A stretch of DNA of 33,956 bases, taken from NCBI GenBank assembly GCA_903847405.1, contig CAINDP010000210.1, positions 1 through 33,956 of the forward strand. Reading direction: 5' to 3'. The DNA is from an uncultured Myxococcales bacterium (GTDB lineage: Bacteria > Myxococcota_A > UBA9042 > DTJE01). The number at the start of each line of letters is the position of its first letter. Positions within the stretch are counted from its first letter, which is position 1. Under the pieces are notes generated by a model. That model was not told the origin of the DNA, did not search any database, and saw only the letters and a list, made by a program, of their open reading frames with translations. Below are positions 1 through 33,956 of this stretch, piece by piece. Both the position numbers and the translations under genes were made by a program.

Positions 1-484
1 CGACCCCCGCAAAGGGACCGATGGCGAGGTCCTCGCAGTCCGACAGGGTGACCCCGTCCAGTGCAAAGGCGGTGACGATCGTCCCGGCCTCGGCGGGCGG
101 CTGGGCCCCTTCCACGACGTTGCCCGGAAGCCGGATCGCGAAGATGCGGGACTGGTCACCCGAGTCGTTGTGGGCCCACAGCAGCCCGGGATGGACCCGG
201 CTGGCCGCCAGCCCCGACGCCTCGACCACGTCCGTGCCGTCCAGGTTGCCCACCACCTGCGGGGGCTGCCAGGACGGGCACGTCGCCTCCGTCAGGGCAC
301 CGGGATCCGCCGCGTCGATGGGATCCAGGTCGGCCGGGATATCCAGAGCGTCCGGGGCGTCCAGGGCGTCAGCGGCGTCCGGAGCGTCCGGGGCGTCCGC
401 CACCACCGGGTCGCTGCCGCACCCCATCGCCAGGCACAGGGCCAGGCTGAACGCGACAGTCCCCGCGTGCGCCTTCGATTTCAT
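1..484 (-). CDS. Lipoprotein with beta-propeller-like N-terminus (3' end cut by window)
   Basis: The reverse strand from the ATG at 484 is open to the window edge, giving about 161 residues. Residues 1-22 have a basic start, a hydrophobic core and a lipobox ending LCLAMGC, so a lipid-anchored exported protein is expected. A low-complexity Asp/Ala/Pro linker (repeats of DAPDA type, about residues 29-60) follows, as is usual after the lipid cysteine in deltaproteobacterial lipoproteins. The folded part then begins with ASGLAAS, WAHNDSGD, RIFAI and DCEDLAIGP. I associate these motifs with a family of secreted propeller-like proteins of unclear function. The start is supported by a candidate promoter just upstream and a weak GGGA ribosome site. 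The function is unknown, and the missing C-terminus could carry further domains. Confidence 0.75.
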   Translation of the reverse strand, partial: MKSKAHAGTVAFSLALCLAMGCGSDPVVADAPDAPDAADALDAPDALDIPADLDPIDAADPGALTEATCPSWQPPQVVGNLDGTDVVEASGLAASRVHPGLLWAHNDSGDQSRIFAIRLPGNVVEGAQPPAEAGTIVTAFALDGVTLSDCEDLAIGPFAGV

Positions 485-523
485 GCCGGTTCCCAGGATG
501 CCCCCGTCGCAGCGGTCGCCGCG

Positions 524-553
524 ATTCTACCGCATGCGGGCTGCCGGGTTCAG
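524..553 (-). promoter_or_regulatory. Candidate promoter of the lipoprotein gene ending at 484
   Basis: On the reverse strand CTGAAC (553-548) and TAGAAT (529-524) are separated by 18 bp. The -10 element matches TATAAT at five of six positions. It lies about 40 bp before the ATG at 484. It was found by eye and the -35 element is poor. Confidence 0.4.
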
Positions 554-636
554 GGTAGGATTGTCCTCCGGCCTGCGTGCTCCCGACTCCGCCAAGGCCG
601 GGGCTGTCGGACTGGGTTCCTGCAGGAGGCGCCGTC

Positions 637-1026
637 ATGAAACCGGCCCTGGCCCTGACGCTGGTGATCCTGTCCGCGCTGCTGCTGGGGGCCCATTTCC
701 TGCGGTCCGCGCAGTACGTGTGGGTCGCAGCCAGCCTGCTGACGCCCGCCCTGCTGCTGACGCGCCGCGCCTGGGCCGTCCGGGTCGTCCAGGCCGCCCT
801 GCTGGCCGCCGCGGGCGTGTGGGGAATGACGGCCGCCGACACCGTGGCGCAGCGCCTGGAGGCCGGGGAGCCCTGGATCCGCCTGGTCGTCATCCTGGGC
901 GCGGTCGCGCTGGTCGCGGTGGCGGGCGCGGGACTGCTGCAGGTCCGCGGGGTCCGGCAGAGGCTGGCGCCCGGCGGGGACGCCGGTTCAGCCGGCGGGT
1001 CCGATCTGGAACAGAAACGTCGCTGA
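637..1026 (+). CDS. Small four-helix membrane protein, unknown function
   Basis: This is a 129-residue protein. The ATG at 637 is chosen because AGGAGG lies at 624-629, seven bases upstream. The same frame is open back to 577, but that part has no ribosome site. The sequence is made almost wholly of four hydrophobic segments: about residues 4-23, 29-45, 50-72 and 86-106. A short Gly/Arg-rich polar tail follows. I recognise no catalytic motif or family. It is divergent from the lipoprotein gene and convergent with the anti-sigma gene, so neither neighbour clearly points to a role. It is probably an inner-membrane protein. Confidence 0.65.
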   Translation: MKPALALTLVILSALLLGAHFLRSAQYVWVAASLLTPALLLTRRAWAVRVVQAALLAAAGVWGMTAADTVAQRLEAGEPWIRLVVILGAVALVAVAGAGLLQVRGVRQRLAPGGDAGSAGGSDLEQKRR

Positions 1027-1130
1027 CGCAAGCCTTCGCCGCCCTTGTCAGGGAGGTCGTCGCTGTCTCCGGCAAGACTGGCGACACTTCCTCCCGAATC
1101 GGCACTAGGGTTCCTTCCCACTCCTCCGCC

Positions 1131-1853
1131 CTACCGCCCCCGGATCTTCGCGGCGCGTTCCGCGCCCCCAGGCAGGCGTTCCAGGCGGTCCAGGTAGTCG
1201 TCAGCCTCAGCGCGGCGAGACACCAACGCGGCGACCTCGGCCGCCTCGGCGAGGACGTCGGCCAGCAGGTCGCCGGTCGGTTCGGCCGCCAGCGCCCGGC
1301 GGCACAGGTCCAGGGCCTCGGGGTTGCGCCCCGCCGCGCGCTCGGTTCGGGCGTCGGACAGCAGAAGGGCCGCGTCCACGGGGCGAGGTTCGGTGACCAC
1401 GCGCGGCTTGGCCGCACCGCCTTCCTTCCCGGGGCCGGATTCGACCGGGGGGGGCGGAGGCGCAAGGACCGCCTGAGGCGACGCCGCGTCCGGTTCCACC
1501 CTCCCCTGCTGCACGATCCACGGCACCGCCAGACCGACGGCCACCACGACCGCCGCGGTCCCCAGGAACGCCGGCGAAAGGAACGACGCCCACGCGGCTT
1601 CCCACCGCTGGGCCCGCGTCCGCCGCACTGTCGCGCGATCGGCAACCGCCAGGATCCGTCGCCGTGCCGTCGCAGGCAACGCGGCCCCCTGGCGCAACCC
1701 CGACGCCGCGCGCCGCACGAACGCGACCTCGTCCAGTTCCGCCTGCAGTGCCGGGTCCTGGCGCGCGATGGCCTCGAACGCCACGACGTCCACCGATCCC
1801 ATCTCGCCGTACACGTAGTCCAGCAACCGTTCGCGGGCCTGCGGGTGCGTCAT
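1131..1853 (-). CDS. Anti-sigma factor with one membrane span and a TPR-like tail
   Basis: The product is 240 residues. Residues 1-60 (LLDYVYGEMG, then a helical stretch) resemble the N-terminal sigma-binding domain of ECF anti-sigma factors, but the zinc motif HxxxCxxC is absent. One hydrophobic segment lies near residues 92-115, followed by a Pro-rich linker. The remainder (about 155-235) is helical and Ala/Leu-rich, with ALDLCRRALAAEP in a TPR-like pattern, and would face the periplasm. Its ATG overlaps the stop of the upstream sigma gene by 4 bp, so the two are translationally coupled. The expected role is to hold the sigma factor at the membrane until a signal arrives. The role rests on gene order and topology more than on sequence identity. 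Confidence 0.75.
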   Translation of the reverse strand: MTHPQARERLLDYVYGEMGSVDVVAFEAIARQDPALQAELDEVAFVRRAASGLRQGAALPATARRRILAVADRATVRRTRAQRWEAAWASFLSPAFLGTAAVVVAVGLAVPWIVQQGRVEPDAASPQAVLAPPPPPVESGPGKEGGAAKPRVVTEPRPVDAALLLSDARTERAAGRNPEALDLCRRALAAEPTGDLLADVLAEAAEVAALVSRRAEADDYLDRLERLPGGAERAAKIRGR

Positions 1854-2482
1854 GGCAGCCCCCCGAATCCGTCCAGCGACCGGCGCAGGCTCTTCATGGC
1901 GTACAGCACCCGTCCCCGGGCCGTTTCGGCGCCGACCCCCTGGACCGCGGCGATTTCAGGGAACGTCAGGTCTTCCACCTCCCGCAGCAGGAACGCTTCC
2001 CGCTGTTCGGGAGGCAGGCGTTCCAGCCCCGCCTCCAGGGCCCGGCACAATTCTCCGGAAAAGGCTCGACCGTCATCATCCGCTGCGCTGCCCGCCAGTT
2101 CCTCACGCAGCGGCGTGGCGTCAGGCCGGCGGCTCCGGGACCTCGCGGCATCGACGGCAGCGTTGCGCGCGACCTGGAACAGGAAGGTCCGGAAGGTCGC
2201 ATCGCCACGGAACTCCCCGGCGGTCGCGATCACCTTCAGGAACACCTCCTGGGTCACGTCGGCGGCGGTATCCGGATCCCCCAACTGCCGCGTCAGGAAG
2301 CGGTACACCGCATCGCCGTGTCGATCCAGCAGCACGCGGAAGGCGCGGTTGTCCCCTGCCGCGTAGTCCCGGTACAGCGCCTCGTCGGTGCGCGGATCCG
2401 TTGCCGCCGCAGCCACCGGACGCGCCTGTTTCCACAGGACCAGGATCAGCAGGACCGACAGCGGAGGGGGGGCGAGTCGCAC
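1850..2482 (-). CDS. ECF-family RNA polymerase sigma factor
   Basis: Region 2 is clear: AFRVLLDRHGDAVYRFL, then DVTQEVFLKV and TFLFQVARNAAVD. Region 4 follows: LERLPPEQREAFLLREVEDL with the helix-turn-helix FPEIAAVQGVGAETARGRV. Such proteins direct RNA polymerase to a small regulon and are held by the anti-sigma factor encoded downstream with a 4-bp overlap. The start is uncertain. I give the GTG at 2482 because GGGAG precedes it by nine bases (210 residues). A GTG at 2416 would give 188 residues, closer to the family norm, and would drop a short hydrophobic stretch (LSVLLILVLW) that is odd for a cytoplasmic protein. The frame stays open to an ATG at 2797 only by running through the 42-bp repeats. 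Confidence 0.85.
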   Translation of the reverse strand: MRLAPPPLSVLLILVLWKQARPVAAAATDPRTDEALYRDYAAGDNRAFRVLLDRHGDAVYRFLTRQLGDPDTAADVTQEVFLKVIATAGEFRGDATFRTFLFQVARNAAVDAARSRSRRPDATPLREELAGSAADDDGRAFSGELCRALEAGLERLPPEQREAFLLREVEDLTFPEIAAVQGVGAETARGRVLYAMKSLRRSLDGFGGLP

Positions 2483-2560
2483 CGAAGGCTTCTCCCAGGG
2501 GGGGTACAACGCGCTGAGTATAGCAGGCCGGCGCGGGCGCGTGGACAGTCCGCGCCGCGT

Positions 2561-2840
2561 GCGGATGACCGGGCGATTCCGTTCGATCGTTCTGCGGACG
2601 TACGGGATGACCAGGCGACTCCGTTCGGTCGTCCTGCAGGCGTACGGAACGACCGGGCGATCCCGTTCAGGCGTTCCGCAGGCGTACGGAACCTCCGGGC
2701 GGTCCCGTTCGATCCTCCTGCAGGCTTTCAGAACGACCGGGCGATTCCGTTCCGCCGTCCTGCACGCGTGCGGAACGACCGGGCGATCCCGCTCCATCGT
2801 CCTGACGGCCTTCCGGACGACCGGGCGCCTTCGCGCACAT
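2561..2840. repeat. Seven-unit 42-bp tandem repeat in the sigma leader
   Basis: Diverged copies of a 42-bp unit follow each other without insertions or deletions. The phase mark GACC (CTCC in the fourth unit) falls at 2567, 2609, 2651, 2693, 2735, 2777 and 2819. Most units contain a GAACG-like block followed about 12 bases later by CGTTC, a short dyad. The unit is 14 codons and also about four helical turns. Frames are open through it on both strands, so open frames here prove little. The rest of the 2483-2941 gap holds an AT-rich patch at 2838-2862 and the ribosome site of the next gene. Confidence 0.9.
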
Positions 2841-2941
2841 TTATTTTGCCCCCCATATACGGATTTGCCCTCGGGCGACGTCTACCCGTTCAGAAGGTCG
2901 CGGGTGCGGCCGGTCCCGGGACCCTGATTCGGAGGTTCATC

Positions 2942-3658
2942 ATGAACGCCATCACCCCCAGCACGACGAAACCGGTTCGGATGTGCGTGCTCCTGGGCCG
3001 CGTGCATGCGCGGCGCCTGGAGAGTGACACGCGGACGGCCGACCTGGCGCCGGCGATCAGCGCAGCGACGGATCGGCTGGACCAGACGTTCCAGGCCCGC
3101 GAGGCTGCGGTCGGCGCCTGGAAGGTCGCCGGTCTGGCCAAGGCGGACCGCCTGGAGGCGTTGAACCTCCAGGTGCAGGTCGCGTCCCTGCGGGCCCGGA
3201 TGGCGGCGGCCGTGGCGGGAACCCCGGAAACGACCCGGGACCTGTTCCCGAAGGCGGTGTCGCGGATCCGTGGCGAGTGCGAGGCGGGCCACGTGTCGTC
3301 CTTGCACACCGTGGTCGAGCGCCTCGCCGTCACGGACGCGGAAACCTCCAAGGCCCTGGCCGCCGCCCTGGCGGCCTACGAGGAGGTCCACGCGGCCTAC
3401 ATGGAGGCGCGCCGCAAGGCCCACTCCGCCACGGTGGATCAGCGGGAGGCCCGCCGGGCCTGGCACCAGGCCTACCGCATGAGCTTCCACCTGGTGGCCA
3501 GCCGCGTCGGCACCACCAAGACCGCCGTGTCGTTCTTCCAGCCCGTGGGCCCGCATGCGTCGCCGCAGGCGGCGCCGGTGGCGGCGGGGACGGCGGCCGT
3601 CGCATCGGCCGCGCCGCCGGGTGAGGCCCCGCCCAGGATGGAACCGCACGCCGCGTGA
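2942..3658 (+). CDS. Predicted helical protein, unknown function
   Basis: This 238-residue protein starts at the ATG at 2942, with GGAGG at 2931-2935 six bases upstream. It has no signal peptide or membrane span. Residues 30-190 are rich in Ala, Glu, Arg and Leu with heptad-like spacing, which suggests long helices or a coiled coil. About 40 residues at the end are Ala/Pro-rich and probably disordered. I do not recognise the family. It is transcribed away from the sigma gene across the repeat array, so the two may share a control region. A terminator-like hairpin follows the stop. Confidence 0.65.
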   Translation: MNAITPSTTKPVRMCVLLGRVHARRLESDTRTADLAPAISAATDRLDQTFQAREAAVGAWKVAGLAKADRLEALNLQVQVASLRARMAAAVAGTPETTRDLFPKAVSRIRGECEAGHVSSLHTVVERLAVTDAETSKALAAALAAYEEVHAAYMEARRKAHSATVDQREARRAWHQAYRMSFHLVASRVGTTKTAVSFFQPVGPHASPQAAPVAAGTAAVASAAPPGEAPPRMEPHAA

Positions 3659-3689
3659 CGCACCCTTCCCCTCCAACCCCTCCGGGGAT

Positions 3690-3713
3690 CCCGGGCCGCA
3701 GGGCCCGGGGTTT
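3690..3713 (+). terminator. Terminator-like hairpin after the 2942 gene
   Basis: CCCGGGCC (3690-3697) and GGCCCGGG (3702-3709) form a perfect 8-bp stem with a four-base loop, followed by GTTT. It lies 31 bp after the stop codon. The T-run is short, so termination may be partial. Confidence 0.6.
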
Positions 3714-3841
3714 CCGGGGATGACAACCATTGAAATCGATGGGATTCGCATTCAGCGAGCGTTTCCACAAACCACGGACTTTCTCGCGTCAGGTCGCGCA
3801 ATCAGGCTCATGAATCCCAACCTGACCGTCACGAAAATGGC

Positions 3842-5386
3842 CTACTCGATGTTGATGAAGAACTCGCCACTACGCGCCACGCAGACCGCGTCCTTGACCA
3901 CGAAGCACTCGATCCAGTGCTTGCCTCGATACAAGGTCGATTCTCGCTGAACCGATTCTCCCTTGAAAATCGTCCCCCTCAACCCGCGACCAACTTCCGC
4001 CTCCTTGCCCGTGTTCACCACCTGCCAATACACGTCAAACGGTGGCACTACGTTCGCCTGGGCTTCGAATAGCAGGTTGAAACCCTTGTGCAACCGACGC
4101 CCGTTGCTGTTCAATCCAAGGGTTCGGAAACCCTTATGAGCGGCCTGGGCCGTCACCCGGACACGGCCCCGAAGATCCATCGGCCATGGTGGCCGGTCGC
4201 CATGACCAACCTCGGGGCGGACGGTCTTCGATGCTAGGGGCGCCAGCGAACCAAGGGACACACCGCGTTGCTCCAGCACCTCCCGTGCCACACGAGCCCC
4301 AAACGGATTGGTGAGCGATTCCTCCAGGTCGATCGATTCCAGAGACTCACCAATCACGCGCAGATCGTTCGTCAGCCACTCAAGCCACGTGAAGAACGCT
4401 TCAGCCTTCGCACTGTCCGGATCGTTCCACCGATCCGCCAGATTCTCCCCGGGATCAACCGGGTTCTTGAGTAGCCACTTGCCGTCCTGCCTCAAGATGA
4501 TCCCAGTTGTCGCGTACCTGCGGATGCGATCCACCACCCCTATCAAAGCGCTGTGGACATCAGGCTCCTGTCTGTAGGACAAGCCGGCCAGGGCTGTGAT
4601 GAGAATGGACGCCGGCTTCTCGCTGTCGTTCTGGAGCCCGCAGAACCGACTGTCCCGGTGTCTCTTCAGGAGTTGCACGGTTCGTTGCAGCGGCGTACGG
4701 ACAAGTGCATCGGGAACCGCCTCAATATTGGCGAACACCTGTCGATGCTGCTCAAAGAGCCGCTGCTTCTGAATCCCTGAATGCTCAAGAAGCATCGGCC
4801 GGTTGATCGCGTTGAACCAGGTGGCGAATCCCTCCGGGTTGGAGTGGTGCCAACGGTAGCCGTTGTCCATCTTCTCCGTTATGGAGATCGCGCGGTCGGA
4901 AAGATCAGGGCCAAGGCCTGCCTCCACCAGAACCCGGCGACGTTCGTCGTCCTCGGGAATTGAGGCCAAAACGTCCATATGGAACCCGATTCCATCCTGT
5001 TCAGCGTACTCCAGCGTCCAGCAACGCCGACCTTCGGCATCCAGCATCTTCGCGTACGTCGCGTGTTCTTTGAGACGATCTCCAACGAGGTTCTTGATGT
5101 TCTGCGGTGTGGTGCGCGATTTCGCAATCTGCAACCTGCAAACGACGTCAATGTCGTACTCGCCTTCGGAGTCCCCAACCACCGGACGAATCACGGTGCC
5201 CATCCTGAACGAACCCTGGGTATGAACCGCCGGATTCAGCCTACCTGTCGAGGATCCTGGAGCACAGAGCCACTGTCCGACCGCTGTGTAGCGCTCAACT
5301 GCCTGCTGGTACTTGCTGGGCGGGATGTCGAGGCTCGCAGCCAGATCGTCGAGCAGTCCAGACAAGGGATCAAGAGCATTTGCCAT
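3842..5386 (-). CDS. CBASS CD-NTase (cyclic oligonucleotide synthase)
   Basis: This 514-residue nucleotidyltransferase is the sensor and signal-making enzyme of a CBASS anti-phage system. On infection such enzymes make a cyclic di- or trinucleotide that activates the effector. The signature is complete: GSFRMGT near residues 58-64, EYDIDVV with Asp78 and Asp80, and a third acidic residue, Asp138, in FHMDVL. The C-terminal ~130 residues (VYWQVVNTGKEA, LRGTI, HWIECFVV) resemble the AGS-C sensor domain attached to many of these enzymes. The ATG at 5386 is preferred over an upstream ATG inside the cap5 end because GGAGAG lies six bases before it. It starts 13 bp after the cap5 stop, so the two are one operon. 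The product nucleotide and the clade (perhaps D or G) cannot be read from sequence alone. Confidence 0.9.
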   Translation of the reverse strand: MANALDPLSGLLDDLAASLDIPPSKYQQAVERYTAVGQWLCAPGSSTGRLNPAVHTQGSFRMGTVIRPVVGDSEGEYDIDVVCRLQIAKSRTTPQNIKNLVGDRLKEHATYAKMLDAEGRRCWTLEYAEQDGIGFHMDVLASIPEDDERRRVLVEAGLGPDLSDRAISITEKMDNGYRWHHSNPEGFATWFNAINRPMLLEHSGIQKQRLFEQHRQVFANIEAVPDALVRTPLQRTVQLLKRHRDSRFCGLQNDSEKPASILITALAGLSYRQEPDVHSALIGVVDRIRRYATTGIILRQDGKWLLKNPVDPGENLADRWNDPDSAKAEAFFTWLEWLTNDLRVIGESLESIDLEESLTNPFGARVAREVLEQRGVSLGSLAPLASKTVRPEVGHGDRPPWPMDLRGRVRVTAQAAHKGFRTLGLNSNGRRLHKGFNLLFEAQANVVPPFDVYWQVVNTGKEAEVGRGLRGTIFKGESVQRESTLYRGKHWIECFVVKDAVCVARSGEFFINIE

Positions 5387-5399
5387 CGAAGTCTCTCCG

Positions 5400-6575
5400 C
5401 TACGATAGAACAAGGGCCTCTGCGAATCCGCCGTTCTTCCAGTTCTGGTCGTACACCTTCAATGGCAGGTCGGCCTTCGGCATTCGAACCCGCCCGATTT
5501 CAACAGCCGCGGCAACGGGAAGCGCCGGGAAGACGTGAAGCACCGACTCTTGTCCATGTGTAGCCTTCACCTGGTCCAGGAGATGCCGGAATACTCCCCT
5601 GAACTCTGCCAGATGGGCCTTGTTTCGCAAGAAGTCGTTGCTGGGCTGGTCGATTGACAAGGTCCAGATCGAGCACTCCGGCCCAAGAACAGCTTCGATT
5701 CGATCGTTGGTGATCGCGGCGCTCAGAGACAGGTTCAACGCAGGGGTGCCGCCGCTCCGCGTTGGACGAGTCATGCGGAACCCCAGTCCTTCCGCGTCCT
5801 CCTGCCATCGCCAGGTGTTCGGTTCGCGATGCCGCTGGTAGACATCGCAGGCATAGACATCGGAAAGCAGGCTCCCGAGAACCATCAACAGTGGCTGCGG
5901 AGCAAAGGCAAACACCGAGAAGTGCTTCACGTCGCCGAGCGTCAACCGGGGACGAACAGCACCTTCAAAATGGGCCTGGAGTTGCTCTCGTTCGGCCGCC
6001 CAATAGGTAGGGTCCCTATCCTCCAGGAACGAGTTCTTCATCCCGAGTTCAATCGGTCTTGCTTCGGCTGGGAATCTTTCAGGCAGAACAGCTTCGACGG
6101 CCTCTCCAAATGAAACACCTGCGTGCTGAGTTCCAATCCTGGCGTCGTAAAGCACGATGTGCGTCCGCTTTCCCGGCGCCAGTGAACCCAGCAGTTCAAC
6201 CCGCTCCTCGTGTCGTTTCTTCATTCCACGAAGGAGGTCCACCGGATGTCCGGCAACATCCTCCTTGTCGATCATGCGATGGTGCGCATCGCACAGCAGC
6301 ATCAGGTTCGAGATGTCGGATTTCAGGGTACCAGAGAGGGTTGGGTGCCCGCGGGGCCCATTGGGCTTGTCGGCGATGATGTGCGCGATATACGCAGTGT
6401 TGAACTCCACCTTCGTCACCGAGTCGAGCCACAAGGGAGAGTTGCAACCCGTGTATTCGCAGCGCCCCGCGGACTTCCCCCATAGCCGTATTTTCACGGT
6501 CTCGGGGATGTACCTCGTGGCAGCAGCACGCTTCTGTTCATCGATGAACTCTTTGATTCGATTAGACACAACCAT
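5400..6575 (-). CDS. cap5: CBASS effector Cap5: HNH endonuclease fused to SAVED domain
   Basis: This 391-residue protein has the Cap5 layout. An N-terminal HNH nuclease occupies about residues 30-105, with Cys39, Cys44, AHIIAD (His65), ISNLMLLCDAHH (Asn90, Cys95, His98, His99). A SAVED nucleotide sensor occupies about residues 140-391, with motifs HFSVFAFAP, TLSIDQPSNDF, VLHVFPALPVAAAVEIGR and LPLKVYDQN. In this family the CD-NTase product binds SAVED, the protein oligomerises, and the nuclease degrades DNA, killing the infected cell. The ATG at 6575 is chosen because the homologous part begins there. The frame is open to 6647, and a GTG two codons further in is better placed relative to GGAG. 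No Cap2 or Cap3 genes are present, so this is a minimal type I CBASS arrangement. Confidence 0.92.
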   Translation of the reverse strand: MVVSNRIKEFIDEQKRAAATRYIPETVKIRLWGKSAGRCEYTGCNSPLWLDSVTKVEFNTAYIAHIIADKPNGPRGHPTLSGTLKSDISNLMLLCDAHHRMIDKEDVAGHPVDLLRGMKKRHEERVELLGSLAPGKRTHIVLYDARIGTQHAGVSFGEAVEAVLPERFPAEARPIELGMKNSFLEDRDPTYWAAEREQLQAHFEGAVRPRLTLGDVKHFSVFAFAPQPLLMVLGSLLSDVYACDVYQRHREPNTWRWQEDAEGLGFRMTRPTRSGGTPALNLSLSAAITNDRIEAVLGPECSIWTLSIDQPSNDFLRNKAHLAEFRGVFRHLLDQVKATHGQESVLHVFPALPVAAAVEIGRVRMPKADLPLKVYDQNWKNGGFAEALVLS

Positions 6576-6650
6576 CGCTCCGTGATCTGCCGCGGGCGGG
6601 AAAGCGATCACCGGGGATTCCTGACGAGCGGACTGACGTCTTCGCACTTT

Positions 6651-6851
6651 CTACCGCCCAAAACGGCGAAACGCGTCCGCAACCCCATCCAAGGCTTTCT
6701 GGATCTTCCTGAGATCGTCCCCAGCCAACGTGATCTCCTGTCCGCACCGGCATCGCACCCTCGTTCCAGGTCCACTGCTGCGAGCCGGAAGTTCGATGCT
6801 CCGCCTGCACGACGGGCACTCGATCGGGATCTTCAGGTCGAATTGTCCCAT
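6651..6851 (-). CDS. Small zinc-ribbon protein in the CBASS transcription unit
   Basis: This is a 66-residue protein with CPSC near residues 12-15 and CRC near residues 34-36. Four cysteines in two pairs, each in a CxxC or CxC knuckle, fit a zinc ribbon. The C-terminal 25 residues are a charged helix. A good AGGA-type ribosome site precedes the ATG at 6851. It lies 9 bp after the YdjM-like gene and 75 bp before cap5 on the same strand, so it is probably co-transcribed with CBASS. The function is unknown. A regulatory or nucleic-acid-binding role is a guess from the fold only. Confidence 0.7.
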   Translation of the reverse strand: MGQFDLKIPIECPSCRRSIELPARSSGPGTRVRCRCGQEITLAGDDLRKIQKALDGVADAFRRFGR

Positions 6852-6860
6852 GTTGTCCTC

Positions 6861-7328
6861 CTAAAACGTGTCAAACCCGATGAGCGGCAATCCCTTGGAA
6901 GTAGTGCAGTCCATCAATAGGTGGGATGCGTATCCGACACCCATCCCGGTAATTGCACCTGCAAGCACGAGGACGAGGAAGGCAGCCAGATCAAGCAGAA
7001 GCGCCCTCATCGGCTCGTCCAGTCGCACCAGGTCAGCCTGCTTCCGCAGAATCTCGGCCCTCGCACGCAGGCGTTGAACCGCAGGCAACGCGTTGGCCGT
7101 GAGGTAGCTCACGCCCGTCAGGCTGACGCAACTATGGCCGACGCCCCGATGGTTCGGATGGTTTGGCGGGTCCAGGGCGTCTGGCAGCCACGCCCCGACG
7201 AGGCCACCTATGGCACCCCCGATCGCTTCGGGCACCACGTTGCCTCTGGAGCCGCGGTGGGCGCGAACCCCTGCTGCTGTGGCACCGGCCAAACCCCCAA
7301 CCGCCAGGTGAATCGCTCTGTTCGGCAT
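6861..7328 (-). CDS. YdjM-like membrane metal-dependent hydrolase family protein
   Basis: This 155-residue protein has hydrophobic segments near residues 8-20, 35-48 and 108-130. It carries the family marks PDALDPPNHPNHRGVGHS and, near the C-terminus, GYASHLLMDCTTSKG, where conserved His and Asp residues are expected to bind metal. YdjM of E. coli is an SOS-regulated inner-membrane member whose substrate is not established. GGAG lies seven bases before the ATG at 7328. It is the first gene of the leftward unit that continues into the zinc-ribbon gene, cap5 and the CD-NTase. Whether it serves CBASS or is only a neighbour cannot be decided from one window. Confidence 0.75.
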   Translation of the reverse strand: MPNRAIHLAVGGLAGATAAGVRAHRGSRGNVVPEAIGGAIGGLVGAWLPDALDPPNHPNHRGVGHSCVSLTGVSYLTANALPAVQRLRARAEILRKQADLVRLDEPMRALLLDLAAFLVLVLAGAITGMGVGYASHLLMDCTTSKGLPLIGFDTF

Positions 7329-7377
7329 CTACGCTCTCCATCTGAACCCGGTGACCTCGGGGAGGCCGATTCCTCCC

Positions 7378-7402
7378 GTACCCCTTGCATGATGGGGGGT
7401 AC
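7378..7402. promoter_or_regulatory. Candidate operator in the CBASS/CapW divergent region
   Basis: GTACCCC (7378-7384) and GGGGTAC (7396-7402) form a perfect 7-bp inverted repeat around 11 bases. A third half-site, GGGGTAC, lies at 7442-7448 just before the regulator's ATG. CapW-type regulators bind such sites in CBASS promoters, so this is the natural candidate operator. GGGGGTAC also occurs at 13272 as part of a likely ribosome site, which weakens the third site. Confidence 0.5.
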
Positions 7403-7451
7403 AGCGGCACGATCCGCGCCGATCCCGATCATTTTTGCACGGGGGTACGAC

Positions 7452-8576
7452 ATGAACCGCGACTGCTGTGACGAGTCCGACAAGACCGACAAGACCAAGG
7501 CGCTGAACCTGGCCCGGATCGTGTTCAAGCTAACCACCGATCCGCGCGGCTGGCGGGTGGATCGGTTGATCGACGAACTGGGTATCGCCGACCGTACCTA
7601 CCGCGACTACCGGCAAACCCTGAAAGAGCAGTTCGAGGAATTGAAGGACAAGCAGAGGAGGACACTGATCGAGGAGGTGAAGGACGGCGAGACCCGGTAT
7701 CTGCGATTGCGGGATTCGGAAGACTCCATCACCGACGAGTCCGTCTTCGTGTCGCGAATGACGGCACTTGAGATGGCCCGCCAGGCATTTGGGTTCCTCC
7801 AGAACACAGACGTCGGACGCGACATCGAGACGTTTCGCCAGGACATCTTCAACCGCGTCGGCGATCGCACGTACGTGTACAGGTCCCTGACGAAGAACCT
7901 GGACCGCAAACTGTACTACCTTCCGCACGCACCAAAGGACTACAGCCGACAGGGCCAGAAGTTGCGTACCGTACTGCGGGGCCTCATCGGCAGCAGGGTC
8001 CTTTCGATCGCCTACGACTCGCCCACCAATCGCCTCCCACGCCTTGTGGAGCCGTTGACGCTGATCCAGTGGAGGAGCGCTCTCTACCTTGTTGTACGGT
8101 CACGCGAAAAGAAGGGCATTTACATCATGGCCGTGGACCGGATGCTGGAGGTCAAGTCGACCGGCCAAGGGTTCCACTATCCGCCCCCGGAGGTATACCA
8201 CCCCGAGCGGTTCACCGAAGGTGGCTTCGGCATCTTCCAGCAGAAGGATGGGGTGCCCACACGGGTGGAACTGGTTTTCGCCAACAAGCGGCCGTTGAAA
8301 CTCGACCTCACCGAACGCCGGTGGCACGATACCCAGCATACCGAGGAACTTCCTGACGGCCGTCTTCGCATGACCTTCACAGTTCGTACTCTGGTCGAGG
8401 TCCGGCCGTGGGTTCGCTCGTATGGAGCCGACGTTGAGGTGATCACTCCGGTTGACCTACTCGCGCAGGACACGAACTCGGACACGACCAGGAAGAGGGC
8501 CGCTGCCCCTCGCACCAGGAAGCAACGAAATGCCGAGACCGTGCCGGCCCCAGGATCGCCGCTGCCAGATGCGTGA
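7452..8576 (+). CDS. capW: CapW-like WYL-domain transcription regulator
   Basis: This 374-residue protein has a winged helix-turn-helix near residues 20-60 (WRVDRLIDELGIADRTYRDY). A WYL-type domain occupies about 175-245, where the name motif is degenerate (ALYLVV) but IYIMAVDRM is kept. A C-terminal WCX domain ends PWVRSYGADVEVITP. CapW/BrxR proteins are repressors next to CBASS, BREX and other defence loci and release DNA when the WYL domain senses a ligand or damaged DNA. The gene faces away from the CBASS operon across a 123-bp gap holding an inverted repeat, which fits autoregulation and control of CBASS. The start is the ATG at 7452, with GGGGG six bases upstream. The last 40 residues are basic and disordered. 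The symbol rests on domain order and position. Confidence 0.8.
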   Translation: MNRDCCDESDKTDKTKALNLARIVFKLTTDPRGWRVDRLIDELGIADRTYRDYRQTLKEQFEELKDKQRRTLIEEVKDGETRYLRLRDSEDSITDESVFVSRMTALEMARQAFGFLQNTDVGRDIETFRQDIFNRVGDRTYVYRSLTKNLDRKLYYLPHAPKDYSRQGQKLRTVLRGLIGSRVLSIAYDSPTNRLPRLVEPLTLIQWRSALYLVVRSREKKGIYIMAVDRMLEVKSTGQGFHYPPPEVYHPERFTEGGFGIFQQKDGVPTRVELVFANKRPLKLDLTERRWHDTQHTEELPDGRLRMTFTVRTLVEVRPWVRSYGADVEVITPVDLLAQDTNSDTTRKRAAAPRTRKQRNAETVPAPGSPLPDA

Positions 8577-8609
8577 TACGATTGGTTCTCGGCGTACCGG
8601 AGAATCAGG

Positions 8610-8984
8610 GTGAAGTTGACAACGGATCACATCGAAGCCCTAGTTGCAGCCGTGCTGGCCGTGAACAACTATCGTCTGGAGAAGGTCTGGGCCCAGTTAC
8701 CCGGACTCCAAGCCGCAGGGCTGACGGATCCAGAATGGGTGGCAGCGGCGGACCTGGGCGAAGTCGTAGTCCGGCTGACCGCTTCGGGCCATGACCGCGG
8801 GATGCTGGCTGGACTGATCGCCGACCGGCTGCAGACGATGATGCAGGCCGTGGTTGCCGGTACGCTCGACCCCCTGCCGGACGCCCTCAAGCGCGGGGAC
8901 CGTGACGCTGCCGTGGGAATCCTCTGCACGGCAAAGGGAATCGGCCCCAAGGTCGCTGACAATGCCCTGATGCTGATGAAGTAG
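8610..8984 (+). CDS. Truncated HhH-GPD-like protein (helix-hairpin-helix)
   Basis: This 124-residue protein starts at the GTG at 8610, with GGAG about eight bases before it. The helical order and the end, KGIGPKVADNALML, resemble the first domain of endonuclease III-type DNA glycosylases, whose hairpin reads LPGVGRKTA. The lysine at the catalytic position is kept. The protein stops four residues after the hairpin, so the catalytic Asp and the iron-sulphur part of true glycosylases are missing. It follows the regulator by 33 bp and is probably on the same message, ahead of the restriction enzyme. It could be a DNA-binding accessory or an eroded enzyme. Confidence 0.6.
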   Translation: MKLTTDHIEALVAAVLAVNNYRLEKVWAQLPGLQAAGLTDPEWVAAADLGEVVVRLTASGHDRGMLAGLIADRLQTMMQAVVAGTLDPLPDALKRGDRDAAVGILCTAKGIGPKVADNALMLMK

Positions 8985-9036
8985 CGCAACGAACCTAAGT
9001 CACCGACATTGGCCTTCCGCCGGGCTCATCGCGAAC

Positions 9037-9065
9037 TTGTCGTTCCGGACCCGCCGGCCTATTCT
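9037..9065 (+). promoter_or_regulatory. Candidate promoter of the type IIG enzyme
   Basis: TTGTCG (9037-9042) and TATTCT (9060-9065) are separated by 17 bp and lie 30 bp before the ATG at 9095. Each element matches the sigma-70 consensus at four of six positions. Found by eye. Confidence 0.45.
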
Positions 9066-9094
9066 CGCCAGACTGATCCTCTGGCAGGGTGTTC

Positions 9095-12000
9095 ATGGCC
9101 GAAAACTTCGAGATGTTCTCCATCCGGTACGTGAATCGCGAACTGTTCTCGGAGCGGTTCCTTCGGGACCTCCTGCCGCAGAGGCCCGAATGGAAGCAAT
9201 GCGAGGCCAGCGCTCGGACCGCGATGAACGCCTTGAAGGAACTGTACGCGAAGGAAAGGTCTGCACTCCCGGGCCTCCGCGAAGAACAACTTGAGGTGAC
9301 CTGGATCCAGAAGGTCCTGGACATTCTGGGCCACTCCTTCGAAATCCGTTTTCGCCTGCCCACGGACACGTCTGGCGTCGACATCGTCCCCGACTACGCG
9401 TTGTTCCCGACTCCTGATGACAAAGTAATCGCACGCGGACTCGTCGAAGCAGGCAAGCCTTTCGATGCCGCTCGACACGTCGGAATGCTCTGCGAGGCGA
9501 AGCGCTGGGCTCGGGATTTCGGCCGAGCCGCAAAGGGCCAGAAAACGCCCAGGCAACAACTCGCTGACTACCTGATGCGTTCCGGCGTGGAGTGGGGCTT
9601 CCTGACGGACGGCAGGTACTTCCGGCTGGTGCACCGCTCCGTGGCCGGCCGCCTGGATCACTACTATCACGTCGATCTGGTCTCGGCCCTGGATGCCGAC
9701 GACCTCGATGCCTTCATGTACTTCTACCTGTTCTTCCGTGGCGAGGCGCTGCGACCGGCCCCCGGCACCGGCCGCACGTTCCTGGACGAGGCCCGGACCG
9801 AGTCACAGAGTTACGCCACGAACGTCGGCGAGGGTCTGAAGGATTCCGTATACGATGCACTGACGCACCTGGCGCAGGGTTTCGTCACGCGCGCCGAAGA
9901 CTTGACGCAGCCGACCGAGGACGAACTGGGGCACGAGTGCCTGGTCCTCCTGTACCGCCTGCTCTTCCTGTTGTATGCCGAGCATCGACGCCTGCTGCCG
10001 CTGGGCGATCCCGGCTATGCCGAATTCAGTTTCACGAAACTTACCCACGATGTTGCCGGGCACCAGGACAGCGGGGCGCCCTACCTGCCAAGGGGGACGT
10101 CCCTGTGGGGCAGACTGAAGGGCCTGTTCGACCTGGTGGATCGCGGCGACGAGGCCCTGAAGGTGCCCGCGTATAACGGTGGCCTGTTCAACCCGCTGAA
10201 GCATCCGTTCCTGGCCAATCAGGAACCGGGCGATCGGGACCTGGCCGCGGCCATCGATCTGCTGGCCCGCACGCAGGTCGGCAAGACCGGCGCCCGACAC
10301 TTCATCGACTACCGCGATCTCGACATCCGGCACATCGGAACGATCTACGAAGGCCTGCTGGAGTACCGGGTTCGGGTGGCGGCCACCGATCTGGCCGTCG
10401 TCGATGACCCGAAGGCCAGGACGCAGCGGTACGAACCCTTCGTGGCTGGCGAACATGTGAAGGCCGCGGTGGCGAAGGGCCGGGCCTACCTCGTCACCGA
10501 CCGCGGCGAACGCCAGACCAGCGGGTCCTTCTACACTCCCGACTTCATCGTGGAACACATCGTCGCCGAAACGCTGGGCCCCCTGGTGGCAGGAAAGACG
10601 CCGGAGGCGGTCCTTGCGCTGCGCGTCGTTGATCCGGCGATGGGGTCCGGACACTTCCTGTTGGCCGCCGTGGATTTCCTTGCGCGGGCGTATGGACAGG
10701 CGTTGATTGACGCCGGCCGGGACGACGACGGCATTCTGTCGGACGCGGAATTGGCTGCTTATCGCCGCCTGGTTGTCGAGCACTGCATCTACGGCGTGGA
10801 CCTGAACGCGATGGCTGTCGAACTGGCCAAGGTCGGCCTGTGGCTCAAGACCATGGCGACAGACCGGCCGCTGACCTTCCTGGACCACCATCTGAAGCAC
10901 GGGAATTCGCTGCTGTCTGCGCGCATCGAACAGGTGGGGCGGCCTCTCGCCGTCCGCGACACCCGCAAGAAACGGTACGACGCTGCGACAGACGAAGCAC
11001 AGATCGGACTGTTCGAGCAGTACTTCCGGGCGACGCTGCCCTCGATGCAGCACCTCATCGCGGAAATCCTTGGGCGGGAGACCCACACCCGGGAAGACGT
11101 CAAACTGAAGGAAATCTGTGACGCGCAGGTGGATGCCGCCAGAGCACCCCTCGCCGCGGTCGCGGATGTGTACCTTGCTCAGGCCTTTGGGGTGCAGCCC
11201 AAGCAGTTCGACGCCACCGTGAGTTGGCTCCATCAGACAGCGAAACTGCTCGGGTCGGCCGACGTGACGAATGCCCGTCCGACGGCCGTCCGGAAACACT
11301 TCTTCCACTGGCAACTGGTCTTCCCCGAAGCGTTCTTCGACAAGAACGGCAACCCCCTTCCTGACGCGGGTTTTCATGCGGTGGTCGGCAATCCGCCCTG
11401 GATCCGCCAGGAAACGTTGTCCGAGGACAAGGAGGCCCTCCAGGCTCTGTACCCGGACGTCTTTCACGCGGCTGCGGACATCTACGTGTTCTTCGTGGCG
11501 GCCAGTCTGTCGCTGCTTGCGCCGGCCGGGCGGCTCGGCATGATCCTGCCCAACAAGTGGCTGCGCACCGACTACGGCAAGGCGCTGCGGCAGACCCTGG
11601 TTTCAAAATTCCGTCCTGTCGGACTCGTGGATTTCGGTCATGCCCCGATCTTCCCAGACGCGGACACGTTCCCATGCATCCTCGTCGTAGAGAGAAATTC
11701 CCCGAGTGCGACGGCTGAAGATGACGACGGCTTGCAGTTCTGCCAGGTGCCGCGGGAGTCCCTCGACGGCATCATGCTGACGACATTCGTGCGGAAGCAT
11801 GAATTTGCGGTGACGTCCGACCAACTTCGCGCGGAAGGCTGGACGACACAGCCGCCGGAGGTGGCACGGCTGCTGGCGAAGGTGCGAGCGACGGGCCAGA
11901 CGTTGAAGAAGTACCTGGGGGCGTGCCCCATGTACGGGTTGAAGACCGGCTTCAACGAGGCGTTCCTTGTCGACCAGACTACGAGAGATGCGCTGGTTGC

Positions 12001-12919
12001 CGCCGATCCCAAGTGCATCACGATCCTGAAGAAGCATCTGCGCGGCCGAGACGTCGAGCGGTGGCACGCTCGATGGGACGGAGAATGGTTCATCGCGTTG
12101 AGAAGCAGCGAGAACCATGCATGGCCGTGGGCTGAGCGAGGCAAGGCTGCCGAGGGCGTATTCCAGCATTCCTTCCCGTCGCTCCACGCCCACATGAAGC
12201 TCCATGAGGCAGCGCTGAGAAAGCGACAGGACCACGGCCGATACTGGTGGGAGTTGCGTTCCTGCGACTACTACGACAGCCTGGAGCGACCGAAACTCCT
12301 GTATCAGGAAATCCAGTTCCACAGTTGGTTCGCGTTTGATGACGTCGGGTACTTCGTCAACAACAAGGTGTTCCTGCTGCCCACCGACGACCTCGGCCTG
12401 CTGACCGTGCTCAACTCGTCTCTGATGTGGTGGTTCCTCTGGTTCACCATGCCGCACATGAAGGACGAAGCCTTCGCGATGCAGGGCACATACGTTGAGA
12501 ACCTTCCGATCCTGAAGGCGCCAGCAAAGCCTGCCAAGAACCTGGTACGCCTGGCTGCGGAGCGCCAGCAGGCCGAGTGCGAGTTCCTGGGCTGGATGCG
12601 CGGCCAGCACGGGTTGGTCCAGACATCGCAGAAACTGGAATCGTTCTGGACCCTCGACGAGACCGCCTTCGTGGCGGAACTGAAGAAGGCCAAGGTGCGG
12701 CCGAAGCCCGCGGCGCTCACCGAAATCAAGGCGCAGTTCGAAATCTACCGCACACGCATCCAGGCCATGGTCACGGAGGCACGCGGCTGGGAACACCAGG
12801 TCCACGACACGGTGTTCAAGTTGTATGGTCTGACCGAGGACGAGGTGGCCCTGGTCCGCCGAACGACCCCGTCGCGAGACCCGCTCACCTTGCTGGAAGG
12901 TTCTGGCCAGGTCGAGTGA
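9095..12919 (+). CDS. Type IIG restriction-modification enzyme (Eco57I-like)
   Basis: This 1274-residue protein combines cutting, methylation and DNA recognition. The N-terminus has a PD-(D/E)XK-like pattern: VDIVPDYALF near residue 93 and MLCEAKRW near 131. The adenine methyltransferase core has motif I, DPAMGSGHFLL, near residue 513 and motif IV, NPPW, at 766-769. The last ~400 residues (GLKTGFNEAF, FVNNKVFLL, YVENLPI) match the TaqI-like target recognition region and should set the site. Such enzymes methylate N6 of adenine in one strand of an asymmetric site and cut nearby. The ATG at 9095 follows AGGG by five bases; a GTG at 9089 is in frame. No separate specificity gene is nearby, consistent with a stand-alone enzyme. 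Confidence 0.92.
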   Translation: MAENFEMFSIRYVNRELFSERFLRDLLPQRPEWKQCEASARTAMNALKELYAKERSALPGLREEQLEVTWIQKVLDILGHSFEIRFRLPTDTSGVDIVPDYALFPTPDDKVIARGLVEAGKPFDAARHVGMLCEAKRWARDFGRAAKGQKTPRQQLADYLMRSGVEWGFLTDGRYFRLVHRSVAGRLDHYYHVDLVSALDADDLDAFMYFYLFFRGEALRPAPGTGRTFLDEARTESQSYATNVGEGLKDSVYDALTHLAQGFVTRAEDLTQPTEDELGHECLVLLYRLLFLLYAEHRRLLPLGDPGYAEFSFTKLTHDVAGHQDSGAPYLPRGTSLWGRLKGLFDLVDRGDEALKVPAYNGGLFNPLKHPFLANQEPGDRDLAAAIDLLARTQVGKTGARHFIDYRDLDIRHIGTIYEGLLEYRVRVAATDLAVVDDPKARTQRYEPFVAGEHVKAAVAKGRAYLVTDRGERQTSGSFYTPDFIVEHIVAETLGPLVAGKTPEAVLALRVVDPAMGSGHFLLAAVDFLARAYGQALIDAGRDDDGILSDAELAAYRRLVVEHCIYGVDLNAMAVELAKVGLWLKTMATDRPLTFLDHHLKHGNSLLSARIEQVGRPLAVRDTRKKRYDAATDEAQIGLFEQYFRATLPSMQHLIAEILGRETHTREDVKLKEICDAQVDAARAPLAAVADVYLAQAFGVQPKQFDATVSWLHQTAKLLGSADVTNARPTAVRKHFFHWQLVFPEAFFDKNGNPLPDAGFHAVVGNPPWIRQETLSEDKEALQALYPDVFHAAADIYVFFVAASLSLLAPAGRLGMILPNKWLRTDYGKALRQTLVSKFRPVGLVDFGHAPIFPDADTFPCILVVERNSPSATAEDDDGLQFCQVPRESLDGIMLTTFVRKHEFAVTSDQLRAEGWTTQPPEVARLLAKVRATGQTLKKYLGACPMYGLKTGFNEAFLVDQTTRDALVAADPKCITILKKHLRGRDVERWHARWDGEWFIALRSSENHAWPWAERGKAAEGVFQHSFPSLHAHMKLHEAALRKRQDHGRYWWELRSCDYYDSLERPKLLYQEIQFHSWFAFDDVGYFVNNKVFLLPTDDLGLLTVLNSSLMWWFLWFTMPHMKDEAFAMQGTYVENLPILKAPAKPAKNLVRLAAERQQAECEFLGWMRGQHGLVQTSQKLESFWTLDETAFVAELKKAKVRPKPAALTEIKAQFEIYRTRIQAMVTEARGWEHQVHDTVFKLYGLTEDEVALVRRTTPSRDPLTLLEGSGQVE

Positions 12920-13210
12920 TTGCGTTGCTTGGCGCGGAAGACCCCAGCCCCGCCGAGGATGCGCCAAACGCGCAGGACAACCGCGCAGGCCGACTGCCTC
13001 GCGCGCGATTGCGCCGATCATTCGCAGGTGACTGTGGCGGGGCGCCCGAGCGCCACCCTTCCCAGCCAGCCACTGCCGCCAGCAACATCTTCGCCTCGGC
13101 TTCGAGCCCTAATGGGCGCGTTCATCGCGTTCATCGCCCAGTGCCATACCCGGTATCATGACCTTCCTCGGCGAGCCTGATTTCATCAACATGCCCTGCC
13201 TCAAATCCTA
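12920..13210. other. Non-coding gap after the type IIG gene
   Basis: I see no supported gene between 12920 and 13280. A hairpin with 6-bp arms, GTGGCG (13034-13039) and CGCCAC (13051-13056), could end the upstream message but has no T-run. The direct repeat GCGTTCATC occurs twice at about 13119-13136. The downstream promoter begins at 13211. Confidence 0.4.
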
Positions 13211-13239
13211 TTGACGCAGTTCGCTCGCCTGGATAGCAT
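13211..13239 (+). promoter_or_regulatory. Candidate sigma-70-type promoter for the 13281 gene
   Basis: TTGACG (13211-13216) and TAGCAT (13234-13239) are separated by exactly 17 bp, 42 bp before the ATG. They match consensus at five and four positions of six. This is one of the best promoter candidates in the window. Confidence 0.6.
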
Positions 13240-13280
13240 CCTTCAACTGGTTCACAAATCTCTTTATCCGGGGGGTACAG

Positions 13281-14276
13281 ATGCAGCGTTTCTGCACGCT
13301 CGTTCTTTTCCTATCCGCATTCTGCTTGGCGAGCAACGCCACGCACGCACAGGGCGTGCCGACGCCACAGCAGACGGTACGGATGGCCGTCGCGCCGGCC
13401 CACAAGGGACCGCGGGTCAACGAGTTCACCGTTGAGGAACAGGTCGGCGGTGTCACGACGACGCACAACTATCGGCTCTATGTACTCCTGATCTACAATG
13501 ATCAAGAATCGTTGGAACTGGCCCAAGACTGCGACCCGACCTGGATTGAGAACAACACCGCGAGTTCCGTGGAAGGAGCATGGGCCTCTCAGGCGCCCGT
13601 CCCCTTGCTTCGGACCAAGAGTTATCTCGTCGTCTGTGCCTTCGAGAAGAACGGCACGGGGAATTGGGTCAAGAAGTCACTCAAGCAGATTGGGGTCACG
13701 TCAATACGAATGGTCACCAAGAACTCCGAGGTAGTGAACAACACCTCGGTCGATGCGAGTTTCGCCAAGTGGGTTGCCGCGGCCTCCGTATTGCCGATGA
13801 GCCTCCCAGCCCGGGACCTGCTGGAAAGGGACGAGGGGCGCTGGGCTCGCAACGCTCGCATGGCCATCGAGTTCCAGATCGAGAAAAGCACGCCTATCCC
13901 GGCCTGGATGGAGTTGCGGAAGATCGGCTACTTCCACGGAAGCCTGGAACTCGCGAACACCTACGGTTTCGCTTTCGGGGACAAGGGGAACGCCATCGCG
14001 ATGCCCCTGGTCGTGGCCCTCGGCGGCGACTGGCCGGTCATCCGTAATTCGGATTTCTACCTGGGTGTCCACGCCCTTCTCTCGCCGACGTTCAAGTTCG
14101 CTGAAGGAAAAATCTCGCAGGTCATCTCCGCAGCGGTTGGTGCGCGCTTCGACATCGGGGGATACGCCGGTATCGGCGCCGGCTATCTGATCGATTTCAC
14201 CGGCGACACGAAAGGCAACGCCCTGATCTTCCTTTCGATCGGTAGCGAAATCATGAAGGTTCTGGCGACGCAGTAG
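13281..14276 (+). CDS. Exported protein of unknown function
   Basis: This 331-residue protein has a signal peptide: a hydrophobic core in residues 4-18 and a likely cut after THA near residue 23. The ATG at 13281 is preceded by GGGGGT five to ten bases upstream. Residues 60-160 look mixed alpha/beta and contain three scattered cysteines. The C-terminal ~130 residues alternate Gly and hydrophobic residues (FHGSLELANTYGFAFG, GARFDIGGYAGIGAGYL), as in outer-membrane beta-barrel strands. I do not recognise the family. It sits inside the defence island but has no feature that links it to defence. Confidence 0.75.
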   Translation: MQRFCTLVLFLSAFCLASNATHAQGVPTPQQTVRMAVAPAHKGPRVNEFTVEEQVGGVTTTHNYRLYVLLIYNDQESLELAQDCDPTWIENNTASSVEGAWASQAPVPLLRTKSYLVVCAFEKNGTGNWVKKSLKQIGVTSIRMVTKNSEVVNNTSVDASFAKWVAAASVLPMSLPARDLLERDEGRWARNARMAIEFQIEKSTPIPAWMELRKIGYFHGSLELANTYGFAFGDKGNAIAMPLVVALGGDWPVIRNSDFYLGVHALLSPTFKFAEGKISQVISAAVGARFDIGGYAGIGAGYLIDFTGDTKGNALIFLSIGSEIMKVLATQ

Positions 14277-14387
14277 CAGGCCCTCCACTCTCGGACACGC
14301 CCGCCAATTCGGGAGCCTGCCCCTGGATTCACCATGTCGCAACCATCTGCGACTATCGCCAGCACCTGCCGAACCGGAGGCCCGCCG

Positions 14388-15272
14388 ATGTCCACCCCCG
14401 CGGATCCCATCCCGAGCGAAGTTCTCCCCGGGTTCCGTCAACTGGGCGACGATTGCCCCGTCAGCAATGCCTTCGAAATCTTCCAGGCCATCGGGACGGA
14501 ACCCCGCACCCTTGAGAGCGCCGTGTTGGCCGCGGTGGAGACTGGTGTCCCACGGTACCCGGTCACCGGGGTCACGGCGGCCTGTCAGGACAGGACGGGC
14601 CTGCCCGGCGGGCGGTACATCGTGGGCCCGGACCACGCGGCCCCCTGGATCCTGGACGTGATCGCCATCGGGGACCCCAGCCGGCTGGTGGCATTCATGC
14701 CGCTCCGCGAGCCCGGCCTTGGGGTGCAGGCGAAGTTCGTGGAGGCATCCGTCCTCCCGGAAGGCGTCGAGGCGTGGACGACGATCGAAGTCAACGACGT
14801 CGAATGGACCTTCTACGACACGCGGTTCTGCCTGTGCCGTGCGACGTACCAGCCCGGCGTGACCGCCCCGTGGCGACTTTCCGCGATCGCCGTACGGGTC
14901 GGCCCGGGCGGGGCCGACGACACCCGCGAGGAGGTCCTCCCCGCCAGTCGCGTCGATCCACTGGGCGACACCGTCGACATGACCGAGCTGTCCTACTTCT
15001 TCCCGTCCATGAATGGCCCGGGGGACGAGGCCCAGATCCGCGGCCGGATCCGTGCCGTGCGCAACGTGCGGTTCGGGGACGTGGACGCCTGGGAGATCGA
15101 TGTCGTCGTCCCCGCGGACACGAATGCCACCGAGTGGCCTGTCCTGCCGGTGCTGGTCGGTCGACCGGCATGGGCTGGCCTTCATGCGCCGATTGTCGGG
15201 GGCTTCCTGGAAGGCTTCGCCTGGGTGCAAGGCTACCGGGACGACGTTCCGTTCGCGACCGCGGTGGGGTGA
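14388..15272 (+). CDS. Hypothetical protein, probably cytoplasmic
   Basis: The ATG at 14388 follows GGAGG by seven bases and gives 294 residues. An in-frame ATG at 14334 lacks a ribosome site. No signal peptide or membrane span is visible. The middle contains many short beta-strand-like stretches (WTTIEVNDVEWTFYDTRF, RLSAIAVRVG), and residues 180-290 include MTELSYFFP and AWEIDVVVP. I cannot assign a family or function. It converges on the ATPase/TOPRIM pair with a 61-bp gap. Confidence 0.65.
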   Translation: MSTPADPIPSEVLPGFRQLGDDCPVSNAFEIFQAIGTEPRTLESAVLAAVETGVPRYPVTGVTAACQDRTGLPGGRYIVGPDHAAPWILDVIAIGDPSRLVAFMPLREPGLGVQAKFVEASVLPEGVEAWTTIEVNDVEWTFYDTRFCLCRATYQPGVTAPWRLSAIAVRVGPGGADDTREEVLPASRVDPLGDTVDMTELSYFFPSMNGPGDEAQIRGRIRAVRNVRFGDVDAWEIDVVVPADTNATEWPVLPVLVGRPAWAGLHAPIVGGFLEGFAWVQGYRDDVPFATAVG

Positions 15273-15333
15273 AACGCTCGCGGATGCGGGGCGACCCTGG
15301 GTCAACCCCAGTGCAGGCGGGACGCAAACGCGC

Positions 15334-15918
15334 TCATGGCAGCATGTGCGGACCAGCGGGAACTGCCCCAAGGGCTCGGGCGACGATCCGCACCAACCGG
15401 TCGAAGGACGGCAGTGCAGCCCGGACCAGGTCACGACGTTCTCGCGGCCCCCTTGCGGCGCGATTCAACGCAATGTCGCGTACGTTCAGGCCGGGCTTTT
15501 CGGCCAAGGGCTGCAGGCCCTCCACCCAGCGAATCGCGTCGATCAGGCTTTCCAGGTTCGATTCCAGGAGCACCAACCGGTCGGCCAGGATGACCCCGGC
15601 GGGCGCCACTTTCGCGTCGAAGGCAGTGCGGATCGCACTCTTGCATGAGTTGCCGGGCAGGTTGAAAAGGCCTCGTACTTTGTCCTCGTCCAACACGGCG
15701 ACCAGCCGAAACGCCGTGGCGGAATAGCCGGCATTTTCGCATTCCTTCACGACGTTCCCATTCCCCTTGCAGGGCTTCGAGTCAATCGACTCCCGGACCA
15801 AACGCAGGTCCGTCGCGGCCTCGTCGGCGACGCAGGCGCACAGGAAGGCGTGGGGGCCGTATCCCCTTGGCGGCTGGCCTTGTGCAAGACGATCCTCGAA
15901 CAGAACCCGAATCTTCAT
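15334..15918 (-). CDS. Possible TOPRIM-like partner of the OLD-type ATPase
   Basis: This 194-residue protein begins with a beta strand ending in an acid (IRVLFEDR, Glu8) and later has AVLDEDK with Asp77 and Asp79. An early Glu and a later DxD are the metal-binding marks of the TOPRIM fold, which supplies the nuclease in OLD, GajA and AriB-type defence proteins. The Gly that normally follows the Glu is missing, so this is tentative. Its ATG overlaps the end of the ATPase gene by 4 bp, so the two are translationally coupled, and the ATPase has no TOPRIM domain of its own. Together they could be a split OLD-like system. The partner does not look like the HNH protein of Septu. Confidence 0.65.
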   Translation of the reverse strand: MKIRVLFEDRLAQGQPPRGYGPHAFLCACVADEAATDLRLVRESIDSKPCKGNGNVVKECENAGYSATAFRLVAVLDEDKVRGLFNLPGNSCKSAIRTAFDAKVAPAGVILADRLVLLESNLESLIDAIRWVEGLQPLAEKPGLNVRDIALNRAARGPRERRDLVRAALPSFDRLVRIVARALGAVPAGPHMLP

Positions 15919-17108
15919 CGCTCGTCCTCCGCCGGGGTCTCGGGACGAATCACCAGCGCCTCCTGACCGGCGCTGCGCAGATCACCGTACCCCCTGTACC
16001 CGTCCAGCCAACGTGCCAGAGCGTCAGGGTCTGGTCGGGCAAGACGCGTGTGGCGGCCCTTGGCCAGTTCGCAGACGACGACCGAACTGGCTGGCTGGGT
16101 CAGGTAGTCCAGGAATCGATCCGAATGTGTCGCCACCAGCACCGGTCGGGTCGTCGCGATGGATTCAAACAGTCCGACGGCCCTGGCCAGGAGAGCCGGG
16201 TGCAGATGAAGGTCCGGCTCATCGAATGCCAGCAACGAACCCGTGCCGGGCAGCCGAAGAAGGACCACCAATCCCAGCCACACGACCATGCCGTCCGAAA
16301 GTTCGCTGCCCTGGATGAGGCGATCCATTCCCCGGTACTTGATCGCGATCGACACGTACCCGCCGTTCGGCGCCACCGGCGTGGTCACCGTCTCCAGGTC
16401 CTCCCCGAGTCCCAGGCGGATGTACTCCAGCGTTTCCTGCCAATGCGTCTCGCCGAAGTTGCTCCGCAAGGCGAACAGGGTGCTGGCCAGGTTTGCGGCG
16501 CGCCTTTCCAGAACGGTGGTAGGCATCAGCATCGACGCTTCACGCACTGGCGAGCGAGTTTGCGAACCCTGGGCGATCCAGGAAGGCGTGACGTCAAAAG
16601 GCACGTGGACTTCGATGGCCCGGAGTGCCTCCCGAACGATGGACACCCGTTCCGGCGCCGCGCCTCCCAGAAAGGAGATCGCCGGCCGGTCCGGGCTCGG
16701 GGCATTGTGTGGCCCCCCACCAGCAACGTCCAGCCTGGTTCCGACCCGCACGAACACGGGATCGGGGCCGCCGCCGCCCGAATAGGCAATCAGTCGCTCC
16801 TGGCCCACTCCGCCGGGGGTCAGCACGATGGAGTAGTTCAGCGAGTCCGCCCCGTTCCTCAACGTCACTGCCAGGTCCAGCGACTTGGGGCCCGGTTGAA
16901 TCAGGGACGTGCCCGAGTGGATCGCGTTGAAGTCGTACCAGAAATTCTCCCCGGAAAGGCGCCGCAGGATCTCCAGCGCTTCGATGATCGAACTCTTCCC
17001 GACTCCGTTCTCGCCGATGAGGACCGTCAGCGGGCCGAGTTTCAGCCTGACGTCGGCCAGGCAACGCAGGCCCTTGATTCGAACCTCGGCGAGTCGGAAT
17101 CCTTCCAT
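15915..17108 (-). CDS. OLD/AAA15-21-type ATPase
   Basis: This 397-residue ATPase has the order of OLD-like and RecF-like proteins. Walker A is LIGENGVGKSS near residues 30-40, an ABC-like signature region is GSELSDGMVV, and Walker B is LLAFDEPDLHLHP. A downstream ATHSDRFL histidine motif follows. A C-terminal nuclease domain is absent, so the gene ends about where OLD proteins would continue into TOPRIM. Related ATPases are sensors in defence pairs such as PARIS (AriA) and Septu (PtuA). The ATG at 17108 has GGAGG six bases upstream. The stop overlaps the next gene's start by 4 bp. A possible -10 element TAAGAT lies about 45 bp upstream on the reverse strand. Confidence 0.85.
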   Translation of the reverse strand: MEGFRLAEVRIKGLRCLADVRLKLGPLTVLIGENGVGKSSIIEALEILRRLSGENFWYDFNAIHSGTSLIQPGPKSLDLAVTLRNGADSLNYSIVLTPGGVGQERLIAYSGGGGPDPVFVRVGTRLDVAGGGPHNAPSPDRPAISFLGGAAPERVSIVREALRAIEVHVPFDVTPSWIAQGSQTRSPVREASMLMPTTVLERRAANLASTLFALRSNFGETHWQETLEYIRLGLGEDLETVTTPVAPNGGYVSIAIKYRGMDRLIQGSELSDGMVVWLGLVVLLRLPGTGSLLAFDEPDLHLHPALLARAVGLFESIATTRPVLVATHSDRFLDYLTQPASSVVVCELAKGRHTRLARPDPDALARWLDGYRGYGDLRSAGQEALVIRPETPAEDER

Positions 17109-17169
17109 CGGGCACCTCCGAGCCAGCGAACCGGTCGCGGGGCGTATCTTACCTTGTTATCGGGATGAG

Positions 17170-17198
17170 TTGACACCGTGGACCATCGGCGCGATGAA
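17170..17198 (+). promoter_or_regulatory. Candidate promoter of the DUF262/HNH gene
   Basis: TTGACA (17170-17175) is a perfect -35 element. At 17 bp comes GATGAA (17193-17198), a poor -10 element. It lies in the 141-bp gap between the two divergent defence genes. Confidence 0.4.
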
Positions 17199-17249
17199 TG
17201 CCCGCGTTCGGTAAACCGCCGAAGAGGACCCACGGGAGGCCGTTGAATC

Positions 17250-19157
17250 ATGGCAGGATCCGCGTTCCAGACGAATCCCATCGACCTCGATGCACTGCTG
17301 GACGATTGCGAAAGCGGCGTTCTGCAACTGCCGGATTTCCAGCGCAGTTGGGTCTGGGACGAAGACCGCATCAAGAGCCTGCTGGCCTCGATTTCCAGGG
17401 CCTTTCCCATCGGGGCGTTGATGTCGCTCAGCACGGGTGGTCCCGTGGATTTCAAGCCTCGCCCGGTTGAAGGCTCACCGAGTCGTGCAAAGGAAGCCAC
17501 GCCTCAATCCCTGCTGCTGGACGGCCAGCAACGCATGACTTCGCTGTACCAGGCCACCATTCGAGGCAAGGTCGTCGAGACGGTCACCCCGAAGAAGAAG
17601 AAGGTGAAGCGCTGGTTCTACATCGACATCCGCAAGACGCTCGACCCTTCGGTAGACCGTGAAGAGGCGATCGTCGGCGTCCCCGAGGACCGGGTCATTC
17701 GAACCGATTTCGGCCGTGAGACTCACCTGGACCTTTCGTCACCTGAACTGGAGTACGCGGCCCTGATGTACCCGGTGTCCCAGGTCTTTGACTGGGACAA
17801 GTGGCAGGACGGCTTCGACCAGCACTGGCGCGGTGACCAGAACGAAAAGGTCCGCGACGAATTCCGGGCCTTCAAGCGCCAGGTTCTGGAAAACTTCAAG
17901 TACTACCGCGTACCGGTCATCACGCTGGACCGATCGACCTCCAAGGAGGCGGTGTGCGTCGTTTTCGAAAAGGTGAACACCGGAGGCAAGGCGCTGGACG
18001 CCTTTGAACTGGTGACCGCGATGTACGCTGCCTCGGGGCACGAATTGCGGAAGGACTGGTACGGGGACGACGGGACGAAGGGACGGCATCGGCGGTTCAA
18101 GGAAACCCTTCGGCCGGCCGATTCCGACGCCGGCATCATCGCGGCAGTTTCGAATACGGATTTCCTGCAGGCGATTTCCCTGTTCCATACGCGAGATCGC
18201 AGGCGGGCGGCGGAAGCCGCAGGAAAGCAGGGCAAGGAACTGCCCGCTGTTTCAGGGAATCGGCAAGCCCTGTTGAACCTGCCCCTCGATGCGTACAAGC
18301 GGTACGAAGCCCAGGTGGAAAACGGCTTCGTGCGCGCGGCCAAGTTCCTGCACATGCTGCACATCTACCGGATATTCGATCTGCCGTACCAGTCACAGAT
18401 CGTTCCGCTGGCGGCCATTCTTTCCGAGATCGGCGACGCGTGGGAGCACGAAGCGAACCGCGCCAAACTGGTGAGTTGGTACTGGAATGGAGTCTTCGGC
18501 GAACTCTATGGTTCCGCCGTGGAAACGCGCATCGCGCGCGATTTCATGGAGGTGCCGGTCTGGCTGGCGGGCGGTCCCGAACCATCCACGGTTCGCGAAA
18601 CCATCTTCCGCGCCGACCGGTTGAAGACCATGAGGATGCGCCTGTCCGCAGCCTACAAGGGGATCAATGCGCTCCTGATGAAGGAAGGCGCCAAGGACTT
18701 CCGTTCAGGGCAGCGGTTCGACCACACCGTGTTCTTCGGCGAGAACGTGGACATCCACCACATCTTCCCCCAGGACTGGTGCAAAAAGCACGGCATCAAG
18801 CCAGGCGTCTACGATTCCATCATCAACAAGACGCCGTTGTCGTACAGGACGAACCGGATCATCGGAGGTGTTGCGCCGTCCGAGTACCTGGCGAAACTTG
18901 AACGAGGCGATGGTGCCACGCCCCCGATCGACGCAGCAAGACTCGATATCTACCTCACGTCCCACCTGACGGATTCGTTGCTGGTGCGTGCCGACAACTT
19001 CGGCGCCTTCATGGAGGACCGACAGAATCGGTTGTTGGCCCTGATCGAGCAGGCAACCGGCAAGCCCATCTACCGGGGCGACGCCAAGGAGGAAGGCGAG
19101 GATGTCGATGGCGACGAGGATACGGTCGAGGCCGAACTGACGATTGCATCGACGTGA
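17250..19157 (+). CDS. DUF262/HNH protein, GmrSD-like type IV restriction candidate
   Basis: This 635-residue protein starts with a DUF262 (ParB/Srx-like) domain. It has LQLPDFQRSWVWDEDRI near residues 25-41, LLLDGQQRMTSL near 88-99 (Asp91) and VFEKVNTGGKALDAFEL near 240. The C-terminal half has an HNH-type motif, VDIHHIFPQDW, near residue 500, followed by LSYRTNRIIGG and APSEYL. In GmrSD and related enzymes DUF262 binds and hydrolyses nucleotides and the HNH part cuts DNA with modified bases. GGGAGG lies 11 bases before the ATG at 17250. The acidic tail (residues 610-630) is probably disordered. It diverges from the ATPase pair, so the three may or may not act together. Confidence 0.88.
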   Translation: MAGSAFQTNPIDLDALLDDCESGVLQLPDFQRSWVWDEDRIKSLLASISRAFPIGALMSLSTGGPVDFKPRPVEGSPSRAKEATPQSLLLDGQQRMTSLYQATIRGKVVETVTPKKKKVKRWFYIDIRKTLDPSVDREEAIVGVPEDRVIRTDFGRETHLDLSSPELEYAALMYPVSQVFDWDKWQDGFDQHWRGDQNEKVRDEFRAFKRQVLENFKYYRVPVITLDRSTSKEAVCVVFEKVNTGGKALDAFELVTAMYAASGHELRKDWYGDDGTKGRHRRFKETLRPADSDAGIIAAVSNTDFLQAISLFHTRDRRRAAEAAGKQGKELPAVSGNRQALLNLPLDAYKRYEAQVENGFVRAAKFLHMLHIYRIFDLPYQSQIVPLAAILSEIGDAWEHEANRAKLVSWYWNGVFGELYGSAVETRIARDFMEVPVWLAGGPEPSTVRETIFRADRLKTMRMRLSAAYKGINALLMKEGAKDFRSGQRFDHTVFFGENVDIHHIFPQDWCKKHGIKPGVYDSIINKTPLSYRTNRIIGGVAPSEYLAKLERGDGATPPIDAARLDIYLTSHLTDSLLVRADNFGAFMEDRQNRLLALIEQATGKPIYRGDAKEEGEDVDGDEDTVEAELTIAST

Positions 19158-19164
19158 GGCACGG

Positions 19165-20283
19165 CTACTGCCGCTTCAAAACCAGGTGATCGGTATACGT
19201 GACGTCGTCCGTGCCGTCATCGTCGGTGTCGTCGCTGTCCGTGAACTCGACGACCATGCGCGATCCGTCCACGCAGAAGGGCTGGCCCGCCGCGGTCCCG
19301 GAGGAACCGGTCTTCACGATCGACAAAACTGTGCCGGTGACGGTCCACGTTCCCGTCACTTCCTGCCCCGGCTTGGTCTCCTCGCCGCCCGCGCACTCGC
19401 ACCGACCGGTGACGTAGGTGCAGGTCAGTTTCGCCTGGGTGGCGATCCCGTCGCAGGCCTCCTTCATGGTCGTGCTGGTGTCGCCCGGTGCGTACTTGGC
19501 GATGACGCCGGCCAGGCACGCGTCGTTCATGTAGACCGTGGACTTCATCGTCGCGCCGAGGTTCTGCGTGCAGGTCTTGTCGGCGGCGAACACGGCCGTG
19601 CCCGTGTAGTTGATGTCGATGATCGCCCCGCTGTTGTTGTCCTGCCCGCAGACCGGCACGTCCGTGAACATGGAGGAGGTATCGATGGGGCGCGCCTGGA
19701 GGCAATAGTCTTCCACCACCCAGCTTCCCGTCGGATCGCCGCCACACGCCGTGAAGGCCAGGTCCTCGCAGGCCCCGCCCTCGCTGACGATCGTCGCGGT
19801 GTCGAGCCGGATCGCGTAGCGCGAGAAGTGCGAAACAGCACCCTGGACCAGGTCACCGGCAACCGTGCTGCCGGCAACGGGACTCCACTGGGCGCCGTCC
19901 AGCCACACCAGCACGGCCTTCTTGCCGTCGGGCACCGCGCCACCCAGCTTCAACGCCAGGGTGACGGGCGTCAGGAACGCCGTTCCGTCGGGCCCGAAAT
20001 TGAACACGTGCGAACCCAGCAGGTCCGCCTGGGGGGACTGCGCCGCATCCTCGGCCAGGACCGTGATGGTGGTGTCGGCCGCCAGCGCATTTCCGGGAAT
20101 CGTCACGCTGGCCGCACCCGAGGCCAGGGCGACCGTGCCACCCGTCGCCGCGGTGACGGCCGAGGAGGCGGTTTCGCCCACGGTGCCCAGCGGGACGGCC
20201 GTGTCGTCGGAGGTCCCCCCGCAGGTCATCGCAAACATGAACACGGCGCACAGCGCCAGCACCTGGATGATCCGGTTCCTCAT
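19165..20283 (-). CDS. Exported or lipid-anchored protein with ZU5-like domain
   Basis: The ATG at 20283 (372 residues) is preferred because AGGGG lies about eight bases upstream; the open frame begins ten codons earlier. Residues 1-22 form a signal sequence ending FAMTC, a weak lipobox. Residues 38-130 (GGTVALASGAASVTIPGNAL, then FGPDGTAFLTPVTLAL) resemble the ZU5-like domain common in surface proteins of these bacteria. The remaining ~230 residues carry ten or more cysteines, probably disulphide-bonded. The function is unknown. It ends 7 bp from the stop of the convergent DUF262 gene and has its own candidate promoter. Confidence 0.78.
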   Translation of the reverse strand: MRNRIIQVLALCAVFMFAMTCGGTSDDTAVPLGTVGETASSAVTAATGGTVALASGAASVTIPGNALAADTTITVLAEDAAQSPQADLLGSHVFNFGPDGTAFLTPVTLALKLGGAVPDGKKAVLVWLDGAQWSPVAGSTVAGDLVQGAVSHFSRYAIRLDTATIVSEGGACEDLAFTACGGDPTGSWVVEDYCLQARPIDTSSMFTDVPVCGQDNNSGAIIDINYTGTAVFAADKTCTQNLGATMKSTVYMNDACLAGVIAKYAPGDTSTTMKEACDGIATQAKLTCTYVTGRCECAGGEETKPGQEVTGTWTVTGTVLSIVKTGSSGTAAGQPFCVDGSRMVVEFTDSDDTDDDGTDDVTYTDHLVLKRQ

Positions 20284-20330
20284 TGGTTTTCCCCTTCGGA
20301 AGTAGTGAAGCACTCTGTTGGAGCGGGCGC

Positions 20331-20359
20331 AGGTTACCCCCCTGGGGCGGAGGCGTCAA
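20331..20359 (-). promoter_or_regulatory. Candidate promoter of the ZU5-like protein gene
   Basis: On the reverse strand TTGACG (20359-20354) and TAACCT (20336-20331) are separated by 17 bp, about 48 bp before the ATG at 20283. The -35 element matches five of six positions. Confidence 0.5.
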
Positions 20360-20395
20360 TCGAGAGTTGCCGCCCCGTGGCGACCCACCTTGCCG

Positions 20396-20424
20396 TTGAA
20401 CGATTGCCCGGGTTCCACTACCAT
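20396..20424 (+). promoter_or_regulatory. Candidate promoter of the HAD gene
   Basis: TTGAAC (20396-20401) and TACCAT (20419-20424) are separated by 17 bp and lie 85 bp before the ATG at 20509. Both match consensus at four of six positions. Confidence 0.45.
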
Positions 20425-20508
20425 CGCGTCGGGTGGAAGGGGGCCGGGACTGCCGTGCCGCCGCCATCATGGGTGTTGGGGTGCCGTGGAACCGCAGGGG
20501 AGTTTCTG

Positions 20509-21282
20509 ATGTCTGACGCAACCCGGATCAACGTGCCGGAGTTCCTGAAACGCGTTCAAATCCTGGATGAACCGAAGTTGGCGCTGTTCGACGCGGACGG
20601 GACGCTCTGGGAAAACGACATCGCCGACGACTGCACCGTCTGGATGATCGGCACCGGGCGCATCCAGACCGGCGCGCACTGGCCGCAGTACAAGCAGACC
20701 TACGCGGACGACGCCCAGGAAGGCTGCCGCTATCTCCTCAGCTTCTACAAGGGCATGCCGAAGGCGGACCTGACGCGCCACGTGCAAGCCTACTGGGACG
20801 AGTTCATGAAGCTGGACTACATCGCGGAAGCGATCGTGGTCCTCGAGGACCTGGCCGCCAAGGGATTCAAGATCTGGGTCGTCACGGGGTCGCCGACGGA
20901 CTTCCTGCTGCCGTTGTTGACGAAGCTCCCGGTCGACAAGATCGTCGGGATGGACTTCGACGTGGACGCGAACGGAATCCTGACGGGCCTGCACGGCGGG
21001 ATCAGTTGCGCCGGTCCGGGCAAGGCCGAAAAGGTCCTCAGCCTGTGGAACGATCCGATCCAGTTCGCCGCGGGAAACGCCATCCTGGACGAGGCGATGA
21101 TGCGCCTGGCCCGCGACGTCGTGTGGGCGGTCCATCCGCATCCGGAACTGGAAAAGATCGCGCTGCACGAGGGCTGGGAAATCAAGAAGTCCCACAAGCC
21201 GCCCTACGGAACGGCCGGGTGGCTGACCATCCAGGAAGAACTGCACGAGCGGAACCTGCCGATCCCGGACTACCTGCGCTAG
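20509..21282 (+). CDS. HAD-superfamily phosphatase, phosphoserine-phosphatase-like
   Basis: This 257-residue enzyme has motif I, LALFDADGTLW, with nucleophile Asp28 and Asp30. Motif II is in IWVVTGSPTDF, and a later GPGKAEKV lysine and NAILDEAMM aspartate fit motifs III and IV. The insertion between motifs I and II (WMIGTGRIQTGAHW and so on) is helical, as in the phosphoserine phosphatase-like branch that acts on small phosphomonoesters. The substrate is not certain. GGGGAG lies six bases before the ATG at 20509, although the frame is open far upstream. It converges with the aminotransferase gene over 39 bp. Confidence 0.85.
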   Translation: MSDATRINVPEFLKRVQILDEPKLALFDADGTLWENDIADDCTVWMIGTGRIQTGAHWPQYKQTYADDAQEGCRYLLSFYKGMPKADLTRHVQAYWDEFMKLDYIAEAIVVLEDLAAKGFKIWVVTGSPTDFLLPLLTKLPVDKIVGMDFDVDANGILTGLHGGISCAGPGKAEKVLSLWNDPIQFAAGNAILDEAMMRLARDVVWAVHPHPELEKIALHEGWEIKKSHKPPYGTAGWLTIQEELHERNLPIPDYLR

Positions 21283-21321
21283 ATTCGCGGACGCCCGGCG
21301 CGACGCCCGACCTCACCGCCC

Positions 21322-23193
21322 TCACCCCTCCCCGTACACCCGCTGCACCGCCGCCTCGACGAAGTCCGCCATCCGCCGCTTGACGTCCTTGCGACGTGCG
21401 GCGCCTTCCCGGGCGACCTGGCCCAGCGTCTGCAGCAGGACGTCGATGTCCGCCGGTTCGGTGCCCAGCCCGAAACTGACGCGGGCCATGCCGGGCAGGT
21501 CCAGTTTCGGAAAGACGGTCACGATCGCCCGCTGGAACTGCTGCGCCCACGGGGGAATCCCCAGTTGGTGCTTGATCAGCATGTGCGCGCAGTGGCAGCC
21601 CCAGCGCGTGCCGATGCCGGCCCGCTCGGCCAGTTCGCCGGCCACCTTGTAGGAAATCGAGCCCTTCAGGTCGAAGGCGATCACCCCGCCCCGTCGGCCA
21701 AAACGCGGGTTGGCGGCGTCGGCGATGCCGTGCACCTTCAGGCCCGGGATCCGGGCCAGGCCGGCCAGGGCAAGAGCGGTCAGGGCCTGTTCCTCCGCCT
21801 CGACCACGTCCATGCCAATCCGCTGCAGCAGGAGCAGCGCCTTGGCCAGCCCCGCCAGGCCGCCCACGTTTTCCCGGCCCGACGCGCGGATCCGCGCCAG
21901 ACGGTCCGGGTCGAAGGCCAGCAGGCTCTTCCGTATCACCAGAGCGCCGCTGCCGAACGGCGCATAGGCCTTGTGGGCGGAAAAGGCCAGGTAGTCCACG
22001 CCCCATGCGTCCATGTCCACCCGGCGGTGGGCCACCAACTGGGCCGCGTCCACCAGCACCCGGGCGCCGTGGCGGTGCGCGATCCGGCAGATTGCCGAAA
22101 GGTCGTTGAACGTGCCCAGCACGTTCGAGGCGCCGCTGACGGCCACCAGGCGGATCCGCTGGTTGCCGTGCAGTGCGTCCTGGTTGTAGGCGGCCAGTTC
22201 GGCCTCCAGGCGGGCCGGATCGATGAAGCCCTCTGCGTCCACGTCCAGGAGGACGTGCGCGAACCCGGTCCGATCGCGCCACGGCAGTTCGTTGGAGTTG
22301 TGCTCCAGCAGCGTGTTCAGCACGACGGGCGCCATTCCGTCGGTGGCCTGCAGGCCGATGTCTTCCGCCGCCAGGTGGACGGCTTCGGTCGTGTTCGCGG
22401 TGAACAGCACCTCGTAGTCCGACGCAGGCGCATTCAGGAAGCCGGCCACCACCGCGGCGGCCTCTTCCACCAGCGCAGGACGGGCCCGAGGGTCCAGTTG
22501 CCAGGTGCGCCAAACGGCATCCCAGATGGGGGCGAAGGTGGGCGTGCTGGCCCCGTTGTCCAGGTTCACCAGCGGGCTGGTGCCTTCCGCCGTGGGCACG
22601 CGCAGGTCCAGGCCGATGCGGCTGGCCTTCAGCCGGGCCAGCAGTTCGCGGCCGCGCAGTTCCTGGAATTCACCGTCCTGAAGGATGTCGGCGGGGGTCG
22701 CGTCCACCCGGTCCTCGCGGAAGCAGTCGTTTCCGTGGCGCCGGGCCAGTTGCAGGGCGCGGGCAAACGCGATGACGTTCACGATCGCAGGGGTGCCGGC
22801 CTCGAAGCGGCCCGGCGCCCTGGCCCAGACCACCCAGCCCGGGCCCACCAGGCGGGCCGTGCCGCCGCCGGCCTGGAACGTGGTCAGGCGCGCCAGTGCC
22901 GGGCGCCGGAGGACCAGGGCCCGCACGCCCAGGGGCAGGTCCAGGTCGGCGCTGGACAGGCACTGGCAATCCCCCGGTTCCAACTGGGCCAGCAGGCCAT
23001 CGGCGGCCGCCGGGGCACAGAAGATCACCTCGTGGCTGCCTTCCAGACCCAGGTGCGCCAGGACCACGGCGCGGGCATGCTCGTACAGCCGGGTGGAAAC
23101 CATCGAGTGGTGGCCGCTGCCGCGATGCACGTTGCTGTAGGTTTCCAGGGCGGCGTGGACCGAGCGCTGGAGTTCCTGGAAGGCGACGGACAT
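21322..23193 (-). CDS. Class V PLP aminotransferase / desulfurase fused to a shortened copy of its own fold
   Basis: This protein has 623 residues, against about 400-480 for the family. Residues 205-615 are a full fold-type I enzyme. The PLP lysine is Lys408 in FSAHKAYAPFGSGAL, with upstream LVDAAQ. A Cys motif, RWGCHCAH, lies where cysteine desulfurases of the SufS group have RxGHHCA. Residues 1-200 repeat family motifs: YSNVHRGSGHHS, TRLYEHARAVVL, then FEAGTPAIVNVIAFARAL. They lack the middle of the fold with the lysine, so the N-terminal copy cannot bind PLP by itself. GAGGTG lies six bases before the ATG. It could be a cysteine desulfurase-like enzyme or an aminotransferase; the substrate is unknown. 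Confidence 0.85.
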   Translation of the reverse strand: MSVAFQELQRSVHAALETYSNVHRGSGHHSMVSTRLYEHARAVVLAHLGLEGSHEVIFCAPAAADGLLAQLEPGDCQCLSSADLDLPLGVRALVLRRPALARLTTFQAGGGTARLVGPGWVVWARAPGRFEAGTPAIVNVIAFARALQLARRHGNDCFREDRVDATPADILQDGEFQELRGRELLARLKASRIGLDLRVPTAEGTSPLVNLDNGASTPTFAPIWDAVWRTWQLDPRARPALVEEAAAVVAGFLNAPASDYEVLFTANTTEAVHLAAEDIGLQATDGMAPVVLNTLLEHNSNELPWRDRTGFAHVLLDVDAEGFIDPARLEAELAAYNQDALHGNQRIRLVAVSGASNVLGTFNDLSAICRIAHRHGARVLVDAAQLVAHRRVDMDAWGVDYLAFSAHKAYAPFGSGALVIRKSLLAFDPDRLARIRASGRENVGGLAGLAKALLLLQRIGMDVVEAEEQALTALALAGLARIPGLKVHGIADAANPRFGRRGGVIAFDLKGSISYKVAGELAERAGIGTRWGCHCAHMLIKHQLGIPPWAQQFQRAIVTVFPKLDLPGMARVSFGLGTEPADIDVLLQTLGQVAREGAARRKDVKRRMADFVEAAVQRVYGEG

Positions 23194-23278
23194 GGATGCA
23201 CCTCGTGCCGGGGTGGAATGAAACGTTGATATTCCACGGCTTCAGGCGTTCTGTAAACCCGGTGGCACGGACGCCGAC

Positions 23279-23307
23279 TTGGCGCCCTCGATCCGCAGGG
23301 CGATACT
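23279..23307 (+). promoter_or_regulatory. Candidate promoter of the RebB-domain lipoprotein
   Basis: TTGGCG (23279-23284) and GATACT (23302-23307) are separated by 17 bp, about 60 bp before the ATG at 23368. Each element matches four of six consensus positions. Confidence 0.45.
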
Positions 23308-23367
23308 GATCCGCGGAACGGATTCGTCCTTTGGAACGGCTGGCATACTCACGAAGGAAGGTGCGGA

Positions 23368-24168
23368 ATGTCCATTCTCCGGCGGGCCCGATGGGCCGTC
23401 CTCGTGACCCTGGGAGTGGTCGGTTGTTCGACCGGCACGGACCCGATCGTCCACGTCCTCGGCGAGGCGGAGTTCGGCGCCAACCCCGCCCTGAAGGGGA
23501 CCTTCGACGACGTCCTGGTCACGTGGCTGGAGGCGGCCGGGCAGCCGCAACGGGCCGGGGACACGGGGCCTGCGGGCCAGGACCGCCTGCCGATCGTCAT
23601 CGACCGGGATGAAACGCGGATCTTCGCCATGGACGATGCCGAGGGCCACCCCAACACCCTGCAACTGCTGGACGCCGCCGGGACGGTCCTGGCCGAAACG
23701 GGCGTGGGGCTGCCGCCGGCGATGGTGCGCCTTGGGGCAGGGACATACAGTCTGCTGATCCGCCGGGCGGACAGCGTGCCGGCCGACGACAACCTGGTGA
23801 CCTTCGTCATGCCGTTCCAGCGGGTCGTCGCACCGGCGGACCAGGCCTCGCGGGCCGTGACGGCGTCGACCGATGTACCGGCTGCCGGTGACGACACCTG
23901 CCCCGTCAGTTACGGCCTGGATCCGCAAATCAGCGACGCGGTCACCCAGGCGAACGTCAAGGTCCTGGGCGACTCGCCTGGAATGGCGATGGGCAATCTG
24001 TTCCAGGCCACGGCCCAGGCACTCTCCAACGCCGCCCACAACGCCACGAACGCCCAGCAGCAAGCCTACGTCACCGCGCAGGCATCGACGACCATGGGCA
24101 TCACCACCCTCTACTCCATCGACACGGCCTCGACGGGGGTCGCGACCGCCAGGATTCTGGGCCAGTAG
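23368..24168 (+). CDS. Lipoprotein with C-terminal RebB (R-body) domain
   Basis: This is a 266-residue protein. Residues 1-20 are a lipoprotein signal ending VVGC (Cys20). Residues 25-180 are a beta-rich exported domain I do not recognise (VRLGAGTYSLLIRRA). Residues about 185-264 match the RebB / killing-trait family closely: ISDAVTQANVKVLGDSPGMA, NLFQATAQALSNAAHNATNA, QQQAYVTAQAS and YSIDTASTGVA. RebB proteins are small cytoplasmic proteins that polymerise into R-bodies, coiled ribbons that unroll and rupture membranes, and are normally encoded as separate ~100-residue genes in clusters. Here the domain is attached to an exported lipoprotein, and no other reb gene is nearby. AAGGAAGG precedes the ATG. 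Confidence 0.8.
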   Translation: MSILRRARWAVLVTLGVVGCSTGTDPIVHVLGEAEFGANPALKGTFDDVLVTWLEAAGQPQRAGDTGPAGQDRLPIVIDRDETRIFAMDDAEGHPNTLQLLDAAGTVLAETGVGLPPAMVRLGAGTYSLLIRRADSVPADDNLVTFVMPFQRVVAPADQASRAVTASTDVPAAGDDTCPVSYGLDPQISDAVTQANVKVLGDSPGMAMGNLFQATAQALSNAAHNATNAQQQAYVTAQASTTMGITTLYSIDTASTGVATARILGQ

Positions 24169-24174
24169 GCCCCT

Positions 24175-24306
24175 GGCACGGTGCCAGCGCCTCGCCAGCA
24201 GTTCCCCGTTCACGAAGGGCCCGTAGACCTCCGCCGTGTCGAAGGACGTCACGCCGCGTTCCACGGCCGCCCGCAGCAAGGCGATCATTCGACCGGCGAC
24301 GTCACG
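24175..24306 (-). pseudogene. Aldo-keto reductase remnant
   Basis: The reverse strand encodes a short stretch (MIALLRAAVERG, VTSFDTAEVYGPF) that is the N-terminal part of aldo-keto reductases, including the catalytic Asp and Tyr of FDTAEVYG. After NGELL the frame is wrong. Restoring one G near 24195 gives GEALAP, which is the normal continuation. No start codon context and no further reductase sequence follow, because the flanks are the RebB-lipoprotein and the FG-GAP genes. This is a degraded fragment of about 45 codons. Confidence 0.8.
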
Positions 24307-24344
24307 GGGTGCTATCCTGCCGCCGACCCCCGGAGGAGGATACC

Positions 24345-25682
24345 GTGCGAAGCGCCCGATGGTTCATCGTCCTGCTGGCCCTGGCTGCCGCATGCTCGGG
24401 GACGGGACCGGCCGACACCCCGGGTGCGGACGTACCTGCGGACGCCATCGCGGATACCGTCGCGGACGTCCCCCCCGCCCTCCCGAAGTTCCGCCGCCAC
24501 GTCGTCGATGCCCAGGCGACCGGCGCGGCCTATGCCGAGGTGGCGGACCTGGACGGGGACGGCGTGCCGGAACTGGTGGTGTCGCTGTTCGGGAAGCCCG
24601 ACGACGCGAACTTCTACCCGGACGGCCAGGTCGTCGTATACAAGCGGGGCCAGGACCTGGACCACTGGACCCGGTCCGTCATCCTCTCGGGCGATCTGGG
24701 CGTGAAGTACCCGAACCGCCCCACCGTCGCGGACGTGAACGGCGACGGTCGCCCGGACGTCATCGTCGCGGCGGGCTTCCTGCTGTGCACGCTGTTCAGC
24801 GAGGACTACGCCTGCGGCAGCCTCCAATGGATGGAGCAGACCGAAACCGGCTGGACGCGCCACCTGCTGGTCGAGGGTACCGTGGACTTCTACCACCGCG
24901 GGCTGCTGCTGGATGTGGACGGGGACCACCGGGACGACCTGGTGACGGTGGCCGAGCACATGGTCGGCATGGCCGGCGACAACCAGGGCGCGGTCACGCG
25001 GTGGTTCAAGGGCGTCGATGGCGCCGACCGGTTCGATCCGGCGCCGCGGGACCTGGCGGCCGGCATGGGCAGCCTGTTCCAGGCGGTGGACGTCGATGGC
25101 GACGGCGACACGGACCTCTGCGCGGCCGAGTTTTTCGTGGCGGGGGAGTCGGTGGCCTGGCTGGAGCAGAAGGACGGCCAGTGGATCCACCACGTCATCG
25201 ACGCCGACAGCGGCCCGTCCATCCAGTTCGCCCTGGTACCGAACCTGTTCGGGGACGGCGTGGCGCGCGGCGTGGGTTCGAACCACGTGAACACGCAGGA
25301 CGACGCGACGGCCCCCGAATCGGCCATCCGCGTCTATGACCGCCCGGTGAATCCCGCGGACCCCTGGACGAAGCGGGTCGTTTCGCAGGGGATCCAGTCC
25401 GTCAAGTCGCCGGTGGGCGCGCCGCAGCAGGCGCCGGGCGTGTTCGGGTGGGGCGACATCGACGGCGACGGCCGGATTGACCTGGCCGTATCGGGCGACG
25501 GCGACCCTCGTGTCCTCTGGCTGCAGCAGGTCGCGCCCGGGCAATTTGAAACGCAGGTGCTGGAAGCCAGCCTGCCCGAGGCCAGCGGCATGCAGGTCGT
25601 GGATCTGGACGGCAACGGGACCCCCGAGATCGTCGTGACCGGCTACACCGACAACGTCGTGTACGTCTACGAGCGCGAGTAG
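24345..25682 (+). CDS. FG-GAP/VCBS-repeat lipoprotein
   Basis: This 445-residue protein starts at the GTG at 24345, five bases after GGAGGAGG. The signal peptide ends LALAAACSG, a good lipobox, and is followed by an Asp/Ala/Pro linker. At least six FG-GAP-type calcium-binding loops follow: VADLDGDGVPELVV, VADVNGDGRPDVIV, LLDVDGDHRDDLVT, AVDVDGDGDTDLCA, WGDIDGDGRIDLAV and VVDLDGNGTPEIVV. These build a seven-bladed integrin-like propeller on the cell surface, where such proteins bind ligands or partners. The ligand is unknown. A TATCCT element (24313-24318) inside the old reductase region may serve as its -10 element. Confidence 0.88.
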   Translation: MRSARWFIVLLALAAACSGTGPADTPGADVPADAIADTVADVPPALPKFRRHVVDAQATGAAYAEVADLDGDGVPELVVSLFGKPDDANFYPDGQVVVYKRGQDLDHWTRSVILSGDLGVKYPNRPTVADVNGDGRPDVIVAAGFLLCTLFSEDYACGSLQWMEQTETGWTRHLLVEGTVDFYHRGLLLDVDGDHRDDLVTVAEHMVGMAGDNQGAVTRWFKGVDGADRFDPAPRDLAAGMGSLFQAVDVDGDGDTDLCAAEFFVAGESVAWLEQKDGQWIHHVIDADSGPSIQFALVPNLFGDGVARGVGSNHVNTQDDATAPESAIRVYDRPVNPADPWTKRVVSQGIQSVKSPVGAPQQAPGVFGWGDIDGDGRIDLAVSGDGDPRVLWLQQVAPGQFETQVLEASLPEASGMQVVDLDGNGTPEIVVTGYTDNVVYVYERE

Positions 25683-25762
25683 CGGCGGCGGATGGTCTTT
25701 CAGGTGGCACCCCCCATGCCTGTCGTTGCTGCTACGGGAAATCGTGGTGGAGGCGGACGGAA

Positions 25763-26407
25763 TCACGCCCGGCGGCGGGCCTCCTCGGCCGACTGGCGCC
25801 GCAGTTCGCGACGCCCCGGCAGGCCCAGTTTCGTCAGGATCCGGTCGTAGTACGTTTCGATCGTCCGCACCGACAGGCCCATGTGCGCCGCGATCTCCTG
25901 GGACCGCGCTTCCGTGCCCAGCAGGCGGTACACCTGCAACTCCTGCGGGCTCAGGACGTCCTCCGGGTCCAGAACCGGGCCCCGGGCCAGGGCATCGGCC
26001 ATGGCACGAGCCGCCCGCGGGCTGAGGAAGCGCTCGCCGGCCCGGACGCGGCGCACGCACTCCGCCAGGATCTCGGGGTCCTCGGGCTTCGTCACGTACC
26101 CCATCGCCCCGGCCGCGAACGCCCGCCGGACGTTGTCGCTGTCCGCGTGGACCGAGTACACCACGGCACACATCCCCGGGAACCGGTCCCGCACGGCCGC
26201 CAGGAAGTCCAACCCGCTCCCCTCCTCCAGCGACAGGTCCAGGACCACGACCTCCACCGGCACCTGTCCCAGCAGCCGGATGGCATCCCGGGCCGTTCCC
26301 GCCTGCCCCACGACATCGAACCCGCCTTCCGACAACAGTCCCGCGATGCCCTGGCGCACCAGGGGATGATCGTCCAGCAGCAGCAGCCGTGTCCGGCCCG
26401 TGTTCAT
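25763..26407 (-). CDS. NarL/LuxR-family response regulator
   Basis: This 214-residue protein has a receiver domain with Asp12/Asp13 (LDDHP), phosphorylation site Asp57 (VVLDLSLEEGSG) and Lys107 (YVTKPED). A LuxR-type helix-turn-helix follows (LSPQELQVYRLL, EIAAHMGLSVRTIETYYDRI). The ATG at 26407 has GGAGG four bases upstream and overlaps the stop of the kinase gene by 4 bp, so the pair is made together. The open frame extends to 26566, but that part has no ribosome site. Phosphorylation by the kinase should control DNA binding. No target promoter can be named, although the duplicated upstream regions at 27.6 and 31 kb are near. Confidence 0.92.
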   Translation of the reverse strand: MNTGRTRLLLLDDHPLVRQGIAGLLSEGGFDVVGQAGTARDAIRLLGQVPVEVVVLDLSLEEGSGLDFLAAVRDRFPGMCAVVYSVHADSDNVRRAFAAGAMGYVTKPEDPEILAECVRRVRAGERFLSPRAARAMADALARGPVLDPEDVLSPQELQVYRLLGTEARSQEIAAHMGLSVRTIETYYDRILTKLGLPGRRELRRQSAEEARRRA

Positions 26408-27648
26408 GTTGCCTCCACCCTGGTCGGGATCCGGCATTCGATCCGGGTCCCCCGACTGTTCGTGCCCGGGCCCATCGCGAAGGTTCCGCCCACCCGTTCC
26501 GCCCGCCACGCCATCGTCCGCAGGCCCAGTCCCAGGCCCGACCCGCCGTCGGGCGGCAGGCCGCACCCGTCGTCCTCGACCCGCAACGTCATGCCGCCCG
26601 GATCCCGGACCAGGGTGACCTCGATCCGCCCCGCTGCCGAATGCCGCATGGCGTTCGCCATCGCCTCCTGGGCGATCCGGTAGGCCTGGAGCGCCTCGGC
26701 CGGATCAGGGGACGGGCCTTCCCCCTGGGACCGGAACGTCACCTCGGCCTCGCAGACGCCCGCCGCCCGCCGGACCAGATCGTCCAGGGCACCCACCAGG
26801 TCGCGGCCCGCCAGCGCACCCGGGCTCAGTTCCCGTGAAAGGTCATGGATCTCGCGGATGGCATCCCCGACCGACTCGACAATCCCCTCCATCACCTCGG
26901 GTTCCAGGCCCTTCCCGGTCTGCAGACGGGTCTGCGCGCGCCGGGCCCGGATCAGGATCCCCGTCAGGTCCTGGCAGACCCCGTCGTGCAGGTCGTGGCC
27001 GATGCGGCGCCGTTCCCGCTCCCCCACCTCGATCAGTTCGCCCTCCAGCCGGACCCGGGCCGCGGCCTCGTCCTGCAGGCGCTCGACGGCGACCTGCTCG
27101 CGGCGGAGGGTGCCGACCAGATGCTGGCAGAACCACGCCAGCAGCAGGACGATGGGCAGGCCGATCCCGACCGCAGCGACCGCATGAAACAGCCACTCCC
27201 CATCGAACCAGGGCGGCGCGGTCGTCGGAAGGATCCCGACCTCCGTTGCCCACAGGGCCGCCACCAGGAACCCGAAGTCGATCAAGGCCAGGACCAGCCC
27301 GGTCCGCACGCCCACCAGAAACAGCATCGGCAACGGAAAGACCAGCATGACCACCCGGAACTCGTGGAAGATCCCGGCGCGGTACAGCATGGCGCCGGCC
27401 CACACCCAGGACGACAGGACCAGCAGGACGGCGCGCAGGACGGTAGGTGCCCGCCGGAGCGCCGCGGCCGTCACCACGAGGGCCCACCCCGCCAGGGACA
27501 CGGCCTTGAGGACGGGCGGGATGGAAACGACCAGGATCGTCGGCAGGACCAGGACCCCCTGCACCACCGCGATCGCCAGTGTGTAGGCGTTCATCGCCTT
27601 CCGGCGCCACGGCCCGATCGGGTCCTTGTCCGAGGTCCAGTCGCCCAT
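26404..27648 (-). CDS. NarL-type sensor histidine kinase with membrane N-terminus
   Basis: This 414-residue kinase has five or six membrane segments between residues 20 and 178 and no large periplasmic domain, so it may sense something in or at the membrane. The HisKA_3 box RERRRIGHDLHDGVCQDLTG places the phosphorylated histidine at His221. The ATPase part has EAMANAMRHS (N box) and DDGCGLPP. It is coupled to the response regulator by a 4-bp overlap. The ATG at 27648 has AGGGGG four bases upstream. A second ATG at 27594 would remove 18 residues that lie partly in the duplicated 27625-27793 sequence, so the true start is open. Confidence 0.88.
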   Translation of the reverse strand: MGDWTSDKDPIGPWRRKAMNAYTLAIAVVQGVLVLPTILVVSIPPVLKAVSLAGWALVVTAAALRRAPTVLRAVLLVLSSWVWAGAMLYRAGIFHEFRVVMLVFPLPMLFLVGVRTGLVLALIDFGFLVAALWATEVGILPTTAPPWFDGEWLFHAVAAVGIGLPIVLLLAWFCQHLVGTLRREQVAVERLQDEAAARVRLEGELIEVGERERRRIGHDLHDGVCQDLTGILIRARRAQTRLQTGKGLEPEVMEGIVESVGDAIREIHDLSRELSPGALAGRDLVGALDDLVRRAAGVCEAEVTFRSQGEGPSPDPAEALQAYRIAQEAMANAMRHSAAGRIEVTLVRDPGGMTLRVEDDGCGLPPDGGSGLGLGLRTMAWRAERVGGTFAMGPGTNSRGTRIECRIPTRVEAT

Positions 27649-27793
27649 GCGTCCCCCTGTCCCGCCGCCATGCTGTCACGGCCGAAGGTCCGTGCAGAAG
27701 CCGTGGTTGTGCCGACACGATTGTACGCAAACACGCCTACATCGACGACCGCAGCCCCGCGGCTACACGGCTTTACGCGACCGGGATAGCCTG
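27625..27793 (+). repeat. Direct repeat, copy A: upstream region of the 27861 gene
   Basis: This 169-bp stretch aligns without gaps to 31026-31194 at a constant offset of 3401 bp. By eye about three-quarters of positions are identical. The best blocks are GTCCCGCCGCCATGC at 27659, GGTCCGTGCAGAAG at 27687, TGTACGCA at 27722 and CTACACGG at 27763. The left end runs into the kinase gene. It contains the candidate promoter. Confidence 0.85.
27764..27792 (+). promoter_or_regulatory. Candidate promoter of the pseudo-alkylsulfatase gene
   Basis: TACACG (27764-27769) and TAGCCT (27787-27792) are separated by 17 bp, within the best-kept part of the duplicated upstream region and at the same relative positions as in the second copy. 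The -35 element is poor, so an activator may be needed. Confidence 0.4.
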
Positions 27794-27860
27794 CCGTCGT
27801 CGCCAAGAGCCGCCTGCAGGGCGACCCGCTGGACGGTGGGCACGTACACGAGGAGACACC

Positions 27861-30800
27861 ATGAACGCAATCCGGATCCGGAGGTTCGCCACGGTCGCGG
27901 CACTCTTGCTGGCCGCCGCGGCCTTCCCCGGCGCGGCGTCGGCCGACGTCCTCGACACGCTGAGCCCGCACTGCATCGCGTCGTTCTGCGAGGGCTACGT
28001 CGGGGACCCCGGGGCGGTCGCCTGCGCGGACCTGGCCCAGGCGGACTGCCTGACGCGACAGAATTGCTGGTGGCGCGACACGACGGCGCAGAACGCGCTG
28101 GCCGAGTCGGCGGCGACGGACTTCGGCGGCCAGTTGCTGCACCCGTATTCGGGTTCCTACTCGGGCAAGGCCGTCGATGTCTGGGTCTGGAACGGGCTGG
28201 AGGGGACGAACGTCATCCTCGTCGTGTCGGGGACACAGTACTTCCAGATTGGCAACGGCGTTTCGGACCTGGTGCGCGACGAGGCCCTGGCGGCTTTCCA
28301 GGCCGGGATCCCCGGCTTCGAAACGCTGACGGCATACGGCTACCTCTACAACACCGCCGAACCGGGGGTCAACGGCTCGACCTGGACCTCCGACACCGCC
28401 ATTCCCGTGCACGTCGCGCAGAGTTGGGTGACCGAAGTGCAACTCCGAAACCTGGCCTTGAACGCCCACGCGGCACGCTCGGCCGCTGTGCTCGGCGCAG
28501 GCCTGTCCTGGGGGCCCGACGGGTTCCTCGGGGACGGGAGCCTGTACGGCTGGGACCTCAGCGCGCCCACGTCGCCGCAGAAGCCGAACTCGCCGGTCAG
28601 CGAGACGTCGACGACCACGATCGCCATGGACGGTTTCCCGATCTTCCTGATCCCGGGCGGCCTGCCGTCCATCGTCACCGTGTACCTCCCGGCCCAGAAG
28701 GTTCTGATCCCGGGCTGGCCGTTCGGCACGCACTTCCCCGACATCGCGCCGCTGGATCGCGCGCCGCTGGACCCGTACAACGTGGTCCGAACCCTGAACA
28801 CCTGGCTCTCCCTCAATCCGAACGCCGTGGTCCCGCAGTACGGACCACCTGTCCTCGGGAACGCCAGTTCCATGGCGATGCTGACGGCCCAGCGGGACGC
28901 GGTCAGCTACGTCCAGAACGAAACCTTGCGCCGCATGAACCTGGGCGAGGACGTGGACACGGTGGCCGCGACGCTGGCGCTGCCGTCGAACCTGGCGGAC
29001 AGCCCCTGGAACCAGCAGGTCGCGACGACCGTGCCCGGCGTGGTGCGCGGGATCTACGCGCTGCGCCTGGGCTGGTACGGCGGCCTGCCGGCGGACCTGG
29101 CGCTGAAGGGACTGACGCCCGCCGAGCAGGCGGCCCGGCTGGCCGGTGTCGGGGGCACGGCGGCCCTGCTGACGGCGGCGAAGTCGGCCCTGGACGAGAA
29201 GACGGACACGGGCGCCCGATGGGCGGCATACGCGGCCCACGCGGTGATGGTGGCGGACCCGAACGGGGACGCCCTGGCCGCGAAGTGCATCTACTGGAAT
29301 GCCCTGCGACGCCTGGCCTTCGCGACGCCCAGCGCCCGCGAGCGCAACCTGTTCCTGTCCGAGATCGGGGCGCTGGGCGACCTGGCCGGGACCTGCGGCG
29401 CGGACGACGACGCCGACGGCACGACGAACTGGCTCGACTGCTCGCCCCGGGACGCGGGCGTGAACCCGGGCGCCACCGAGGTCTGCGACGGCAAGGACAA
29501 TGACTGCAACGGGCAGGTGGACGACGGGATCGCCCCGGTGGGCACGGTGTGCGGCAGCGGCGCCTGCGAGGCCACCGGCATCCGCAGTTGCATCGGCGGC
29601 CAGATGGTGGACGACTGCCGGACGGGCACGCCGATGGCCGAGGCCTGCAACGACATCGACGACGATTGCAACGGGATTGCAGACGACGGGATTGCCCCGG
29701 TGGCGACGACGTGCGGCCAGGGCGCCTGCGAGGCCGCCGGCACCAGCGGGTGCATCGGTGGCGCGTGGGTCACGAACTGCGTGCCCGGTACGCCGTTGAT
29801 CGAGGTCTGCGACGGCATGGACAACGACTGCAACGGCGCGGTGGACGACGACATTCCGACGGTGCTGTCGCAGTGCGGCGTCGGCGCCTGCACCGCGTCC
29901 GGCACGTGGACCTGCGTCGGGGGCACGCTGGTGGACTCGTGCGTCCCGACGGCGCCGTCCGTCGAACTGTGCGACGGCATGGACAACGACTGCAACAGCA
30001 CCGTGGACGACATCGCACCCCTGCCCACGACCTGCGGCGTCGGCGCCTGCGCATCGACTGGCGCGTGGGCTTGCGTCGGCGGGACGCTGGTGGATTCCTG
30101 CACGGCCGGCACCCCCGGCTTCGAGGCCTGCGACGGGATCGACAACGACTGCAGTGGCGTGGCGGATGACGGGATCGCGCCGGTCCCGACGACGTGCGGC
30201 ATCGGGGCCTGCACGGAGACCGGAATCCTGGCGTGCGCGAACGGGACGTGGGCCGAACTCTGCGTGCCCGGCATGCCGGCGGCGGCGGACGCCACCTGCG
30301 ACGGGATCGACGACGACTGCGACGGGCAGACCGACGAGGACTACGTCCCGGCGAGGTGCGGCGTTGGCGCCTGCGCGTCTGCCAGCCGCTGCGTGGCCGG
30401 GGTCCCGGGCGTCTGCCTGCCCGGAAGCCCCGCCGCGGAGGTTCTGGACGGCATCGACAACGACTGCGACGGAATCATCGACGAGGGGACGGCGTGCACG
30501 GCGAACAGCCAGTGCGCGACCGGCTTCTGCGCCGACGGCGTCTGCTGCACGTCGGCCTGCGGCGGCGGGCTCGCCGGGGACTGCCTGGCCTGCAGCGTGG
30601 CAGCCGGCGCGGCTGTCGATGGCACCTGCGGCCCGGCCGCGATGGGGACGGCCTGCCGGGCGTCGGCGGGGGTCTGCGACACGGGCGAGGCGTGCGACGG
30701 GGCCTCGACGGCCTGCCCTACGGACCTCTTCAAGTCTTCCAGCAAGGTCTGCCGGGTTTCGGCGGGCGCGTGCGATCCGGCCGAGACCTGCACCGGAACC

Positions 30801-30989
30801 TCGGCCGCGTGCCCGGCTGACGCCTACAAGCCCGCCGGCACCGTCTGCCGGGCGGCCTCCGGTACCTGCGATCCTGCCGAAACCTGCACCGGCGCGAACG
30901 TCGGGTGCCCGGCCAACCGGTTCGTTCCCAGCGGCACCACCTGTGGCGCCGGAAGGATCTGCCAGAACGGCGCCTGCAAGAAGCGCTGA
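27861..30989 (+). CDS. Secreted alkylsulfatase-like pseudoenzyme with MopE and Cys-rich repeats
   Basis: This 1042-residue exported protein has a signal peptide with a likely cut after ASA near residue 29. Residues 70-330 follow the metallo-beta-lactamase part of SdsA1-type alkylsulfatases. The zinc motif HSHVDH should lie in the strand read here as AYGYLYNTAEPG (about 158-169), and the later ligand His is replaced in PQYGPPVLG (about 325). Residues about 343-525 match the alkylsulfatase dimerisation domain (QRDAVSYVQNETLRRMNLG, IYALRLGWYGGLPADL). Seven MopE-type motifs (CDGxDNDCNGxVDDG) lie between about 540 and 880, then a disintegrin-like Cys-rich tail. GAGGAG lies five bases before the ATG. 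It is probably catalytically dead and used for binding. Confidence 0.8.
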   Translation: MNAIRIRRFATVAALLLAAAAFPGAASADVLDTLSPHCIASFCEGYVGDPGAVACADLAQADCLTRQNCWWRDTTAQNALAESAATDFGGQLLHPYSGSYSGKAVDVWVWNGLEGTNVILVVSGTQYFQIGNGVSDLVRDEALAAFQAGIPGFETLTAYGYLYNTAEPGVNGSTWTSDTAIPVHVAQSWVTEVQLRNLALNAHAARSAAVLGAGLSWGPDGFLGDGSLYGWDLSAPTSPQKPNSPVSETSTTTIAMDGFPIFLIPGGLPSIVTVYLPAQKVLIPGWPFGTHFPDIAPLDRAPLDPYNVVRTLNTWLSLNPNAVVPQYGPPVLGNASSMAMLTAQRDAVSYVQNETLRRMNLGEDVDTVAATLALPSNLADSPWNQQVATTVPGVVRGIYALRLGWYGGLPADLALKGLTPAEQAARLAGVGGTAALLTAAKSALDEKTDTGARWAAYAAHAVMVADPNGDALAAKCIYWNALRRLAFATPSARERNLFLSEIGALGDLAGTCGADDDADGTTNWLDCSPRDAGVNPGATEVCDGKDNDCNGQVDDGIAPVGTVCGSGACEATGIRSCIGGQMVDDCRTGTPMAEACNDIDDDCNGIADDGIAPVATTCGQGACEAAGTSGCIGGAWVTNCVPGTPLIEVCDGMDNDCNGAVDDDIPTVLSQCGVGACTASGTWTCVGGTLVDSCVPTAPSVELCDGMDNDCNSTVDDIAPLPTTCGVGACASTGAWACVGGTLVDSCTAGTPGFEACDGIDNDCSGVADDGIAPVPTTCGIGACTETGILACANGTWAELCVPGMPAAADATCDGIDDDCDGQTDEDYVPARCGVGACASASRCVAGVPGVCLPGSPAAEVLDGIDNDCDGIIDEGTACTANSQCATGFCADGVCCTSACGGGLAGDCLACSVAAGAAVDGTCGPAAMGTACRASAGVCDTGEACDGASTACPTDLFKSSSKVCRVSAGACDPAETCTGTSAACPADAYKPAGTVCRAASGTCDPAETCTGANVGCPANRFVPSGTTCGAGRICQNGACKKR

Positions 30990-30997
30990 CGGGCGTG

Positions 30998-31022
30998 CCC
31001 GGTTCCGCGACGGCGAACCGGG
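30998..31022 (+). terminator. Terminator-like hairpin after the 27861 gene
   Basis: CCCGGTTC (30998-31005) and GAACCGGG (31015-31022) form a perfect 8-bp stem with a nine-base loop, starting eight bases after the stop. There is no T-run, so it may act as a 3'-end stabiliser or need a protein factor. Confidence 0.5.
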
Positions 31023-31025
31023 GCA

Positions 31026-31194
31026 GTTGTCGGAGGTCAAGTCGCCCCTGCATCCCTCTGTCCCGCCGCCATGCGGTCATGTCCGGGGGTCCGTGCAGAA
31101 GGCGGGGCCGTGCGGACACGCCTGTACGCATTTCCACGTACGCCGCTGACGGTATCCTTGCGTCTACACGGTTTTCCGGGACCGGACTATCCTG
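31026..31194 (+). repeat. Direct repeat, copy B: upstream region of the ubiquitin-domain gene
   Basis: This is the second copy of the 27625-27793 sequence, ungapped at +3401 bp. After it the two upstream regions differ, but they converge again at the ribosome site (GCGAGGAGACCCC here, ACGAGGAGACACC in copy A), each followed by ATGAAC. Confidence 0.85.
31165..31193 (+). promoter_or_regulatory. Candidate promoter of the ubiquitin-domain gene
   Basis: TACACG (31165-31170) and TATCCT (31188-31193) are separated by 17 bp, about 72 bp before the ATG at 31266. Spacing and position are the same as in the first copy. The -10 element matches four of six positions. Confidence 0.45.
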
Positions 31195-31265
31195 AACCCA
31201 CCGCCCAGGATCCGCCTACGGGCCACCCGAGGGGGCGGTGCACCCCGTACCCGCGAGGAGACCCC

Positions 31266-33956
31266 ATGAACACCCAAACCCGAAAGTCCCGCACGTTGGC
31301 AGCCCTCGCGGCGGCGGCTTTCGTGACAACCCTGTTGGCGGCGGTCCCCAGCGCCCAGGCCATGCAGATCTTCGTCAAGATGGCCTCGGGCAAGACTCTC
31401 ACCCTCGAGGTCGAGCCCAGCGACGCCATCGAGAACGTCAAGCAGAAGATCCAGGACAAGGAGGGGATTCCGCCCGACCGGATCATCCTGACCTGGGCGG
31501 GCAAGACGCTCCTCGACGGTCGCACGCTGGCCGACTACAACATCCAGAAGGAATCGACGCTGCTGATGCAGGTCGCATCGCCGGAAGCCTGGACCCTGGA
31601 CGTCCTGTGGGAGTTCCCGCCCGAAACCGGAACGACCCCGTTCGGGACCGGTCCTACGTCCTTCGGCGGCCTGCTCGAGGACGCCGCCGGGACGTTGTAC
31701 GGGACGACGGTCGCAGGGGGCGACTACGGGCTGGGCCAGGTGTTCCGTCTGGACCGGGGCACGTCGCCCTACACGTTCACGACGCTGCACTCCTTTGACG
31801 GCACCGACGGCATGGGGCCGGCGGCGGGGCTGGCCTGGGGGGCCGGCGGGGTGCTTTTCGGAGCGACGTCAGGGGGGATCGACGCGTCCGGAAACGCGGT
31901 GATGGGCACGATCTATCGCCTGACGACGGAAGGAAACGCGTTCGAAACGCTGGTCGTCCTGGACCGGCCGGCGTTCCCGGAAGGGACGACGGGCGGGGGA
32001 TCGGAGGGCAGTTGCGACCCCGAGTCGGGGATATGTGCCCTGGAGGAGCTGTTCGCCAACATCAATGCCATGATCCAGGGAGTGGAGGCCGTCTGCGGCG
32101 GCCCCTTCGATTACGTAGCCGCGAACGGGGGCCAACCGCTGGAGTCGCCGGGGTGCGATTCCGACGATTTGATCTGCACCCTGGACCGCCTGGCGGCCCA
32201 GGGCCAGTACATTGCGAACGGCTGGCAGCACTACACCTTCGGCCCGGTCTCGGCACTGCTGGCGGGCCAGGGCGACCTGCTGCACGGGACCACGTGGAAC
32301 CGCAACACCTGCATGGGGACAGCCTTCACGGTCGCCCAGGACGGCACCGGTCTTGCGTTCCTGGACGGGTTCGACGTGACGTGGGCGGACGGGACGACGA
32401 CGGCGACGTCCGGCTGGGCGGGGCTGGCCCTGGGGCCGGACGGCCGCCTGTACACCTCGACCTTCGACGCAGACGTGGGTTCCGCCGTGGTGGCGCTGGG
32501 CTCGTCGGCGTGGACATTCGGGGAAGGGCCGAACCACCAGGTGCTGTACGCCGGCACGGATATCCTGCGGCCGCAGGGCACGCCGGTCTTCGGGGCGGAC
32601 GGGGCCCTGTACGGCACCGCGGCGGGCGACGGCAGCGCGGACCTGGGTGCCGTGTACCGCCTGGACCCGGGAGCCCGGCCGGCCACGTTCGCGGTGGCCC
32701 ACCGCTTCCAGGGGCTCGACGGGCAGGCCCCGGTTGCCGGACTGATCCGGGGCCCGACCGGCGCCTTGTACGGCACGGCCTCCGCGGGCGGCGCCCAGGG
32801 CATGGGCACGATCTTCCGCCTGGATCCGGGGACCGCGCCCGCGGGCCTGCAGACGCTGCACGACCTGGCGGCGGCCGAGGGCCAGGCGCCGGTGACGACG
32901 TTGCTGCTGGGCCGTGACAACCGGCTGTACGGCCTGGCCCAGGCGGGTGGCTTGATGGGCGGCGGCACCCTGTACCGTCTGTCCCCCCCCGACGCGGACA
33001 ACGACGGCGTGACCGCGATGACCGACTGCGACGACGGCGATGCAGCGCGGTTCCCCGGCAACCCCGAGGTATGCGACGGCCTCGACAACGACTGCAACGG
33101 ACTGGTCGATGACAGGATCACGCCGGTGGCCTCGACCTGCGGCGAGGGGGTCTGCGCATCGACCGGGACGCGGTCGTGTGTTGACGGCCGGATGGTGGAT
33201 ACCTGCGTGCCGGTGGCGCCGGACGACTGCGGCGTCTGCGGCGGCGGGAACCGCGACAAGGACTGCGACGGCGACTGCTTCGGCGGCAAGGTGATCGGCT
33301 GCGACACCGTCTGCGGCAGCGGCCTGGTCTGGGACGTCTGCGAAGTCTGTGCGGGCGCGAATGAGTGCGTGGGCTGCGACGGCGTTCCTTGGAGCGGCTA
33401 CGTTTTCGACGACTGCGGCGTCTGCGACGGCGGGAACCGGGACAAGGACTGCAACGGCGACTGCTTCGGCGGCAAGGTGGTCGGCTGCGACACCGTCTGC
33501 GGCAGCGGCCTGGTCTGGGATGTCTGCGAAGTCTGTGCGGGCGCGAACGAGTGTGTGGGATGCGACGGCGTTCCATGGAGCGACAAGGTTTTCGACGACT
33601 GCGGCGTCTGCAATGGCTGGAACCGGGACAAGGGCTGCGACGACGTGTGCTTCAGCGGCAAGGTGCTCGACCAGTGCGGGGTCTGCGGGGGCGACGGGAT
33701 CGACGCCACCCCGACGACCTGCGGCGAGGGCCTCTGCGCCTCGACCGGGATCCGGTCGTGCGTGGGGCCGATGGTCTTCCAGGATACCTGCGTGCCCCGC
33801 TGCACATCGGCGAACTGCGCCTTCCCGCAGGCCCTCCCCGGAATGGTCGTGGTTTGCCAGGGCACGGACCACGGCGACCAGTGCAGTCTGGCCTGCGACG
33901 CCTCCTCCGGGTACATCGGGACCCCGTCGGCCGGCACCGCGACGTGCGCCTATGGC
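31266..33956 (+). CDS. Secreted ubiquitin-domain protein with GloVer propeller and Cys-rich repeats (3' end cut by window)
   Basis: The frame is open from the ATG at 31266 to the window edge (897 codons), with GAGGAG at 31255-31260. Residues 1-32 are a signal peptide (RKSR, hydrophobic core, then AQA). Residue 33 is Met1 of a ubiquitin domain: [25 protein letters not shown] and [10 protein letters not shown]. By my alignment 53 of 67 positions equal human ubiquitin. Lysines 6, 11, 27, 29, 33, 48 and 63 are all kept. Leu8, Ile44, Val70 and Arg-Gly-Gly are not, so conjugation is not expected. About five GloVer-type repeats ([18 protein letters not shown]) follow between 134 and 575, then a MopE motif near 603 and 62-residue Cys-rich repeats from about 653. 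It is probably a surface or released binding protein. Confidence 0.9.
33222..33593 (+). repeat. Two tandem 186-bp (62-codon) coding repeats, third partial
   Basis: Units start at 33222 and 33408 and are nearly identical; a third begins at 33594 and diverges after about 90 bp. Each encodes [37 protein letters not shown] and CVGCDGVPW. The high identity points to recent duplication or gene conversion within the ubiquitin-domain gene. Confidence 0.9.

Follow-up and report, generated by a model that had tools for sequence, protein, structure and literature searches.

OLD-type ATPases are reported with TOPRIM or other nucleases (parts of PMC12839542, citing Krishnan et al. 2020), and the number of classes into which OLD-type ATPase/TOPRIM systems fall is a question raised in a review (excerpts of PMC10568477). 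PARIS is named as the class with split domains in the available text of PMC12796447 and PMC10568477. In PARIS, AriB is a two-metal tRNase that becomes active through AriA (PMC12839542 and PMC12409363, in part), and the TOPRIM domain of GajA is regulated by the protein's own ATPase domain (PMC12796447, in part). The term DUF4435 is present in passages of PMC9122126, and Hma-embedded candidates are named as a class in passages of PMC10855318 and PMC12988326.

The window analyzed here, a stretch of DNA of 33,956 nucleotides taken at its full length, contains two adjoining genes, A and B, the features of which are collected in Table 1. We read them as a predicted immune cassette of two genes, complete in itself, that makes the halves of an OLD-like enzyme as separate proteins, and place the probability of this reading at roughly 0.7. 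The earlier note had described an ATPase that stops short of the TOPRIM domain carried by OLD proteins, coupled by a 4-bp overlap to a 194-residue protein with an early Glu and a later DxD. This description was found to be accurate: the product of gene A has Walker A, Walker B and H-loop motifs and ends before any TOPRIM domain, and Glu8 and Asp77-Glu78-Asp79 are present in B. The ORFs are not chance ones, as seen from their coding GC pattern (0.69/0.47/0.76 and 0.68/0.49/0.78 by codon position for the two genes), from relatives of B that carry E8, D77 and D79, and from the recurrence of the overlap. A scan for promoters and terminators returned 0 sites of each.

Table 1. Positions in the window of the two genes, their overlap and the predicted metal-binding codons of B.
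Feature	Position	Strand	Basis
Gene A, ABC-type ATPase, 397 aa, without TOPRIM domain	15915..17108	-	Pfam, PADLOC, model
Gene B, predicted TOPRIM-fold nuclease, unnamed family, 194 aa	15334..15918	-	Model pLDDT 87.4; VIA Z 9.8; conserved residues
ATGA overlap of A stop and B start, 4 bp, translational coupling	15915..15918	-	4 bp in 11/14 pairs, 1 bp in 3/14
Glu8 codon in B (residue predicted to bind metal A)	15895..15897	-	Conservation
Asp77-Glu78-Asp79 codons in B (DxD, predicted to bind metal A)	15682..15690	-	Conservation
Asn121-x-Glu123 codons in B, located where OLD has its S/T-x-E motif for metal B	15550..15558	-	Conservation and residues in PMC7049728 (in part)

The protein encoded by gene A, an ABC ATPase like those of OLD, Rad50 and PtuA, matched AAA_21 (9.7e-24) and AAA_15 (3.2e-16) in Pfam, and its best PADLOC model was HEC-01A (PDLC04175, 2.2e-39), with weaker matches to AriA models (2.2e-24 and weaker) and to AbiLi (7.6e-18). 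Its Walker A motif is GENGVGKSS, its Walker B motif is LLAFDEPDLHLHP and its H-loop is ATHSD. Residues G32, K38, S39, G273, E297, H301 and H303 are shared by all 14 rows of the A alignment, and Gln replaces the H-loop His in 2 of 14 A proteins. Toward its C-terminal end, A has a further conserved stretch that includes W367, G375, R378 and G381. The structural model of A (pLDDT 82.6) scored Z values of about 20 against Rad50, PtuA and SMC heads. OLD chains were absent from its best 50 structure matches (VIA), an absence that excludes nothing. The label "OLD-like" used in the earlier note suits the predicted fold of B; the A model is equally like the heads of Rad50, SMC and PtuA, though the best PDB sequence match of A was the OLD protein Ts OLD.

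By sequence, B matches no family in Pfam, PADLOC, NCBIfam or PHROGs, and its best match among PDB sequences had an E value of 0.3. Lone matches to unrelated families, none better than E 0.0088, were attributed to chance. A tblastn search of B against plasmids and phages returned nothing, and none of the viral structures in BFVD resembled the B model at E under 0.001. An AlphaFold2 model of B, built on an alignment of 13 members, had a pLDDT of 87.4 and a pTM of 0.85. Its elements follow the order β 2-7, α 21-33, β 45-49, α 53-62, β 70-77, α, β 115-118 and α 122-132, a TOPRIM domain that is followed by three helices. When the model was compared with the PDB using Foldseek, the top match was Ts OLD (E 1.0e-3, probability 1.00); next came the C-terminal region of Burkholderia OLD (E 5.6e-3, probability 0.99) and then DMC1 (E 4.1e-2). 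VIA-align likewise placed the C-terminal region of Bp OLD at the top (6nk8; Z 9.8, rmsd 4.1, 157 residues aligned), followed by Xanthomonas OLD (Z 9.1-9.0), Ts OLD (6p74; 8.8) and GajA (8.1-7.4); the first unrelated chain, lumazine synthase, scored 5.5. A VIA Z below 8 can reflect nothing more than a common arrangement, and the OLD rows exceed all others. Residues 1-184 of the model align onto OLD 393-594, and the OLD rows cover residues 1-186. The fold match to OLD is modest (rmsd about 4, best Foldseek E 1e-3). On the basis of the model, B is predicted to have a TOPRIM fold of the OLD C-terminal type, in agreement with the TOPRIM likeness that the earlier note had suggested. We also considered whether B is an OLD C-terminal domain that was split off by gene fission. 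This idea gained no backing from sequence: the profile score of B against OLD was 12.9, at the level of shuffles (up to 18.6), and such an origin is backed by the fold only.

Conservation among relatives of B points to a metal-binding site. In OLD proteins, as given in the available part of PMC7049728, metal A is bound by E377/D431/D433 (Ts) or E400/D455/D457 (Bp), and metal B by D381/S478/E480 (Ts) or E404/T506/E508 (Bp), plus R487 or K562. Residues E8, D9, D77, D79, E123, R147 and R162 of B were invariant in the 15 intact pairs, at identities to the window's B of 23-34% among the 13 relatives aligned; the B alignments exclude two broken copies (L045 and L047), and alignment A3 also excludes L047. 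When an outlier described below (L177) was included, E8, D9, D77, D79 and E123 were kept in all 16 B sequences (14, L175 and the outlier). The conservation of Glu8, Asp77 and Asp79, which the earlier note had made a test of its proposal, is thus complete in these 16 sequences. R147 is kept in 15 of the 16, the outlier lacking both R147 and R162. Position 121 is Asn except in L098 and in the outlier, where it is Ser, so that N/S121-x-E123 occurs in 16/16. The spacing of N121-x-E123 is that of Ts S478-x-E480 and Bp T506-x-E508 (PMC7049728, in part). By order and spacing, rather than by superposition, E8, D77 and D79 would fit metal A and N121-x-E123 would fit the S/T-x-E of metal B. R147 is a candidate counterpart of OLD R487/K562. 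The acidic residue that OLD proteins carry four positions after the first Glu (D381/E404) has no counterpart in B, and D9 may substitute for it. B looks as though it carries a complete two-metal site.

The distribution of B was determined within the window's phylum and in other sequence sets. A protein search found B in 13 of 282 genomes (E up to 0.01), and an alignment search found it in 14 of 377 (E up to 0.001). One of the latter, G089 (E 6e-5, one stop), was rejected as a carrier: its locus gave only a 12.6-bit match and had no A-type ATPase. Its removal left 13 genomes and 15 B loci, the window included. Six weak matches (E 8e-4 to 8e-3; G106, G066, G146, G180, G254 and G032) were at first set aside, and one of them, G032, proved to be a true B when it was recovered through a profile search with A. 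Altogether, these searches detected B in 14 genomes of the phylum to which the window belongs and in one genome of a second phylum. The latter, G687, was the single positive among 149 genomes of the phylum set of a Brocadiaceae bacterium. B was found in 0 of 249 and 0 of 149 genomes in the phylum sets of a Thiobacillus and of Terrabacter, respectively, and in 0 of 19 further sequence sets at E 0.001; an empty result carries no weight in a set without a known positive. In rpoB, the window genome and a phylum mate share 62% identity, and G687 shares 51% with the same query, within the 49-52% of four other genomes of the Brocadiaceae set. Because of these identities, we place the A-B pair in at least two phyla. 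Judging by its rpoB and the appearance of the neighboring genes, the window might come from Myxococcota.

An A-type ATPase lies directly upstream of B at all 17 loci, two of which are broken: the B frame is split in L045, and both genes are truncated in L047. The order of the genes is the same in the second phylum (L098; 8335-9615 and 9612-10247) and in G032 (L175; 1477-2745 and 2747-3307). Among 14 intact pairs tabulated, A and B share 4 bp in 11 and a single bp in three; L175, in which the genes are separated by a gap, is not among them. A profile search of 311 genomes with A returned 13 A genes at 233 bits or more, the next scoring 193, and B adjoins 12 of the 13, including a truncated copy in G221. 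The distance matrices of A and B at 13 loci were correlated (r 0.71), a value that was not reached in any of 5000 permutations. Two genomes, G204 and G038, each have two distant copies of the pair, and the pair was absent from both of the other genomes of the window's genus that were searched. A search of contigs with the ATPase alignment listed at least 40 loci of more distant ATPases, none of those listed having a meaningful B score; they supplied HEC-01-like and OLD-like comparators. A viral scan with the ATPase alignment found four loci, none with B. Taken together, these data show that A and B are inherited jointly, side by side, and that the pair moves from genome to genome.

Two loci stand apart. 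In G282 an ATPase of the A clade without B (L174, 1453-2709) was the only orphan seen, and by eye the gene downstream of it is of the HAD type. In G084 an outlier pair (L177, 856-3566) combines an ATPase at about 193 bits with a B-like partner at E 0.0014, in which the motifs WED, KGNGN, DGD and SRES are present and both Arg residues are missing. It is possible that this partner is a bridge to other TOPRIM partners.

The strongest rival explanation is that the pair is merely a divergent HEC-01, a further member of the candidate listed in PADLOC as an ATPase with a DUF4276 partner; we consider the chance of this to be somewhat below even. HEC-01A is the best PADLOC model of A, as noted above. 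Seven proteins downstream of similar ATPases in other genomes were examined: DUF4276 was matched by three with E values no higher than 1.6e-5 and by one more at 4e-4. PADLOC names several such proteins HEC-01B, from which we infer that HEC-01B is DUF4276. In the window's phylum, 39 of 140 genomes carry DUF4276, and an ATPase match accompanies it at each of the 24 loci examined. Sixteen of these loci and five partners of more distant ATPases supplied a 21-sequence profile. Compared over its full length with this profile using hhalign, B reached a probability of 64, or 81 with the roles swapped, at a score of 36.8; controls scored at most 18.3 in 60 column shuffles and 16.8 with a reversed profile. 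With 14 B rows, the probability was 82 and the score 41.9, against at most 16.5 in 100 shuffles of B. By subset, the probability was 0.2 for subset a, 43 for subset b and 0.8 for the five HEC-01B-like proteins alone, and subsets a and b themselves reached only 56 against each other. Profiles of other families gave low values: RloB (9 sequences) 0.3, DUF4435 (5 sequences) 3.0, OLD C-terminal regions 0.1 and the halves of A 0.1-0.3. Among the families that the earlier note had named for comparison, DUF4276 thus gave a remote match and DUF4435 did not.

Against a mere divergent HEC-01 stand the model searches and the ATPase tree. None of 9 B proteins matched any PADLOC, DUF4276, DUF4435 or RloB model at E up to 10. 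In a tree of 46 ATPases, the 15 A proteins formed one clade (support 100/99) apart from all 26 ATPases paired with DUF4276 or HEC-01; long branches were flagged among the comparators in this tree, which excludes L103, L055 and L089 (P-loop pattern unmatched) and L114 (a short ATPase piece). We conclude that B is remotely DUF4276-like in its sequence profile. Because of this profile match and the separate ATPase clade, the pair can be regarded as a sister type or deep branch of HEC-01; the likeliest ancestry is that of a distinct branch within the ATPase + DUF4276 (HEC-01) type. The suggestion in the earlier note that the pair may be an undescribed variant is supported. The literature searched, which is not exhaustive, contained no mention of DUF4276, nor of HEC-01 together with PADLOC.

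The surroundings of the pair bear on a second rival, namely that it serves housekeeping or stress-related DNA or RNA processing, A being a RecF/Rad50-like ATPase and B a TOPRIM nuclease similar to M5 or OLD. The window's copy sits in a low-GC defence island with CBASS. The pair lies within 3842-19157, where GC is 59-65%, with flanks at 70-72% and 66% in the 2 kb to the right, and its GC3 is lower than that of its surroundings. Positions 3842-6647 (-) of this low-GC stretch encode a CD-NTase (523 aa; AGS_C 1.5e-27, DncV-like 3.2e-10) and a SAVED protein (415 aa, 1e-49), the ORFs of which overlap by 14 bp and which we take to be CBASS. At 6921-12919 (+), a WYL protein (551 aa), an unmatched 124-aa protein and an Eco57I-type methylase (1276 aa; best matches DrmMI and type IIG models) probably make up a single-chain restriction system. 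A GmrSD_N (DUF262) protein of 635 aa at 17250-19157 (+), divergent from A and 141 bp away, had PDC-M55C as its best PADLOC match (1.1e-24). No GajB helicase gene was recognized next to the pair in the window.

At other loci the neighbors are mostly ordinary, with RNA polymerase, ribosomal S7 and EF-Tu domains (Pfam, 92 proteins, 15 loci), and 13 other ORFs of the window had no relatives at the 16 other loci (phmmer, E up to 1e-4). Among the matches listed, which are the best 25 of 182 and 25 of 140 families, given without the names of their members and so no guide to which loci are defence islands, defence-like neighbors were seen in the window and probably at L037 only; from gene sizes and the Pfam list, the L037 pair probably adjoins a type I restriction system. 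The pairing proposed in the earlier note recurs at every B locus. At L043, an A-B pair (7550-9540) lies on the opposite strand between rpoC- and rpsL-like genes; gene sizes and the Pfam list indicate that these are probably rpoC and rpsL, which would put the two-gene cassette within a core operon region, and the rpoB of this locus is backed by its matches in 13 of 15 genomes. Near the pair at L034, a tyrosine-integrase-like protein and a small helix-turn-helix protein were noted by eye at 9692-11188 (-).

We regard the housekeeping role as unlikely. Several copies do lie among ordinary genes, A does resemble Rad50/SMC heads, and the archaeal OLD protein Cran1 has a role in the cell cycle (PMC12796447, in part). 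Against this, the pair is very patchily distributed (found in 13 of 377 phylum genomes, and in neither of the two same-genus genomes searched), one genome can hold duplicates of distant lineages, copies are broken at L045 and L047, and the window's copy lies in a defence island. It is highly improbable that the window holds only the decayed or inactive remains of such a system, since both ORFs run their full length and keep every motif residue, even though relatives are broken in two genomes (L045 and L047).

Returning to the immune cassette, analogy with PARIS and GajA suggests A as sensor and lock and B as effector, and B is probably related to known systems that defend against viruses with two genes. 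By this analogy, the pair is probably an ATPase-gated suicidal nuclease. A dimer of A, or a larger assembly, would bind B and keep the nuclease idle until an infection cue, such as a phage protein or an aberrant DNA end, as for AriA or GajA, alters the nucleotide state of A. B would then be freed or opened and would cut nucleic acid with two Mg ions, metal A being held by E8, D77 and D79 and metal B by E123 and N121, possibly with D9, and with R147 as the putative counterpart of Bp OLD K562. The infected cell would halt its growth or die. Because B is structurally nearest to OLD and GajA, DNA is slightly favored as the substrate over tRNA, which would be AriB-like. There is about an even chance that the pair is an undescribed split ABC-ATPase/TOPRIM immune system that forms a lineage distinct from those of PARIS, HEC-01, AbiL and Gabija and has a nuclease family, trigger and target of its own, moving as a bare cassette that lands in housekeeping loci and defence islands alike.

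The pair adds a nuclease family that was missed by the libraries searched, with 15 intact pairs to choose from, and the residue pattern of B yields a prediction that is testable with single mutants. Should HEC-01 and the A-B pair share descent, this would suggest that DUF4276 is a TOPRIM-type nuclease.

Compared with known systems, the pair shares an ATPase, a predicted TOPRIM fold and what may be a two-metal site with OLD (class 1; Ts OLD, 6p74) and with GajA of Gabija (class 2), the C-terminal half of which is covered by the B model. Those enzymes, like OLD classes 1-3 as a whole, are one polypeptide, whereas here two ORFs overlap by 4 bp, and B has no sequence-level link to them. AbiL (AbiLi and AbiLii) likewise combines an ATPase with a small TOPRIM-like protein, and A matches the AbiLi model; its AbiLii partner is RloB-like, whereas B has no RloB match (profile probability 0.3). 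The PtuA-PtuB pair of Septu and retrons shares the ABC ATPase fold of A (Z about 20), but PtuB is an HNH nuclease and B is predicted to have a TOPRIM fold. The partner in PARIS belongs to the DUF4435 family, which B does not match (profile probability 3.0). The earlier note was thus right to set the pair apart from PARIS by its partner, but the nearest pair is the PADLOC candidate HEC-01 rather than PARIS. Like the pair described here, PARIS (AriA and AriB; class 4 OLD) has its ATPase and TOPRIM domains on adjacent genes (available text of PMC12796447 and PMC10568477). HEC-01 (Hma-embedded candidate 1, PADLOC) differs in that B is not recognized by HEC-01B or DUF4276 models and the A ATPases form a separate clade, yet it has the same layout of two adjacent genes, the same type of ATPase and a small TOPRIM-like partner of about 200 aa that matches B remotely by profile.

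What the first reader, a model, noticed from the sequence alone, without database searches (positions are those of the whole stretch)
23368..24168. R-body RebB domain exported as part of a lipoprotein
RebB proteins normally are small cytoplasmic subunits of contractile R-body ribbons. Here a close RebB match forms the C-terminus of a predicted lipoprotein with its own beta domain, and no rebA/C/D genes are adjacent. This suggests an envelope-anchored R-body or a new use of the polymerising domain outside the cytoplasm.
Basis: partly seen in the sequence, partly recalled or inferred. Interest (0 to 1): 0.7.

Follow-up and report, generated by a model that had tools for sequence, protein, structure and literature searches.

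The report
RebB domain on a predicted surface lipoprotein
A bacterium has joined the helix-forming unit of R-bodies (coiled killer ribbons normally built inside cells) to a predicted membrane-anchored export module and has no other R-body gene; together with separately evolved exported relatives in Maricaulis, this suggests that this polymer unit is sometimes used outside the cytoplasm.

Summary
Observation confirmed. The ORF at 23368-24168 (+) encodes 266 aa: lipobox signal (VVG-C20, AAGGAAGG ribosome site), PPC-like beta-sandwich, linker, and a complete RebB domain (aa 188-255, Pfam PF11747, 97.6 bits against a cut-off of 24). It is the only RebB in a 96.7%-complete assembly, so there is no reb cluster and probably no R-body. 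The N-terminal module comes from a family of pentapeptide-repeat lipoproteins in the host's own taxonomic family; the RebB domain groups with Pseudomonadota RebB proteins. The gene looks like a chimera of a host lipoprotein and a horizontally acquired RebB. AlphaFold gives one 80-residue helix; 45 of 55 conserved RebB positions are kept. Among 596 RebB-like ORFs screened no other is a lipoprotein, but single-copy RebB genes with Sec signal peptides occur in Maricaulis parjimensis and syntenically in three related genomes, in a different RebB clade: export arose at least twice. The two Reb surveys I could search do not mention it. Best guess: the helix self-associates at the cell envelope and is not an R-body. 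Lipidation, location and polymerisation are predictions. 'Envelope-anchored R-body' is unlikely; 'new use of the domain outside the cytoplasm' is supported.

The parts
23354..23361 (+). ribosome-binding site AAGGAAGG, 6 bases before the ATG
   Evidence: sequence
23368..24168 (+). whole gene: 266-aa predicted lipoprotein with C-terminal RebB domain
23368..23427 (+). lipoprotein signal peptide ending in C20 (lipobox VVG-C, +2 Ser)
   Evidence: the Cys is invariant in the three proteins aligned
23428..23844 (+). N-terminal beta-sandwich module, PPC / collagen-binding-domain-like; found in this host family at the start of pentapeptide-repeat lipoproteins
23845..23922 (+). low-confidence linker, aa 160-185
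   Evidence: pLDDT low at 150-166, rising through the linker
23929..24132 (+). RebB domain (PF11747), aa 188-255; predicted single helix aa 186-265
24190..24285 (-). 32-aa remnant of an aldo/keto reductase, directly behind the RebB stop: a sign of rearrangement at this edge
   Evidence: (PF00248, E 3.7e-5, 23.4 bits, just under the cut-off of 24)
21322..23193 (-). divergent class-V aminotransferase; the same-genus orthologues (77-81% protein identity) have no RebB beside them
24309..25682 (+). next gene downstream: FG-GAP repeat lipoprotein

Best explanation
The gene is a chimera. A host-type lipoprotein front end (signal peptide, acylated cysteine, PPC-like beta-sandwich) that this bacterial family otherwise puts before pentapeptide repeats has been joined to a RebB domain acquired from a Pseudomonadota-type reb cluster. 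Shown: the architecture, the intact RebB signature, the absence of any other reb gene, the paralogous front ends, and separate exported RebB genes in another phylum. Inferred: the protein is exported by Sec, lipidated and displayed at the outer membrane. Its roughly 12-nm RebB helix then self-associates side by side, using the same polar and hydrophobic faces that are thought to pack Reb subunits in R-bodies, to cluster or cross-link the beta-sandwich heads into a membrane-tethered oligomer or lattice. It is not an R-body and has no piston action.
For: RebB match and motifs: (QISD for QITD, KVLGD, P204, NAAHNAT, QQQ; 45 of 55 conserved positions identical). Helix with pLDDT mostly above 85. 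Lipobox and start. Paralogous front ends. Beta-sandwich. Single RebB in the genome. RebB of Pseudomonadota type by tree. Independent Sec-exported singletons. The proposal that domains 1-3 of Reb proteins mediate subunit assembly is from PMC13430693.
Against: No experiment. One genome only, so purifying selection on the fusion cannot be measured. In two of the exported Maricaulis-type homologues (G651, G704) the middle of the helix is replaced by proline-containing sequence, so exported RebB need not polymerise. Known R-body assembly uses several Reb proteins. The last 81 residues could also be just a rigid stalk.
Confidence: 0.45

Rival explanations
1. Passive structural tail: the captured RebB helix is a rigid spacer or coiled-coil stalk that only sets distance or oligomeric state of the beta-sandwich, without ordered polymerisation.
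For: Predicted as one uninterrupted helix; the central helix is broken in some exported homologues, so packing is not always kept.
Against: 45 of 55 family-conserved positions are kept, including the motifs QISD, KVLGD and QQQ; a plain stalk would be expected to drift.
Confidence: 0.25
2. Evolutionary dead end: an in-frame fusion by horizontal transfer and rearrangement with no selected function yet; the high identity to RebB reflects recency only.
For: No other genome of the class was found with it; same-genus genomes lack it; an aldo/keto reductase remnant lies at its edge and the neighbourhood is rearranged.
Against: Intact frame with good start and signal; 18-30% divergence from every RebB seen shows it is not a very recent copy of any of them, yet it has kept the motifs.
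Confidence: 0.15
3. A true envelope-tethered R-body, co-assembled with Reb subunits that lie in missing parts of the assembly.
For: The RebB domain looks assembly-competent; the assembly is 96.7% complete, not 100%.
Against: No second RebB-family hit at E <= 10; reb genes normally cluster, and here the flanks are unrelated genes.
Confidence: 0.05
4. Assembly or sequencing artefact joining two genes.
For: An assembly in 273 contigs; reads not available.
Against: Open frame through the junction, equal codon-position GC on both sides; the flanking aminotransferase has same-genus orthologues.
Confidence: 0.08

Closest known systems
RebB family R-body structural proteins (Pfam PF11747), group-1 type reb clusters of Pseudomonadota such as Shewanella, Azospirillum, Xanthomonas, Stenotrophomonas
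   Same: Full-length RebB domain, 70-82% identity, conserved motifs, predicted single helix
   Different: Those are standalone proteins of about 80-110 aa without signal peptide, mostly in clusters of 3-10 reb genes; here one domain at the end of a 266-aa predicted lipoprotein with no other reb gene
Sec-exported single-copy RebB of Maricaulis parjimensis (L083:7917-8270) and related genomes G679, G651, G704
   Same: RebB domain behind an export signal, only reb gene of its genome
   Different: Sec-type signal with no lipobox and no extra domain; different RebB clade; shared synteny next to a nadA-like gene; some copies have a broken central helix
Pentapeptide-repeat lipoproteins of the same bacterial family (G000:C184, 968 aa; G079:C16; G176:C380; G158)
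   Same: Lipoprotein-type start and N-terminal beta module (21-29% identity to the window)
   Different: They continue into pentapeptide repeats; here that part is replaced by RebB
PPC / collagen-binding domains of clostridial-type collagenases (PDB 4hpk, 5sv5)
   Same: Beta-sandwich fold, best structural matches (best E 3.3e-4, TM 0.47-0.51)
   Different: No sequence match to the Pfam model; the fold match is moderate

Membership tests
RebB protein family (PF11747) | Score above the curated cut-off over the whole profile | tested here: met
   97.6 bits, cut-off 24, positions 1-68 of 68
RebB protein family (PF11747) | Signature motifs QITD flanked by prolines, KxxxD/E, NA-containing motif and QQQ (PMC13430693) | tested here: met
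   QISD (T to S), P186, P204, KVLGD, NAAHNAT, QQQ; 45 of 55 conserved columns identical
RebB protein family (PF11747) | All-helical fold | tested here: met
   predicted helix 186-265, pLDDT mostly above 85
RebB protein family (PF11747) | Small standalone protein without export signal | tested here: not met
   187 residues precede the domain, with a lipobox signal
R-body-producing reb system | Several Reb proteins in one cluster (3 or more in the 2026 survey; RebA and RebB, or RebP1 and RebP2, experimentally) | tested here: not met
   one RebB-family hit in the assembly at E <= 10
R-body-producing reb system | Group-1 partner gene HP1.1 | tested here: inconclusive
   absent from G000, but also absent from four same-phylum genomes that have reb clusters
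R-body-producing reb system | SDS-insoluble coiled ribbons | not testable with these tools
   needs electron microscopy
Bacterial lipoprotein | Positively charged start, hydrophobic core, lipobox with Cys | tested here: met
   RR, AVLVTLGVV, VVG-C20; shuffles reach this in 0.8%; Cys invariant in the alignment
Bacterial lipoprotein | Lipid attached to the cysteine, outer-membrane location | not testable with these tools
   +2 Ser is compatible with outer-membrane sorting (general knowledge)
PPC domain family | Match to the Pfam PPC profile | tested here: not met
   no Pfam match to the N-terminal 180 aa apart from a chance hit at E 0.22
PPC domain family | Beta-sandwich fold like collagenase PPC / collagen-binding domain | tested here: inconclusive
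   best hits are these domains, TM 0.47-0.51

The most novel reading that the evidence does not exclude
RebB is not only an R-body subunit: in several lineages a lone RebB domain has been moved outside the cytoplasm, by a lipoprotein fusion here and by Sec signal peptides in Maricaulis-type bacteria, and there builds an extracellular or envelope-tethered helical polymer.
Probability: 0.25. Interest if true: 0.8.

Novelty: new variant of a known kind. Interest (0 to 1): 0.6.

Why it matters
R-bodies are described as cytoplasmic ribbons, and what lone reb genes do is an open question (one to nine Reb homologues per genome in the 2013 survey, PMC3583457). A RebB on a lipoprotein, plus syntenic Sec-exported RebB genes in a named species (Maricaulis parjimensis DSM 16078), makes a concrete, testable claim that the polymer-forming helix is used outside the cytoplasm. 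It also offers a single-gene system for studying what RebB does without its partners.

Tried and rejected
Internal start after the lipobox: no ATG/GTG/TTG between the beta module and RebB has a ribosome site. Further reb genes in the genome: none at E <= 10. Partner HP1.1: no hit, but the controls with reb clusters also lacked it, so nothing was learnt. Clean empty site in same-genus genomes: not available, because the neighbourhood is rearranged. Orthologue of the full protein in the family, the class or the species-genome collection: none (needs a conserved 8-residue word, so it finds close relatives only). Viral contigs: no relative with either query. Solved structures by sequence: none. 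Fold search of the whole model: nothing significant in PDB or viral library. Long 'fused' RebB ORFs in other loci (L030, L062, L087 and others) were frames open upstream of an ordinary RebB start, or other long Reb-like proteins, without export signals. The gene beside the exported RebB in Maricaulis-type genomes looks like a pseudouridine synthase (RluA-like, read by eye) and was dropped as a partner. Literature on RebB with signal peptide, lipoprotein or periplasm: no relevant paper in the library searched.

Full report
WHAT IS THERE. The ORF at 23368-24168 (+) starts with ATG behind AAGGAAGG and codes for 266 aa without interruption. Residues 1-20 are a lipoprotein signal (MSILRRARWAVLVTLGVVGC); the rule that it fits is met by 0.8% of shuffles of the same residues. 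Residues 188-255 match RebB (PF11747) over the whole profile with 97.6 bits, cut-off 24. Codon-position GC is coding-like on both sides of the junction (GC3 0.88 and 0.89), and no start codon with a ribosome site lies between the front part and RebB. The window is the entire contig C210 of a 96.7%-complete, 273-contig assembly.

IT IS THE ONLY REB GENE. The genome has one RebB-family match even at E <= 10. Of the genomes sampled in its phylum, 10 of 379 have RebB; none of the listed positives other than the window's genome belongs to its class, of which 52 genomes are held. The other strong cases in the phylum are ordinary groups of 2-10 reb genes. Two genomes of the same genus have the neighbouring aminotransferase (77-81% protein identity) but no RebB.

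THE FRONT PART IS HOST-TYPE. The first 150 aa are related to the start of a 968-aa lipoprotein in the same genome (G000:C184) and to large lipoproteins in G158, G079 and G176. The lipobox cysteine is invariant in the three proteins aligned, and these proteins run into pentapeptide repeats. Folded alone with its relatives, the module is a beta-sandwich (pLDDT 78, pTM 0.73) whose best solved matches are collagenase PPC / collagen-binding domains (best E 3.3e-4, TM 0.47-0.51). Sequence profiles do not recognise it.

THE REBB PART IS OF PSEUDOMONADOTA TYPE AND INTACT. The closest domain is in a Shewanella contig (82% over 79 aa). In a tree of 131 domains it falls in the large, mostly Pseudomonadota clade (99/85), outside the RebB groups of its own phylum (only 86 columns, so placement inside the clade is unresolved). 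Of 55 columns conserved at 60% or more, 45 are identical, including the signature motifs listed in PMC13430693, with QISD for QITD. AlphaFold2 predicts one helix, aa 186-265, mostly above pLDDT 85; the same paper reports helical models of Reb proteins. I conclude that the gene is a chimera of a host lipoprotein front end and a horizontally acquired RebB. An aldo/keto reductase remnant of 32 aa directly behind the stop (marginal, 23.4 bits against a cut-off of 24) and a different gene order in the two same-genus genomes fit a rearranged site.

EXPORTED REBB EXISTS ELSEWHERE. Screening 596 RebB-like ORFs (loci overlap, so not all are distinct) for a hydrophobic signal left, after reading the candidates, two with ATG and ribosome site and a convincing signal: the window gene and a RebB in Maricaulis parjimensis, MLHPLHWTLLGLTSLGLAASAAAQ-DADIVNPQITD. 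That genome has only this RebB. A search of 398 genomes of its order found 27 with RebB. Sec-type signals precede RebB in G592 (Maricaulis parjimensis), G679, G651, G704 and, with a degenerate domain, G777; G694 has a copy with the signal and RebB in different frames. The first four and G694 share synteny beside a gene that I read as nadA. All five exported cases are singletons: 5 of 15 singleton genomes against 0 of 12 multi-copy genomes (Fisher p 0.037; pooled with the other sets, 6 of 20 against 0 of 23, p 0.006). The Maricaulis-type copies are orthologues and the comparison was made after the pattern was seen, so these p-values overstate the case. Between G651 and G704 dN/dS is about 0.42 for the mature part and 0.24 for its second half, so the protein seems to be under constraint. 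On the tree the exported Maricaulis-type domains sit in another well-supported clade than the window's, and the exported label needs 3 changes: export arose at least twice. G651 and G704 have prolines in the middle of the helix, which argues that exported RebB does not always polymerise.

HOW IT MOST LIKELY WORKS. Inferred: Sec export, lipidation at C20, display at the outer membrane, and side-by-side association of the roughly 12-nm RebB helix, which clusters the beta-sandwich heads. An R-body is unlikely, since known ones use at least two Reb subunits (C. taeniospiralis RebA and RebB are the main components, PMC8322103; RebA, B and C suffice in E. coli, PMC3583457) and only one is here.

WHAT IS KNOWN. 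The two Reb surveys that I could search in full text (PMC3583457, PMC13430693) contain no mention of signal peptides or fusions, and the second none of lipoproteins; paper searches gave nothing relevant. Subscription papers were not searchable, so novelty is provisional.

LIMITS. One genome, no reads, no experiment. Signal calls rest on pattern rules, not on a trained predictor.

Noticed in passing
L083:7917-8270 (Maricaulis parjimensis) and L192, L193, L194: Single-copy RebB genes with Sec signal peptides, syntenic across Maricaulis-type genomes; this became part of the argument.
   Followed up: yes
3842-6647: CBASS-type pair on the minus strand: DncV-like oligonucleotide cyclase with AGS_C sensor and a SAVED endonuclease effector.
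   Followed up: partly
6921-19157: Rest of a defence island: WYL regulator, type IIG / DrmMI-like restriction-methylase, OLD/HEC-01-like AAA ATPase, GmrSD-type nuclease, with unassigned ORFs at 13281-15272 between them.
   Followed up: partly
21-2366: 781-aa ORF with no Pfam or PADLOC match at the edge of the defence island.
   Followed up: no
24190-24285 (-): 32-aa aldo/keto reductase remnant between the RebB gene and the FG-GAP lipoprotein.
   Followed up: partly
27579-30989: Large ORF combining an alkyl-sulfatase dimerisation match with six MopE-type metal-binding motifs.
   Followed up: no
L138, L140, L141 (G460, G463, G461): RebB proteins with two or three tandem copies of the 'AVNxQITD' start before one RebB body.
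   Followed up: no
L155, L157, L163, L165-L167 (Caulobacter type): Single-copy RebB genes, each the only one in its genome, without signal peptide but with a long Ala/Glu-rich C-terminal tail: another lone-RebB class.
   Followed up: no

Follow-up and report, generated by a model that had tools for sequence, protein, structure and literature searches.

Introduction

Two-component operons of the NarX/UhpB class (HisKA_3) with a divergent target gene stand closest, among described regulatory systems, to the locus analysed here. Our locus has the same back-to-back layout, with conserved elements on both sides, but differs in that a second gene has received a copy of the target side and in that the relation between regulator and target is a candidate one. 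The locus also resembles a tandem (segmental) gene duplication: its two large genes are head-to-tail neighbours with an upstream region and C-terminal modules in common, and a fragment of the adjacent gene has been carried along, yet the N-terminal halves of the two genes are unrelated. For the second gene, the nearest counterpart is BfUbb, a ubiquitin secreted by Bacteroides fragilis (PMC3352274, PMC5705921), which, like our protein, carries ubiquitin immediately after the signal peptide and has no terminal di-glycine (PMC3352274). BfUbb is small and free-standing, however, whereas the ubiquitin described here is the N-terminal portion of a large, modular polypeptide that also has GloVer and MopE modules. 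Literature searches on promoter duplication returned nothing specific, and no description of a ubiquitin-GloVer fusion was found in the literature searched.

Results

The window (the whole stretch of 33,956 nucleotides that was analysed) belongs to a genome of 5.65 Mb in 273 contigs, 97% complete (W, or G000), and was compared with two congeners represented by MAGs (G001 and G002) and with more distant relatives. The features under study lie toward its right end.

25763-26407, minus strand: response regulator with Response_reg and GerE/LuxR-type HTH domains (Pfam PF00072, 3.1e-21; PF00196, 3.1e-10)
26404-27648, minus strand: membrane histidine kinase with HisKA_3 and HATPase_c domains (Pfam PF07730, PF02518), divergent from gene 1
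27621-27866, plus strand: copy 1 of the repeat, spanning about codons 1-9 of the kinase, the whole divergent intergenic region and the gene 1 start codon; orthologous in G001 and G002
27720-27725, minus strand: TACAAT, candidate -10 element of the kinase by consensus match only; kept in the three orthologs, TACAGG in copy 2
27764-27792, plus strand: candidate promoter of gene 1, TACACG-N17-TAGCCT; conserved in four sequences, not a match to the sigma-70 consensus
27861-30989, plus strand: gene 1, predicted exported protein of 1042 aa with an SdsA-like, alkyl-sulfatase-related N-terminal half followed by MopE and Cys-rich modules
31022-31271, plus strand: copy 2 of the repeat, beginning about 33 bp after the gene 1 stop codon; kinase ATG gone
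31165-31193, plus strand: candidate promoter of gene 2, TACACG-N17-TATCCT
31266-33956, plus strand: gene 2, predicted exported protein of at least 897 aa with a signal peptide, a ubiquitin domain, GloVer repeats, and MopE and Cys-rich modules; runs off the contig end

The start codon of the regulator, placed from an ATGA overlap in the sequence, overlaps the stop codon of the kinase, and kinase orthologs at E<=1e-40 were present only in G001 and G002 among 20 genomes searched. Elsewhere in the window, Pfam and PADLOC matches mark 3842-21279 as a defence-island-like stretch, which also encodes a WYL protein, an AAA_21 ATPase and a GmrSD-type protein in addition to the following.

3842-5413: CBASS cyclase
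5400-6647: SAVED nuclease-type effector
9089-12919: Type IIG-like methylase

The first-pass annotation had described a gapless 169-bp repeat upstream of two giant secreted-protein genes, and the repeat is real: positions 27625-27793 and 31026-31194 align without gaps at an offset of exactly 3401, with 129/169 positions identical (76%). Within-genome BLAST pairs the two copies at 77% identity (E 2.8e-30), and their local alignment score of 173 compares with a maximum of 39 in 200 shuffles. The sizes of the two genes bear out the rest of that description, gene 2 being cut by the contig end. When small gaps are allowed, the homology extends over the full lengths listed for copies 1 and 2 and reaches the start codons; left of 27621 identity is at background (45% over 27590-27620), and the right edge falls at codons 2-3 of both genes. 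The TACACG-N17-TA(G/T)CCT element was likewise confirmed in both copies. The ribosome site GAGGAG and the codons ATGAAC are common to both genes, as had been reported, but the likeness of the first codons goes only to about codons 1-2. An assembly chimera was considered as a source of the arrangement and rejected, the two genes having the same order and orientation in G002.

The repeat records the direction in which it was copied. At its left end, copy 1 takes in ~9 codons from the start of the kinase gene (~28 bp). In copy 2 these codons stand as a dead fragment with no kinase behind them, and the ATG has been destroyed by a CAT to CCT change (A to C, corresponding to position 27647). Since copy 2 has a kinase 5' end but neither a kinase nor the ATG, copying went from the kinase-gene 1 region to copy 2; the derived copy joins gene 2 at the gene 2 start codon. 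Such a non-functional piece of the neighbouring gene in the second copy is what a local duplication of a divergent promoter region would leave, as is a source copy that is conserved and single in relatives: G001 and G002 each have one copy, both at the orthologous kinase-gene 1 position.

We then consider how far the repeat reaches beyond this locus. BLAST, a four-sequence profile and a core-motif pattern detected no third copy in W's own genome, and no copy was found in 17 more distant relatives. The profile gave weak matches (E 0.001-1) scattered over nearly all genomes, which we took as noise, and the core motif gave one match with two mismatches (C242:30136), in a locus of which the 600 bp inspected appear to read as coding sequence of a sensor-type protein; the reversed pattern yields similar numbers of matches. 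The first-pass annotation had proposed a mobile or copied expression module that marks a larger regulon of surface proteins, an idea suggested by a repeat common to two different exported proteins. The genome-wide search that it recommended returned only these two copies, so that the further copies expected of a mobile element or dispersed module were lacking, and no transposase gene adjoining the repeat was identified in the window. One copy per congener, always at the kinase-gene 1 position, argues against both the mobile module and the larger regulon, and we regard this explanation as very improbable. As judged from these searches, the repeat is confined to this locus and is neither a genome-wide regulon nor a mobile element.

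The age of copy 2 was assessed over 27649-27793, where it is 74-78% identical to each copy 1, while the orthologous copies 1 are 84% (W-G001), 77% (W-G002) and 76% (G001-G002) identical to one another. Fourfold sites in the kinase and gene 1 coding sequences are 76-88% identical between W and G001 and 74-76% between W and G002; copy 2 differs from each copy 1 about as much as these sites do between W and G002. The best quartet tree places copy 2 with G002, outside W+G001, and disfavours a recent duplication from W (delta lnL 5.5, AU p 0.057), on 16 informative sites of which nine favour the best topology, four the recent copy and three the third topology. Three of those four sites fall in the kinase codons, and the kinase-side end groups copy 2 with W, perhaps as a trace of later conversion. 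We conclude with moderate confidence from these comparisons that copy 2 is older than the W-G001 split; it probably arose before the genus diversified.

Conservation within copy 2 is uneven. At positions identical across the three orthologous copies (W, G001 and G002; "invariant" below), copy 2 keeps 21/22 sites in the promoter-candidate block (27761-27793) and all 17 in the ribosome site and start codon, as against 19/30 in the leader between promoter candidate and ribosome site (Fisher p 0.008). Core plus ribosome site retain 38 of 39 invariant sites compared with 102/131 at all other positions (Fisher p 0.003), the blocks having been picked after the alignment had been seen. Invariant sites do not form longer runs than expected by chance (p 0.17), and selection is not needed to explain the overall identity of copies 1 and 2. 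That the promoter candidate and ribosome site are the best-kept parts suggests that copy 2 still drives gene 2, and the two copy 2 changes in the kinase-strand TACAAT are as expected if copy 2 serves gene 2 only. A scan for sigma-70 promoters (TTGACA-N16-18-TATAAT) found no site in either copy, TACACG and TAKCCT matching poorly. The repeat is probably a promoter common to genes 1 and 2. Of the earlier idea that a module places different exported proteins under one control, the copying and the common, well-kept candidate promoter and ribosome site stand, and the mobility falls away.

A conserved structured RNA leader, in place of a promoter, could also account for a region conserved in four sequences. 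However, the covariation term of RNAalifold is unfavourable, with compensatory change in only 2/60 pairs, there is no Rfam match, and the sequence closest to the ribosome site (27794-27843) is the least well retained. We regard this reading as very improbable.

From gene order, it is plausible that the neighbouring response regulator controls both genes. A search for an inverted-repeat operator turned up no more than a weak GTCCG-N19-CGGAC and, on opposite strands, a CCGTGYAG motif, which we did not find convincing.

The coding regions behind the two copies are largely different. The N-terminal halves are unrelated (SdsA-like in gene 1, ubiquitin plus GloVer in gene 2) and only the C-terminal MopE/Cys-rich part aligns, so the two genes lack the homology along the whole length that tandem gene duplication would give. 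In G002, genes 1 and 2 have ~1.9 kb of C-terminal modules in common at 75-80% DNA identity, and the best paralog of gene 1 is gene 2; MopE-type modules occur in 52/52 genomes searched. The signal peptides of the two genes are not alike, which weakens the case for duplication of a whole gene. Given the unrelated N-terminal halves, either a duplicated gene was rebuilt or the promoter alone was copied.

Export of both proteins is predicted from their N-terminal sequences. In gene 1, the N-terminal half (27861-29390) is related to SdsA-type alkyl sulfatases (PF14863; PDB 4nur, E 4e-22, residues 197-501). Nothing matched residues 30-196, and an HxHxDH metal motif was not evident in this half, which is possibly a non-catalytic relative of these enzymes; its predicted structure has a mean pLDDT of 41.

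In gene 2, the ubiquitin domain (31362-31577; PF00240, E 2.8e-20) directly follows the signal peptide and is identical to human ubiquitin at 53/72 positions, with seven of seven lysines retained. The C-terminal LRLRGG needed for conjugation is absent: in both G000 and G002 the domain runs into the GloVer region without RGG. The G002 domain (C46:15361-15567) matches human ubiquitin at 50/72 positions, and an exported ubiquitin protein of this type is thus present in two species of the genus. Ubiquitin-family matches occur in 4/52 genomes of the class. Small ubiquitins that appear to be exported are encoded in two further genomes of the class, one ending in LRLRGG (L069, on G021 C67) and the other in RLRKI (L070, on G024 C376). 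Within gene 2, positions 33222-33593 comprise two tandem 186-bp units that are 94% identical, a recent internal duplication, and the remainder of the gene may be found on, for example, contig C49 (L059), whose start is a closely similar module.

The neighbourhood of the two genes differs among the three species. W becomes homologous to both congeners precisely at the stop codon of the regulator (25763), and in the promoter-gene 1 block the homology extends as far as the gene 1 stop (30989). The flanking sequences are not the same in W, G001 and G002, and hence the neighbourhood is fluid. In G001, no gene 2 was detected beside gene 1. In G002, the gene 2 counterpart, which contains ubiquitin and GloVer-type regions, lies 2.4 kb past gene 1 in the same orientation (C46:15259-19794), with no detectable copy 2 between them and with unrelated DNA upstream of gene 2, so this promoter is not essential to gene 2. 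The interval holds an antisense group II intron with a reverse transcriptase (L031:13228-15161; RT ORF 13308-14843; Rfam RF02005, E 3e-45, and RF00029, 6e-5 and under its gathering score), whose 5' end, placed by eye on a GTGCC motif, is ~97 bp before the gene 2 ATG. Intron insertion alone deletes no DNA, and other changes must therefore also have been involved. G002 may once have had copy 2 and then lost it.

These observations bear on whether ectopic recombination copied the intergenic region alone to a site ahead of a pre-existing gene 2, replacing its upstream DNA up to the start codon. The junction at gene 2 codons 3-5, the differing signal peptides, and the G002 gene 2, with its unrelated upstream region and homology to G000 gene 2 that begins only at codon ~4, all fit such a promoter capture. 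On the other hand, the copy lies directly behind gene 1 in tandem, copying of a promoter alone leaves the common C-terminal modules unexplained, and the G002 region is disturbed by the intron and unrelated DNA, so that loss of copy 2 there is possible. We consider promoter capture rather unlikely.

Discussion

The reading that we favour, with reasonable though not high confidence, is that the divergent promoter region was duplicated locally, once and long ago, and became fused to gene 2, with copy 2 probably serving as the working promoter of that gene. A piece that starts at kinase codon ~9 and reaches into the unit of gene 1 would have been duplicated in tandem, and the N-terminal part of the second gene would then have been replaced; this origin is proposed because genes 1 and 2 also have their C-terminal modules in common, and the position of copy 2 just behind the gene 1 stop codon is where a tandem duplication would place it. 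Judging from the pattern of conservation, copy 2 most likely still provides the promoter, ribosome site and start codon of gene 2, while its kinase-directed half appears to be decaying. The divergent response regulator, by its place in the gene order, would control both genes.

A broader, tentative reading is that the two-component system of this freshwater myxobacterium may have recruited, by copying of its divergent promoter, a secreted, eukaryote-like ubiquitin fusion and a likewise secreted SdsA-like protein as a small co-regulated surface pair. As a regulatory finding the duplication itself is ordinary and restricted to one locus. Gene 2, as an exported ubiquitin-domain protein, is the more unusual element, and a specialist may be more surprised by it than by the duplication.

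The locus nevertheless shows legibly how copying of a divergent promoter can place a further gene under existing control, and comparison of three species reveals the source, the direction and an approximate age. Gene 2, for its part, deserves notice as one of the exported ubiquitin-domain proteins of bacteria, of which few kinds have been studied.
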